DNA from: an uncultured Gemmiger sp.
GTDB taxonomy: Bacteria > Bacillota > Clostridia > Oscillospirales > Ruminococcaceae
DNA: 49,996 nt
Reading direction: 5' to 3'
Assembly: GCA_947631565.1 (NCBI GenBank)
Contig: CANRLV010000010.1
Span: forward strand, 1-49,996
Shown here: positions 1 to 49,996 of the stretch, piece after piece
Layout of the letters: each line of letters starts with the position of its first letter
Position numbering within the stretch: the stretch's first letter is position 1
Notes under the pieces: model-generated
The model's database searches: none
What the model saw: only the letters and a program-made list of their open reading frames with translations
What the model was told of the DNA's origin: nothing
Position numbers and translations under genes: made by a program

Positions 1-39
1 GAATTTTACAAGGCAAGAAAGGAGCGTGGCGAACTATGA
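1..39 (+). CDS. C-terminus of RelE/HigB-type toxin (partial)
   Basis: The first bases read in frame as EFYKARKERGEL and then a TGA stop. The stop overlaps the ATG of the next gene (ATGA, 4-bp overlap). A short basic tail ending immediately before an XRE antitoxin is typical of phage Gp49/HigB-type mRNA interferases in the toxin-first HigBA order. Only 12 residues are visible, so the family call rests mainly on context. Confidence 0.5.
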   Translation, partial: EFYKARKERGEL

Positions 40-332
40 AAACCTGGAACGATTACAAAGAATATGTTAAAAGCATCAATGCCGACGAAAAAAAGAATAT
101 GGAAGAAATCGAAGAGATGGCAGCCATCGTCGGGGCATTGGTACAGCAAAGAAATGCGTTGGGGCTGTCGCAGCGGGAATTGGCAGCGCGCTGCGGTATG
201 CCGCAGTCCTCCATTGCCCGTATCGAATCCTGCAAGACAGCCCCCAATCTGGATACGCTGCTTAAAGTAATGGGTACGCTTGGATTAAAACTGAGCGTGG
301 CAACGCCGGAGCAGCCAAAAGCGACGGCCTGA
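36..332 (+). CDS. XRE-family HTH antitoxin (HigA-like)
   Basis: This 98-residue protein has an N-terminal acidic helix (about 1-30) and a Cro/C1 helix-turn-helix at about 35-85. The HTH shows LSQRELAARCGMPQSSIARIE, followed by the usual helix PNLDTLLKVMGTLGLKL. Size and layout match antitoxins of the HigA/RelB-like XRE group. They neutralise the cognate toxin and repress their own operon by binding upstream DNA. An AAAGGAG site lies 10 nt before the start, inside the end of the upstream toxin gene, so the two are translationally coupled. The toxin itself lies mostly outside the window. Confidence 0.85.
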   Translation: MKTWNDYKEYVKSINADEKKNMEEIEEMAAIVGALVQQRNALGLSQRELAARCGMPQSSIARIESCKTAPNLDTLLKVMGTLGLKLSVATPEQPKATA

Positions 333-422
333 AACCCAGTTGGTAGCTCGCAACCAAAGAAACACACAGTAACGTTTATTTCCGTGTGACGCAGCGCTCA
401 CCCCATATTTTGGCCAGCGAGG

Positions 423-478
423 AGAGCAGCTGACTCTTAATCAGCGGGCCCTGGGTTCGAGTCCCCGATGGCGCACCA
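423..478 (+). pseudogene. tRNA-Lys(CTT) 3' two-thirds, 5' part degenerate
   Basis: The sequence contains an intact anticodon arm (GCTGA-CTCTTAA-TCAGC, anticodon CTT), a T arm with TTCGAGT, and the acceptor 3' strand ATGGCGC-A-CCA. The 5' acceptor strand and D arm expected about 27 nt upstream are not recognisable: only GCGC at 395-398 and a GAGAGC resembling the D-stem 3' side remain, spaced about 9 nt too far apart. It is therefore either a truncated tRNA or the tRNA half of an integration site. A terminator follows directly. Confidence 0.65.
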
Positions 479-484
479 TTACCA

Positions 485-535
485 GCAAATCCGAACCCGC
501 TCTTGTATGAGAGCGGATTCGGATTTGTCTTTTTG
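485..535 (+). terminator. Intrinsic terminator after tRNA-Lys remnant (copy 1)
   Basis: A long hairpin with arms AAATCCGAACCCGCTCT / GAGAGCGGATTCGGATTT is followed by TCTTTTT. The 43-nt core at 485-527 is repeated identically at 1213-1255. Confidence 0.8.
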
Positions 536-539
536 TATC

Positions 540-796
540 CGTCTGCCGCCAAACTTGACATCAGGTAAAGCGGTGTGTATCTTGAAATGTGCGGAGGCGG
601 AATGGCCTTGTGCGCAGACCGCGAAAGGCAGGCCGGAATGTGTAGGCAGCAGGAATGTATTTCCCCAAATCGGCTTGCGCATAATCTCGCCAACACCTCT
701 TGCCGCCCGGCAGACTTTACACATGAAACGAGGGATGTTTACCCCATAACTGGCACTTTGGACGCGCCGCTGCGGCGTGAGCTACAAAGGAGAGGT
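540..796 (+). other. Stretch without recognisable gene
   Basis: Between the first terminator and the ribosome binding site of the small gene I see no convincing start with a ribosome binding site, no RNA gene and no repeat. An open frame runs through from 575 on the plus strand, but its composition does not look like a protein-coding region. Confidence 0.4.
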
Positions 797-1096
797 GTGT
801 ACAAAAAATCTTATCGATATGAGGCATCAATGTATAAGTACAGACAGGAATTTGAAAGTTTTCTCAATGAGGAAAAAGATGATTATACACCATCCTTCTT
901 AATACGTTATTTTGAGAAAGAATTCAAAATCAGAGATTTTCCCTTAGAAAATATAAAAAATGGGTTAGCGCATATAGTAGAAAACCTGAATGCACGGAAG
1001 ACAAATAATTATGTTTTGATATCAGCCGTTATAGGTGCAATTTCCGGGGCGATTTTTACGGGAATAGGGTCTCTCATTGTAGCACTAATACAATAG
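797..1096 (+). CDS. Small AT-rich protein with C-terminal membrane segment, unknown
   Basis: A sharp drop in GC content begins here. GTG at 797 sits 4 nt after AAAGGAG and gives 99 residues. An ATG at 830 (88 residues) is the alternative start. The chain is charged and helical at first (YRQEFESFLNEEKDDYTPSF, then FEKEFKIRDFPLENIKNGLA) and ends in one hydrophobic segment, YVLISAVIGAISGAIFTGIG to the C-terminus. This suggests a tail-anchored membrane protein with a cytoplasmic N-terminus. I do not recognise the family. It lies between two copies of a tRNA 3' end plus terminator, and with its different base composition that suggests horizontal acquisition. Confidence 0.55.
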   Translation: MYKKSYRYEASMYKYRQEFESFLNEEKDDYTPSFLIRYFEKEFKIRDFPLENIKNGLAHIVENLNARKTNNYVLISAVIGAISGAIFTGIGSLIVALIQ

Positions 1097-1196
1097 TCAG
1101 TAAGTTTTTAAAAGTAACTTCTATAGTTATAGCTAAGGGTTTGATAAAAAGGCGCAAGATGGTTTCCACGGATAAAGGTTCGACTGTTGCGTACAA

Positions 1197-1263
1197 TGGC
1201 GCACCAAACTCCGCAAATCCGAACCCGCTCTTGTATGAGAGCGGATTCGGATTTGCCTTTTTT
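1197..1263 (+). repeat. Second copy of tRNA 3' end plus terminator (att-like direct repeat)
   Basis: TGGCGCACCA, the acceptor end of tRNA-Lys, recurs at 1197-1206. After a short diverged spacer it is followed by the same 43-nt hairpin (1213-1255) found at 485-527, then a T tract. Upstream of this copy no complete tRNA can be folded: only GGTTCGA remains of the T arm. Together with copy 1 it brackets about 0.7 kb. Confidence 0.7.
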
Positions 1264-1361
1264 GGATTCAACTGTTGGCGCGGTTGCAACGGCAGAATGG
1301 CGATGGTATAATAAAACAGTACCGATTCTTGTACAACGCTGGGACCGATAAGGATAAAATC

Positions 1362-2639
1362 ATGCGCTCTTCCTTTGTCATCAAGGGGCATATCTGCTAC
1401 TGCCCGGAGCCTGCCCGCCTGGTCATCGCGCCGGACAGCTACCTTTTGTGCGAGAACGGCGTCTGCCGGGGCGTTTTTGCCGAGCTGCCCGCCGCCTGCC
1501 GCGCTCTGCCGTTTGAAGATATGGGAGACAGATTCATCCTGCCCGGCTTTGTCGACCTGCACACCCATGCTCCGCAGAGCGCTTTTCGCGGCACCGGTAT
1601 GGACAGGGAGCTGACGGAATGGCTGACGGCCAACGCTTTCCCGGAGGAAAGCCGCTACGCCGACCTCGCCTATGCCGAAAAGGCCTACCGCATTTTTACC
1701 GACGAGCTGGTGCGCAGCGCCACCACGCGGGCGGTCATCTTTGCCACCGTGCACACGCCGGCCACGCTGCTGCTGATGGATCTGCTGGAGCAGGCCGGCC
1801 TGGGCGCCTATGTGGGCAAGGTGAACATGGACCGCAACGCGCCGCCGTCCCTGTGCGAGGAGAGCGCTGCGCGCTCGGCCGCGGATACAGCCGCCTGGCT
1901 GGACCAGTGCCGGCAGCGGGCCCACAAAACCGTGCGGCCCATCCTCACACCGCGGTTCATCCCGTCCTGCTCCGACGAACTGCTAACGGCGCTGGGCGAG
2001 CTGCAAAAGCAGTACGGCGTGCCGGTGCAGTCCCACCTGTCAGAAAACCTCTCGGAGATCGAGTGGGTGAAGGAGCTCTGCCCGCAAGCGGCATTCTACG
2101 GCCAGGCCTACGACCGGTTCGGGCTGTTCGGCACAAACGGTCCGGCGGTGATGGCCCACTGCGTCCATTCCGGCGATGCCGAGCTCGATCTCATCCGGCG
2201 GCGCGGCGTGTTCATCGCCCACTGCCCGCAGTCCAACATGAACCTTGCCTCCGGCATCGCGCCGGTGCGCCGCTGCCTGGACCGCGGACTGCGCATGGGG
2301 TTGGGCACCGACGTGGCGGGCGGGGCCAGCCTTTCGATGCTGCGGGCCGTCAGCGATGCCATCCAATGCTCAAAGCTGCTGTGGCGGCTGGCGGATACCA
2401 CGCTGGCGCCGCTCAAGCTGAGCGAGGCGCTCTACCTGGCCACCAAGGGCGGCGGCGCGTTTTTCGGCAAGGTGGGCAGCTTTGAGGACGGCTATGCCTT
2501 TGACGCCGTCGTGCTGGATGACACCGCCCTGCCCCACCCGCAGCTGCTGGCGCCGGCACAGCGGCTGGAGCGCCTTGTCTACCTCGCGGACGACCGACAC
2601 ATCTGCGCGAAATGGGTAGACGGCCGGCGCCTGTTCTAA
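1362..2639 (+). CDS. guaD: Guanine deaminase (amidohydrolase)
   Basis: This 425-residue metal-dependent hydrolase converts guanine to xanthine in purine salvage or degradation. Visible marks are the metal-binding HTHAPQ after GFVDL (about 65-72), VGKVNMDRNAP (about 155-165) typical of guanine deaminases, LTPRFIPSC, the zinc/active-site region QSHLSEN, MAHCVHSGD, IAHCPQSNMNLASG, and LGTDVAGG carrying the late catalytic Asp. Length fits the family. ATG 1362 is chosen because AAGG precedes it by 8 nt and the protein aligns from there; an upstream in-frame ATG at 1275 lies over the terminator region. It stands alone, with no xanthine dehydrogenase or permease nearby. Confidence 0.92.
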   Translation: MRSSFVIKGHICYCPEPARLVIAPDSYLLCENGVCRGVFAELPAACRALPFEDMGDRFILPGFVDLHTHAPQSAFRGTGMDRELTEWLTANAFPEESRYADLAYAEKAYRIFTDELVRSATTRAVIFATVHTPATLLLMDLLEQAGLGAYVGKVNMDRNAPPSLCEESAARSAADTAAWLDQCRQRAHKTVRPILTPRFIPSCSDELLTALGELQKQYGVPVQSHLSENLSEIEWVKELCPQAAFYGQAYDRFGLFGTNGPAVMAHCVHSGDAELDLIRRRGVFIAHCPQSNMNLASGIAPVRRCLDRGLRMGLGTDVAGGASLSMLRAVSDAIQCSKLLWRLADTTLAPLKLSEALYLATKGGGAFFGKVGSFEDGYAFDAVVLDDTALPHPQLLAPAQRLERLVYLADDRHICAKWVDGRRLF

Positions 2640-2726
2640 GGCGTAAACCTTATCCGCCTGCAACGGCCGGTATACAGGTGCGGTAAACTTTGGATCAAGT
2701 TCCCCAAAAGGCACGGCCTTTTCCGA

Positions 2727-3203
2727 CTGATTTCGAAAAACCTGCGCAAGGCCGTCGCCAACGACCCCGAGGGCCGCGAGGGCATGGCGCTCGGTCAGTA
2801 TGTGACCGGCATGGCGTTCTCGAACGTCGGCCTCGGCATTGCCCATTCCATGGCCCATACCCTGGGCGCTGTGTATGACACGCCGCACGGCGTGGCCTGC
2901 GCGATGATGCTGCCCATCGTGATGGAGTACAACCAGGAGTGCACCGGCGACAAGTTCAAGTATATCGCTGAGGCCATGGGCGTCGACACGACCGGCATGG
3001 ACCAAGCGACCTACCGCAAGGCGGCCATCGACGCCGTCAAGCAGCTTTCCGCCGACGTCGGCATCCCCACCAGGCTGGAGGCGATGAAGGAGGAGGACCT
3101 CGAGTTCCTTGCCCGATCCGCCGCCGCCGATGCCTGCGCGCCCGGCAACCCCAGGCCCGCCAGCGTTGAGGACTTCAAGGCGCTGTTCCGCAAGATCATG
3201 TAA
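2727..3203 (+). pseudogene. Iron-containing alcohol dehydrogenase, C-terminal fragment
   Basis: From about 2727 the frame reads ISKNLRKAVANDPEGREGMA, then ALGQYVTGMAFSNVGLGIAH and HTLGAVYDTPHGVACAMMLP, continuing to the normal C-terminus. This matches the second half of group III iron alcohol dehydrogenases (FucO/lactaldehyde reductase-like), including the metal-ligand His residues in IAHSMAH and the PHG motif. The NAD-binding N-terminal half (about 220 residues) is missing, and no start with a ribosome binding site opens the homologous part. An ATG at 2784 could make a 139-residue product, but the enzyme would lack its cofactor domain. I read it as a deletion remnant. Confidence 0.8.
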
Positions 3204-3232
3204 AGCGTAAACAGGCCGGAAACAGGAGAACC

Positions 3233-3260
3233 GCGGCCCGCTGTGCAAACAGCGGGCCGC
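3233..3260. other. Perfect 11-bp hairpin after dehydrogenase remnant
   Basis: GCGGCCCGCTG, a 6-nt loop TGCAAA and CAGCGGGCCGC form a perfect stem 30 nt after the stop. No T tract follows on either strand, so efficient intrinsic termination is doubtful. It is probably the old terminator of the dehydrogenase gene. Confidence 0.5.
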
Positions 3261-3359
3261 AGTTCCGCGCGCGGCTTTGTCCTCCGCTGCCGGTATAATG
3301 AATCATCGCTCACCCGGCAGGCCGAATGAGCGATGATATGCGCGATGAAAACGGCGCTT

Positions 3360-3851
3360 TCACGCCGCACCGGCGCGGGCGGCGGGCGCGCCCGGCGCAT
3401 CAGAGGCCCCGGGCAGCTGCAGCCGCACACTGACGCGGCGCGGCGGGCGCGCGCCCTCCGGCAGCAGCCAGACCTGCTCCACGCAGACCCTCTCGCCGCT
3501 GACCGAGAAGAGGACGAACGCCTGCCCCCGGGCCAGCGCGAACAGCTGCACGGGCAGCTGCGCGCAGAAAAACCGGCAGCTCGGCCGGCGCCGGCCACTC
3601 AGCCGCAGGCGATAGCTGCGCTCCAGCGCCCAGGCCCGCAGGCTGGGGCTTTTGAGGAAGGCGCGGCAGGCGGCATACCGGATGCTCTCCGGATGCAGCG
3701 GGCAGGGGATGGCCACGGTGACCGGCAGGTCCGCCGCGCTGGCCAGCGCGGCGCCGAGCTGCCGCCCGGAGACCTCGGCCTGCAGCCCTTGGGGAAAGCG
3801 GCGGACCGTCTTTTTGGCGGGGGCGGGGGTGACTTGGGTTTGGGTTTTCAT
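3360..3851 (-). CDS. Hypothetical basic protein, unknown
   Basis: The start at 3851 is supported by GAAAGGAG 7 nt upstream and gives 163 residues beginning MKTQTQVTPAPAKKTVRRFP. The protein is Ala/Arg/Pro-rich, without a signal peptide or a clear membrane span. A middle part with ESIRYAACRAFLKSPSLRAW and alternating hydrophobic strands (FVLFSVSGERVCVEQVWLLP) looks folded. The C-terminal 25 residues are low complexity. I recognise no domain. A consensus promoter (4005-4033) and a leader containing an intrinsic terminator (3912-3954) precede it, so expression may be conditional. Confidence 0.55.
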   Translation of the reverse strand: MKTQTQVTPAPAKKTVRRFPQGLQAEVSGRQLGAALASAADLPVTVAIPCPLHPESIRYAACRAFLKSPSLRAWALERSYRLRLSGRRRPSCRFFCAQLPVQLFALARGQAFVLFSVSGERVCVEQVWLLPEGARPPRRVSVRLQLPGASDAPGAPAARAGAA

Positions 3852-3911
3852 GGGAACGCTCCTTTCAGGGCCTTCGCCTTCCCGGCGCAGTGCTTTGCGG
3901 CACGGTGCCGC

Positions 3912-3954
3912 AAAAAAAGACACACTACACAGGCGAAAGCCGTTATAGTGTGTC
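3912..3954 (-). terminator. Leader terminator/attenuator ahead of 3360-3851 gene
   Basis: On the minus strand a perfect 9-bp stem (GACACACTA / TAGTGTGTC) encloses an inner GGC-TTTC-GCC hairpin and is followed by seven T residues at 3912-3918. It lies about 45-85 nt into the transcript from the 4005-4033 promoter and 60 nt before the start codon. It is therefore either an attenuator or the end of a short RNA of about 85 nt. Complementary GCACSGTGCC segments lie on both sides of it (3897-3911 and 3970-3981) and could form a competing structure. Confidence 0.6.
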
Positions 3955-4004
3955 AAATCTCTATTGTAAGCACCGTGCCGGTCCCCCGGAACGATTCCAT
4001 TGTT

Positions 4005-4033
4005 ATTATACCATGTGATGCCGGTTTATGCAA
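4005..4033 (-). promoter_or_regulatory. Sigma-A promoter for leader/3360-3851 gene
   Basis: Minus-strand TTGCAT (4028-4033), a 17-bp spacer and TATAAT (4005-4010). The predicted start near 3998 gives a leader of about 147 nt. Confidence 0.75.
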
Positions 4034-4094
4034 GCGTTCTTTTACGCCTTTTTGCAAAAAAATTCAAAAATGCCGCCAATGTGCCGCTGTAAGC

Positions 4095-4131
4095 AAAAAA
4101 CCCGCCCCCGGGCAGATCTGCCCGGGGGGCG
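4095..4131 (-). terminator. Intrinsic terminator of hsp20
   Basis: A minus-strand GC-rich hairpin (GGGCAGATCTGCCC core extended by CCCCC/GGGGG) is followed by TTTTTTG. It is 36 nt beyond the hsp20 stop. Confidence 0.85.
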
Positions 4132-4166
4132 GCTCGCGCTCTGCCCGGCCGGCGGCCGGGGGTGGC

Positions 4167-4610
4167 TCACTCGATCATGATGACCTTTTTCTCCGGCAGC
4201 TTGGGGGCGTCCTGCTTGGGCACGCTCAGCTTGAGCACGCCGTCCTCAAACTTGGCCTGCACGTCCTTCTCGGTGACCTGCTCGCCGACATAGTAGCTGC
4301 GCTGCATCGAGCCCGCATACCGTTCCTGCCGGACGATGCGGCCGTTGCCGTCGGTCTGGTCCCGGTTCAGGTCCTTGGCGGCGCTGACCACCAGATACCC
4401 GTCGCTCAGCTCCAGGCTGATCTCGTCCTTCTTGAAGCCCGGCAGGTCGATGTCGACCTCGTAGTGGTCGTCATGGTCGCGGACGTCGGTCTTCATCACG
4501 TTGGCGGCGTGCTTGCCGTAGAGCTTGCGGTCCATGCCGTCAAAGTCCCGCAGCGCGGGGAAGTCCATCCAGCTGTCAAAAAAATCATCAAAAATACGCG
4601 GTACCAACAT
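4167..4610 (-). CDS. Small heat-shock protein Hsp20/alpha-crystallin
   Basis: This 147-residue ATP-independent holdase chaperone has a short N-terminal region MLVPRIFDDFFDSW (about 1-35). An alpha-crystallin domain follows (about 40-135) with KTDVRDHDDHYEVDIDLPGF, KKDEISLELSDGYLVVSA, and the closing FEDGVLKLSVPK. The final KKVIMIE provides the I-x-I contact used for oligomer assembly. Length is normal for bacterial Hsp18/20. GGAGGAAATGCCTT precedes the ATG at 4610. The promoter overlaps a CIRCE element, so HrcA should repress it outside heat stress. It is monocistronic, with its own terminator. Confidence 0.95.
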   Translation of the reverse strand: MLVPRIFDDFFDSWMDFPALRDFDGMDRKLYGKHAANVMKTDVRDHDDHYEVDIDLPGFKKDEISLELSDGYLVVSAAKDLNRDQTDGNGRIVRQERYAGSMQRSYYVGEQVTEKDVQAKFEDGVLKLSVPKQDAPKLPEKKVIMIE

Positions 4611-4698
4611 AAGGCATTTCCTCCTGACGCAATGTTTTGAGCATCGGACGAAAGGCGCAGACCCTTGCGGGCCGTCTTTGTTCCTTTGTTCTGACTCT

Positions 4699-4740
4699 AT
4701 TATACCACATAAATTAGCACTGTCAAGTCTAGAGTGCTAA
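4699..4740 (-). promoter_or_regulatory. hsp20 promoter overlapped by CIRCE (HrcA operator)
   Basis: On the minus strand, TTAGCACTC, 9 nt, CAGTGCTAA (4714-4740) matches the CIRCE inverted repeat TTAGCACTC-N9-GAGTGCTAA with one mismatch. The -35 TTGACA (4721-4726) lies inside the second half; a 16-bp spacer leads to TATAAT (4699-4704). HrcA bound here would directly block RNA polymerase. Confidence 0.9.
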
Positions 4741-4835
4741 AAATGCGTGAAATTCCTGTTAATAAACGGTGAACATTGCGTTCCCTACCCGCAAAGTATG
4801 CCCGCGGGGCAGCCGGCTTATGCACGGGCGGCAGC

Positions 4836-4873
4836 AAAAAACCGGCCCTGCCTTGCGGTTTGGGACCGGTTTT
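4836..4873 (-). terminator. Intrinsic terminator of DUF5131 gene
   Basis: Minus strand AAAACCGGTCCC and GGGCCGGTTTTTT form a stem with a T tract, 17 nt beyond the stop of the DUF5131 gene. Confidence 0.8.
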
Positions 4874-4889
4874 GGATATAAACACAGAG

Positions 4890-5609
4890 CTACGGCGTGT
4901 AATCGATGGCCGCCCGGGCGGCCTGCGGCTCCTGCAGGCGGCGCTCGATGCGGTAGAGCCTTCCGTCCTTGACAAACCGCGCCCCCGTCTGCTTAAAGTG
5001 GAAGGCCACGCCGTGGCGCACGCACTGCGCCCGCGTCGCCAGCACCCAGTCATACCGGCAAAGCCGGGCGCGGGGGCCGGATTCGCCGCCGCAGGTGACA
5101 AGCTCGAACGTCCCGGCATCGAGATACGCCTCGATATCGATGGGTCCCAGCATCGGCTCGTGGATGATGCGCTTGTGCCGCGCCGGCACGGCCAGGAAGA
5201 CCGGCAGCCGGCGGTCGGCCTGCTCCTGGTCCTCGCAGGTGCACCACAGCGTCACGTTGGGCCAGCCGCCGCCCCAGTCGTCGGGCAGGCAGTCCATGGC
5301 ACGGTGGATGCGCTTGGTGATGATGTGGAACTGCAGGTCGGGGCGCTCGCGCATCATCTGCCAGCAGTCCGGCCGCCAGGCGTCGGCGTCCTCGACAAAA
5401 AAGTCCGAGGTCATGCAGGCGAACACCGTGCTGCCGGGCGGCAGCTTGTAGTCCCCGCTGCGGCCGCGCCGGCGCGGCAGGTCAAAGTCCGCCGTGCGGG
5501 TCACGACGCTGGCATCCCGGCCGACGGATTCGTCCCGGCGGTAGACATAGCAGTTCTGGCAGCCGGCGCTGAGCTTGTGGCAGCCGTGCCAGGGGTTCCA
5601 GATGGGCAC
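4890..5609 (-). CDS. DUF5131 family protein (phage Gp37/Gp68-like)
   Basis: This 239-residue protein starts at GTG 5609 as MPIWNPWHGCHKLSAGCQNC and continues YVYRRDES. This is the typical opening of the family, with a C-x6-C-x2-C cysteine cluster that may bind a metal or an Fe-S cluster. Further family marks are FACMTSDFFVEDADAWRPDC, FHIITKRIHR, LWCTCEDQEQADRR, HEPMLGPIDIE and TCGGESGPRAR, followed by FHFKQTGARFV. GTG 5618 is an alternative start, but AGGGGG fits 5609 better. The promoter at 5630-5658 leaves only a few leader bases. Members occur in phages and bacterial chromosomes; their biochemical function is not established. Confidence 0.85.
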   Translation of the reverse strand: MPIWNPWHGCHKLSAGCQNCYVYRRDESVGRDASVVTRTADFDLPRRRGRSGDYKLPPGSTVFACMTSDFFVEDADAWRPDCWQMMRERPDLQFHIITKRIHRAMDCLPDDWGGGWPNVTLWCTCEDQEQADRRLPVFLAVPARHKRIIHEPMLGPIDIEAYLDAGTFELVTCGGESGPRARLCRYDWVLATRAQCVRHGVAFHFKQTGARFVKDGRLYRIERRLQEPQAARAAIDYTP

Positions 5610-5629
5610 AGGCCTCACCCCCTGTGCCC

Positions 5630-5658
5630 AGTATACCACGCGGCCGCCGCCCGCGCAA
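5630..5658 (-). promoter_or_regulatory. Promoter of DUF5131 gene
   Basis: Minus strand TTGCGC (5653-5658), 17 bp, TATACT (5630-5635). The predicted start near 5623 gives an almost leaderless mRNA. Confidence 0.55.
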
Positions 5659-5670
5659 CGCAGGCGGGCA

Positions 5671-5699
5671 TTGCCTTTTTGACCGCGGCGTGGTACGAT
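5671..5699 (+). promoter_or_regulatory. Promoter of ybaK-like gene
   Basis: TTGCCT (5671-5676), 17 bp, TACGAT (5694-5699), 33 nt before the start codon. It is divergent from the DUF5131 promoter. Confidence 0.5.
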
Positions 5700-5732
5700 A
5701 TCGGGTAGAGAAAGCAAAAAAGGAGCCCGCCC

Positions 5733-6221
5733 ATGCCGGACAAAAAAGCCAAGACCGAAAAAACCAACGTGATGCGCCTGCTGGACCAAAAGAAAGCCGC
5801 CTACACGGCCCACTGGTACGGCGACACCGGCGCCGTCAGCGGCGCCGAGGTGGCGGCCGTGCTGGGCATCGACCCGGCGCGGATGTTCAAAACGCTGGTC
5901 ACCCGCGCCGGCAGCGGCGCGCACTATGTGTTTCTGGTGCCGGTGCAGGGCGAGCTGGACCTCAAAAAAGCGGCCAAGGCGGTGGGCGAGAAGAGCATCG
6001 CCATGCTCCCGGCCAAGGAGCTGCTGCCGCTGACCGGCTACGTCCACGGCGGCTGCTCGCCTATCGGGATGAAAAAGCCTTTTCCCACCGTCGTCGACGC
6101 CAGCGCCGCGGCGTTCGGCACCGTCGTGTTCAGCGCCGGCAGGATCGGCTGCCAGGTCGAGACGACGCTGGCGGAGCTCCAAAAGCTGGTCAGGTATACG
6201 CTGTGCGACATCACGGTGTAA
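5733..6221 (+). CDS. ybaK: YbaK/EbsC family aminoacyl-tRNA deacylase
   Basis: This 162-residue single-domain protein hydrolyses mischarged aminoacyl-tRNA, typically Cys-tRNA(Pro), in trans after prolyl-tRNA synthetase errors. Visible family features are KTNVMRLLDQKKAAYTAHWY, MFKTLVTRAGSGAHYVFLVP with the central Lys of the substrate pocket, KKAAKAVGEKSIAMLPAKEL, GYVHGGCSPIGMKKPFPTVV containing the hallmark GGCSPIG loop, and the closing beta segment VFSAGRIGCQVE. Length equals that of the E. coli and Haemophilus proteins. AAAAAGGAG lies 8 nt before the ATG. It is monocistronic, ended by the bidirectional terminator at 6232-6273. Confidence 0.93.
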   Translation: MPDKKAKTEKTNVMRLLDQKKAAYTAHWYGDTGAVSGAEVAAVLGIDPARMFKTLVTRAGSGAHYVFLVPVQGELDLKKAAKAVGEKSIAMLPAKELLPLTGYVHGGCSPIGMKKPFPTVVDASAAAFGTVVFSAGRIGCQVETTLAELQKLVRYTLCDITV

Positions 6222-6231
6222 CGTAGCACCC

Positions 6232-6273
6232 AAAAGCACCCCCGCGCCCGGTTTTGGGCGCGGGGGTGCTTTT
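6232..6273. terminator. Bidirectional intrinsic terminator
   Basis: Perfect arms AAAAGCACCCCCGCGCCC / GGGCGCGGGGGTGCTTTT enclose a GGTTTT loop. It sits between two convergent genes and carries A and T tracts on both sides. Confidence 0.92.
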
Positions 6274-6289
6274 ACGGTTGGCTGTTGCG

Positions 6290-8935
6290 TCACGCCGTGG
6301 GCGCGGCGCTTTCGGCCTCGGCGGCGCCGTCCGCGGCGGCAGGAGCGTCCCCGGCATTCGGGGCGCCGGCCTTGTCCAGCAGGCCGTGCAGCACGGTCAT
6401 CAGGCGCTCGACGTTGATGGGCTTGGCGATGTGGTCGTTCATGCCGCTGTCCAGCGCCTTGCGGCGGTCCTCGTCAAAGGCGTTGGCGGTCATCGCCACG
6501 ATGGGGATGCCCGCCTTGGCCGGGTCGGGCAGGGCGCGGATGGCGCGGGTCGCGTCATAGCCGTTCATCTGCGGCATCTGCACGTCCATCAGGATCAGGG
6601 CATAGCGGCCGGGGTCGGCCTCGGTCACCTTGCGCACCGCCACCGTGCCGTCCTCGGCGGTGTCGACCGCAAAGCCGCTTTCTTCCAGCAGCTCCTGGGC
6701 GATCTCGCGGTTGAGCTCGTTGTCCTCGACCAGCAGCAGCGGCGTGCCGTGCAGGTCGGTGCGCATGGCCAGCTGGGCGGCCAGCGGCGGTTTTTCCTGC
6801 GGCTCCACCTTGCCGATGGCCGAGATCAGCGTATCGCGCAGCTCGCTCATAAAGATGGGCTTGTTGCAGAAGGCCGTCACGCCGGCCTTTTTGGCCTCGT
6901 CCTCAAAGGCTGTCCAGTCATAGGCGGTGACGATGATGATGGGCACCTGCTCGCCGACCACGGCGCGCACCTGGCGCACGACCTCCAGCCCGCTCAGATC
7001 GGGCAGGGCCCAGTCAATGATATAGGCGTAGAAGCGGTCGCCCATCTCGACGGCCTGCCTGGCGCGCAGCACCGCTTCCTGCCCGTGCAGCGTCCACTCG
7101 GCGCGCATACCGATCTGGGTCAGCATCTTGGTCACGCTGTCACAGGTGCTGAAGCTGTCGTCCACCACCAGCGCGCGCAGGCCCATCAGCTCGCGGATGG
7201 TCACGGTCTGGCGGCGCTCGGTCTGCAGGCGGAAATCCAGGTCGATGATGAACTCGGTGCCGTGACCCTGCTCAGTCTCCAGCGTGATGGTGCCGCCCAT
7301 GGCGTCGACGATGCTCTTGGTGATGGCCATGCCCAGGCCCGTGCCCTGGATACCGCTGACGGTGGAGTTGCGCTCGCGCTCGAACGGCTCAAAGATATGC
7401 GTGGCGAACTCCTCGCTCATGCCGATGCCGGTATCCTTGACCCGTATCTGGTAGGAGCCGTAGCCGGTGGGGGCGGTGGGCTTCTGGCGGATGGTCAGGC
7501 TGACCGAGCCGCCGGCGGGCGTGAACTTGATGGCGTTGGACAGCAGATTGAGCAGGATCTGGTTGAGGTGCAGCTTGTCGCAGTAGATGTCCTCGTCCAG
7601 CACGTCCACCGTGTCCATAAAGAAGTTGAGCTGTTTGGACTGCATCTGGGTCTGGATGATGTTGCGCATATCCCGGAAAATATCCGAGATGGTGCAGGGC
7701 TTCTCGTCGATGTTGAGCTTACCGGACTCGATGCGGCTCATGTCCAGCACATCGTTGATGAGCGAGAGCAGGTGGTTGGAGCTGGACAGGATCTTGCGCA
7801 GGTACTCCTGCACGCGCTCCTTGTTGTCGATGTTGGTCTCGGCCAGCGTGGTAAAGCCGATGATGGCGTTCATCGGGGTGCGGATGTCGTGGCTCATGTT
7901 GGACAGGAAGGTCGTCTTGGCGCGCTCGGCGGCCTCGGCCTTGCGCAGCTTCTCCTCCAGCACGGCGCGGCTCACGGCTTCCTCGGTGGCGCGGCGGTTC
8001 TGGCGCGCCAGCAGCACAAAGTACACCGCCACGGCCAGCGCCATCAGCATGGCGGTGGCCCAGCAGATGCCGCGCACCGAGAACACGCTGGCAAAAGCCT
8101 CCTTCTCCGGCACCTCGACACCGATGGCCCACTCGTTGATGCCGGCGGGCGCGTAGTACAGATACTTCCAGCCGTTGGTGCCGGCGGTGCGGAATACCAC
8201 ATACCCGCTGTTCAGGGCCAGAACGTCCTCGGTGTACTCGGCCCAGGTCTTGCCGTCCTTGGTCTCGCGGCCGCTGGCCGCCGTATCGTCATAGTCGTGG
8301 ATGTTGCCCAGCGTGTCATGGTAGGTGTCGAGCAGAAAATCGCCGTTGCGGGTGTCGATGATGTACACGGTGGCGGTGGCGTTGTAGATGTTTTCGATGT
8401 TGAGCGCGGCGCCCAGATCGGCCAGCGGGGTCACGCCGTAGAGCAGGGCCGCGACCTCGCCGTTCTGGATGATGGGCACATAGTGGCGCAGCACCGGCGT
8501 GCCGGAATTGCTGTAGACGCGGTTGGAGATATGCTCGCCCAGCGACGCCTCGGCCGCGAACGAGAGCGAATCGTTGTCCGAGACGTCGGTCAGGCCGCCG
8601 TCCGGCATGATGACGCGGTCGTCCGGCATCAAAATGCGCACGCGCATCGTCTCCAGCAGCGGGGTGACGTTGCCCATCAGCTCGCGCATACTGTCGACGT
8701 CAAAGTTGTCGGCGGAGGAAAGGATATCCGCGGTGGCGTTCAGGATGGCGCTGTCGCGCTCCAGCTTGGCCGACACCTCGGTGATGACGGTGTTCACGCC
8801 CTCCTCCATGCGGCCGATGGCGCGCTCCTTTACGCCCGCACTGATGCGCACATACGCCGCGGTGAAGAGCACGGCGATGACGACGATGAGGCAGACGGTG
8901 AGCAAGCTGCCAGCCTGGCCGGTACGTTTTTTCAC
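6290..8935 (-). CDS. Hybrid sensor histidine kinase (Cache-HisKA-HATPase-REC-REC)
   Basis: This 881-residue membrane kinase has TM1 at about 10-30, then an extracytoplasmic double-Cache-like sensor (about 35-295) containing VYIIDTRNGDFLLD and GINEWAIGVEVP, and TM2 GICWATAMLMALAVAVYFVL (about 300-322). HisKA follows with the phospho-acceptor His near 347 in SNMSHDIRTPMNAIIGF, and HATPase with NLLSNAIKFTP, DTGIGMS and GTGLGMAI. REC1 (about 595-710) has VVDDS, IIDWALPDLSG and CNKP. REC2 (about 735-850) has LVEDNELNREIA, LMDVQMPQMNG and AKPI. Both receivers keep the Asp pocket. It is last in an operon with an HPt protein and a c-di-GMP enzyme, giving a His-Asp-His-Asp relay. Convergent ybaK ends at a shared terminator. 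Confidence 0.95.
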   Translation of the reverse strand: MKKRTGQAGSLLTVCLIVVIAVLFTAAYVRISAGVKERAIGRMEEGVNTVITEVSAKLERDSAILNATADILSSADNFDVDSMRELMGNVTPLLETMRVRILMPDDRVIMPDGGLTDVSDNDSLSFAAEASLGEHISNRVYSNSGTPVLRHYVPIIQNGEVAALLYGVTPLADLGAALNIENIYNATATVYIIDTRNGDFLLDTYHDTLGNIHDYDDTAASGRETKDGKTWAEYTEDVLALNSGYVVFRTAGTNGWKYLYYAPAGINEWAIGVEVPEKEAFASVFSVRGICWATAMLMALAVAVYFVLLARQNRRATEEAVSRAVLEEKLRKAEAAERAKTTFLSNMSHDIRTPMNAIIGFTTLAETNIDNKERVQEYLRKILSSSNHLLSLINDVLDMSRIESGKLNIDEKPCTISDIFRDMRNIIQTQMQSKQLNFFMDTVDVLDEDIYCDKLHLNQILLNLLSNAIKFTPAGGSVSLTIRQKPTAPTGYGSYQIRVKDTGIGMSEEFATHIFEPFERERNSTVSGIQGTGLGMAITKSIVDAMGGTITLETEQGHGTEFIIDLDFRLQTERRQTVTIRELMGLRALVVDDSFSTCDSVTKMLTQIGMRAEWTLHGQEAVLRARQAVEMGDRFYAYIIDWALPDLSGLEVVRQVRAVVGEQVPIIIVTAYDWTAFEDEAKKAGVTAFCNKPIFMSELRDTLISAIGKVEPQEKPPLAAQLAMRTDLHGTPLLLVEDNELNREIAQELLEESGFAVDTAEDGTVAVRKVTEADPGRYALILMDVQMPQMNGYDATRAIRALPDPAKAGIPIVAMTANAFDEDRRKALDSGMNDHIAKPINVERLMTVLHGLLDKAGAPNAGDAPAAADGAAEAESAAPTA

Positions 8936-8949
8936 GGTGTGGCTCCTTT

Positions 8950-9306
8950 TCAGGTAATACTTTGGGCGAACGCGCGGATGGCGGCGGCGGTCCTTTCATA
9001 GTCCGCCCGCACGGCCGCGACCAGCGCGGGGTCGGCGTCGCCGCCGCCGCGCAAAGCCTCGGTCAGCGCGCTGGAGGAGCGCGCCAGCGCCGCAAAGCTC
9101 AGGTTCTGGCACATCCCCTTGATGGTGTGCGCGGCGCGGAACGCCTCGTCCCGGTCGCCGGCGTCCAGCGCGGAAAGCAGCAGCCGGTAGCTGCCGTCGT
9201 CCGGGAACTTGAGCACGAACTTCTGCACCAGCCGTTCGCTGTGCAGGCGGGCGAGCACGTCGTCATAGTCGCCGCCCAACGCGGCGTAGCATTCGGGCAG
9301 GGTCAT
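8950..9306 (-). CDS. HPt phosphotransfer protein
   Basis: This 118-residue, all-helical stand-alone histidine phosphotransfer protein carries the phosphorylatable His near residue 58 in FRAAHTIKGMCQNLSFAALA, the standard HTIKG signature, followed by a second helix ARSSSALTEALR. It overlaps the end of the upstream HD-GYP/GGDEF gene by 4 bp (ATGA) and is followed 14 nt later by the hybrid kinase, so all three are translationally linked. It most likely shuttles phosphate between the kinase's REC domains and the REC domain of the c-di-GMP protein. Confidence 0.92.
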   Translation of the reverse strand: MTLPECYAALGGDYDDVLARLHSERLVQKFVLKFPDDGSYRLLLSALDAGDRDEAFRAAHTIKGMCQNLSFAALARSSSALTEALRGGGDADPALVAAVRADYERTAAAIRAFAQSIT

Positions 9307-11411
9307 ACGGCGGGGTCCTCCTTTGCATCGGTATCGCCGCCGGCGCGGGGGGCCTCGTCGTCCGCGCCGGTGTGGGTCAGGGTATTTTTCATTGAATCAT
9401 CGTAGAAGGTATACTGCGCGCGGCCGGCCCGCTTGGCGTGGTACAGCGCCTGGTCGGCGGCGCGGCACAGGCGCTCGTAGTCGTAGCCGACCACGGCCGC
9501 CTCGGCCACGCCCATCGACACCGTCACGGTAAAACCGTCGCAGTCGCCGCAAAGGGAATGGAAGATGCGGTCCACGATGCCGTGCAGGTCGCCCTCATAC
9601 TCCAAAAAGAGCAGGAACTCGTCGCCGCCGAAGCGGCACGCCAAGTCGCTGCCGCGGGTGCAGCGGCGGCAGCGCTCGGCCAAAAACAGCAGCACGCGGT
9701 CACCGAACTCGTGGCCGTAGACGTCGTTGGCGGTTTTGAGATGGTCCAGGTCAAAGAACAGCAGCGCAAAGCGGTGCTCCGGGTGGGTGAGCAGCCGCTG
9801 CTCGATCTGCTCGCGCGCGCTGGCGCGGTTCAGCAGGCCGGTCAGCGGGTCCAGCGTGGCGCGGCGCTCGAGCTCCTGCAATTTCAGCCGGCCCTCATGG
9901 ATGTCGATGGCCTTGCCCAGTACGCCGGTGAACTGCGGCGGGTCGTCGGTGCTCCAAACGGTGCGGTAGTACAGGCGGAACCAGCGCGCCTCGCCGCGTA
10001 TGTGCAGCAGCACCTCCTCGCTGCGGTCGGGGGCGTCGGGGGTGGCGGAGGTGACGTGCGCAAGGCACCGGTCGCACACCTCCGGCCCCAGCAGCGTGCG
10101 GAAGCGCTCGTCATGCAAGGGGTCCATCGTGATCTCGTCGAGCCCCAGCTTGCGCGCGCCCAACGCCGAGATGGTCACGGCGGGCGGCGCGGCCGTATAC
10201 TCGAACTGGATCTCGTCGGTCAGGGCGGCAAAGAAGTTGTATTTCATGCGCTCGTAGTCCAGCAGGCGCAGCGTCCGCTCCGACACGCCGCCCCCCTCGC
10301 CGCGCAGCGTCTCTTCGGACAAGCTGCGCAGCCGTTTGCGGCGCATCTCCTGGACCGATTCGGCCTCCAGCGCGGTGCGGATGCGGTCGGCGTTCTGCGC
10401 AAGGCACTGCAGCAGCAGCGGGTTGAAGGCGCCGCACTGCCCGTTCAGGATCATCTCCACCGCCGTCTCGTGCGGGATGGCGGTCTTGTACACGCGCTCG
10501 CTGGTCAGGGCGTCGTACACGTCGGCCAGGGCCACCACCTGCGCGGCCACCGGGATATCGTCGCCGGCCAGCCCGTCCGGGTAACCGCGGCCGTCCCAGC
10601 GCTCATGGTGCCAGCGGCAGATCTCGTAGGCGGTCTGGATCAGCGGCTCGTCCTGGTAGATGGGCAGGTCCTTGAGCATGGCGGCGCCGATGGCGGCGTG
10701 GGTCTTCATCACCGAGAACTCGGCGGGGGTCAGGCGGCCGGGCTTGTTGAGGATCCGTTCGTCGATGGCGATCTTGCCGATGTCATGCAGCGCCGAGGCG
10801 GTGCTGATGCGCGTGATGTCCTGCGCGGTCAGGTGGTAGGCATCGGTATGCTGGAGCAGGTACCCCAAAAACAGCTCGGTCAGCGTGCGGACGTGCAGAA
10901 TGTGCAGCCCGCTCTCGCCGTTGCGGAACTCGACCACATGGCTGAGGATATCGATCATCAGGCTGCTGCGCTGCTCTTTTTCGTAGATCTGGTCCTCGAC
11001 CAGGCCGATCAGGCGCTTCTGCTTGGCGTACAGCAGGATGGTGTTGACCACGCGCCGCCGCACGATGAGCGCGTCGAACGGGCGCATGATGAAATCCGTC
11101 ACGCCCAGCTCATAGGCGCGCTCGACCTGGGCGGTGCGCGTCTCGGCCGAGACCATGATGACCGGCACGTCGTTGATCCAGCCCTGCTCGTTCATCGCGG
11201 CCAACACGCCGAAGCCGTCCAGCCGGGGCATGACGATGTCCAGCAGCACCAGCGAGAGCTGGGCCGCCTGCTTGCGCAGCACGTCCACGGCCTGCACGCC
11301 GTCCTCGGCCTCCAGGATGTCATACTCATCGCCCAGCATATCGGCCAGGATGGAGCGGTTCATCTCGGAATCGTCCACGATGAGGATCTTTTGTATTTCC
11401 TTCGCTGCCAT
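9303..11411 (-). CDS. REC-HD-GYP-PAS-GGDEF response regulator (c-di-GMP turnover)
   Basis: The protein has 702 residues. REC (about 6-125) has LIVDDSEMN and acceptor Asp near 58 in LLDIVMPRLDG. HD-GYP (about 180-350) has ALHDIGKIAI, CRWHHERWDGRGYPDG and ALADVYDALTS, so the phosphodiesterase signature is intact. A PAS-like region (about 370-510) follows. GGDEF (about 515-680) has DPLTGLLNR, ACRFGGDEFLLF and an inhibitory RxxD site (RGSD) five residues earlier. It could therefore both make and degrade c-di-GMP under phosphorelay control. The start at 11411 is preceded by AAAGGAAG. It is the first gene of the operon, and it lies just downstream of the pilus cluster. Class III fusions of this type control motility and adhesion in other bacteria; that role here is inference. 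Confidence 0.93.
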   Translation of the reverse strand: MAAKEIQKILIVDDSEMNRSILADMLGDEYDILEAEDGVQAVDVLRKQAAQLSLVLLDIVMPRLDGFGVLAAMNEQGWINDVPVIMVSAETRTAQVERAYELGVTDFIMRPFDALIVRRRVVNTILLYAKQKRLIGLVEDQIYEKEQRSSLMIDILSHVVEFRNGESGLHILHVRTLTELFLGYLLQHTDAYHLTAQDITRISTASALHDIGKIAIDERILNKPGRLTPAEFSVMKTHAAIGAAMLKDLPIYQDEPLIQTAYEICRWHHERWDGRGYPDGLAGDDIPVAAQVVALADVYDALTSERVYKTAIPHETAVEMILNGQCGAFNPLLLQCLAQNADRIRTALEAESVQEMRRKRLRSLSEETLRGEGGGVSERTLRLLDYERMKYNFFAALTDEIQFEYTAAPPAVTISALGARKLGLDEITMDPLHDERFRTLLGPEVCDRCLAHVTSATPDAPDRSEEVLLHIRGEARWFRLYYRTVWSTDDPPQFTGVLGKAIDIHEGRLKLQELERRATLDPLTGLLNRASAREQIEQRLLTHPEHRFALLFFDLDHLKTANDVYGHEFGDRVLLFLAERCRRCTRGSDLACRFGGDEFLLFLEYEGDLHGIVDRIFHSLCGDCDGFTVTVSMGVAEAAVVGYDYERLCRAADQALYHAKRAGRAQYTFYDDSMKNTLTHTGADDEAPRAGGDTDAKEDPAV

Positions 11412-11486
11412 ACGGGTTCTTCCTTTGGGCGCAGGGCGCCGATTCTTGTTTTCATTATCCCATACCGCGGGGGATGCTGTCAATAG

Positions 11487-11512
11487 AAAAAACCTTCCCC
11501 CTGAGGGGAAGG
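11487..11512 (-). terminator. Intrinsic terminator of pilus gene cluster
   Basis: Minus strand CCTTCCCCTCAGGGGGAAGG and then TTTTTT, 33 nt after the last minor pilin gene. It separates the pilus genes from the c-di-GMP operon. Confidence 0.85.
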
Positions 11513-11545
11513 TGGCTGCGAAAGCGGCCGGATGCGGGGAAAATC

Positions 11546-12127
11546 TCACCCGCCGGCTGCCGCGCTGCCGGCGCCGTTGAGGGGCACAACGGTAAAATCG
11601 GCGCTCCACAGATCGCGGCCGCCGGTGTCGGCCACGGTCAGGTGCACGGCTACGGTGGCATCGTCCGTGCCGGTTTTGTCCACGGTAAAGGTCAGGTCGG
11701 AGAAATGCAGGTCACGGTACATATCCCCGCCCAACACCTCGCGCAGGACGGGGTCCGCACCGGCGGTCTCGGTGCGCTCCATGACCAGCCGCCCGGCGGG
11801 CACGGTGCGGCCGGCGGGGGTCTTGTACTCGCCGGTGCCGCCCGTTGACAGGCGCAGCGTGCAGCCCCGGTCAAACAGCGAGCTGTCCATCGTGACCTTG
11901 TTTTTGGCCGCCTCGATGCCGCGCCCGAAACGCAGCTCGTCGGCGACAGCCTCGGCCGCGGCGCTGGCCAGCACCTGCGCGTTGGACACCTGTATCATGC
12001 GGTTGCGCACGGCGAGCACGGCGGTCACGCCGGCGGTACCGGCGGCCGTGACCAGCGCCAGTATCATCACAGCGATCAGCGTTTCCGCCAGCGTAAAGCC
12101 CGTGCGGCGGCGCAGCTTGCGGCGCAT
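11546..12127 (-). CDS. Minor pilin-like protein (PilW/GspJ-type)
   Basis: This 193-residue prepilin has a short basic leader MRRKLRRRTG, a cleavage site G^FTLAETLIAVMILALVTAA with Glu at +5, and then the hydrophobic assembly helix. The remainder is beta-rich with a Cys (DRGCTLRLSTGG) and AVHLTVADTGGRDLWSADFT near the end. Size and position as the last of three minor pilin genes resemble GspJ/PilW. The ATG at 12127 is chosen because AAAGGAGTCAGGCCG precedes it; an ATG at 12145 overlaps that ribosome binding site. It should be processed by the prepilin peptidase at 29800-30591. Confidence 0.85.
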   Translation of the reverse strand: MRRKLRRRTGFTLAETLIAVMILALVTAAGTAGVTAVLAVRNRMIQVSNAQVLASAAAEAVADELRFGRGIEAAKNKVTMDSSLFDRGCTLRLSTGGTGEYKTPAGRTVPAGRLVMERTETAGADPVLREVLGGDMYRDLHFSDLTFTVDKTGTDDATVAVHLTVADTGGRDLWSADFTVVPLNGAGSAAAGG

Positions 12128-12167
12128 CGGCCTGACTCCTTTCACGGTAAAGATGGCGCCATGGGCA

Positions 12168-12566
12168 TCAGCCGCCCCCGCCGCCGCCGCCGCCGGGCGA
12201 GACCGGCGTCACTTGGTAGGACAGCAGGTGGTCGCCGCCGTACAGCGTTACGTTGGCGGACAGCTCCTTCTTGGTGTCCCACGTCACCTCGTTCGTAACG
12301 GGGTCCGGCGGGCCCGGCTCCTTCACGGCAATGTCGATGGCATAGCCGCGCGCCGGCACCGTGCCGAAGGGCTGGTGCTGCTCGGCGGCCGAAAGCTCTT
12401 TGTAAAAGCGGGTGTCCTGCGTGCGGGTCTCCATATCGATGCTGCCGGCCGCCGAGACCATGGACGCCAGCAGCAGTACCGCCAGCGCGATGACAAGCAT
12501 GGCGACAAGCACCTCGGCAAGGCTCTCGCCGCGGCGGTTGTGCAGTTTCCGGCGCAGGGTGTGCAT
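12168..12566 (-). CDS. Minor pilin-like protein (PilV/GspI-type)
   Basis: This 132-residue protein has a pilin-type leader MHTLRRKLHNRRG followed by ESLAEVLVAMLVIALAVLLL. The residue after the cleavage Gly is Glu rather than Phe/Met, but a Glu is kept near +5 and the hydrophobic helix is complete. The body contains TRTQDTRFYKELSAAEQHQP and a YGGDHLLSYQVTPVSP strand, and it ends in eight consecutive Gly residues. AAGGAG precedes the start. It lies between two other minor pilin genes, 12 nt after the PilX-like gene, which supports a role in the pilus-priming or tip complex. Confidence 0.8.
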   Translation of the reverse strand: MHTLRRKLHNRRGESLAEVLVAMLVIALAVLLLASMVSAAGSIDMETRTQDTRFYKELSAAEQHQPFGTVPARGYAIDIAVKEPGPPDPVTNEVTWDTKKELSANVTLYGGDHLLSYQVTPVSPGGGGGGGG

Positions 12567-12578
12567 AGGGCAGGCTCC

Positions 12579-13637
12579 TTAATAGATGCGGGTCACGACG
12601 GGGTTGTTGTCCTTCCAGGAGACGGTCACGGTCACGGTGTTCTCGGTGATGCGCCGGCCATAGCTGGCGGCCGTGCGCAGGACATCCGTGTCAAACGCGG
12701 TGCTGCCCTCCTTCAGGGTGCTCGGCACCAGGGCACTGGGGTCCTTCGCGAAATCGTCCTCCACGGTCACGCTCGTCGCGATCACGCGGGTCACCTGGGC
12801 GGGCAGCTCAAAGGCCGTGGTGTACAGCATGGTATCGGTATCGGCGTCGGCGTCGGCGGGCTCCTCGCTCACATCGATGCGCAGGCCGTAATCGCCGATA
12901 TCGCTCACGTCCGCGCGAACGGTGCCCAGGACGGTCTTCCAGCCGTCCCAGGCCGCAGCGTCGCTGCCGGCGGGCGCCTTGGTGCTGTCCTGCCCGGTGA
13001 TGACAAGGCGGCGCACCTCGGTATCGGTGGGGCTGTCCATGGGCCCGGTGCCGGCGTTGGAGGCCGTGTCGGTATAGGTGTGCTTGCCGGTCTCGTCCTG
13101 AAAGGTCATGGTATCCGAGCACTTAAAAAAGTACGAGGGCACATCGCTTTGCAAAAAGGAAGCGGAAAAATAGCTGTCGGGCAGCAGCGTCTCCATCAGG
13201 GCGGAGACGCTGCCGGTCTTTTCGACCTTGCAGGCCTCCAGCGGTGAACGGTGGAACGTGACGGAGGCCGAGGTGTCCCGGTGGCCGTCTTCGTTGGCCG
13301 GAGGATCGACGAAGGTATACTGGTTCAGGCTGTACAGCGTATAGGGTATCGCGGCGCCCTCGTCAGGCTTTTTGACGTACCACCAGGTATAGGTGTGGCG
13401 CATGGTCAGCCGGATCTGGATCTCCTGTTCGTGCAGCTCGTCACGCAGCAGCGTGGCCGCCGACGCGGCCGAAAGATATTGCTGCTGGTCGCGCTCCAGC
13501 CGGGCATAGCGCCCGGCGTTGGCGGCCGCCGTGACCAGCGCCGCCACCCCGGCAAAGGCGCACAGCATGAACACCAGCAGCGCGAAGATGATGGACGCGC
13601 CGCGTTGGCTCTGCAGTTTTTTGGCAGCGGTGTGCAT
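12579..13637 (-). CDS. PilX/GspK-like minor pilin
   Basis: A protein of about 352 residues has an N-terminal region HTAAKKLQSQRGASIIFALL continuing VFMLCAFAGVAALVTAAANA. This is a pilin-type leader with hydrophobic helix that lacks the usual Glu at +5, as in GspK/PilX. The large ectodomain contains LRDELHEQEIQIRLTMRHTY and further beta-rich sequence ending in ENTVTVTVSWKDNNPVVTRI. AAGGAG lies 9 nt before ATG 13637 and only 3 nt before ATG 13643, so the second ATG is preferred. Following the giant pilin-leader protein and preceding two other minor pilins, it probably belongs to the tip complex. Confidence 0.75.
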   Translation of the reverse strand: MHTAAKKLQSQRGASIIFALLVFMLCAFAGVAALVTAAANAGRYARLERDQQQYLSAASAATLLRDELHEQEIQIRLTMRHTYTWWYVKKPDEGAAIPYTLYSLNQYTFVDPPANEDGHRDTSASVTFHRSPLEACKVEKTGSVSALMETLLPDSYFSASFLQSDVPSYFFKCSDTMTFQDETGKHTYTDTASNAGTGPMDSPTDTEVRRLVITGQDSTKAPAGSDAAAWDGWKTVLGTVRADVSDIGDYGLRIDVSEEPADADADTDTMLYTTAFELPAQVTRVIATSVTVEDDFAKDPSALVPSTLKEGSTAFDTDVLRTAASYGRRITENTVTVTVSWKDNNPVVTRIY

Positions 13638-13694
13638 GTGCATGGGCTCCTTTTAGAATAGGCTTCCCCCGGAGGGGGGAGGCTTGCGCGCAGT

Positions 13695-16600
13695 CTACGC
13701 CGGCGGGAAGGTGCTTTGCGGCGCGGCGTTCGGGTCATCCGCCGGCTCGGCCGGCGGCGCGGGCACAGGCACGGTGGGGTCCTGCGGCGGCGGGTCCGGC
13801 TCGGTCGGCGCGGATGTGGGCTCCGGCGGCGTCTCGGGCGTCGGTTCCGATGTTGGCTCGGGCGTCGGGGTCGGGGTGGGTTCCGGGGTCGGCGCGGGCG
13901 TTTCGGCCGGGCCGGGGGTTTCGGCCGGGCCGGGCGTCTCGGCCGGGTCGGGCGTCTCGGCCGGGTCGGGCGTCTCGGCCGGGTCGGGGGTCGGCGTCGC
14001 GCCGCTTTCGGGCGTGGCCGTCCCCGGGGCCGCGCTCTCGGGCGTGGCGGCCGTTTCGGGGGTCGCCGTCTCGGGGGTGGCGGCCGTCTGCGGCGGCGCG
14101 CTGTTCTCGGGCGTGGCCGGGTCGTCAATGGGGACAGGGATAAAGGGCGCATGGCCGTTCAGGTCCAGGGAAAAGCCCATCGGTGCGTTCGGCCAGGTGC
14201 CGTAGTGCACCAACACATCGGTATAGGACCCGTCGGTTTGCAGCTGCTTGCCATTCACCACAGCCTTGTACGGGTAGGTGCTGCCGCCGCCCTGCGGCGT
14301 CAGGCCGTTGGCGCCCGGCAGGTAGGTGTAGTCGGCGTTCTTTTCCTCCGTCAGCGTTTCCGCAGGGGTGCCCTGGTAAGCCAGGCCGTCGAGGGTCGCA
14401 GCGGTCATAAGGTCCTTCAGGTAGGCGTTGCGTTGGACGGTGTCGGTGCCGCTGCCGCTGCCGGAAGCACTGCCGTAAATGGGATAGACCTGGCCTTTGG
14501 TGGTCGTGTTTATGGCCGTGGTATCCAGATAGGTATAGCTGTCCTCAATGGTCACGTGACCGGGGCCTTCTGTGTTATAGCCGAGGATGCCGCCGACAGT
14601 GACATTTGTTGCAGTACTCTGCACCTTGACACTGCCGCCCGCATAGCTGTTTTCGATCTTTATTGAGTAGTTGTCGCTGGACGTATCGGCGCGGCCGACC
14701 AGACCGCCGATCATGATATCGCCGTTTGCGTTGGCGGCATCCAGAACGTTGACGGCGGCGGATTTTTCGATGGTAACACCCCAATAGGCGTTGCCGACCA
14801 GACCGCCGATGGAAGCATACTTGGAATCCGAGTCGCTGCCGGTGCCGCTGTTCTGGATGGTATAGCCGGCCACGACACAATTCTTGATCTTGACCAGGCC
14901 CGTAGTATAGCCGACCAGACCGCCGGCGCCGCAGGGAGACGAATCGATCGCAGAGATCGAAGCCGAGCCGTCGGGCGAATACAGCACGATGTTTTGCAGG
15001 GTGCCGCTGGCGCTGGCGAACAGGCCGACATCGCCCTCGCCCTCTATGCTCAGGTTCAGAATATGGTAGCCGTCGCCGTCATAGACACCGGAGAATCCTG
15101 TCGGCGCGGTGTAGCGGGGCACCGTGCGGGACGTCGTGCCGCCCGGGACCGGGACCACAATAGTAGTAGTATAGTCCTTGCCGTACAGGTCATGGCTCTG
15201 CTTGAAGTACAGATTGCAGTTGACCGGGATGTTGTCCAGCTGCTGTACGGTGCGGATGAGGACGGGGGCGCTGCTTGTTGTGCCGAACGTACTCGTCGAT
15301 ACGCCGGCATAGCCGTCGGTATAATAAAGGGTGCTGGTGCTGCCGGTCTGGCCGAAGCCGGAGAGCGATTTGCATTCCGGGGAGCCCGTGTCGGGGGTCG
15401 GGTAGACCGCGAACACATCGGGGTCGCCGCCCAGCAGCGCGAACACCTTGCTGCGCACGGCGTTGTACTGGTCCGTGCTCAGGCCGCCGGTGTAGCTGGC
15501 CGCCGTGTCGTAGGCCTGCAGGCCAAGGCTGCCCGGGTCCGGCGCGGCCGCGGCGGACTTGTCGCCGTTGTAGAGCACATACCCGCTGGCGGCGATCTCG
15601 TCCGGTACGGGGGTGATGGCGCCGTCATCCATCATATGGCGGTCGGCGCACAGCGTGTTGAAGCTGCCGCCCGGCAGGTGGTAGCCGGCGTCCTTCGCGT
15701 CGTCGGCGTCGTCCGGGCCATTACCGTCCAGCTTGATGCCGTCGCCGGTCACACCGACCAGCTGGTAGGTGACGTTGTTGCTCCCGTCCAGCTCATAGTA
15801 CAGCAGGCCGGAGGCCTTGGCGGTGGCACGCGGCCAGTCACCGTAATGCACATACGCCGTCAGCGGGTCCGTCTGCGCAAGGCCCTTGTCCTTTTTGGCG
15901 TCGAGCTGGACGGAGACAACGGCCTGCAGCGGATACCTGCGCGTGTTGGCGGTCAGGCCCTTCACGCCGGTCGTATCGGCCGCGTCGGGCAGGTAGGTCC
16001 TGTTGGCGGGGAGCGTGCACCGCGTGAGCATCCCGTCAAGGTCAAGGCCGTCGCCCTGGTCCTTGGTCACGGCGCCGGTGGGCAGGTGATCCAGCGCCGA
16101 GAGGTAGTAGCAGTTGACGGGGGCGTTATCCACATGCGTCTGGCCGAGGGCGTATACGCTGCCGCCGGTCACGCCGTACAGGTCCATGTAGGAGTAGCTG
16201 TCGGTCGTGGTGATCCCGCTGCCGCTGTCGTGCCCGGCGCCGTAGATGCCGCCGGCATTTGCCCATTGGCCGGTGACGGTGCCGCCGGCATAACAGCCGG
16301 TGATGCTGCCCCGGCCACATCCGGCAATGCCGCCGGCACTGGTGCCGGTACCGCTGCCGGCCACGCTCAGATCGACGTAGGCCTGGCAGTTTTTGATGGT
16401 AGCGTTGTTGTTCGAGAGTTGGCCCGCGATGCCGCCGACATACCCGGTGCCCGAGATACCGTACCCGGCCACGGCACAGTTTTCGATGGTAAGGTTTTTG
16501 TTAGCGGAAGCCACGATGCCGGCGGCATTGCCGGAGGTGGAGGTGATCTTCGCGCTGCCGTCGGGCGAGTAGAGGATGACGTTCTTGATGGACGCAGTGG

Positions 16601-19600
16601 CCTTTATAGCACCAAAGAGGGAAGCATTGGCGCCGCTGATATTCAGGTCCAGGATGCGATAGCTGCGGCCGTTATATTCGCTGAGGCTATCCTCCAACAC
16701 GAGAGGCGCAATGGTATGCCCTCTCCCGTCAAGGTCATGTGTCTGGGTATAATATTTATAGTCGTTTTCCTTGGAAAGCTCGCTCATGCTCTGCAGCTGC
16801 TGCACCGTGCGCACGTTGAGCGCGTCGGCTTCCTTGTTCCCAAATTTCGTGCTCCTGCTGCTGATGGCCTTGCCGAACCGGGTGTTGACGCAGGCCTCGA
16901 GGGCGCTGCCGGACACGGTGTTGCCGGAGGTCCCGGCGGCCGGGGCCAGCTGCCAGTTCGTGCTGGTGGCGGCGCTGTTGGCCTTCGCGGTCACGTTCAG
17001 ATCGCCGGCGGCGGTGCTCAGGGCCCCGGCCAGCGCATTCTCCAGACCGGCGGGGACGGCAGAATCGGTAACGTCGGCGCCGCTGCTGAAGGTGAAGTTC
17101 GTATCCTCGTCCTTGGGCCAATACACACCGTAGCCGGCCTCGGCGATGTCGGCGCGCTCGCCGGTCAGGTGGTGGTCATAGCAAAGGGTATCCAGCAGCA
17201 GCTGCGCCGTGCCCAGCTTGTTCCTGACGATCTCGGCGCCGTACAGGTAGAAGTGCCAGGTCCCGGGCTCGGCCCCGTTGACGGTCTCGCGCTCATAGTA
17301 GAAGAAGCCCGCCGTCTTTACGGCCGGGACGGCGCCGTAGTGGACCCTGCTGCTGCCGTTCTGCACGAAGGCCGCGAACGGGAAGCGGGTAAAGTCGTCC
17401 TCGGCGTCCACCCGGTCGGCCAGACCGCTGGCGCGGTGGTCGACACCGGCGGTGGTGGCCTCGTCGGGCACATACATATCGTTGACGGGCGTGTCAAACG
17501 TATCCTGCGCGTCCCACTTGAGCCGGGTGAGCGCAGTGCCGGTCACGCCGCTGACGGTCGTCACGGTCACATCCGCCGGCATACCGTCGGCCCAGTATTC
17601 GGCCAGCTTGCTGTCCGTCGTCACCGTGCCGCTGCCGATGCCGCAGACGGCAGGCTTGCTCATCAGGTCGGTCATATTGACGTAGGAATATACATTCGTG
17701 TAGATGGCGCTGCCGCCGCCGACCAGACCGCCGACGGTGGTGGGGCTGCCGGCCATATCGCCGCCGGCATAGCTGTTGGCAACGGTCAGGCCGCTGTCCG
17801 CACTGCCGACCAGGCCGCCCAGGGTGCTGCCCGTGAGGGTGGCCGTGGCCTCGCAGTTTTGGATGGCGCCCGCGCCCGTGCCCGTGACCGTGCCGGCCAG
17901 GCCGCCGGCGGTGTCGGCATTGATGCTGTACCCGGCGACGGCGCAGTTCTGCAGCGTGCCGCCGTTGAGCACGGCGGTGATGCCGCCGGCCGTGCCGGTG
18001 CCCTTCATCTCGCCCTTGCCGGTGGGCGAGTAGAGGATAAGGCCGTCCACGGCGGCGCCGCCCGTGACCTCTTCGAACACGCCGGCGTCCGCAAGGCCCG
18101 CCTTCACGGCAAGGTCCAGCACACGGAAGCCGTTGCCGCTGTAGGAGCCGCCGTCCAGCCTGGGCGGCGTATAGTCGCCGTCCAGCGTGACCGGGTCGGC
18201 GCCCGATACGCCCGCGACGGGCACGATATCGTGCGTCTGCTTGTAGTATTTGCCGTTCTCGGCGCCGACGCTGGCCAGTTGGCCGGTCGTGCGCACCGCA
18301 TAGGGCTTGTCGGCGCTTTGGCCAAGGGCCTCCGCCGCTGTCTTGTTGGTATTCAGCGTGTCGGCATAGCCGAGCTTGAAGTAGAGGTCGGCGCCGCTGC
18401 TCCCGCCCAGGTCGACCTCCTGCAGGGCGGCGCCCTCGCAGGCGTACAGGGCATAGGTATAGGCGGTGTCGCCGCCGAACCGCGCCTTCAGCTCGCCGAG
18501 GATGGCATCGTTGATCTTTGAACTGGCGCCAGTCAGCGCCGGCAGGGAATGGCCGGCAGGGCCGAACACCGCATATCCGGCGGTGACGGACTTGCCGTCG
18601 GCCGTCGTCTCCTGCACAAGGCAGTTCTCGGTCTCGAACGTGCCGTCCGCGGCGTCCGCGGCGCGGGCGATGTAGTGGTACCGGAACACGGGGCTGCTGC
18701 CGTCGGCATTGGTCTCGCGCTCCCAGTAGATCACGCCGGTATAGTCCTTGGGCTCCACCCAGTCGCCGCGGTGCACGGTCTGGTTGGTCTTATAGGGGAA
18801 CGGGGAAGCCAGTTTGCTGTCATACGGGAAAGCGGTCTTTTTGCCGGCGTCCGCCAGCGCCGCCGGCAGGCGCGCGCCGGTCATGGCATAGTGGCCCTCG
18901 CCGCGCGGCAGGACCGTCGTTTCCTTGCCGCAGGCGATGCCGGTGGCATAGGCCACGGCGGCGTCCGTGGTGTGGGTGTCCTTCTGATAGTTCGCCACGG
19001 CCCCGTCCCAGATGCTGTCCGGGCAGGCGCCGGCGAACAGGCCCAGGCCGAACGCCGTATCAGCGTCTGTGCTGCCGCCTGCCTCGGTCATATTGGGCGC
19101 GCTGACCGAGCAGGTGCTGTACAGCACGCCGCCCACCCGCAGGCTTTCGTTGCCCAGGCGGCCGGCAAAGCCGCCCGCAAAGGCCTTCTCCTGCCTGGCG
19201 ATGACGTTCCTGTCGCTGATGTCGCCGTCGTATTGGCCGCGCACGGTGTGGCCGCCGGCGTAGCAGTTGACCAGCGTCGGGCCGTTGCCGTAGCCGACGA
19301 AGCCGCCCGCGTATTTGCCGGCCTGCACGCGCACCGCGGCATAGCAGTCCGTGACCTTGACGCGCTTGCCCAGATACCCGGCAAAGCCGCCGGTGCGGTC
19401 ATTTTTGCCGTCGGCGACGTTGACGCCGGTAGTCTGATACTTTGCATCCGTGGTATAGACGCCGACGTTGGTGATGGTCGTCGTCGCGGGCGCGGTGACT
19501 TCCGCAACATAGCCGAACGCGCCGCCAAAGCAGATATTTTCCTTGGAAACCGCCTTGATGGTGACGGTTGGCTCGATGATACGAACGTTCTGCACCGTCG

Positions 19601-22600
19601 AGTAGTCCTTCAGCACGGCGGCGAGGGTGCCGCCGTACTGGTTCGCCTTGGTCGTGGCGGTGCTGCCGTTGGAATAATCGTTCAGGGTGGGCTTTTCCAG
19701 CACAAGGTTCTCGACCAGCGCGGGTATGGGCGTGGCCAGGGGCGCGCCGGTGACGGGGTCCACGGTGCGGCCCTGCACAAGGGCGAACAGGCCGAGCGAG
19801 ACGACGTCGCCGGTATCGCTGCCCAGGAAGAGGTTGCTGACGGTGTGGCCGTAGCCCTCAAAGGTGCCGCCGTCGAGCACGGCGCCGCCCTGGCCGTACT
19901 CCGCCCGCTTACCGGCATAGCCGGTATCGTCGACCTTGTTGGGCTTGACGCCGTCAAAGATGGAGCCGGCATACTTCGCATAGTCGACATCCAGCAGCAG
20001 GCGGTAGGTACAGGCGCGCAGGGTATCCTTGTTAAAGCCCTTGTTGCCGTCACGCGTATACCGCACCATCGCGGCCAGCTGCGCCGCGCTGCGGATAAGC
20101 ACGCTGCTGTTGTCGTCTTTGGCGGTAAAGCTCTCGGTCTTGGGATCCGTGCCGGTGGCCGCGAACGTATCGGTATCGGATCTGTAGGTGCGCTCCACAA
20201 AGCGGATGCCGCGCTTGTCGCGCAGGGTCTCGTTGTCAAAGACGTACTTGCCGTCCTTGAGCTCATAGCTGCCGTCGGCCTTCTTTTTCAGCAGGCCGAT
20301 GTTCACGGCCTCGCAGGCAAAGTACGGGTTGAGCAGCCCGTCCTGCCCGTCGATGGTGATGGGCAGATAATAGGTGTTGGCCGGCGCCATATTGAGCGTC
20401 TTGTAGGAGATGGGATAGGCGTAGCGGGCCTGGCACGCGTCGGCGCCCTGCCATTCCGCGGGCAGCAGATACCGCTTCTCTTTTGCAAGCGTTTCGCCTT
20501 CTTGGTCCTTGCCGCCCTTCAGGTCTGGATCGGTCTCGTTGGGGTCGCCGTATTCCGTTTCGATATGGAACTCGATATCCCCGGCGCCCTCGGGGGCCAG
20601 CACCATGTAGCCGCTTTCCTTGACCAGGCCGGTGGCGCTCAGCGTGTTGACGACGCGGCCCTCCGGGTCGGAATCGTCATACAAAATACCGTACAGGCCG
20701 AACACCTCGCCGGTGCCCGGGTCGTGGGCCTCGCTGTCGTCCGGGAACATCTCCTTCGCGTGGTCGTCCGGCTTGGGGTCGCCCGTGCCGTTCAGGTATT
20801 TCTCGTAGTAGATCAGGTTGTAGCGGTGCGGCCAGTCGCCGTGGTGCACCGTCTGCCCATTGGTCACCGGGTAGGGGTAGTTTTGGCCCAGATAGGGGTA
20901 GGTGTAGGTGTCCGTGCCGTTCACCGTCGTTTTGGCGTCGTCATAGGTCTTGGCCAGGGTCTTGCCGGGCTCGCCCAGCACCAGGTTGCCGTCCATCAGG
21001 TAGGGGTCGGCCTCGGTGGAGGGGTCGCCGGTCTCTTTGCCCAGGGCATAGGCCTCGCAGTCGTCGTGGCCCGTCCAGGGCACGGCGGAGCCGCCGGAGC
21101 TGGACTTTTTGTTGTCCAGGTGGGCAAAATAGCGCCCGGCCCGACTGCCGTTGTTGCCGTTGCCCGTGCCCGCCTTGACCGAGCAGGTGGAATACACCCG
21201 GCCCTGCAGCTTGAGGTTCGCCGTGCCGTAGTCGTTCTCAAAGACGGCGGCGAACCCGCCGGCGAAGGCGCGCAGATCGTCGCTGTCGCCCGTGGCGGTC
21301 ACGTTGGCGGCGCCCTCGCCCGCATACAGGCCGCTGGCGGTGTGCCCGCCGGAATAGCAGTCCGCGACGGTAACGCTGTCCAGGATGCCGGCAAAGCCGC
21401 CCGCCTGGCGCATGGCCTGCACCCTGACGGCGGCAAAGCTGTTTTTCAGCGTGATGCGGTCGCCGCCGGCGGCGGAAGCAAAGCCGATCAACCCGCCCAC
21501 ATAGTCGTTCCCGGTATCGCTGCCCACGGCGACCAGGTGGAAGTTGCTCACCACGCCGCAGCTCTTGTAAAGGGCATCGTACCCGCCCTTGTTGATCTCG
21601 TCGGCGGCGGTCACCTCCACAAAGGCGCCGCAGCCGTCCACGGTCAGGGTGGCCGGGTCCGACACGCCGCTAAGGCTGCCGACCAGCGCGCCGGCGCGCA
21701 CGCGGGTCCTGACGGCGCTCGTGTAATCGGGCAGCGTATTCGGCACCGTGACGGTGGGGTTGATGAGCATGATGCCGCTCAGGACCGCCTGGTTGGAGCC
21801 GGAGGCCGTGACCGAGCCGAACAGGCCGGCATAGACAGTGTCGCCCTCGACCCGCGCGCCGGCGTACAGGCCCTTGATGGCATAGCCGTGCCCGCGGTAG
21901 CTGCCGCCCGCGCTGAGCGTGATGGGCAGCTGCGGGTCCGCGGCGGTCTTGCCCACGCCGGTGGTGCCGCCGGCGCCGCCGGCGGCGGTGGTATCGTTGT
22001 TGGCGCGGCCGGCGGTCAGGCTGGCCGTCTCATACAGGCCATAGTCGATGTCCAGCGTCTGCGCGTACACGCGGCCCTGCGCGGCGGCGCGCAGCGCGTC
22101 GGCGGCGGCCTTCGCGGCCGCTTCCTCGGCGGGGTCCATGCCGGGGGCGGCCGTAAAGGTATAGTTGGTATAGGCGGCCATCTGGCCCAGGTGGCGCGCC
22201 GTGCGCACCAGCACAAGGTGGGGCGTCGCCTGGTCGGCGGCGTCGCCGGTCTGCGTGCCGCCGGGCGTGAGCGCCGGCTTTTCCAGCGGGGCCGTGGCGG
22301 CGGCCTTGGCCTGCACGGCGGCGGGCGCGGCGGTGGCCACGGCGGCGGTGACCTCAAAGGCCTCGCAGGCAAAATGCGGGTTGAACAGGAAGGTCTTGCC
22401 GCCCGCGCCGCCCAGGGTCAGCTTGTGGTAATACCCGTCGACCGGGATATCGTCGGCCTTTATCTTGTAAACGTAGTTGTAGCCGGGCAGCGTGGCCGGG
22501 GTCGTGATGTTGCCCGCGGCGTCGTGGGCGGCCGGATGGAAATCGCCATCCGGCTCCAGCGTAAACGTGGCGGCGCCGTCGTCCAGCGTATACTCCAGGC

Positions 22601-25595
22601 TGCTGCCGGTCAGCTCCGTGGGCGAGATGATGCGGTAAAAATCGTTGATGGCATACACGCGGTCGCCGGGGTCGGCCTCGGCGCCGCCGGTGGTGTCGTC
22701 CTTCAGGGTGCCGTCGGCCGTCACCTTGCCGGCGGCGTCCATCGTGGCCGCATACCAGCCGTAGGTATCGCCGACGTACTGCTCCACATAGGCCATATGC
22801 AGCTCGGGCAGCTTGGCGGCGCTCTCCAGCCAGTCACCGTAATGCAGCATCGGCACATACACCGCGCCGGCGGTGATGGGAGTATCCGGGTCCTTGGGGG
22901 CCTTGAGCTCGCCCTGGTCCTGCCACATCGCCAGCTGCGGGTATTCATACGGGGTGGCCGGGAACTTGCCGTCGTTGCGGTACATACCGTAGGGGAACAC
23001 CGCGTAGGTGGGGTTGAGCTTGTCGCTGCCGGTGGGCACATACCAGCCGTTGGCCTGGGTAAAGGCATACGTCCCGCCGCCGCCGACCTCCTTCTTCAGG
23101 TCGTCGGTGCTGACCGGCGTGCCGTACTGGGTCCGGGTGCCGGCGTACTGGCAGCCCTGCTGCTCGATGTACAGCGCCTTGCTGTTCTCGTTCGTCGAGG
23201 TGCCGTACAGCTTGACGGCGGCGCCGGCCGCTTTGGCCTTTTCCACCAGCTCGTCGCTAAAGCGCACGGCGGCATAGTTGATGTTCGTCTTCTCGGCAAA
23301 GCCGGCGTTAAAGTCCTTGCTATCGCAGATGATGCCGGCGGCCCCTGTTTGGGCATCCGCGATATAGCCGGCCGCATAGCAGTTTTGGACGGTGCAGTTC
23401 CCTGTGCCGACCAGCCCGCCGGCATAGGCGGAGTCCACGATATAGCTGGCGGCGTGGCAGTTGGTCAGGGTCGTGCTGTTGGCATTGCCGACCAGCCCGC
23501 CGGTGCCCTCGTCCCAGATGAGAGCACTGCTCTGGCCCTTGACCACGGTGGCGGCGGAGCAGCTGATGAGCCTGGTGCCGTCCTGCGCCCTGCCGACCAG
23601 CCCGCCGGCGGATTCGGAGGGATCTTCCGTAGTGCCGTTCTCGGTGACCACATGGGCCTTGGGGGGCGCGGGGTCGCTGCCGCCGGCCCCGCCGGCGGAT
23701 TCGTCAACAGGGTAGGGGATGCCGTCCGCGGCGTAGGAGAGATAGACGCGGCAGTTGATGAGCGTGGTATCCTGGGTCAGGGCGGCCAGCGTGCCGGCGC
23801 GGCGGCCGTAGCGCGACCAGGAGTTGACGAGCGTGACGTTGCGGACCTCGCGGGAGCGGGTCGTTTCGGTAAAGCTTCCGTCGGTGTTGTTACGGATCTT
23901 GCTGACGATAAAGCCGAACAGCCCGGTGTTGGGCCGCCTGTTGTCCTGTGCCTTGCCGAAGCGCAGCACGTTGGTGTTCAGGTTGCGGATGGACAGGCCG
24001 CGCCCGTCAAAGACCTCCAGGTCACCGACGGCGTTGCAGTAGATGCTCTCAAAGCGGTGGGGCAGCGCGGCGTCCGCGGCCTGGGCAGAGTTCGTGCTGT
24101 TGTAGGTGGCCATGCCGTTGAAGGAGGTATCCGTGCCGTAGCTCTGCTGCCAGGAGCGGGCGAACTCACCGGCCTCCTCGTTGACGAAGTCAAGGGCGCG
24201 GATGAGCTCGGCTTTGCGCACAGGCATATCCAGCCCGGACAAAAACGGGGTATAGCTGCCGTTGCGCGCGGTGTTCGTATAGATGCCGTTGACGTGGGTG
24301 CACAGGTTCTGCAGGTGGCGGCAGTAGGTCAGCTTGGCGGTGTAGGTGCCGGAGCCCGGGGCGGTCTCTTCAATGGTGCTGAACAGGCTGTTGGCGTTGA
24401 CGAACACCGGCTCGGACTCATAGTAATGCTGGCCGTCGTCATAATACAGCTCGACCTTGACGGTGATGTTCGCGCCGGGGCGGACCCGGGCGGCCGCGCC
24501 GCTGCCGGAGTCGAACGTATATTTGCGGGCGGCATAGGAGTTGGCGGGTTTGGGCGCGGCGTTATCGATCCAGACATTGTCGTCCGGGGCGGTATAGCCC
24601 ACCCATTCGCGGAACTGCCGGCAGCCCAGCAGCTTGGCGCCGCTTTTCGCGCTGCCGATGTTGGGGCCGTACAGGTTGTTCATCGCCTCGATGGGGTAGG
24701 CGGCGTCCAGCAATACATCGCCGACGGCGTCGGCGCCTACGGTGCGCTGCAGCCGGGTGTCGGTGTCGGCGTTGGCGGGCAGCAGGACGGCGTCGGTCTT
24801 GCCGCCGGCCAGGGGCAGCTCCACCCAGGGGGTGTCCTCGGCCGCTTCCCGCTCGCGCACGCTCACCCGCACGCCGATGTACTGGTTGTAGGTGGGGTCG
24901 CTGGCATCGGCCGCGGCGGGCACGGTCACACGCAGGCGCAGCACCTCGGCGTTCAGCAGCGACACGCGCGGGATGGGCAGGTCGCTGACCTCCGGCCGGT
25001 CGACGGTGCTGCCGCCGTAAAAGCCGACGAGGGGATGGCCCCTGTCATTCAGGCGGGTCTCGAAGTCCTCCTGCCCGACCTCACGGGGTTGGTAATCTTT
25101 TTTGTAATCAAAGCCGTCCTCGTCGGTATACCACACGCCGTACACGGCGCCGGTCCGGCGCGAGAACTCGACCACATAATGCCCGGCGCGCAGCTTGCTC
25201 TCGATGGCGCCGAAGGGCAGCAAGCGCTCCAGGTCCAGGGCGATGTTCGTGTCGCCGGCCTCGTCGCTGTTCAGATAGCTCAGCTGAACGTAGCCGATGG
25301 CCTGGTCGGGCTCCTGCTCGGCGACGTCGCCGCCCACCTCCAGACTAAAGGTGTTGGAGTCGGTCTTGAGCAGGTCCATCTCGCCGGAATTGAACATCTC
25401 GGTCAGGCGGTTTTGCGCGGCCATAAAAATGGACTGCGCGTCGGTATCCAGCGCCTGCAGCTTGAGCCGGCGCACATAGCCAAGGATGGCCGGCACCGCA
25501 AAGGCCAGCAAAATGCCAAGCAGGGCCACGACCACCAGGATCTCCGGCAGCGTGAACCCGCTTTTCTTTTTGGTTTTGCGGCGAATGGATATCAT
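13695..25595 (-). CDS. Giant 3966-residue adhesin-like protein with type IV pilin leader
   Basis: It begins MISIRRKTKKKSG^FTLPEIL and continues VVVALLGILLAFAVPAILGY, a complete class III signal with Glu5. This means it should be cut by the prepilin peptidase and use the pilus machinery. The ectodomain has six modules of about 480-920 residues, each ending in an (F/Y)P...VHYGDWP-type motif (near residues 918, 1583, 2275, 2752, 3250 and 3798), usually followed by a YYE segment. Inside the modules are VRT-QL segments and GLUG-like repeats such as GGLVG...NCYAGG. The last about 145 residues are Pro/Thr/Glu-rich with five PAETP units and no LPxTG or membrane anchor. AAAGGAG lies 14 nt before ATG 25595; no closer start exists. 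Ordinary pilins have about 150 residues. I infer a pilus-tip or surface adhesin. Confidence 0.9.
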   Translation of the reverse strand: MISIRRKTKKKSGFTLPEILVVVALLGILLAFAVPAILGYVRRLKLQALDTDAQSIFMAAQNRLTEMFNSGEMDLLKTDSNTFSLEVGGDVAEQEPDQAIGYVQLSYLNSDEAGDTNIALDLERLLPFGAIESKLRAGHYVVEFSRRTGAVYGVWYTDEDGFDYKKDYQPREVGQEDFETRLNDRGHPLVGFYGGSTVDRPEVSDLPIPRVSLLNAEVLRLRVTVPAAADASDPTYNQYIGVRVSVREREAAEDTPWVELPLAGGKTDAVLLPANADTDTRLQRTVGADAVGDVLLDAAYPIEAMNNLYGPNIGSAKSGAKLLGCRQFREWVGYTAPDDNVWIDNAAPKPANSYAARKYTFDSGSGAAARVRPGANITVKVELYYDDGQHYYESEPVFVNANSLFSTIEETAPGSGTYTAKLTYCRHLQNLCTHVNGIYTNTARNGSYTPFLSGLDMPVRKAELIRALDFVNEEAGEFARSWQQSYGTDTSFNGMATYNSTNSAQAADAALPHRFESIYCNAVGDLEVFDGRGLSIRNLNTNVLRFGKAQDNRRPNTGLFGFIVSKIRNNTDGSFTETTRSREVRNVTLVNSWSRYGRRAGTLAALTQDTTLINCRVYLSYAADGIPYPVDESAGGAGGSDPAPPKAHVVTENGTTEDPSESAGGLVGRAQDGTRLISCSAATVVKGQSSALIWDEGTGGLVGNANSTTLTNCHAASYIVDSAYAGGLVGTGNCTVQNCYAAGYIADAQTGAAGIICDSKDFNAGFAEKTNINYAAVRFSDELVEKAKAAGAAVKLYGTSTNENSKALYIEQQGCQYAGTRTQYGTPVSTDDLKKEVGGGGTYAFTQANGWYVPTGSDKLNPTYAVFPYGMYRNDGKFPATPYEYPQLAMWQDQGELKAPKDPDTPITAGAVYVPMLHYGDWLESAAKLPELHMAYVEQYVGDTYGWYAATMDAAGKVTADGTLKDDTTGGAEADPGDRVYAINDFYRIISPTELTGSSLEYTLDDGAATFTLEPDGDFHPAAHDAAGNITTPATLPGYNYVYKIKADDIPVDGYYHKLTLGGAGGKTFLFNPHFACEAFEVTAAVATAAPAAVQAKAAATAPLEKPALTPGGTQTGDAADQATPHLVLVRTARHLGQMAAYTNYTFTAAPGMDPAEEAAAKAAADALRAAAQGRVYAQTLDIDYGLYETASLTAGRANNDTTAAGGAGGTTGVGKTAADPQLPITLSAGGSYRGHGYAIKGLYAGARVEGDTVYAGLFGSVTASGSNQAVLSGIMLINPTVTVPNTLPDYTSAVRTRVRAGALVGSLSGVSDPATLTVDGCGAFVEVTAADEINKGGYDALYKSCGVVSNFHLVAVGSDTGNDYVGGLIGFASAAGGDRITLKNSFAAVRVQAMRQAGGFAGILDSVTVADCYSGGHTASGLYAGEGAANVTATGDSDDLRAFAGGFAAVFENDYGTANLKLQGRVYSTCSVKAGTGNGNNGSRAGRYFAHLDNKKSSSGGSAVPWTGHDDCEAYALGKETGDPSTEADPYLMDGNLVLGEPGKTLAKTYDDAKTTVNGTDTYTYPYLGQNYPYPVTNGQTVHHGDWPHRYNLIYYEKYLNGTGDPKPDDHAKEMFPDDSEAHDPGTGEVFGLYGILYDDSDPEGRVVNTLSATGLVKESGYMVLAPEGAGDIEFHIETEYGDPNETDPDLKGGKDQEGETLAKEKRYLLPAEWQGADACQARYAYPISYKTLNMAPANTYYLPITIDGQDGLLNPYFACEAVNIGLLKKKADGSYELKDGKYVFDNETLRDKRGIRFVERTYRSDTDTFAATGTDPKTESFTAKDDNSSVLIRSAAQLAAMVRYTRDGNKGFNKDTLRACTYRLLLDVDYAKYAGSIFDGVKPNKVDDTGYAGKRAEYGQGGAVLDGGTFEGYGHTVSNLFLGSDTGDVVSLGLFALVQGRTVDPVTGAPLATPIPALVENLVLEKPTLNDYSNGSTATTKANQYGGTLAAVLKDYSTVQNVRIIEPTVTIKAVSKENICFGGAFGYVAEVTAPATTTITNVGVYTTDAKYQTTGVNVADGKNDRTGGFAGYLGKRVKVTDCYAAVRVQAGKYAGGFVGYGNGPTLVNCYAGGHTVRGQYDGDISDRNVIARQEKAFAGGFAGRLGNESLRVGGVLYSTCSVSAPNMTEAGGSTDADTAFGLGLFAGACPDSIWDGAVANYQKDTHTTDAAVAYATGIACGKETTVLPRGEGHYAMTGARLPAALADAGKKTAFPYDSKLASPFPYKTNQTVHRGDWVEPKDYTGVIYWERETNADGSSPVFRYHYIARAADAADGTFETENCLVQETTADGKSVTAGYAVFGPAGHSLPALTGASSKINDAILGELKARFGGDTAYTYALYACEGAALQEVDLGGSSGADLYFKLGYADTLNTNKTAAEALGQSADKPYAVRTTGQLASVGAENGKYYKQTHDIVPVAGVSGADPVTLDGDYTPPRLDGGSYSGNGFRVLDLAVKAGLADAGVFEEVTGGAAVDGLILYSPTGKGEMKGTGTAGGITAVLNGGTLQNCAVAGYSINADTAGGLAGTVTGTGAGAIQNCEATATLTGSTLGGLVGSADSGLTVANSYAGGDMAGSPTTVGGLVGGGSAIYTNVYSYVNMTDLMSKPAVCGIGSGTVTTDSKLAEYWADGMPADVTVTTVSGVTGTALTRLKWDAQDTFDTPVNDMYVPDEATTAGVDHRASGLADRVDAEDDFTRFPFAAFVQNGSSRVHYGAVPAVKTAGFFYYERETVNGAEPGTWHFYLYGAEIVRNKLGTAQLLLDTLCYDHHLTGERADIAEAGYGVYWPKDEDTNFTFSSGADVTDSAVPAGLENALAGALSTAAGDLNVTAKANSAATSTNWQLAPAAGTSGNTVSGSALEACVNTRFGKAISSRSTKFGNKEADALNVRTVQQLQSMSELSKENDYKYYTQTHDLDGRGHTIAPLVLEDSLSEYNGRSYRILDLNISGANASLFGAIKATASIKNVILYSPDGSAKITSTSGNAAGIVASANKNLTIENCAVAGYGISGTGYVGGIAGQLSNNNATIKNCQAYVDLSVAGSGTGTSAGGIAGCGRGSITGCYAGGTVTGQWANAGGIYGAGHDSGSGITTTDSYSYMDLYGVTGGSVYALGQTHVDNAPVNCYYLSALDHLPTGAVTKDQGDGLDLDGMLTRCTLPANRTYLPDAADTTGVKGLTANTRRYPLQAVVSVQLDAKKDKGLAQTDPLTAYVHYGDWPRATAKASGLLYYELDGSNNVTYQLVGVTGDGIKLDGNGPDDADDAKDAGYHLPGGSFNTLCADRHMMDDGAITPVPDEIAASGYVLYNGDKSAAAAPDPGSLGLQAYDTAASYTGGLSTDQYNAVRSKVFALLGGDPDVFAVYPTPDTGSPECKSLSGFGQTGSTSTLYYTDGYAGVSTSTFGTTSSAPVLIRTVQQLDNIPVNCNLYFKQSHDLYGKDYTTTIVVPVPGGTTSRTVPRYTAPTGFSGVYDGDGYHILNLSIEGEGDVGLFASASGTLQNIVLYSPDGSASISAIDSSPCGAGGLVGYTTGLVKIKNCVVAGYTIQNSGTGSDSDSKYASIGGLVGNAYWGVTIEKSAAVNVLDAANANGDIMIGGLVGRADTSSDNYSIKIENSYAGGSVKVQSTATNVTVGGILGYNTEGPGHVTIEDSYTYLDTTAINTTTKGQVYPIYGSASGSGSGTDTVQRNAYLKDLMTAATLDGLAYQGTPAETLTEEKNADYTYLPGANGLTPQGGGSTYPYKAVVNGKQLQTDGSYTDVLVHYGTWPNAPMGFSLDLNGHAPFIPVPIDDPATPENSAPPQTAATPETATPETAATPESAAPGTATPESGATPTPDPAETPDPAETPDPAETPGPAETPGPAETPAPTPEPTPTPTPEPTSEPTPETPPEPTSAPTEPDPPPQDPTVPVPAPPAEPADDPNAAPQSTFPPA
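13901..13990 (-). repeat. Five 18-bp tandem units encoding PAETPD/PAETPG
   Basis: Five consecutive units of the form TYTCGGCCGGGYCGGGSG (plus strand) encode a PAETP(D/G) hexapeptide array in the Pro-rich tail of the giant protein. In-frame copy-number change would only lengthen or shorten the stalk. Confidence 0.85.
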
Positions 25596-25674
25596 GTGGG
25601 GTGTGCGGTCTCCTTTCCAGGGTCGGGATGCGGGCGCCCACATGGGGGCGCCCCTACGGGCGTATCGTTGAGCT

Positions 25675-25707
25675 TGCAGGGGCCGCCACGCGGGGCGGCC
25701 CGCCTGC
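25675..25707. repeat. GC-rich hairpin repeat (family A, copy 1)
   Basis: GGGGCCGCC, a short loop and GGGCGGCCC form a hairpin flanked by TGCAGG. The reverse complement matches the copies at 27992-28020 and 29746-29775. It sits between pilO and the giant gene. Confidence 0.6.
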
Positions 25708-25717
25708 GGCGCGGGCC

Positions 25718-26287
25718 TTACGCCGCCGGGGCGTCGTCCATCAGCTCATAGAACGTGATGTTGCCGCTCACGCGCAGCGTGCCGTTCTCAAGGTCGCCGC
25801 CGGCGGGGGCAAAGGTCAGCCCGTCCAGCAGGCAGCGGTAGCCGGTGCCGGTCAGGGCGGCCAGCACCCGGCGCGCGTGGACGTAGTCCGCGGCCGTAAA
25901 GCTGAACTGCACCGGCCGCACCGCCACGTTGCCCTGCGCCTGCACGGGGCTGAAGCTCAGGCTCGGGTCGGTGTCGGCAAAGATATCGTTGAACACGAAC
26001 ACCAGGTTCTCGATGTTGTCATAGCTGGGCAGGACGGTCACGTCCTCGGGCGGCATGGCAAAGATCTCTTCCAGCTCGGCCTTCATGCCGTTGTACACGG
26101 TCTGGCGCGCCTGCGCCACCACGATCTCGTCCTCGACCTCGGCGGCGTCGTACTCGGCCTGCCGCAGGCGGTCCGTCACCGGGTAGTGCACGGCCAAAAC
26201 GTACACGCCGATGACCAGCAGCACCGCCAGCAGCAGCAGCAGCGCCTTCTCGCGGTTCGAAAGCCGCCTCGTCAGCAAATTAAGCAT
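25718..26287 (-). CDS. pilO: Type IV pilus assembly protein PilO
   Basis: This 189-residue bitopic inner-membrane protein has an N-terminal basic stretch, a TM segment ALLLLLAVLLVIGVYVLAVH (about 15-35), a coiled coil DRLRQAEYDAAEVEDEIVVA, and a C-terminal ferredoxin-like region with VRPVQFSFTAADYVHARRVL. This is the PilO layout that pairs with PilN to link the PilM ring to the pilus. ATG 26287 overlaps the 3' end of pilN by 8 bp. A longer frame upstream has no ribosome binding site. It is the last of the pilMNO set. Confidence 0.82.
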   Translation of the reverse strand: MLNLLTRRLSNREKALLLLLAVLLVIGVYVLAVHYPVTDRLRQAEYDAAEVEDEIVVAQARQTVYNGMKAELEEIFAMPPEDVTVLPSYDNIENLVFVFNDIFADTDPSLSFSPVQAQGNVAVRPVQFSFTAADYVHARRVLAALTGTGYRCLLDGLTFAPAGGDLENGTLRVSGNITFYELMDDAPAA

Positions 26288-26927
26288 CGGCGTCGCCCCC
26301 TTCCTGCGCGGCGTTGGGTCCGGCATCCGCCAGCGCGATGGTCAGCGCGGCGGCGTTGCTGTCACCGTAGTTCTCGTCCGAGGCATAGCCGCTGTAGGTG
26401 GCGGTCGAGATCGACACATTGGCCACCAGCGGGTCGGTCTTGAGCCGCGCCATCAGGTCGGACAGCTGGTCCAGCGTCAGGCCGGACACCGTCAGCGAAA
26501 CGCTCTTACCGGCGATGGACAGCGTGCGCACCGTGCCGATGGGGAACACCTCGCGCTCCAGCAGGGCCATCACGTCCAGCCGGTCGGCGATCGTGCGGTC
26601 AAAGCCCGTGTAGGTGTAGCGGTTGTAGGTGGCCTGCACCTCGTCATAGTCGGCATAGCCTTCCTCGACCTCGGCCAGGTACTGGCGGCGGTCCGCCACG
26701 GCGGCCTCGGCCGCGTCGGCTTTGGCAAAGCGGTCCGCCACGGCAAACTTGCCGAACAGCCCGGCCGCCACCATCACGGCCAGCACGCCCGGGATGACCC
26801 GGCTCAGGTCGAGCTCCCGCTTCTCTTTGATGGCAAGGTTGAGCGTGGTCTTGGTCGGCATAACGGCCTTGCGGACCTTTTTCAGGCCCAGCGCGGCCGG
26901 CGCCGCGGTCTGCGTAAGCTGTGCCAT
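26280..26927 (-). CDS. pilN: Type IV pilus assembly protein PilN
   Basis: The protein has 215 residues. The cytoplasmic N-terminus contains TTLNLAIKEKRELDLSRVIP, resembling the PilM-binding INLLP region. A TM helix LAVMVAAGLFGKFAVADRF (about 48-66) and a coiled coil (AKADAAEAAVADRRQYLAEV) follow. The C-terminal alpha/beta domain holds IADRLDVMALLEREVFPIGT, SVSLTVSGLTLDQLSDLMA and DPLVANVSISTATYSG, the Fimbrial-PilN fold. It ends overlapping pilO and starts 15 nt after pilM, which fixes the identity by order. It forms the inner-membrane alignment complex with PilM and PilO. Confidence 0.85.
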   Translation of the reverse strand: MAQLTQTAAPAALGLKKVRKAVMPTKTTLNLAIKEKRELDLSRVIPGVLAVMVAAGLFGKFAVADRFAKADAAEAAVADRRQYLAEVEEGYADYDEVQATYNRYTYTGFDRTIADRLDVMALLEREVFPIGTVRTLSIAGKSVSLTVSGLTLDQLSDLMARLKTDPLVANVSISTATYSGYASDENYGDSNAAALTIALADAGPNAAQEGGDADA

Positions 26928-26942
26928 CTGCCTTTGCCCCCT

Positions 26943-27944
26943 TTACTGTAATACCGCGCCCATCGCGGCGGCTGCCAGCGGGGCATCCTCGGCCAGGCCG
27001 GCCGGCAGGTCCGGCCAGAACTCGCTCATATCCGCAAGCGGCAGCGGCAGCGCGGCGCGCAGGGCCGCCATCAGGGCCGGGTTGAGCACGCCGCCCCCGC
27101 AGCAGTGGATGTGGTCCAGCTCCCGCCCGCCGGAATTGAAGCGCTGGTAGTTCACGGCCTTGAGCACCTCGACCCCGATGGAATTGTACAGCTCGGCACA
27201 TTCCGGCAGCGCGGCCGCGTCCGCATAGTTCTGCATGCGGTAGCTGGCCGCCACGTGGATATCGACGCCGAAATGCTCGGCAATGAGCCGGTCCAGCTCC
27301 CCGCAGCCGTAATCCAGCGCACGCAGATTGTCGAACCGGTCCCCGTCAAACATATACAGGCGCACGGCGTCATGCCCCAGGTCCAGCAGGCAGTGGGGGT
27401 GGGTGTCCGCGTCCAGGCGGGCGGTGCGCAGCAGGTTGATGTACGCCATCTCGACCGGCACCGCGGCCTTGAGCGTGAACCCCGCGCGGCGGAACATGGC
27501 CAGGTAATCGGCCACCGTCATCCTGGCCGCGGCGGCGGCCATCAGCTCGAGCTCACGCGGGGCGCCGTCATCGCCGGGAACGGTATCGACGACGGCGTAG
27601 TCAAAAAAGTAATTTTCCTTGTCCCCGGTGATGTAATCCCGAAACTCATACGGCAGGTTGAAGCGCAGCTGCGCGTCAGTCATGTACGCGGTGGTAAAGC
27701 TGCGGCAGTAGCACGCGGCCGCCGGCAGCACCACCGCCGCCTGCCGCGGCAGGCGGTATCGTTTGCGCATACGCTTCAAAAAATCGGTCATCGCCTCATA
27801 CGAGAGGATCTGCCCGTCACGCACAAGGCCCTCGGGCAGGGGCTCGACGCCGGCCTTGGTCCAGCGCCCGCCCTCGCGCACGGCGATGTGCAGGTTCAGG
27901 CTGCCGATGTCAAAGCCGACGCATTTGCCTTTCAGGTCGCTCAT
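26943..27944 (-). CDS. pilM: Type IV pilus assembly protein PilM (actin-like ATPase)
   Basis: This 333-residue cytoplasmic protein has the actin/FtsA fold: phosphate 1 motif CVGFDIGSLNLHIAV at the start, phosphate 2 HCLLDLGHDAVRLYMFDGDR near the middle, and adenosine motif HIHCCGGGVLNPALMAALRA near the C-terminus. VVLPAAACYCRSF and LMAAAAARMTVADYLAMFRR are typical PilM segments. Length matches PilM (about 350). GGAGGTCTTTTCCCC precedes the ATG. It is the first gene of pilMNO and would form the cytoplasmic ring contacting PilN. Confidence 0.88.
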   Translation of the reverse strand: MSDLKGKCVGFDIGSLNLHIAVREGGRWTKAGVEPLPEGLVRDGQILSYEAMTDFLKRMRKRYRLPRQAAVVLPAAACYCRSFTTAYMTDAQLRFNLPYEFRDYITGDKENYFFDYAVVDTVPGDDGAPRELELMAAAAARMTVADYLAMFRRAGFTLKAAVPVEMAYINLLRTARLDADTHPHCLLDLGHDAVRLYMFDGDRFDNLRALDYGCGELDRLIAEHFGVDIHVAASYRMQNYADAAALPECAELYNSIGVEVLKAVNYQRFNSGGRELDHIHCCGGGVLNPALMAALRAALPLPLADMSEFWPDLPAGLAEDAPLAAAAMGAVLQ

Positions 27945-27991
27945 GGGGAAAAGACCTCCTTAGCGGGAATGGGGTGGGGGAAAAGCCCCCG

Positions 27992-28020
27992 GCGGGCCGC
28001 CGCGCGGGGCGGCCCCTGCA
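27992..28020. repeat. GC-rich hairpin repeat (family A, copy 2)
   Basis: GCGGGCCGCC GCGCG GGGCGGCCC with trailing CTGCA. It lies in the 283-bp gap between the second pilin gene and pilM, with further GC-rich palindromic sequence and no gene. Confidence 0.6.
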
Positions 28021-28222
28021 AGTGGGAAGATGCGTTCTGTTTGGCCCGCAGGGGCGGCCCCATGTGGCCGCCCGCATGGCGGATCTGTGCCCGGCAAGGG
28101 CAAAGGGCCAAAGGAGCTTGGCCGCTTGCCCCTGCCGGCCTTCCGGCGCAACCCTCGCCGGAAGGCACTTGACCGTCATTCACGTGTTATGGCGGTGTTG
28201 GGTCAGGTAAGGGAGATCAGGG

Positions 28223-28639
28223 TCATTCCTTAGTGGCAGTGACACTCGTGATGCCCACCGTGACGTTATAGCCGCCAGTGCCAGTGGCCTCAGCAGTTTC
28301 GACGGTAGCAGCACTCTCGTTTGTCGCCGCCGAAATCTTGATCTCACCGATGTCGCCACTCGCTTCGACCGTTGCTTTCGCGATCCACTTGGTGTTTATA
28401 GCGGAACCGCGGCCACTCGTATAACCGTATGTGTCCCAATTGGACAGGATCTCGGTAACGGCAGCGGCCTTGACGGAACGGATGTCTGCCTCCATGACAG
28501 CCTCGCGGGCCCGGTCAAGTGCACCGGTGAAGATGGGGATGGCGATGGCGACCAGGATCGCGATGATGGCCACGACGACCAGCAGCTCGGCCAGGGTGAA
28601 GCCCTTTTTGCCGCGCTTCTTGTTGAAAAGCTTGAACAT
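28223..28639 (-). CDS. Type IV major-type pilin (paralogue 1)
   Basis: This 138-residue prepilin has the leader MFKLFNKKRGKKG^FTLAELL followed by VVVAIIAILVAIAIPIFTG, with Glu5 and the canonical assembly helix. The globular part is short: REAVMEADIRSVKAAAVTEI continues the helix, then Ser/Thr/Ala-rich strands with no Cys. The start at 28639 is preceded by AAGGAGG; a longer frame to 28690 has no ribosome binding site. The first 45 residues are nearly identical to those of the neighbouring pilin at 29056-29562 while the heads diverge, so this is a duplicated pair with variable surfaces. Confidence 0.93.
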   Translation of the reverse strand: MFKLFNKKRGKKGFTLAELLVVVAIIAILVAIAIPIFTGALDRAREAVMEADIRSVKAAAVTEILSNWDTYGYTSGRGSAINTKWIAKATVEASGDIGEIKISAATNESAATVETAEATGTGGYNVTVGITSVTATKE

Positions 28640-28797
28640 TTGGGTACATTCCTCCTTATAGGAAAACTGCAGCTGCACCGGGGTAACCACTCCCCGGCGT
28701 ACCTATATCCAAATCCGGCGGGTTGTGCCGGAATTTGAAACCCAAATGTTTGCGCAGCAATGTACAAAATGGCCTTGCTGTGTGTCGTGGTCACCCT

Positions 28798-28949
28798 AAA
28801 GCCGTGGGCTTTACGCCCCGCACCCTTTATGGCGCGCATTCGCGCGCTGACCGATTTCGGTGCGGGCTCGCTCATCGCTCCGCCCGTTTGCGCCACACGC
28901 TGCGCGTGTGCGCCGGACATGGTCCGGCGGGCGCAAAGCCCGCGGCTTT
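28798..28949. repeat. Multi-hairpin intergenic element bounded by 21-bp inverted repeat
   Basis: AAAGCCGTGGGCTTTACGCCC (28798-28818) pairs with 28929-28949 at 19 of 21 positions. Between them lie at least four further stems: GCGCGC-ATTC-GCGCGC (28832-28847), ACCGA-TT-TCGGT (28850-28861), CACACGC-TGC-GCGTGTG and CCGGAC-ATG-GTCCGG. The whole would fold as a multi-branched structure. It lies between the two pilin genes. Confidence 0.6.
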
Positions 28950-29013
28950 AAGATGGGCCCCCGGCGCAACCCCGCCGCCGGGGGTACGGCCCCCACGTGA
29001 AGAGCCGTATGTC

Positions 29014-29037
29014 TATAAGGAAGAATCTACCCAAATG
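29014..29037 (+). repeat. Inverted copy of pilin ribosome-binding leader
   Basis: Plus-strand 29014-29037 matches the minus-strand leader of pilin 1 (28637-28660: ribosome binding site, spacer and ATG) at 22 of 24 positions, including TACCCAAATG. It points the opposite way and is followed by a 33-codon open frame that reads into the end of pilin 2 and does not resemble a pilin. A weaker third copy (ACCCAAATGTT) is near 28738-28749, also on the plus strand. Confidence 0.6.
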
Positions 29038-29055
29038 CGGGAGATGGTAGGTAAG

Positions 29056-29562
29056 TTACGGAGAAGGCGCAGTCCCCGGCGTATAATCAAGGTTGTCGAC
29101 ATGGACCTGGACCATATACGGCGGTGCCAGCTTTGAGAAATCGTCTTTGCTGGTAGCCGCAGTCACAGTCGATTCAGGCGCCTCGGCATCCGCAGCTTTC
29201 TTGTCCGCAGTAATGCCGGTGGCTGCTGCCGTGGAATCGGTGACAAAAATCTTTAAGTTGGAAATATCACCTTTTGCATCGACATCGGCAACGATATCCC
29301 AACCACTCGCAACACCCGTAGACATCTTTTTGGCAGTTGTTTTGGTGTTGTCATAGCCAGTCCAGTTGGACAGGATGTTGGAAACACCGGCACCCTTGAC
29401 AGTGCGGATGTTCGCCTCGTTGACACGGATCTGTGCCTCTTTCAGCGAGCCGGTGAAGATCGGGATGGCGATCGCCACCAGAATGGCGATGATGGCCACG
29501 ACGACCAACAGCTCGGCGAGGGTGAAGCCCTTTTTGGACTTCTTGCGGAACAGCTTGAACAT
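29056..29562 (-). CDS. Type IV major-type pilin (paralogue 2)
   Basis: This 168-residue prepilin has the leader MFKLFRKKSKKG^FTLAELL followed by VVVAIIAILVAIAIPIFTG, with Glu5, then KEAQIRVNEANIRTVKGAGV of the long N-terminal helix. The head is Ala/Thr/Asp-rich with no Cys and ends VHVDNLDYTPGTAPSP. AAAGGGGG lies upstream of the ATG. It is the first of two pilin genes after the prepilin peptidase gene. A C9 run (29602-29610) lies in the leader 40 nt before the start. Confidence 0.93.
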   Translation of the reverse strand: MFKLFRKKSKKGFTLAELLVVVAIIAILVAIAIPIFTGSLKEAQIRVNEANIRTVKGAGVSNILSNWTGYDNTKTTAKKMSTGVASGWDIVADVDAKGDISNLKIFVTDSTAAATGITADKKAADAEAPESTVTAATSKDDFSKLAPPYMVQVHVDNLDYTPGTAPSP

Positions 29563-29601
29563 TTGTTTACCCCCTTTAAGGTATGTGTAAATGGGAAAAT
29601 C

Positions 29602-29610
29602 GGGGGGGGG
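29602..29610 (-). repeat. Homopolymer (9 G/C) in pilin 2 leader
   Basis: Nine consecutive G on the plus strand (C in the transcript), 40 nt upstream of the pilin 2 start and in front of its ribosome binding site. Confidence 0.7.
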
Positions 29611-29745
29611 TTGTTCCCCGGTCTTCAGTGGCTTGCCCAGCGGACCCCGTTCAATAGGGCCAGCCCAGCAACGGACAATTTATTTCAAAGCCGGAAGGTT
29701 AATCCGGCGTTGAAACCAACAGGAAATGGGTGTTTGCGGGGGATC

Positions 29746-29775
29746 GCGGGCCGCCACACAGGGCGGCCCCTGCGA
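29746..29775. repeat. GC-rich hairpin repeat (family A, copy 3)
   Basis: GCGGGCCGCC ACACA GGGCGGCCC CTGCGA, the same hairpin as at 27992-28020. It lies just after the prepilin peptidase stop. Confidence 0.6.
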
Positions 29776-29799
29776 ACAAGGGGAAGGCTTTGCGGGGCC

Positions 29800-30591
29800 T
29801 TACATAAACAGCCCCCAATACCACCCGACGATGGCATCGCCCCAAAGCAGCACCGGCCACGCGGCCAGCGCGATGGCGGGGCCGAACGGGAACTCGCGTC
29901 CCTTGCCCCGGGCGAGGAAAAAGGCGAACAAAAGCCCGAAAATGCACGATAAAATGATAAGCAGCAGCCCGGCCGCAGGGCCAGTGTACAGCCCCAGCAT
30001 AGCCAGCAGCTTGACGTCGCCGCCGCCCAGGCTCTCACGCCCCAGCAGGCGGTCCATGATGAGCGAAAGCACCAAAAGGCTCCCGCCCAGCGCCAGCGCG
30101 CCCAGCACGCCGGTCTTGAGCGCGGCCAGCCGGTCGGGGCCAAGCGCCCAGAACAATGCCCACACCGCCGCCCCGGCGGCGACGAGGACGTCCGGCAGCT
30201 CCATCGTGTCAAGGTCGATGAGCGCCAGCGCCAGCAAAATGCCGAACAGCAAACAGGCGCGCAGCGCCGCCGCGGTCAGGCCCAGCACCCACACGGCGGA
30301 GAGCCACGCCAGCCCGCTGACCAGCTCGGTGGCCGGGTAGCGGGCGCTGACGGGGGCGCCGCAGTAGCGGCATTTGCCGCGCAGGAAAAGCCAGCTTACA
30401 AGGGGGACCAGGTCGCGCGCGGCCAGCGTGTGCCCGCAGGCGGGGCAGTGGCTGCGGCCGCGGGCAAAGCCCTCGCCCCGCACCAGCCGCAGCGCCGCGC
30501 AGTTGACAAAGCTGCCGATGCAGGCGCCGCACACGAACGCCACGAACAGCAGGTACGCCGCCGCGGCGGGTGGAAACATTGAAATGGGCAT
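29800..30591 (-). CDS. pilD: Prepilin peptidase / N-methyltransferase (A24 family)
   Basis: This 263-residue polytopic membrane protease cuts the pilin leaders after Gly and methylates the new N-terminus. The N-terminal methylase domain shows GACIGSFVNCAALRLVRGE and two zinc-type pairs, CPACGHTLAARDLVPLVSWL then CRYCG. The aspartic protease motifs are LALIDLDTMELPD (first Asp) and LGGGDVKLLAMLGLYTG (GxGD). About seven hydrophobic spans follow the usual pattern. The ATG follows the pilC stop directly (TAAATG); the ribosome binding site is weak, so coupling to pilC is likely. Its substrates here are the six proteins with pilin leaders, including the giant one. Confidence 0.93.
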   Translation of the reverse strand: MPISMFPPAAAAYLLFVAFVCGACIGSFVNCAALRLVRGEGFARGRSHCPACGHTLAARDLVPLVSWLFLRGKCRYCGAPVSARYPATELVSGLAWLSAVWVLGLTAAALRACLLFGILLALALIDLDTMELPDVLVAAGAAVWALFWALGPDRLAALKTGVLGALALGGSLLVLSLIMDRLLGRESLGGGDVKLLAMLGLYTGPAAGLLLIILSCIFGLLFAFFLARGKGREFPFGPAIALAAWPVLLWGDAIVGWYWGLFM

Positions 30592-31806
30592 TTATATCCC
30601 AATCCCTTGATACATCGTGAACATCGGGATGTAGATGGCGATGACGATAAAGGCCACGAACACGCCCAGGATGACGGTGATGGCCGGCTCCAGCATGGAC
30701 AGCGCACGGTCGGAAGCGCGCAGCGCTTCCTCGTCGTAAAACTCGCCGATGGTGCGCATCGTGTTTTCCAGCGAGCCGGATTCCTCGCCGACCTTGGCCA
30801 TCTCGACCAGCATCTCGGGCAGGTCGGGCACGTCCTCCAGCACACTGCCCAGCGCCTCGCCGGTCTCCAGCCGGGGCACGCAGCGGTCCATGTCGGCGGC
30901 GACACTGCGCATATCCAGCACGCGGGCGATGATATCCACCACGCGGTTGACGGGCAGGCCCGCGCCCAGCAGCGTTGCCATCGTGTTGGCGGTCTGCGCG
31001 GCGGTGTTCATCTGGGCGATGCGGCCCAGCACCGGCAGGTGCAGGCGCAGCTTTGAGTAGTTCAGCTGCCCCTCCGGCGTGCGGCCGTAGGCAAAGCCCG
31101 CGATGCCGATGACGGCAACGCCGACAAGGATAAACGGCCAGCCGCGCTGCAAAAAGTGCGAAATGCCGATGAGGATGCGCGTGGGCAGGGGCAGCTCGGT
31201 CCCCATGGACTCGAACAGACCGGTCATGACCGGGACCAGCACCACCATGACGATGGCGACCACGACGATGGCCAGGATCACCACGATGATGGGGTAGGTG
31301 AGGGCGGATTTGACCTTCTCGCGGATGCGGTGGGATTTCTCGTAGTAGGCCTTGAGGTTCTCGAAGCTTTCCTCCAAAGTACCGGATTCCTCGCCCGCGC
31401 GCACCGACTCGATAAACACGGCGGGGACCTTCTGGCCGTTCTTTTCCAGGCTGCGGGCCAGGCTGTAGCCGGCGTTGACGTCGGCGGCGCAGGCGGTCAG
31501 GATGCGCTTCATCAGGCGGTCGGTGGTCTGGTTGGCGATGAGCTCGACGACGCGGCTCATCGGCAGGCCGGCGCGCAGCATGATGGCGAACTGGCTGGCC
31601 ACCAGCGACAGCGTCTTGTCCTCGACCCACAGAGGCTCGTTGAGGTCGATGTTGATGCGGCCCTTCGCCTTTATCGGCTGCAGCTGCTCGACGATGGGAT
31701 AGGTGCGCCGCAGCTGGTCGACGGCCTCATACTCGTCATAGGCCTCGATCACGCCGGTGACGGCACTGCCGTCGCCGGTCTGTGCCCGGTATTTGTAGGT
31801 GGTCAA
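30592..31806 (-). CDS. pilC: Type IV pilus platform protein PilC (GspF family)
   Basis: This 404-residue inner-membrane platform protein has two GspF domains. The first shows LSLVASQFAIMLRAGLPMSR and SLEKNGQKVPAVFIESVRAG, then GTLEESFENLKAYYEKSHRI before TM. The second shows RIAQMNTAAQTANTMATLLG and the repeat EESGSLENTMRTIGEFYDEE, with TM segments around AITVILGVFVAFIVIAIYIP at the end. The start is TTG at 31806, supported by GGAGGTGA 8 nt upstream; the open frame further upstream runs into an intergenic repeat. It is placed between pilT and pilD. It connects the PilB/PilT motors to the growing pilus. Confidence 0.93.
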   Translation of the reverse strand: MTTYKYRAQTGDGSAVTGVIEAYDEYEAVDQLRRTYPIVEQLQPIKAKGRINIDLNEPLWVEDKTLSLVASQFAIMLRAGLPMSRVVELIANQTTDRLMKRILTACAADVNAGYSLARSLEKNGQKVPAVFIESVRAGEESGTLEESFENLKAYYEKSHRIREKVKSALTYPIIVVILAIVVVAIVMVVLVPVMTGLFESMGTELPLPTRILIGISHFLQRGWPFILVGVAVIGIAGFAYGRTPEGQLNYSKLRLHLPVLGRIAQMNTAAQTANTMATLLGAGLPVNRVVDIIARVLDMRSVAADMDRCVPRLETGEALGSVLEDVPDLPEMLVEMAKVGEESGSLENTMRTIGEFYDEEALRASDRALSMLEPAITVILGVFVAFIVIAIYIPMFTMYQGIGI

Positions 31807-31825
31807 AGAGTTCACCTCCGACGGA

Positions 31826-32316
31826 TGGTTGGGCGGCGCTGCCGCCCTACGGGTCTGTATGCAGGGGCTCCGCCCCTGCAACCCCGGTGAAAATAAATCA
31901 ACGTTGTGCGGTTACCCGGTGATGGGCGCCGGTCGTTACCGTTCCTTTTCGTGACCGAAAAGGAACCGAAAAGGTCCGGCCGATTCCGAGGCGGCCGGCG
32001 CACGGCCAGGGGGACTGAGGTCCCCCTGGACCCCAAGGGGCGCGGACCTCAAGCGATGTCGCATCTTGCCCCGGTGAATGTCCTGACGATGCTCTATCCC
32101 TTTTTATGTGGGCAGAGGCCCGCGCATATTGGACGCGGGGAAGCTTCCCCGCACCCCTCGGATTTGCCACAGAGGTTTGTCTGTTGCTTTCCGGTCAGGC
32201 AAAAACACCCAGGTGGCCTTTACCTCTTCACTCTTCACGATTACTTCTTCACTGCGGGGGTGCGGGGGCGAAGCCCCTGCGTCCAAACCGTAGGGCGGCC
32301 GCAGGCCGACCAACCT
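31826..32316. repeat. Gene-free gap with 60-bp inverted repeat arms (pilT-pilC)
   Basis: No gene is seen here. Sequence 31826-31885 (GGGCGGC...GCCGCCCTACGG, GCAGGGGCTCCGCCCCTGCA) recurs inverted at about 32257-32316 with mismatches, abutting the pilT stop. Between the arms is a perfect 11-bp hairpin GTTCCTTTTCG / CGAAAAGGAAC (31941-31966) and assorted GC-rich sequence. Several open frames exist but none has a ribosome binding site or protein-like composition. Confidence 0.6.
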
Positions 32317-33371
32317 TAAAACGTCTGGCGCTTGACGTACTCGGCGTCGCGGGCGGCCTTGCGGGCGGTGTCGGCCGTGATGACGCGCTGCTTGTACAGC
32401 CCGATCAGGCAGTTGTCCATCGTGATGGAGCCCGCTTCGGCGCTGGTGGCGAGCGCCGATACGATCTGCGGCGTCTTGCCCTCGCGGATGAGGTTGCGGA
32501 TGGCCGGCGTCACCATCATCAGCTCGCACGCCGCTACGCGCCCTTTCTCCCGCCGCGGCAGCAGCTGCTGGCTCAGCACCGCCATCAGCGTCGTGCTTAA
32601 TTGCAGGCGGATCTGCCGCTGCCGCCCCTCGGGGAAGACGTCCACCATGCGGTCGATGGCCTCCGGCGCCGAGTTGGTATGTAAGGTGGCAAACACCAGG
32701 TGGCCGGTCTCGGCCGCGGTCAGCGCCGTCTCGATGGTGTTCAGGTCGCGCATCTCGCCGATGAGGATGACGTCCGGGTCCTCGCGCAAAATCGCGCGCA
32801 GGCCGTCGGCATAGCTGGCCGTGTCGGTGCCGATCTCGCGCTGGTTGATGATGCAGCGGTCCGGCGTGTAGACATATTCGATGGGGTCCTCAAGCGTGAT
32901 GATGTGCTCGCTCGACGTATGGTTGATGCGGTCGAGCATGGCGGCCAGCGTCGTTGATTTGCCGCTGCCGGTCTCGCCGGTGACGAGCACGATGCCGCGG
33001 TTAAGGGCCGGCAGGCTGTGCACGGCGGGCGGCAGGCCCAGCGTGTCCAGGTCGGGGATGCTCTCGGCCAGCAGGCGGATGGCGGCCGAGACCGCGCCCT
33101 GCTGCCGGAACAGATTGATACGGCAGCGGATGCCGCCCGGGAAGGTCAGGGCCAGGTCCAGCTCGCCGATCTCGGCCATCTGCTCGTATTCAGCGCCGGC
33201 CATCTGGCGGGCGTAGGCCTCGCAGTCGGCGGCGGTGAGCGGGTCGGCGCCGGGCAGGTCGGTCAGGGTGCCGTCGATGCGCACGCGCGGCGGCAGGCCG
33301 CGGACCAGATGCACGTCGGAGCCGCGGCTCTGCCGCGCCGTCTGGATGATTTGGGTCAGAGGGATGAGCAC
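32316..33371 (-). CDS. pilT: Pilus retraction ATPase PilT
   Basis: This 351-residue hexameric AAA-type motor depolymerises pili and so drives twitching and surface pulling. The N-terminal PAS-like part RGSDVHLVRGLPPRVRIDG is PilT-specific. The core has Walker A VTGETGSGKSTTLAAMLDRI, the Asp box IITLEDPIEYVY, Walker B REDPDVILIGEMRDLNTIET and the His box TGHLVFATLHTNSA. Length matches PilT rather than PilB. The start codon is GTG at 33371, preceded by AAAAGGAGG at 9 nt. Its presence means the pilus is likely to be retractable. Confidence 0.94.
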   Translation of the reverse strand: MLIPLTQIIQTARQSRGSDVHLVRGLPPRVRIDGTLTDLPGADPLTAADCEAYARQMAGAEYEQMAEIGELDLALTFPGGIRCRINLFRQQGAVSAAIRLLAESIPDLDTLGLPPAVHSLPALNRGIVLVTGETGSGKSTTLAAMLDRINHTSSEHIITLEDPIEYVYTPDRCIINQREIGTDTASYADGLRAILREDPDVILIGEMRDLNTIETALTAAETGHLVFATLHTNSAPEAIDRMVDVFPEGRQRQIRLQLSTTLMAVLSQQLLPRREKGRVAACELMMVTPAIRNLIREGKTPQIVSALATSAEAGSITMDNCLIGLYKQRVITADTARKAARDAEYVKRQTF

Positions 33372-33413
33372 GGTGGGGTGCCTCCTTTTAATAAAAAGGT
33401 CGGTTGGGGGCGT

Positions 33414-35111
33414 TCAGTCCGCCGTCGTGTTCAGCACGCGCACGGCCTCGTCCAGCGTGGTGGTGCCGTTCAGCACCAGCTGGCGGGCGCCGTCCAGCAG
33501 GCTGGAATAGCGGTCCCGGGTCAGGTGGGCGGTCAGGTCGGCGCGGTGGCGGCCCTCGGCGATGGCCTGCTTCATCTTCTGGTCCGGCATCAGGATCTCA
33601 AAGATCGCCGTGCGGCCGCGGTAGCCGGTGTGGTAGCAGTGCGCACAGCCCCGCCCGCGGTAAAATTTGGTCCCGGCGGCGGGCTTCCAGCGCAGGCGGG
33701 CAAAATCGGCATCGGTCGGGGTATAGGCCTCGCGGCAGTCGGGGCAGATGCGCCGCACCAGCCGCTGGCTGATGATGCCGGTCAGCGCCTCGGCCATCAT
33801 GTAGCGCTCCACGCCGATGTCAAACAGGCGGTCCAGCGCGGAGATGGCGTCGTTGGTGTGGATGGTGGACAGCACCAGGTGGCCGGTGATGGCCGCGCGC
33901 ATGGCGATCTCAGCGGTCTCGCCGTCGCGGATCTCGCCCACGGCGATGATGTCGGGGTCCTGGCGCAGGATGGAGCGCAGCCCGTTCGAGAAGGTCAGGC
34001 CGGTCTTCTCGTTGATCTGCACCTGGTTGACGCCGTCCAGGTCATACTCGACCGGGTCCTCCAGCGTGACCAGGTTGACCGTCTCATGGTTGAGCGCGCG
34101 GATCATCGTGTACATCGTGCTGGATTTGCCGGACCCCGTCGGGCCGACGATCAGGATCATGCCGTAGGCATTCTTGAGCAGGGCGTTGTAGCGGGCCAGG
34201 TTGTCGCCCGTCAGGCCGATGGCCCCGGCGTCCAGCAGCTGGGTGTCCTTGTCGAGCAGACGCACGGCGACCTTCTCGCCGTAGATGGTGGGCAGCGTCG
34301 ACAGACGCAGGTCGATGTCATGGCCCTTCATGCGCACGTTGGCGCGGCCGTCCTGCGGAAGACGGCGCTCGGCCACATCCATGCCGGACATGACCTTCAG
34401 GCGCGAAACGACCGAGTTTTGCAGGTCCCGCGGGACGGTCAGGATGGGGCGCAGCATACCGTCTATACGCATACGCACGACCATCTCACCCGCACGCGGC
34501 TCCAGGTGGATGTCGCTCGCACGCTCCGCGGCGGCGCGCTCAATGATGGAGTTGACAAGGCGGACCGTGGGGGCGGACTGGGCCTCGTCCTCAATGACCT
34601 CACTGTGGGTGGTCTCGGCGGTGGGCATGGAGCGCTGGCCGGCGTTCTCAAAGCGCATCTCCTCGATGGCGCGGGCGGCGCCCTCGTTGCCGTACAGCGT
34701 GGCGATGGCACGGTCGACGGCGGCGGCGCTGGCGATGCGCGGCACCACGCGCTTGCGGGTGGCGGCGCGGACATCCTCAATGGCGACAAAGTTGAGCGGG
34801 TCGGCCATCGCCAGCACCAGCTCGTCCTTGACCAGACGCACCGGCACCACGCTGTGGCGCTTGGCGATGCTGCGCGGCAAAAGCTGGGCAAGCTCCATAG
34901 GGATATGGACCTTGCTCAGGTCGATGAAATCGATGCCAAGCTGCATCTGCAGCGTGTCGATGAGCTGCTGTTCACTGATGATGCCTTCCTCGATCAGAAC
35001 GGCGCCCAGCCGCTTGTGGCTGGTCTTTTGCGCATCCAGCGCGTGCTGCAGCTGCTCCGGCGTGATCACGCCCACCGAGGTGAGCAGATCACCCAACCGC
35101 ATGTACGCCAT
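33414..35111 (-). CDS. pilB: Pilus extension ATPase PilB (GspE family)
   Basis: The protein has 565 residues. The N-terminal MshEN/GspE_N region contains MRLGDLLTSVGVITPEQLQH and DLSKVHIPMELAQLLPRSIA. MshEN domains can bind c-di-GMP, which would fit the HD-GYP/GGDEF operon nearby. The ATPase core has Walker A LIVGPTGSGKSSTMYTMIRA, the Asp box VTLEDPVEYDLDGVNQVQIN, Walker B DPDIIAVGEIRDGETAEIAM and the His box TGHLVLSTIHTNDA. A zinc tetracysteine motif CPDC...CAHC follows. ATG 35111 is preceded by GGAAAGGTGG. As first gene after a consensus promoter, it likely heads the pilus transcript. Confidence 0.95.
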   Translation of the reverse strand: MAYMRLGDLLTSVGVITPEQLQHALDAQKTSHKRLGAVLIEEGIISEQQLIDTLQMQLGIDFIDLSKVHIPMELAQLLPRSIAKRHSVVPVRLVKDELVLAMADPLNFVAIEDVRAATRKRVVPRIASAAAVDRAIATLYGNEGAARAIEEMRFENAGQRSMPTAETTHSEVIEDEAQSAPTVRLVNSIIERAAAERASDIHLEPRAGEMVVRMRIDGMLRPILTVPRDLQNSVVSRLKVMSGMDVAERRLPQDGRANVRMKGHDIDLRLSTLPTIYGEKVAVRLLDKDTQLLDAGAIGLTGDNLARYNALLKNAYGMILIVGPTGSGKSSTMYTMIRALNHETVNLVTLEDPVEYDLDGVNQVQINEKTGLTFSNGLRSILRQDPDIIAVGEIRDGETAEIAMRAAITGHLVLSTIHTNDAISALDRLFDIGVERYMMAEALTGIISQRLVRRICPDCREAYTPTDADFARLRWKPAAGTKFYRGRGCAHCYHTGYRGRTAIFEILMPDQKMKQAIAEGRHRADLTAHLTRDRYSSLLDGARQLVLNGTTTLDEAVRVLNTTAD

Positions 35112-35198
35112 CTGTGGACCACCTTTCCGCATCGTGCCAAATTTTGGGGATTTGTGCCCGTATAAACCGAACTCCCTCCCCCCAACGAAAATTTCCGC

Positions 35199-35208
35199 GG
35201 GGGGGGGG
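35199..35208 (-). repeat. Homopolymer (10 G/C) in pilB leader
   Basis: Ten consecutive G on the plus strand (C in the transcript), between the promoter at 35254-35282 and the pilB start. Length change by slipped-strand mispairing would alter leader spacing or structure, not the reading frame. Confidence 0.75.
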
Positions 35209-35253
35209 TGACTGAGAACCAGAGAATATGGACGCTTTAATGCATTTTGTATA

Positions 35254-35282
35254 AGTATAGCACGTGGAATTGGATTTTGCAA
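35254..35282 (-). promoter_or_regulatory. Promoter of pilus gene cluster
   Basis: Minus strand TTGCAA (35277-35282), 17 bp, TATACT (35254-35259), in an AT-rich stretch that contrasts with its surroundings. Predicted start near 35247, leader of about 135 nt. Confidence 0.75.
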
Positions 35283-35399
35283 GATTTGACAAGAAATTCA
35301 CAGCAAATTTTGCAAAATTTCAACAAGATGGACAGGGAAAGCGCCCTGCCGGCGGCCCGGCGCTTTGCCGCTTTATCGCTTTATCGTGAAAAAGCGGAC

Positions 35400-35437
35400 G
35401 CGGACGGGCCTTTATTAAGCGGACGGGCCCTTATTAA
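35400..35437. repeat. 19-bp tandem direct repeat
   Basis: GCGGACGGGCCTTTATTAA is followed immediately by GCGGACGGGCCCTTATTAA (one difference), in the gap between the pilB promoter and the small membrane protein terminator. Confidence 0.7.
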
Positions 35438-35476
35438 AAGGTATGCGCGCCCGGCCCCATGCATACGGGCGCACAC

Positions 35477-35504
35477 AAAAAGCGCCGCCCCGGCGGGGCG
35501 GCGC
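35477..35504 (-). terminator. Intrinsic terminator of small membrane protein gene
   Basis: Perfect minus-strand hairpin GCGCCGCCCC-GCC-GGGGCGGCGC followed by TTTTTG, 50 nt after the stop of the 35554-35802 gene. Confidence 0.85.
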
Positions 35505-35553
35505 AAAATCAGAGGGGGTCATAAGCTGCGGTTGGTGCAGGCGGACGGGCGAT

Positions 35554-35802
35554 TTATTTCGGCGGACGGCGGCGCCAGCGCCAGCGCCGAAGCAGAGCTT
35601 GTACCGCATGATACAAACCGTAAAGAATGGGGAGGACGAGGGACAGGAAATCGACGAGATTAAGCGGTCCGGAAAGCGGCAATATCAGCTCGCCGACGTT
35701 CACGGTGATGTTCAGGAAGGGGTAGTAGGGAAGCGTTTGCTGGAGCGCCGCGTACAGGAGCCCGAAGAGGCAGCGGAAAAATGTGTGAAATATGGGAAAC
35801 AT
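35554..35802 (-). CDS. Small membrane protein, unknown
   Basis: This 82-residue hydrophobic protein has an N-terminal segment FHTFFRCLFGLLYAALQ, a loop PYYPFLNITVNVGELILPLS, a second span LVDFLSLVLPILYGLYHAVQ and a strongly basic tail RRWRWRRRPPK. By the positive-inside rule the C-terminus is cytoplasmic, and two membrane spans are likely. AAGGAGG lies 8 nt before ATG 35802, and a strong terminator follows, so it is a genuine single-gene unit. I do not recognise the family. It borders the pilus promoter region, but nothing links it functionally. Confidence 0.7.
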   Translation of the reverse strand: MFPIFHTFFRCLFGLLYAALQQTLPYYPFLNITVNVGELILPLSGPLNLVDFLSLVLPILYGLYHAVQALLRRWRWRRRPPK

Positions 35803-35926
35803 GGCAGGACCCTCCTTCCAGGGTGAGGGCCATGGCGAGGGGACCCATGTCGGCGCAGATGCGCGGTAAAACGGGGCATGGGGGGCTTTTCCAATGCCGG
35901 GGTCTGGACATAATAACCATAATAAG

Positions 35927-35955
35927 TTGACGGAAAACAGGTTTTATGATATACT
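35927..35955 (+). promoter_or_regulatory. Strong promoter of candidate small RNA
   Basis: TTGACG (35927-35932), 17 bp, TATACT (35950-35955). No start codon with a ribosome binding site follows within the short unit ended at 36067. Confidence 0.75.
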
Positions 35956-35961
35956 ATCCCT

Positions 35962-36067
35962 TACCGCGCATGACAGGGGTGACCCTGTTCATGGCCACTG
36001 TGGCGTTGGAGCGACAGGGGGCATCGGTAGAGCACGTCGTAGGCCGGGAACCTATGGCGTGCTTTTT
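35962..36067 (+). ncRNA. Candidate small RNA of about 105 nt
   Basis: It is bounded by the promoter at 35927-35955 and by an intrinsic terminator: GCACG / CGTGC with inner TAGG / CCTA pairs (36032-36062) followed by TTTTT. The 5' part forms a hairpin CATGACAGGG-GTGA-CCCTGTTCATG with a GNRA-type loop. I cannot assign it to 6S, SRP, tmRNA or RNase P RNA. Its 3' end reaches the stop codon of a 12-codon minus-strand ORF (36067-36105), and it is antisense to whatever lies downstream of that ORF, so it could act as an antisense regulator. Confidence 0.5.
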
Positions 36068-36290
36068 CAGTATGGCGGACAATCATCCGGTAGTGAGCGG
36101 CACATAAGGAGACCTCCTTTCGGTAAAAGTACTGGCAAAGGAAAACGCTCGGCCTTTGGCGAGCCGAGCGCTTGTAGTCTTATACAGCAGTGGCTCCGCC
36201 GACATCATTAAGAAACCGGCGGGTCACTCTCAGTCAGATGACCGGGGAGAGGGCCGGTGATGCATAGATATAGCTGATTGGGATTACCAT
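36067..36290 (-). promoter_or_regulatory. Leader-like region with two short ORFs and hairpins
   Basis: Reading the minus strand, ATG 36290 after GGGAGGACGTC encodes 18 residues, MVIPISYIYASPALSPVI. There follow a CCGCCGG/CGGCGG hairpin region and an intrinsic-terminator-like stem CGCTCGGC/GCCGAGCG (36146-36170) with TTTTCCTTT. Next, GAAAGGAGG precedes ATG 36105, which encodes MCRSLPDDCPPY and stops at 36067. Leader peptide, hairpin, terminator and a second ribosome binding site is the layout of ribosome-mediated attenuators. No intact downstream gene is visible. Confidence 0.4.
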
Positions 36291-36299
36291 TTTAGACGT

Positions 36300-36685
36300 C
36301 CTCCCTGCTTTTTCGACATTACGTTTGGCGACCGGCGGCAAACGATAACGAGGTTGTTCCGACAAAAATGAAACAGAATTTGTTTATGCTTCTATTCTAG
36401 CAGATGGCGAGCCAAAAAGCTAGCGGCAAGTAGTTGAAAAACAAGAGAAAAGCAAAGACATTTTTGAGTAAGTTGCCAGCAACCGTTATGAGTAAGAAGC
36501 TACAGGCGGGAAATGCTGCCTTTGCCTTTGGTTTTTATTATAGCCCGGGAAATAACCGTACGTCAACGGCCCCAATAAAAAATAAATGGTCATGTAATGC
36601 AGAAAACAGCAACGTTTGTCATTCTCAAGATCCGTCTGAGGCAGGAAGTCGTCACAGAATGCGGCGAGTTTTAGCGATTTAGTGC
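36300..36685. other. AT-richer stretch without recognisable gene
   Basis: One 82-codon open frame (36434-36682, plus strand) lacks a ribosome binding site and protein-like composition. A possible minus-strand -10 TAGAAT near 36396 could drive the leader-like region at 36067-36290. Nothing else is seen. Confidence 0.35.
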
Positions 36686-36692
36686 AGAAAAG

Positions 36693-36733
36693 AAAAAGCG
36701 GCCCGACCACTGTATGCAAAGCAGTGACCGGGC
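36693..36733 (-). terminator. Intrinsic terminator of AraC-type gene
   Basis: Minus strand GCCCGGTCACTG / CAGTGGTCGGGC stem followed by CGCTTTTTC, about 125 nt beyond the stop of the AraC-type gene. Confidence 0.75.
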
Positions 36734-36856
36734 AAAGAAGACAAAATGTAGCAACAGGACCGGCTTGCGGGCAAAGGCGCACAGCAAGCAAGGCGGGCTC
36801 TGCCACATTGGCGGTGGCTGGCAGCAGGCGGACAGGCGACCTGTTTTGGTACAGTG

Positions 36857-37732
36857 TCATTCCGCCGCGGCGGCGGGTATGGCGGCCAGATCGGTGCGGG
36901 TGCCGCGGCAGCGGGCGCGATAGGCCAGCGGCGGGATGCCCTGGCTGCGCTTGAAGCTCTGCGAAAAATAACTGGGGGACGAGAAGCCCAGCATCTCGGA
37001 GATCTCGGTCAGGCTCAGGCGCGTCTCGGACAGCAGGTGCAGGCTTTCGCGGATGCGCCGCTCCAGCAGGTAGCTGATGGGCGAGATGCCGTACTCCCGC
37101 GAGAAGGCGTGGGACAGGTAGAACCGGCTCACATGGGCCACACGGGCCAGGTCCTCCAGCGTGAGGTTCTCTTTGTAATGCTTCTCGATATAGCGGCGGA
37201 CCAGGGCGCATTCCCGGCTCACGCGGTGGCTGGCCGCCGCTGTGTGCGAGGCGCTGCCGGAGTACCGGTCCAGGTAGACGAGCAAGATCTCCAGCAGGTC
37301 CTGGCAGATGATGGGGTAGCCGGGGCGCCTGGTCTCGGCCTCCTGCAGCAGGGTGGCCAGGAAGAACCGGAAGTACGATGCCCCCGCCCCCGCGCGCAGG
37401 ATGGCGTAGCCGGGGTCATCCTCGGCCGCGCGCAGCCCCGCCACGCCCATGACCAGATATTCCAGCGGGGCGTCGGGGGTGCTGTCCTCGGTGTGGGGCA
37501 CGTCGGCATTGATGAGGATGATGTCGTTGGTGCTCACGGGGACGCGGCGGTCACGCAGGCACAGCACGCCGCGCCCGCCGGTGACGAAAAACACCTCGGC
37601 ACAGGGATGCGTGTGCAGCACGGCGTTCCACTCCGCGCTGTAGCGCGATACCGTCACATACAGCAGCCGGGTCACACTGCGGTCCAGCGGCGCCACGCCG
37701 TCCCCCGAGATCTCATAGCGGCTCGTGCCCAT
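36857..37732 (-). CDS. AraC-family transcriptional regulator
   Basis: The protein has 291 residues. An N-terminal cupin-like sensing domain (about 1-130) contains LHTHPCAEVFFVTGGRGVLC and DIILINADVPHTED. The C-terminal double helix-turn-helix (about 190-280) contains LTLEDLARVAHVSRFYLSHA, FSREYGISPISYLLERRIRE, and the family signature SLTEISEMLGFSSPSYFSQS ending FKRSQGIPPLAYR. The layout is that of sugar or metabolite-responsive AraC activators. ATG 37732 is preceded by GGGGGG; the longer frame upstream has no ribosome binding site. It is monocistronic, with promoter 37818-37847. Its target is not evident here. Confidence 0.92.
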   Translation of the reverse strand: MGTSRYEISGDGVAPLDRSVTRLLYVTVSRYSAEWNAVLHTHPCAEVFFVTGGRGVLCLRDRRVPVSTNDIILINADVPHTEDSTPDAPLEYLVMGVAGLRAAEDDPGYAILRAGAGASYFRFFLATLLQEAETRRPGYPIICQDLLEILLVYLDRYSGSASHTAAASHRVSRECALVRRYIEKHYKENLTLEDLARVAHVSRFYLSHAFSREYGISPISYLLERRIRESLHLLSETRLSLTEISEMLGFSSPSYFSQSFKRSQGIPPLAYRARCRGTRTDLAAIPAAAAE

Positions 37733-37817
37733 ATTGATCCCCCCTTGCACGCACAGGATACAAAAGCCGGCGGGCGACCCGGCCGGCCAAACCAAATCCA
37801 ACAGAATACCGATTTTT

Positions 37818-37847
37818 ATTATACCCCGCGAAGGGCGGGCGCGGCAA
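37818..37847 (-). promoter_or_regulatory. Promoter of AraC-type gene
   Basis: Minus strand TTGCCG (37842-37847), 18 bp, TATAAT (37818-37823). Confidence 0.6.
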
Positions 37848-38125
37848 GGTGTAAAACGCCCAAAATCGCCCGCTGCTTTTTAGAGATGTTGCCCAATATC
37901 GGTACAGCGCTTTAAAGCGACGGGCGGACGTCAAAACGGACGGATACGGCGGGGGAAGCCGGCCGGGACAACGGCCGGTCTCCCCAAAAAGAACAGCCCG
38001 CGAACCGGCGCGGGAAGTGGATTTACAAAAATAAAAAGGAACAGGATGCAGAATAAGCAAGAAACATAAAAAACGCGGCAAGATGGGGGCTTGCGCCCCA
38101 CCCCGCGTACCGGTATACTGTTATC

Positions 38126-38225
38126 AGAAAGCAGGATCATCACACAGCGATCATCTTCTTCATCCCCTCTTTTTGACCAAACCCGCCGCGGGCGCCCCAA
38201 AAGGCCCGCGGCGGGTTTGGTTTTT
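38126..38225 (+). ncRNA. Candidate small RNA of about 100 nt
   Basis: A promoter TTGCGC (38091-38096), 17 bp, TATACT (38114-38119) and a very strong intrinsic terminator (CCCGCCGCGGGC / GCCCGCGGCGGG, 38182-38215, then TTTGGTTTTT) enclose only about 55 nt with no ATG behind a ribosome binding site. The free 5' part contains GATCATC twice (38135-38141 and 38150-38156). No known family is recognised. Confidence 0.45.
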
Positions 38226-38274
38226 GGGAACACGCCGGGAATAAACACGGCTAGCTTGAAAAAACAAACTCAAT

Positions 38275-38349
38275 ATGTAACATGTTACATAGAAACTTGC
38301 AAAAAATAAAAATAAAAGGGTTGACATAGACTGCTGCATTTGTTATAGT
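38275..38349 (+). promoter_or_regulatory. Promoter with upstream 16-bp perfect palindrome
   Basis: ATGTAACATGTTACAT (38275-38290) is a perfect palindrome 30 bp upstream of TTGACA (38321-38326), 17 bp, TATAGT (38344-38349). The promoter is near consensus and drives the small peptide and the HTH-dynamin gene. The palindrome is a plausible operator for a dimeric regulator. Confidence 0.75.
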
Positions 38350-38407
38350 GCAGATGCAGGGGGCGCAAAACGACCTGCACATTATGATACAGAAGGAGGC
38401 GAAGGGC

Positions 38408-38542
38408 ATGAAACCGGCTCTGCTTATGCTGCTCGCACCGGCCGTTTTGATGATGGCCGCGGTCTGGGCCGATCACGCGGCGGAGCCCGCCAAGGCGCTG
38501 CCTGGCGGCGGTACGATCCGCATCCATGTCGATGCTGAGTAA
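38408..38542 (+). CDS. Small secreted or membrane peptide, unknown
   Basis: This 44-residue product starts MKPALLMLLAPAVLMMAAVW, a signal-like hydrophobic helix, then DHAAEPAKALPGGGTIRIHV and a short end. AAGGAGG lies 8 nt before ATG 38408. It is 48 nt upstream of the HTH-dynamin gene and behind the same strong promoter, so the two are co-transcribed. It could be a membrane-anchored micro-protein or a precursor peptide with a possible cleavage near WADHA. The family is unknown. Confidence 0.6.
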   Translation: MKPALLMLLAPAVLMMAAVWADHAAEPAKALPGGGTIRIHVDAE

Positions 38543-38590
38543 GGCGTATCACACCACAAACACGAAAGAGACAGCAAAAGGAGAAGGGTT

Positions 38591-40873
38591 ATGAAATTTG
38601 ACCTCAAAACACTGCGGGAGCGCAAGGGTATGACGGCGGAAGAGTTCGCGCAGGCGCTGACGCGGTGCTGGAACGAAAGCTATCCGCAGGACCCGCGCAG
38701 CTTCACTATGGACATGGTCATCCGGATGGAGAAAAGACCCGGCCGGATCGACGCGGATACGATGGACTTGATCTGCAAAATCTACGGCATGACGTATGAG
38801 CAGCTGCGGCAACCGCCGCACCTGCATCTGGAGCCGCCGGAGATCAAAGACAACTGGCAGGAGGTCAGCCGCTGGAAAGAGCAGCTTGAGAAGGACATGG
38901 AAAACCTGCCGGCGGCGGTAAAAGAAAAATACAAGCCGGCGCTTAAGGAATACCGCGGGCTGCTGGCACAGAGCACACGCAAGCTCAAGATCGCGCTTGA
39001 AGGGCATCCCGACGCCGGAAAAAGTACGATGCTGAACCAACTGATCGGCAAAGAAATCATTCCGACAAACTGGACGCCGACCACCTCGTCGGTCGCCATC
39101 GTCAAGGATATACAGGACCGGCCGAAATGGTTTGCGCCCAACACCGTCGCCGTTCTGCGCGATGGGGCGGACTGGGACTGCTTTGACGCGGAGGACGAGG
39201 ATACCGTACAGGAGCGTGAGGAAGCCATCCTGGCCAAGGGGGATTACAGCCTGATCGCGGAATACGGTGCCCACGACGGCGCCCACGCGGAGGAAAGTGT
39301 CGGCTGTATCCTGGTCTATGTTGACAGTCCGCTGCTGCGCAACTGTGATTTTGTGGACCTGCCCGGTTTCAATCCGCTGGGCAGCGGCCCCGTGCAGGAC
39401 CGGACGGTGAACGATCCGCTGACGCGCGACACGATGCTCAGCTCGCAGGCGCTGGACAAAGTGGCCGGCCTTATCTATCTGAGCCCGGCGAACAGCTATT
39501 TGTATGGGGACGACCTGACAATGGCGGCGGCGGGGCTCAGGGCGATGACGGTCCTCGAGCGCCGCGGCGAAAACAAGGTCAAGCCGTTTGGGAACGTTTT
39601 CTTTGTGGCCACGCAAGCCAACACGGTGGCACATGGCGATTTGGAACAGCTCGCTCGCATCTGTGATGATGCGGCCAACCGCGTTTGGAAGCAGATAGAG
39701 GGCAGCCCCAAAATCGAGGCTCGGCGCAAAGACTCGCACTACGACTGCGGCCTGGCCGATCTCCGCAAACGCTTTTTTACCTCCGAGATGGAATCGCCGG
39801 CCCTGACGGAGGCGTTCTATCAGGATCTGGCCGCCTTTTTGCAGGAGCTGCCCCTCGTTCAGAAAAAGCGCATCTCGGACGAGATCCAGTTGTTTCGTAA
39901 AGGGCAGGCTGCAGTCTTTGCTGATGCCGTGAACCAGTATAAGGCCATCCGTGACGACCACAACGCGGCGCGCGCCAGGCTGGATGCGATGGATGAGGGC
40001 GAAAGCGAGCGCGCGGAAGCGCTTCGCAGCAGCGAGCGCGAAGCCACCGATATCATCCTTGCCATGCAGCAGGACACGCGCAGCCAGTGCCGTGCCATCT
40101 ACAGCCGCATCATCAACGCCGAAAATATTGTTCGCGTCATCGAGGAAAACGGCTTCAAGAAAAATAAGCGGGACCTGCAGGAGCTGGTCAGCCTGCTCAA
40201 TGCCATGCTGGAGAACCAAATCAGCGCCGAGCTGACGGACAAGGCTCGCAAGCTCGAGGAAGAAATCAACGTTCTTCTCAACAAGACCCAGCGAAATTTT
40301 GACCGCGCGGTGAATACGGGCTTTGATATGAACGCTTCGCTGTTCAATTTCAATGTCGGCCGCGCCTTTGCCGGCGGGTTGTCGGGTCTGGCCGCATTTG
40401 GGGCCCTGTCGGCCTGGGCAGCATCCTGCGGCAATCTGGGCGGCTACATTCTGGTCGCCAAGGCCGCCGGCGTTCTGTCGTCCGTCGGTATCCATGTCGG
40501 CGGCGCAGCGGCGGCCACGGCCGGCGTGGCCGCGCTGGGCGGACCGGTGGTGCTTGGCATCGCCATCGCAGTGTTGGCTGCGGTGACTGTGCTCCTTATG
40601 CTGGGCGGCACATGGAAAAAAGTCATCGGCAACAAAATCGCCAAGATCTACGCGGAAAAGGGCGTGCCGGATAAGCTGCTGGAGGCCTGCGACAAATATT
40701 GGGAGGATACCCTTACGGCGTTCCGCGCCGGTATGGAGCAGGTGGAACAGGAATGGCAGGCACAGCGCAGGGAATATCGGAAACGGGTGGAGGACCTTGA
40801 CGAGGACACCCTCGCGCAGGACATTGAGGATGCCGAGCAGATACGCGACTTCTTCGCCGGGAAAGTGGCGTGA
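38591..40873 (+). CDS. Dynamin-like GTPase with N-terminal XRE helix-turn-helix
   Basis: The protein has 760 residues. The N-terminus (1-75) is XRE-like: KFDLKTLRERKGMTAEEFAQ, then DADTMDLICKIYGMTYEQLR. After a helical linker comes a dynamin-type GTPase domain (about 130-430) with P-loop LEGHPDAGKSTMLNQLIGKE, a switch threonine region TPTTSSVAIVKD, G3 FVDLPGFNPLGSG and a G4-like FFVATQAN. Long helices follow (430-575), then Gly/Ala-rich hydrophobic segments (about 585-675: AFAGGLSGLAAFGALSAW, GVAALGGPVVLGIAIAVLAA) and a C-terminal coiled coil. It should remodel or patrol membranes; some bacterial dynamins give antiphage protection. The HTH fusion is unusual. AAAGGAG precedes the ATG. Confidence 0.85.
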   Translation: MKFDLKTLRERKGMTAEEFAQALTRCWNESYPQDPRSFTMDMVIRMEKRPGRIDADTMDLICKIYGMTYEQLRQPPHLHLEPPEIKDNWQEVSRWKEQLEKDMENLPAAVKEKYKPALKEYRGLLAQSTRKLKIALEGHPDAGKSTMLNQLIGKEIIPTNWTPTTSSVAIVKDIQDRPKWFAPNTVAVLRDGADWDCFDAEDEDTVQEREEAILAKGDYSLIAEYGAHDGAHAEESVGCILVYVDSPLLRNCDFVDLPGFNPLGSGPVQDRTVNDPLTRDTMLSSQALDKVAGLIYLSPANSYLYGDDLTMAAAGLRAMTVLERRGENKVKPFGNVFFVATQANTVAHGDLEQLARICDDAANRVWKQIEGSPKIEARRKDSHYDCGLADLRKRFFTSEMESPALTEAFYQDLAAFLQELPLVQKKRISDEIQLFRKGQAAVFADAVNQYKAIRDDHNAARARLDAMDEGESERAEALRSSEREATDIILAMQQDTRSQCRAIYSRIINAENIVRVIEENGFKKNKRDLQELVSLLNAMLENQISAELTDKARKLEEEINVLLNKTQRNFDRAVNTGFDMNASLFNFNVGRAFAGGLSGLAAFGALSAWAASCGNLGGYILVAKAAGVLSSVGIHVGGAAAATAGVAALGGPVVLGIAIAVLAAVTVLLMLGGTWKKVIGNKIAKIYAEKGVPDKLLEACDKYWEDTLTAFRAGMEQVEQEWQAQRREYRKRVEDLDEDTLAQDIEDAEQIRDFFAGKVA

Positions 40874-41099
40874 CGCCCGCGGCCGCATCGTGGAGCTTAC
40901 CTGCGTACAATCTATGCGCAGGGCAGCAGCTCCGCGATGCGGCCCAAAATTAAAAATCCCTACTACAGGAACAAAATATAGTACATAATCAGCCAATAAT
41001 GCAAAAAACAGGGGGAAATATAAAATTATTTTTTACAAGCAAATCGCCCCGTGACAGGTGTATGATAAGAGTACCAAAACAAACAAGGAGGAAGGAACA

Positions 41100-42046
41100 A
41101 TGGAAAAGAACGAATCCGGTACGGCGGTCGCTGCGGCCCGCAGCGCGGCGGAAGGCAAGATCGGGGCGGAGGCGGCCTCGCGTGCCGGCCATAACCCCAA
41201 CCTGAAGGGCATTGTGCACGAGGTCATGGTCAAGGACCGCTACAATGCCGACCCCAGGCGGCTGCTGGATGGCAGCGAGGCGATTCTGGCAAAATCGCCG
41301 ACGGCGGTGCGGGACGACGTGCTCATCATGCGCGACGGCCGCGTGGTGGGGCGGATGCAGCTCAAGGATACGCCGGCCTCTGCCGGCGATGTCATCCGCC
41401 GGGTGCAGAGCAAGCAGTATGCCGGCACCAGGCTGTGCGGCACCGAGGAAACGGTGCAGGCGTACGACCGGTGCGCGGCGGCAGCGCGCGGCAAGCCGGT
41501 CACGCAGAAGATGACGAGCACGGGGATATCGTCGGACGATACCGCGCGCGTCGCCATCCAGACCATCGGCGACGGCGCCGGCAAGCTCACCGCGCAGATG
41601 GTGGGCAAGGTCGCAGCCAGCTCCGGCGCGGCCGGCGCGGCCGTCTCGGGCGGCCTCGCGGCCCTGACCTCCGGCGTGCAGCTGCTGGAGGGCGACATCG
41701 ACGGCAGCGAGTTCGCCGGCAACGTGGCGGACGCCGCGGTCAAGGGCGGGCTGAGCGCTGCCGGCGCCAGCGTGGCGGGCACGGCGGCCTCGGCCGGTGT
41801 GGCCACGGTCCTTGCCGGCACGGCCGCGTCGCCCATGCTGCCGGCGATCGCGGGTGTCGCTGCCGCGCTGGGCGCGGGCGCCGCGATCGCCGGGGGCTGG
41901 AGGAGGTCGTCGGCGACTCGGTCGGCGCCGTCGCCGAGGGAGTCGCCGGCATGGTCGGCGATGTCTTCGAGGACGTTGGCCTTGCGCTCGGCGGTGCCTT
42001 CGATGCGGCCGCCGATTTCGTGCGCGGCTGTTTCTGGTGGATCTGA
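41100..42046 (+). pseudogene. Gly/Ala-rich membrane protein, frameshifted
   Basis: ATG 41100 follows AAGGAGGAAGGAAC. The first frame encodes a soluble N-terminal part (HNPNLKGIVHEVMVKDRYNA, IMRDGRVVGRMQLKDTPASA, QSKQYAGTRLCGTEETVQAY; about 1-150), then Gly/Ala-rich hydrophobic helices (VGKVAASSGAAGAAVSGGLA, ASVAGTAASAGVATVLAGTA). At the five-G run near 41892-41896 coding moves to another frame: LEEVVGDSVGAVAEGVAGMV then VFEDVGLALGGAFDAAADFV, stopping at 42046. Adding one G restores a single protein of about 315 residues. This is a recent mutation, a sequencing error or a slippage site. The glycine-zipper look suggests membrane insertion or pore formation. The family is unknown. Confidence 0.7.
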
Positions 42047-42064
42047 GGGGGGACGAAGAGGACC

Positions 42065-42093
42065 GCAGGCGCCGGGGAACACCCGGCGCCTGC
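42065..42093. terminator. Bidirectional 12-bp hairpin between convergent genes
   Basis: Perfect arms GCAGGCGCCGGG / CCCGGCGCCTGC with a GAACA loop. The T tract is weak on both strands, but the position between convergent stops supports termination. Confidence 0.65.
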
Positions 42094-42115
42094 GCGTTTG
42101 CAGCCAGAAAAACCA

Positions 42116-43576
42116 CTACAGGAATCTCTCGGAAAAATCTTCGTATTTGCCCGAACAATTCGCGTTGACCTGGTTTATGATGTAGGCATCGGCCAACTGC
42201 TGCATATAAAGAGGGATTTTGCTGCTGTTGTCCGCCTTGAAATAGCATGTGATGCAGGGGTCGGCGGAGCTGTCCGAGTTCAGGTGCTTAAAGGATCTAA
42301 GGCGGATACTTTTCGCTTTTATGCAGAAGAATCGAACAAGGTCCTGCGGCAGATGCTGGCTTTGATCGGGTTTGATAAAAACATCATAACTGTCTGTAAG
42401 AAAGCCCCTGTTGAAAATCGCATCCCAGTACCAATTCAATATCATTTCCCGCATTTTATGGTCGGAAACGGATGTACGCGGTTTGCCGCGCAAAGCGTTC
42501 AGCAAAATTTCTTCAGGCGGCCGAGGCTTGTCGACCGGAGCATCCGCCCGCTCGAACATGGCCCGCAGGGCAAGGGAAAACAAAATCAAAAATTCTTCCT
42601 TGGAAGGGATGGGGGAGGCCGGTGCAGCAGAAGGATGATGGTACATATTGCGGGTGGCTTTACAGAGATTCGCAAGGCTTTTGTCCCATGAGGATTTAAT
42701 GCTGGAAGGCTGGACCGCATTTTCAAACAGAAAAAAAGCATCGCCCAGTATATCGCCAAGGTCCAGCCTGCGGGCCGCCAAAGCCTCCTGGATCTTCTCG
42801 ACACGTTCTTTTTTCTTTTCCTTGACCGTATCGGGTGCCACAGATTTTTTGGGGTTCTGCGTCAGGGCATAATCCAGCAGCGGCCCCAGACGGTTGCGGT
42901 CCTCATCGGCAATGGGCCCGTTTTGCCCATCATCATACTCTATCCAGAATTGGAGAAGCTCCTTTGCCAACGTGATAACGGTCCTGTCCGTGAGATCCTG
43001 CGGCCGGAAACGGTCACGCAAAAGAGCTTGAAGCGGGGACTTGGACGAAGGATTGGGATCGGTGCTTTTTTGGCAAAAGCTAAGATTGTAGGTATCAAGA
43101 TCCAACGCATCAAGCTCAGTCCAGATATCATCCTCACGGAACGCGGTCAAGAACACGATGTTTTCCCGCGCAATATGGCAGGCCTCAACCAGATATGTGG
43201 CCAAAGTACAGCCAATCAACAGCGCTTTCAGTTCATCACGGTCCAAGGCAGCCAATCTCTCTGGCTGCAGGCGGCGTCCGATACCGTACGGCTTCAGCGC
43301 ACACAAAAAACCACTCCACTTTTCCGGCCGATTCCACGGAAGTGACTGCGATAAGTCGAGGTCCAGAATGAATAATTCATATTGATGAGGATGCTGTTCC
43401 ATGTGCCCCGGCAGATCTGTCATATCTTCCAGGAGCGTAACGCGCCGGGAAAATTCATCACCAAAAACACTTTGGACCTCGTCAGTGCGGTCTGCCGAAG
43501 TCTTAAGGTCATCGCTCAAAATGGCCGGCTGTTCGGAAAAATCTTCGACCCAAAGGATATCCTTGACTATAGCCAA
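42116..43576 (-). CDS. Receiver-like protein with large helical C-terminus, unknown
   Basis: The protein has 486 residues. The N-terminus looks like a divergent REC domain: KDILWVEDFSEQPAI (acidic pair), YELFILDLDLSQSLPW (acceptor-Asp strand), ENIVFLTAFREDD (beta4 with Thr) and a Lys in FCQKS, with an insertion between strands. The rest (about 190-486) is mostly helical, for example ITLAKELLQFWIEYDDGQNG, KEKKKERVEKIQEALAARRL, SSWDKSLANLCKATRNMYHH and LILFSLALRAMFERAD. No DNA-binding or enzymatic domain is recognised. The start codon is TTG at 43576, with AGGAGG 7 nt before it. It lies 33 nt after the HATPase gene and is probably its partner. Confidence 0.75.
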   Translation of the reverse strand: MAIVKDILWVEDFSEQPAILSDDLKTSADRTDEVQSVFGDEFSRRVTLLEDMTDLPGHMEQHPHQYELFILDLDLSQSLPWNRPEKWSGFLCALKPYGIGRRLQPERLAALDRDELKALLIGCTLATYLVEACHIARENIVFLTAFREDDIWTELDALDLDTYNLSFCQKSTDPNPSSKSPLQALLRDRFRPQDLTDRTVITLAKELLQFWIEYDDGQNGPIADEDRNRLGPLLDYALTQNPKKSVAPDTVKEKKKERVEKIQEALAARRLDLGDILGDAFFLFENAVQPSSIKSSWDKSLANLCKATRNMYHHPSAAPASPIPSKEEFLILFSLALRAMFERADAPVDKPRPPEEILLNALRGKPRTSVSDHKMREMILNWYWDAIFNRGFLTDSYDVFIKPDQSQHLPQDLVRFFCIKAKSIRLRSFKHLNSDSSADPCITCYFKADNSSKIPLYMQQLADAYIINQVNANCSGKYEDFSERFL

Positions 43577-43609
43577 TGCGGCACCTCCTCTACACCTGAT
43601 GCGTGAGAC

Positions 43610-45421
43610 TCACGTTTCGTCGGAGGGGAGAAAGATGCCTTTGTGCAGGATGACTTGAGTCTGATAGCTTCCGTCGGCTTTGGTACAGGCAACGCTGGTC
43701 ATATCATATCCGTTCAGGATATGCAGCATTTCGTTCAGGCCGGAAAGGCCATTTCCTTTCAGATGGTCCGGCACCTGCGCGGGCAGAGCGTTCGTCAGCG
43801 TGATGGTGCGGTATTCGCCATCCTGCCCAAAGGCGATCTGGATGGGCCGGGTCAGGTCGCCGTATTTCAGGGCATTGAACACGAGCTCGGCGAGGATGTC
43901 CTGCAAAAGCACGGCCATGAAGGAGCTTTCATACATACGCGGCGCCTGCCAGATATCGTCCTCCGTTACCGCAAAGCGGATGGGCGGGTCGATGCTTTGC
44001 AGCCACGTCAGGCAGGGCTGCTTTTCGGCGATGACTTTTGCCTCAAAGTCCGGGCGGAGCAGCGTGCCGTCCGCCGGCCGGGCCCGGATACGGTCCCTGG
44101 CGATGGCTGCTTTGCGGTCGCTGGCGTTGTATAAAACGCGGTACAGGCACAGGCGCACGGCGGAATCGAGCAGATCCGCCACACCGACGGCACCATCCTC
44201 CCCGGCAGGTGCAAAGCTGTTCCGGATGCGAGCAAACAGTTCCTTGCCATCTTCACGGCAGCGCAGGTGCAGCATCTGGATGTCGGTACGCAGGTCCTGC
44301 TTGAGCTGCGTTTCCAGCACCAGACGCTGGGCCAGGGCGCGCAGCTCCGGGTCATCGTATTTTTTGGCGGCGGTAAACAGCTTTTCGGTGATATCCTCCA
44401 GCTGCAGGGTGCTCATATTGCCGCTGGTGTGCGCAAAGTTGCGCAGGATACGCTGAACGGAGAGGACCACTTCTCTGGTTTCCAGCGCGTACTTTTCGCT
44501 GTCCAGCAGGGTTTTGAGCTTTACGACAAAAGGAATGTCATCGCCGTCCTGATAACAAACGGGGACCGTCAGATGGAGACGGTGCTGCCGGCCGTTATAG
44601 TGCGCTGCCCGTTCCTGCGGCGTCACCGGGGTAGGGACACAGCACAGCCGGGGCAGGAGGAACGGCTCTTTTTCAGGCTCGCTCACCGCCAACATAAATG
44701 CCTGATAGCTTTTCGGAACGCGCGCGAAGCAGGCCTTGGCGGTGTCCAGGGCGGCACGGTCTGTCTTGTCGGGGAAATAGCGCGCGATCGCCTCCACAAA
44801 TAAATAGAGTGAAACGACGTACGGCTGGTCGTCCCCCTTGAATTCGTCACAGTCAAAGGCCATGGCGATAACTTCGGGAGTACTTGCGCCAAGCTTCAGC
44901 TCAGAATAGACAAATTCCGCAAAAGAATGCGCAAAAGCAACCTCGCGGCTCTTGAATTCGTCCAGGAGGCTGTTGCACACTTCTTTTGGCACACCGTACA
45001 GCGCACAGCCGTTGCACAAAGCGAAGGCGAGCGTCAGCTCTGTTTGCCAATCAGAATCATTCCAGCTTGAGACAGTGTCCGCCAGGGCATCTTTCAGCTT
45101 GGGCAGGTTGGCAGCGGGGATCAGTTCCTTTTTTTCTGTATACTCTACCGTGCGCGTGCGCGTTTCATAGCGGTGCGTTCCGGCAAGTGCACCGCCAATT
45201 GCGGATGCAAGGCCGGTCACGGCCCCAATGGGTCCTACCGCGCCGCCAAACAGAGCGCCTACCGCCATGCCCACACTGGAAGCTCCTGCGACAGCAGCGG
45301 ACACGATCGGTTTTTTATAGACTTGTTGGGTCACATGTAATATTTCATCCGTAAACCGGTTGAAAAGGGCATTCAACGCATTGATCTGCTCAAAAACATC
45401 CACTTTTTTATCCTGCGCCAT
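43610..45421 (-). CDS. Histidine-kinase-like ATPase with N-terminal membrane hairpin
   Basis: The protein has 603 residues. Near the N-terminus lies a Gly/Ala-rich hydrophobic stretch (about 40-85): PIVSAAVAGASSVGMAVGAL, then FGGAVGPIGAVTGLASAIGG. A long helical region follows. A possible degenerate dimerisation helix is SVQRILRNFAHTSGNMSTLQ (about 345). The C-terminal HATPase_c (about 510-600) shows the N box LAELVFNALKYGDL and G box GNGLSGLNEMLHILNG. A clear phospho-acceptor H box is lacking, so kinase activity is uncertain; GHKL ATPase activity is plausible. ATG 45421 has AGGGAGG at 9 nt. It is co-transcribed with the receiver-like gene, an atypical two-component pair. Confidence 0.75.
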   Translation of the reverse strand: MAQDKKVDVFEQINALNALFNRFTDEILHVTQQVYKKPIVSAAVAGASSVGMAVGALFGGAVGPIGAVTGLASAIGGALAGTHRYETRTRTVEYTEKKELIPAANLPKLKDALADTVSSWNDSDWQTELTLAFALCNGCALYGVPKEVCNSLLDEFKSREVAFAHSFAEFVYSELKLGASTPEVIAMAFDCDEFKGDDQPYVVSLYLFVEAIARYFPDKTDRAALDTAKACFARVPKSYQAFMLAVSEPEKEPFLLPRLCCVPTPVTPQERAAHYNGRQHRLHLTVPVCYQDGDDIPFVVKLKTLLDSEKYALETREVVLSVQRILRNFAHTSGNMSTLQLEDITEKLFTAAKKYDDPELRALAQRLVLETQLKQDLRTDIQMLHLRCREDGKELFARIRNSFAPAGEDGAVGVADLLDSAVRLCLYRVLYNASDRKAAIARDRIRARPADGTLLRPDFEAKVIAEKQPCLTWLQSIDPPIRFAVTEDDIWQAPRMYESSFMAVLLQDILAELVFNALKYGDLTRPIQIAFGQDGEYRTITLTNALPAQVPDHLKGNGLSGLNEMLHILNGYDMTSVACTKADGSYQTQVILHKGIFLPSDET

Positions 45422-45485
45422 GTGCATCTGCCTCCCTGAAGATATATTTGTTGAAAATATTGTCCCGTCATTGTCTGTCGGGAAT

Positions 45486-45514
45486 ATTGTACCACGCCGC
45501 GCACATTTTGTCAG
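45486..45514 (-). promoter_or_regulatory. Promoter of HATPase/receiver-like operon
   Basis: Minus strand CTGACA (45509-45514), 17 bp, TACAAT (45486-45491). Confidence 0.6.
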
Positions 45515-45549
45515 TGGCCAAATAAAACAAAAAATAAGTTCCTGTTTTA

Positions 45550-45578
45550 TTGAAAAAAAGGTATAAATATACTATAAT
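45550..45578 (+). promoter_or_regulatory. Promoter of WYL-type regulator gene
   Basis: TTGAAA (45550-45555), 17 bp, TATAAT (45573-45578). CCTGTTTTAT (45541-45550) and ATATAACAGG (about 45586-45595) form an imperfect inverted repeat around it, a candidate autoregulatory operator. Confidence 0.7.
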
Positions 45579-45616
45579 TTGTTCATATAACAGGTACATA
45601 TAAAGGAGGTACGCAT

Positions 45617-46714
45617 ATGCGCGCAGATACAAGGGGCTGGGATGAGGAAACCCCGCACGGCAGTGCGGACAACAAGCAGCATATCAATCTCAGCGATGTC
45701 GCCATGGAGGTCCTGTACAACGACATCCGCAGCTTTATGGACCGCGAGTCGGTTTCCGGATTCATCAACCGCGTTTTGAGCACCTACGGCGAGCAGGCGC
45801 AGGCTTCGCTCAGCTGTGCGCAGGAACGGGAACAGGAACAGCTGCAGGGGCAGCTCGGGGGGATCCGTTCGGTGTCGGCGGCCGAAAAGAATAAAATCAT
45901 TGATGCGATCTGCGCCGCCCATACGGCCCAGCGGCTTGCGGTCATAGACGCATACCCGGCCGGCGCGGCTTTGAAATTCCGGCTGAACAAAGAAAACTTC
46001 GAGAGCTTATATATACGGTCGGGACACCCGGAACGGCGCTGGTACCGCAGCCGGGGGAAATATATCAAAGCCATCCTGGAGGAATACGCCCGCAAAACGC
46101 CGCTGGAGAGGGAGGCGATCTATTTCGGCGATTGGCTGGAGACGATCGAAGACGGCATCGAAAGCGGACGCTTGCTGCAGGTGACGTCGCGCCAAGGCAA
46201 GGTGTTTGAAGTCAAGCCCTATGCGCTGCTGACGGATGCCGGCGGGATGTACCACTATCTGGTGGGCTTGAGCATGCCGCGCCATACAGAGCAAGCGGAA
46301 GAAAAGGTAGCTTCGTTTCGTGTTTCCCGGCTGCGCGATGTCACCACCAGACCGAAACGCTACCGCAGCGGCCGCCTCACGTTGGCGGAAAAAGACAAAA
46401 TCAAAAAGGAGCTGCAAGAAAAAGGCGTCCAATTCCTGCTGGAACGGAACGAGGAGATCGTTCTCCGTCTGGACCGGCAGGGGATCAGTATGTTCAATGC
46501 GCAGCTGCATTTGCGTCCGGTGCCAACGAAAAAAGCAGACCTGCCGGACGGAGGAGGGGAATATCATTTTGACTGCACCCAAAGGCAGATCGAGTTCTAT
46601 TTTTTTAAGTTCGGCGAGCATGCCGAGATCCTGTCGCCGGCCGATTTGCGGGAAGCTTTTAGGGAAAAGTATCGGAGCGCTTTGGAGATATATAAAGGAT
46701 CGGCCATAGAATGA
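45617..46714 (+). CDS. WYL-domain transcriptional regulator
   Basis: This 365-residue protein has an N-terminal segment HINLSDVAMEVLYNDIRSFM then ESVSGFINRVLSTYGEQAQA, resembling a ribbon-helix-helix DNA-binding region. The central WYL-like domain (about 170-260) contains FEVKPYALLTDAGGMYHYLV and FRVSRLRDVTTRPKRY. The C-terminal extension has HFDCTQRQIEFYFFKFGEHA, then SPADLREAFREKYRSALEIY. WYL regulators (BrxR, CapW and relatives) often repress defence operons and sense nucleic-acid ligands. AAAGGAGG is 9 nt before the ATG. It is divergent from the HATPase operon, sharing a 195-bp regulatory region, so it probably controls that operon and possibly the whole island. Confidence 0.8.
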   Translation: MRADTRGWDEETPHGSADNKQHINLSDVAMEVLYNDIRSFMDRESVSGFINRVLSTYGEQAQASLSCAQEREQEQLQGQLGGIRSVSAAEKNKIIDAICAAHTAQRLAVIDAYPAGAALKFRLNKENFESLYIRSGHPERRWYRSRGKYIKAILEEYARKTPLEREAIYFGDWLETIEDGIESGRLLQVTSRQGKVFEVKPYALLTDAGGMYHYLVGLSMPRHTEQAEEKVASFRVSRLRDVTTRPKRYRSGRLTLAEKDKIKKELQEKGVQFLLERNEEIVLRLDRQGISMFNAQLHLRPVPTKKADLPDGGGEYHFDCTQRQIEFYFFKFGEHAEILSPADLREAFREKYRSALEIYKGSAIE

Positions 46715-46730
46715 TAAAACAGGCGCATAA

Positions 46731-46982
46731 AAAAGCGGACCGCGGCCTGCGGCACATCGCTTCCATGACCTGCGCCACAGCTGCGCCAGCCTTCTGCTCA
46801 AGCAGGGGATACCAATGAAGCAGATCCAGGAATGGCTTGGCCACAGCGACATCTCGACCACCGCGAACATCTATGCGCATCTGGATTCCGCGTCCAAAAA
46901 TGTATCCGCCGAGACGATGGAGCAGGCGCTGCCGCTGCCGGCCAGCACACCTGCGGCGGGCTGGGGGACCATGAGCCTCTAA
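46731..46982 (+). pseudogene. Tyrosine recombinase/integrase C-terminal remnant
   Basis: The frame, open from 46731, reads RFHDLRHSCASLLLKQG then IPMKQIQEWLGHSDISTTAN then IYAHLDS, ending at TAA 46980-46982. This carries the HxxR box, the H of WLGHSD and the catalytic Tyr of NIYAHLD of phage-type integrases. About 300 upstream residues are missing and a stop (46728-46730) closes the frame. It is thus the 3' scar of an integrase gene bordering the island on its right side. Confidence 0.88.
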
Positions 46983-47086
46983 ACCGGTAAGCAGCGGAGC
47001 CACGCACCAACAAACGCTTGCGTGGCCCCGTATGACAGAGATAATAGGTTTAGCATTACCAAATTCCACTACCGCACATTGTGACC

Positions 47087-47659
47087 TCATTTAGAAGCCA
47101 AACCGTTTACACCACTGCAAATCAGTTTCGAGGTCAGGGCAATGATCTCCTCCAGCGGGATCTTCTTGCCGTCTGCCACCCATTGCTTATAGATCTCAAT
47201 GGTGCTTTGGGAAACGAACGTCATGATGATATTCTGAACATACGGATCGACGTTCCGCTGCTTTCCATCGGCACCCCATGTCTCCGACATGATCTCATTT
47301 GTGATCCGGCGGCTGATATAGTGGTAGCTGCCGCTGCACATCAGCCTCTCGTGGAGTGGCCCCGCACCTTCGCTCACCAGAAAGAACTCCCGCGTGATCT
47401 TATCCATATCGCGGGGGCGTTCAAGCCCTTGGGTGCGCCGGATGAAATTCTTTGCCATTTCATTTTGCAGCTCCCGCAGCAGATCGTCCAGAGAATTGTA
47501 ATGCAGATAAAAGGTTTTACGGTTTATCCGCGCCCTTTCCGTCAGCTCCTTGATGGAGATCTGCTCATAATCCATCTCGCAGATCATTTCTTCAAAGGTT
47601 TTCCGAATGGCCTCTTTTGTGCGGATCACGCGCAGATCTTCTTTGCCTGTATCCTTCAT
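47087..47659 (-). CDS. TetR-family transcriptional regulator
   Basis: The protein has 190 residues. The N-terminal HTH (about 10-60) contains RVIRTKEAIRKTFEEMICEM, YEQISIKELTERARINRKTF and YLHYNSLDDLL. The helical C-terminal ligand domain contains DPYVQNIIMTFVSQSTIEIY and LEEIIALTSKLICSG. ATG 47659 has AGGAGG at 8 nt. The promoter is TTGATT (47719-47724), 17 bp, TATGAT (47696-47701). It is divergent from the flavodoxin and aldo/keto reductase genes, with the perfect inverted repeat at 47736-47768 directly upstream of its -35. It most likely represses itself and the two redox genes. Confidence 0.93.
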   Translation of the reverse strand: MKDTGKEDLRVIRTKEAIRKTFEEMICEMDYEQISIKELTERARINRKTFYLHYNSLDDLLRELQNEMAKNFIRRTQGLERPRDMDKITREFFLVSEGAGPLHERLMCSGSYHYISRRITNEIMSETWGADGKQRNVDPYVQNIIMTFVSQSTIEIYKQWVADGKKIPLEEIIALTSKLICSGVNGLASK

Positions 47660-47735
47660 AGCGATACCTCCTGCTGTCCAAACCATGTTTGATCCATCAT
47701 AGACCACCCACGTATAAAAATCAACTCGTGTGTAG

Positions 47736-47768
47736 TTACGCCACATTTCCGCAGGAAATGTGGCGTAA
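47736..47768. promoter_or_regulatory. Perfect inverted-repeat operator (TetR site)
   Basis: TTACGCCACATTTCC, GCA, GGAAATGTGGCGTAA: 15-bp arms without mismatch, between the divergent tetR-type and flavodoxin genes. Confidence 0.85.
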
Positions 47769-47815
47769 ACCTCTTTCGCTGCAAAAATGGTGTGGCGGCT
47801 GAAACGTTAAATTTG

Positions 47816-47821
47816 TATAAT
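47816..47821 (+). promoter_or_regulatory. -10 element of flavodoxin gene
   Basis: TATAAT, 34 nt before the start codon. No good -35 lies 16-18 bp upstream (TGGCGG), so the promoter may be weak or need activation. Confidence 0.5.
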
Positions 47822-47855
47822 ACGCACATGAAAATTCGTAGTGGAGGTATCTGTA

Positions 47856-48590
47856 ATGAAAAAATTATTATCATTTTTACTTTGCGCCTGCCTGCTCTTG
47901 ACCGTTACAGCTTGCGGCGGCGGGGCAGCGGATGCAGAACCTGCCGGGACACAAAGCTCTGAAACGGAAATCACGCCGCCTGATGCAGTCCAGCCGCCCG
48001 AAAATGAGGCGAACGGATCTGCTTCGCCCGCAGAGGCCGAGCCGGAACCGGCGGCGGATGCTGCCGCAGCGGACAGCAATATCCTTGTCGCTTGGTTCTC
48101 TCTGGTCGGTGAACAATACGAGGTTGGCGTCATTGAAAAGGGAAACACCGAGATCGTGGCAGAAATGATCATCGAGGCCACCGGCGCGGAATCTTTCAAA
48201 ATCGAAGCCACCGAGGAATATCCCACCACCTACGACGGGCTTTTGGATATCTCCCGCAAAGAGGAAGATGATCCCCCGGAAATCGCCGGTACGGTGGACA
48301 ACATGGACGATTACGATACGGTTTTCCTCGGCTACCCGATCTGGTGGGGCAACACACCGACCATCATCAAGGTGTTTTTGCAGAGCTACGACTTTTCCGG
48401 CAAGACGATCATCCCGTTTTGCACCCACGGCGGCAGCGGGCTTGCCGGAACGGACACAACGATCAGGGAGCTTTGCCCGGATGCCGCCATCGGAGAGGGC
48501 CTTGCCATTCGCGGCAGCACCGCACAGAACGACCGCGGCAGTGCAAAAGAGAGCGTGACGGAGTGGCTGGAGGATAACGGATATATTTAA
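47856..48590 (+). CDS. Flavodoxin-domain lipoprotein
   Basis: The protein has 244 residues. A lipoprotein signal MKKLLSFLLCACLLLTVTAC has a lipobox ending in Cys20. An acidic low-complexity linker (about 21-75) follows. A flavodoxin fold (about 78-244) has SNILVAWFSLVGEQYEVGVI in the FMN-phosphate loop region, DYDTVFLGYPIWWGNTPTII with the WWG isoalloxazine-contact loop, and TIIPFCTHGGSGLAGTDTTI. Membrane-anchored flavodoxin_4 proteins probably carry electrons outside the cell membrane. GGAGG lies 8-9 nt before the ATG. It is 43 nt upstream of the aldo/keto reductase gene and forms one operon under the divergent TetR regulator. Confidence 0.92.
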   Translation: MKKLLSFLLCACLLLTVTACGGGAADAEPAGTQSSETEITPPDAVQPPENEANGSASPAEAEPEPAADAAAADSNILVAWFSLVGEQYEVGVIEKGNTEIVAEMIIEATGAESFKIEATEEYPTTYDGLLDISRKEEDDPPEIAGTVDNMDDYDTVFLGYPIWWGNTPTIIKVFLQSYDFSGKTIIPFCTHGGSGLAGTDTTIRELCPDAAIGEGLAIRGSTAQNDRGSAKESVTEWLEDNGYI

Positions 48591-48633
48591 GCGGAGATCA
48601 TTTTTAAATTAAATCACACAGGAGGCAAAAACT

Positions 48634-49749
48634 ATGTCTGACTACCTTGGTAAAGAAACGCCGAAGCTGGGTTTCGGTCTGATGCGGCTGCCCCAAAATG
48701 ACCTGGGCACCGACATCGAGCAGGTCAAAAAGATGGTCGATCTCTTTATGGAGGCGGGCTTTACCTACTTTGACACCGCTTTTGTGTACGGCACCTCGGA
48801 GCAGGACATCAAAAAGGCGCTGGTCGACCGCTACCCGCGGGATTCTTATACCCTTGCCACCAAGCTCAACGCCTTTCTGATGTGCAGCGATGAAAAGAGC
48901 GCGAAGGAACAGTTTTATAAGAGCTTGGAGCGTACCGGCGCGGGGTACTTCGACTACTACCTGATGCACGCTTTGATGGCGAACAACTATAAGAAATATG
49001 ACGAATACCACATTTGGGACTTTGTAAAGGAACGCAAGGCGGAGGGGCTTATCCGCAGCATGGGCTTCTCTTTCCATGCAGGCCCGGCGCTTTTGGACAA
49101 GCTGCTGACCGAACACCCGGAGGTGGATTTTGTCCAGCTTCAGATCAACTATGCCGACTGGAACAACCCGGAAGTGAACTCCCGCGCCAACTATGAGGTG
49201 GCAAGAAAGCATGGCAAATCCATCATTGTGATGGAGCCGGTAAAGGGCGGCAAGCTGGCCGACCCGCCGCAGGAGGTCAAAATGCTGTTCCAGAGTTACG
49301 CGCCGGAACTGTCCCCGGCGTCATGGGCCATCCGCTTTGCGGCGTCTCTGGACGGCATCGTCACGGTGCTTTCGGGAATGTCCAATGCGGCGCAGATGGA
49401 AGATAACCTCTCTTACATGAAAAACTTCCGGCCACTGAACGCGGAGGAACAGAAGATCATCCGCAAGGCGCAGAAGATCCTCGGCAGCTCCGCCGAGATC
49501 CCCTGCACCGCCTGCCACTACTGCACGGACGGCTGCCCGAAGCAGATCCCCATTCCCGACATCTTCGCCGCTGCCAACCTGCAGCTCGGCAATGGCCAGA
49601 CGGCACAGGCAAAAGAGCGTTACGCCGCCATCCCGCAGGGGCACCGCGCTTCCGACTGTATCGGGTGCAGGCAATGCGAGCGCGCCTGCCCGCAGCATTT
49701 GAAAATCACGGACTTTTTGAAACAGTGCGCGGAAATGTTGGAGCAATAG
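48634..49749 (+). CDS. Aldo/keto reductase with C-terminal 4Fe-4S domain
   Basis: The protein has 371 residues. The N-terminal AKR barrel (about 1-280) contains LGFGLMRLP, FTYFDTAFVYG with catalytic Asp and Tyr, LATKLN with the catalytic Lys, FDYYLMHAL, and IIVMEPVKGGKLADPP. The C-terminal ferredoxin-like part has two cysteine clusters, CTACHYCTDGCPKQIPIP and CIGCRQCERACPQHLKI, enough for two 4Fe-4S clusters. Such fusions are common in anaerobes and probably link NAD(P)H-dependent reduction to ferredoxin or flavodoxin. The co-transcribed flavodoxin supports an electron-transfer partnership. AGGAGG lies 9 nt before the ATG. Confidence 0.95.
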   Translation: MSDYLGKETPKLGFGLMRLPQNDLGTDIEQVKKMVDLFMEAGFTYFDTAFVYGTSEQDIKKALVDRYPRDSYTLATKLNAFLMCSDEKSAKEQFYKSLERTGAGYFDYYLMHALMANNYKKYDEYHIWDFVKERKAEGLIRSMGFSFHAGPALLDKLLTEHPEVDFVQLQINYADWNNPEVNSRANYEVARKHGKSIIVMEPVKGGKLADPPQEVKMLFQSYAPELSPASWAIRFAASLDGIVTVLSGMSNAAQMEDNLSYMKNFRPLNAEEQKIIRKAQKILGSSAEIPCTACHYCTDGCPKQIPIPDIFAAANLQLGNGQTAQAKERYAAIPQGHRASDCIGCRQCERACPQHLKITDFLKQCAEMLEQ

Positions 49750-49929
49750 CGGTATTTCACCATCGGCATTGACAGCCCGGTTGTCGCAGTGGACGGCGAC
49801 ACGGCCAGCGTCACATTGCTGAACGCCAACGCCTACGGCGCGCAGGGCACCTACCGCATGAGAGGGACACATCATTGGGAGAAGCGTGACGGTAAATGGA
49901 TCGCCGTCAATAATCCAAACGAGAGATGA
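49750..49929 (+). pseudogene. NTF2/SnoaL-like protein C-terminal fragment
   Basis: Immediately after the reductase TAG, and in the same frame, the sequence reads RYFTIGIDSPVVAVDGDTAS, VTLLNANAYG, then TYRMRGTHHWEKRDGKWIAV and NNPNER, stopping at 49927. The GTHHWEKRDGKW pattern is typical of the last strands of SnoaL/NTF2-like ketosteroid-isomerase folds. No start codon or ribosome binding site opens it and its N-terminal half is absent, so a deletion has joined it to the reductase gene. No gene is seen after it to the window end. Confidence 0.65.
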
Positions 49930-49996
49930 GCAAAACGCCCTCGAGAGATAGGAAAGCAGAAAGGGCAAGAGAAAAGGAAGGCTGTGGAGCGAGGAA

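Follow-up and report, generated by a model that had tools for sequence, protein, structure and literature searches.

The 49,996-nucleotide stretch analysed here (the window) contains a type IV pilus locus. Its genes lie on the same strand in the order PilB, PilT, PilC, PilD, two small pilins, PilM, PilN, PilO, a giant pilin and three minor pilins of K-, I- and J-like type, the last three labels being assigned by position and weak similarity. Strong matches to PilB- and PilT-type ATPases occur in the source assembly only at this locus; the next match scores 35 bits. The features are listed below in gene order, with the giant divided into its parts; modules 2–6 were delimited by motif and module comparison.

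33414..35282, minus strand: PilB extension ATPase with an MshEN c-di-GMP-binding domain
32316..33371, minus strand: PilT retraction ATPase (TIGR01420, 436 bits, cut-off 319)
30592..31881, minus strand: PilC platform protein
29800..30591, minus strand: PilD prepilin peptidase (Pfam A24 domains)
29056..29562, minus strand: small pilin, major-pilin type
28223..28690, minus strand: small pilin, major-pilin type
26943..27944, minus strand: PilM (Pfam, E 1e-12)
26280..26927, minus strand: PilN, by position (weak PilN match, 0.023, below cut-off)
25718..26326, minus strand: PilO, by position (T2SSM 1.8e-4, below cut-off)
25557..25595, minus strand: giant, class III leader peptide, residues 1-13, cleavage expected after Gly13
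25386..25556, minus strand: giant, pilin alpha-1 helix with Glu5, precursor residues 14-70 (Pfam N_methyl)
24336..25385, minus strand: giant, rest of the pilin head and beta-rich region, residues 71-420 (predicted strands)
22791..24335, minus strand: giant, module 1, residues 421-935, GLUG beta-helix (by profile match), ending MLHYGDW
20796..22790, minus strand: giant, module 2, residues 936-1600, ending VHHGDW
18720..20795, minus strand: giant, module 3, residues 1601-2292, ending VHRGDW
17286..18719, minus strand: giant, module 4, residues 2293-2770, ending VHYGAV
15792..17285, minus strand: giant, module 5, residues 2771-3268, ending VHYGDW
14151..15791, minus strand: giant, module 6, residues 3269-3815, ending VHYGTW
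13695..14150, minus strand: giant, Pro/Thr/Ala/Glu tail (by composition), residues 3816-3966, and stop codon, without wall anchor
12579..13643, minus strand: K-like minor pilin, 354 aa, Phe replacing Glu5
12168..12566, minus strand: I-like minor pilin, 132 aa, with Glu5 (weak PilV/GspI similarity)
11546..12145, minus strand: J-like minor pilin, 199 aa (from GTG), with Glu5 (by position; NCBIfam weak, nearest PilV)
9303..11609, minus strand: response regulator-HD-GGDEF protein (Pfam)

The giant gene runs on the minus strand from 25595 to 13695 and comprises 3,966 codons and a stop. An alternative in-frame ATG upstream at 25643 would yield 3,982 residues; the start at 25595, upstream of which GGAAAGGAG is seen by eye, fits the relatives of the protein. 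The precursor begins MISIRRKTKKKSG/FTLPEILVVVALLG. Its short basic leader ends in Gly, and the mature end FTLPE... contains Glu5 and continues into a hydrophobic stretch of about 20 residues, as in a class III prepilin signal. Pfam N_methyl (26.0 bits, cut-off 21.2) and Glug (28.6 bits in six stretches, cut-off 20.5) both match above cut-off, which marks the protein as a modular pilin, and no other Pfam family appears in it up to E = 1. The mature protein has a mass of about 413 kDa and a pI of 4.6, and the giant is more than 15 times the size of a usual pilin.

HYGDW-type motifs are located at residues 918, 1584, 2275, 2752, 3250 and 3797, each closing a module. When the modules are compared with each other, with composition and low-complexity corrections off, 12 of the 15 pairs match at E <= 1e-3 (best E 9e-37). 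The identity is only 21-29%, indicating true but old repeats rather than a stutter of the assembly. Of the final 151 residues, 51 are P, 27 T, 25 A and 17 E. A search of the giant for an LPXTG motif and a C-terminal hydrophobic stretch, as expected of an LPXTG surface adhesin, found neither; the best 19-residue hydrophobic window outside the N-terminal helix scores 1.50, against 3.02 for the helix itself.

A preliminary description of this DNA had read a complete class III prepilin signal with Glu5 on a giant repeat protein in a pilus locus, six modules closed by a VHYGDWP-type motif, GLUG-like repeats, and a Pro/Thr/Glu tail without wall anchor. All of these are recovered here, and the extension and retraction ATPases are both encoded at the locus. 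The description also placed the gene between pilMNO and three minor pilins. This holds for the position, but the first of the three neighbours, the 354-aa protein, has no Glu5 and no N_methyl match.

The same description had called for a search for GLUG and beta-helix folds and for a predicted structure of one module. Our model of residues 1-938 (54 aligned rows; mean pLDDT 76, pTM 0.77) contains a helix at residues 16-70 followed by a beta-rich region, with many short strands at approximately 560-775 that recall a beta-helix. A profile search with the GLUG part found the beta-helix region of the Gram-positive IgA1 protease 7uvl (E 3e-12) and also 3n6z. The best Foldseek matches of the model are also IgA1 proteases (best E 1.9e-3, probability 1.00, TM 0.21), followed by weak matches to tandem FNIII receptors; nothing was found at E <= 0.001, and no pilin is among the best 50 matches. 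It is possible that FNIII- or Ig-like domains sit between the pilin head and the beta-helix in the predicted structure. The giant thus shares a GLUG-type beta-helix domain with the Gram-positive IgA1 proteases (7uvl, 7uvk, 6xja), but has no catalytic domain or HExxH motif and carries a pilin signal instead of a wall anchor. The beta-helices of these proteases, which are the structures related to the module, do not show adhesion.

A scan of public genomes identified 127 related stretches, 80 of which were taken as loci. They come mostly from MAGs named as Oscillospiraceae, Lachnospiraceae and other Clostridia, with some from Erysipelotrichaceae and Coriobacteriaceae, and include some cultured strains, among them Aminicella lysinilytica DSM 28287 (1,418 aa) and Lachnoclostridium sp. 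Marseille-P6806 (3,004 aa); three near relatives (L058, L059, L064) are named as Gemmiger sp. Absence of the signal in homologues would have spoken for a fused or misassembled start. The prepilin motif is present in 78 of the 80 loci, a set that favours proteins with the signal because the pilin N-terminus was part of the search profile. The two exceptions are a locus truncated ahead of the N-terminus and one for which a neighbouring gene was taken instead. Glu5 and Gly13 are invariant in all 54 aligned rows (53 of the 80 fetched loci and the window), an alignment that left out loci without the motif by pattern, as well as cut, skipped or over-long ones (L075, L121).

The commonest form, found in 30 of the 80 loci, is a protein of 725-948 aa with a single GLUG/HYGDW module. 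The length of the modular pilins rises with the number of HYGDW-type motifs, from 1 to 6. The following counts were made with one pattern over the 80 loci and the window, cut frames included, and depend on the pattern (L057 gave 5 or 4 motifs, L061 3 or 4):

One motif: 34 proteins; 30 of 725-948 aa, the others of 1,388, 1,406 and 1,418 aa and a fusion of 3,567 aa
Two motifs: 8 proteins; seven of 1,242-1,728 aa, one of 2,522 aa
Three motifs: 9 proteins, 1,704-2,490 aa
Four motifs: proteins of 2,260 and 3,224 aa and a cut frame of 4,098 aa
Five motifs: one protein of 3,305 aa
Six motifs: the window giant
No motif by pattern: 25 proteins, some long (up to 3,413 aa) with GLUG-like repeats only

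The window protein is therefore near the upper end of a series and not a freak. Of 295 genomes sampled across the order, 39 give a match to the pilin head (E <= 1e-10), in many of them via ordinary small pilins alone. Pilin-headed open frames of at least 1,500 codons (stop to stop, with matches over at least 140 of 207 model positions) occur in 17 of the 295, the window's own genome included. Matches also occur in 24 of 341 genomes sampled across the class and, with a longer profile, in 14 of 35 within the genus, in both cases partly via small pilins. The notion that the giant stands alone at such a size is not supported, given these 17 genomes and a frame of 5,261 codons. The search for giant pilin-leader proteins and their synteny that the preliminary description had suggested finds relatives across Clostridia. 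The family is found across many Clostridia, and their pili probably carry giant sticky proteins. A GLUG family search of the source genome gave no match, the giant gene included, and is unusable as a count.

The frame of 5,261 codons is the largest seen (L140, G187 C14, 4498-19998, plus strand, continuing beyond). It is pilin-headed and follows PilD-PilM-PilN-PilO; the 5,167 codons fetched contain 8 HYGDW-type motifs. Two more giants of 2,260 aa (L138) and 1,780 aa (L139) are present in the same genome; no pilus genes were found in their fetched stretches, as if spare tips were kept. Four genomes of the window's genus (L053-L056) encode a second type of giant pilin, of approximately 3,350-3,600 aa with 22-30 GG-type GLUG-like repeats by pattern, whose BLAST match to the window protein at E 1e-5 is confined to the pilin head. 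At the C-termini of the giants L150, L151 and L152 a hydrophobic patch is seen by eye together with basic residues, in contrast to the Pro/Thr tail of the window protein, and may be a second anchor.

The K-, I- and J-like genes recur beside the modular pilins. In 52 of 79 loci (L118 was left out) all three are found no more than 3.5 kb from the modular pilin gene, upstream in 43 and downstream in 9. In the other 27 not all three were found; many of these are cut by contig ends and some are not (L066, L069). Pilus machinery genes of any kind are visible in 38 of the 79 fetched stretches. Glu5 is absent from the K-like family: it is missing in all 30 aligned rows (the window and 29 chosen loci of 56 K matches) and occurs in 0 of 53 readable frames. 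The three other K frames comprise one with Met, by eye, and two that are cut; in L110 the K-like protein carries Phe in place of Glu5.

A tip complex capped by a subunit without Glu5, on filaments that grow from tip to base, is described in a review (PMC10191384, excerpt). The 354-aa neighbour resembles the Glu5-less member of the HIJK tip complex in this respect. We tried to identify it as GspK, but it scores 14.9 bits with the NCBIfam GspK model (cut-off 130), and neither a PDB chain by profile nor a meaningful fold match was obtained for it. The likeness is therefore one of role and not of family. The giant itself keeps Glu5 and is thus not the Glu5-lacking cap.

Many of the short modular pilins are adjoined by a large secreted-looking protein. 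In most cases the fetched stretch ends within the gene, leaving pieces of 911-3,187 residues; two copies are apparently complete, with 2,429 (L084) and 2,677 residues (L092). The seven whose start lies in the stretch (L084, L091, L092, L097, L098, L108, L133) have a signal-peptide-like beginning by eye. Pfam detects SpaA domains in two of three partners and nothing in the third, with a beta-helix trace below cut-off in one. Examples beside blocks of K/I/J and modular pilin genes are L092:58-8091, L091:12239-21799 and L108:12398-20668. The arrangement of a separate secreted-looking protein beside a short modular pilin resembles that of PilY1/PilC, and the protein is a candidate PilY1-like partner in monoderms.

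In two genomes the pilin and the partner are fused in one frame. In L128:9992-20692, from a Coriobacteriaceae MAG, the pilin occupies residues 1-807 and the partner starts at about residue 900 and continues as far as the sequence was fetched. In L137:2163-10868, from a genome of the window's order, the pilin spans residues 49-752 and the partner follows from 762 on, its match resuming just past the signal-peptide-like start of the free partner. Both fused pilins are complete, including the closing motif (HYGDW in L128, HCGDW in L137), and the two partner parts match mostly different stretches of the free partner. The fusions, as judged from sequence, suggest a physical partnership and point to a partner protein.

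The argument for a partner is built on these two fusions and not on the association of free partners with short pilins. Among the assessable loci, a partner relative lies beside 18 of 27 pilins shorter than 1,000 aa, 0 of 9 of 1,000-1,700 aa and 1 of 10 of at least 1,700 aa (Fisher p 0.003), with homology seeds taken from short-pilin loci. By size alone, counting any neighbour of at least 900 aa, the middle class (1,000-1,700 aa) reaches 4 of 9. The table dropped 34 of the 80 loci, 14 for cut pilin frames, 16 for flanks shorter than 2 kb and 4 for a broken or wrong frame (L060, L072, L079, L118). A tree of the pilin heads, for which long rows were hand-picked and in which L133, L127 and L109 have no head by pattern, splits into two large clades; long pilins predominate in one, which includes the window protein, and short ones in the other. 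The short/long state needs 9 changes on the best tree, with fusions counted as long, and the fusion label needs two. Well-supported branches provide only 2 independent pairs (sign test p 1), too few to test the association. The replacement of the secreted partner by a longer pilin is kept as a lead only, given the biased seeds, the size-only count and uncontrolled kinship.

We propose, with a probability of about 0.68, that the giant is a modular minor pilin of a pilus-tip complex that carries a giant adhesin, here built by module repetition. The proposal starts from the gene and its signal, repeats, family and locus, which are all directly observed. As suggested by the leader and the linked pilD, the protein would be inserted through the membrane and its leader cut by PilD. 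The mature giant would be polymerised by the PilB/PilC/PilMNO machine and would most likely join K, I and J in a complex that primes and caps the pilus, consistent with their linkage, the Glu5-less K and the Streptococcus sanguinis precedent discussed below. A long adhesive fibre would be carried at the filament tip in a single copy or very few. To extrapolate from the model of one module, the six GLUG beta-helix modules and the flexible tail may form this fibre beyond the tip, where it would bind a surface ligand. PilB and PilT would move the giant; since PilT is encoded at the locus, its pulling back of the fibre is plausible.

As a rule, monoderms have no outer-membrane secretin, which would limit size. 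Its absence in these bacteria is also stated in PMC6916266 (excerpt).

The closest known counterparts are PilB and PilC of S. sanguinis, which are modelled at the pilus tip; PilB binds host proteins and PilC glycans (PMC8179133 and PMC9934059, excerpts). Like the giant, each carries a module foreign to pili grafted onto a pilin module, and they belong to a monoderm type IV pilus with few minor pilins (same excerpts). They differ in having one graft each, a vWA or lectin module, with 454 residues in mature PilB, whereas the giant, at about 3,950 residues, carries six GLUG modules. In diderms, PilY1/PilC with PilHIJK similarly involves a large adhesive protein shown by a minor-pilin tip complex. 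However, PilY1/PilC is a non-pilin with a C-terminal propeller, while the giant has a pilin leader and only Glug and N_methyl by Pfam, with no sign of PilY1. To our knowledge, the attachment of monoderm pili without PilY1 has been little studied outside S. sanguinis. PilY1 is stated to be absent in monoderms (PMC9934059, excerpt). CofB of ETEC (type IVb) is likewise a minor pilin with extra domains and appears to carry a secreted partner (PMC8179133, excerpt), although its domains are different.

Modular pilins and the pair of pilin and GLUG are already in print; the size of the giant, the repeat series and the fusions are apparently unreported. We take the InterPro entry IPR011493 to be that of GLUG. 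If so, the architecture of pilin and IPR011493 reported by Raynaud et al. 2021 has the same signature pair as the giant (PMC8179133, excerpt). In the available text, this module is named once, as M26-type; more than 1,200 modular pilins are known and the most extreme multi-domain case has 860 residues, and that text holds no HYGDW module, locus analysis or fusions. In a literature search with most subscription journals and bioRxiv outside its scope, no description was found of giant repeat pilins, an HYGDW series or pilin-adhesin fusions, nor anything apparently related on GLUG with pilin. This agrees with the preliminary description, which knew of no characterised example of such size.

The alternative that survives best is that the giant is a membrane-tethered surface protein, whose pilin N-terminus is mainly a PilD-processed anchor at the cell surface or pilus base, without polymerisation. 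The giants L066 and L069 have no pilus gene in up to 20 kb of fetched sequence, and the C-termini of L150, L151 and L152 could, by eye, be anchors. However, Glu5, which is thought to aid docking into the filament (PMC10191384, excerpt), is kept in every aligned row, the K/I/J genes are linked in most loci, and in the window the whole pilus machine adjoins. We consider a purely tethered protein unlikely.

A role in secretion, DNA uptake or substrate binding, in the manner of a pseudopilus, is improbable. The machine is related to type II secretion and competence filaments, and PMC8179133 (excerpt) describes the beta-solenoid module of ComZ as DNA-related. PilT encoded at the locus speaks against such a role, as do the lack of any enzyme domain by Pfam and the Pro/Thr tail and module repetition, which appear to resemble surface adhesins.

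The available text of PMC8179133 suggests an M26-type peptidase for pilins with IPR011493, and the GLUG modules do match IgA1 protease beta-helices. Yet no M26 catalytic domain is detected by Pfam, and HExxH is absent from the window protein, 80 relatives and 12 frames from other genomes, making a peptidase very improbable. In the S. pneumoniae IgA1 protease, the beta-helix is the N-terminal domain, with catalytic residues in the middle and C-terminal domains (PMC7695701, excerpt). An assembly artefact or chance frame is hardly credible: although the source assembly is MAG-like (140 contigs, 89% complete, 5% contamination) and has long frames on both strands, several other assemblies contain homologous giants, many of which have the same neighbours, and the modules are too dissimilar for duplication in assembly.

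Returning to the adhesin-bearing tip pilin, we tentatively extend it to Clostridia in general, at slightly less than even odds: a K/I/J block with a GLUG/HYGDW carrier pilin would bear a giant fibre as a secreted protein, as a fusion or as a repeated module. With similar reserve, the three ways of mounting the fibre may be interchangeable, the repeated-module way reaching approximately 5,200 residues. If true, this three-way display on a carrier would be a monoderm counterpart of PilY1 display. The family suggests that many Clostridia display giant surface proteins at their pilus tips. Within it the number of repeated modules on a pilin ranges naturally from 1 to 8, and the partners recur; together with the fusions, this opens tip assembly and the limit on pilin size to direct testing.

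Several other features of the window were observed. An Rfam search of the window gave no match. At 38549-45427 on the minus strand, four adjacent frames of 815, 419, 486 and 605 aa, some of them overlapping, adjoin a WCX-domain protein and have no Pfam or NCBIfam match at the thresholds used. A protein at 4890-6293 on the minus strand has DUF5131 in its C-terminal half. The response regulator-HD-GGDEF protein is a possible pilus regulator, and its gene is followed by that of a hybrid histidine kinase (6290-11609 region). The MshEN domain of PilB and the nearby HD-GGDEF and histidine kinase genes indicate possible control of the pilus by c-di-GMP.
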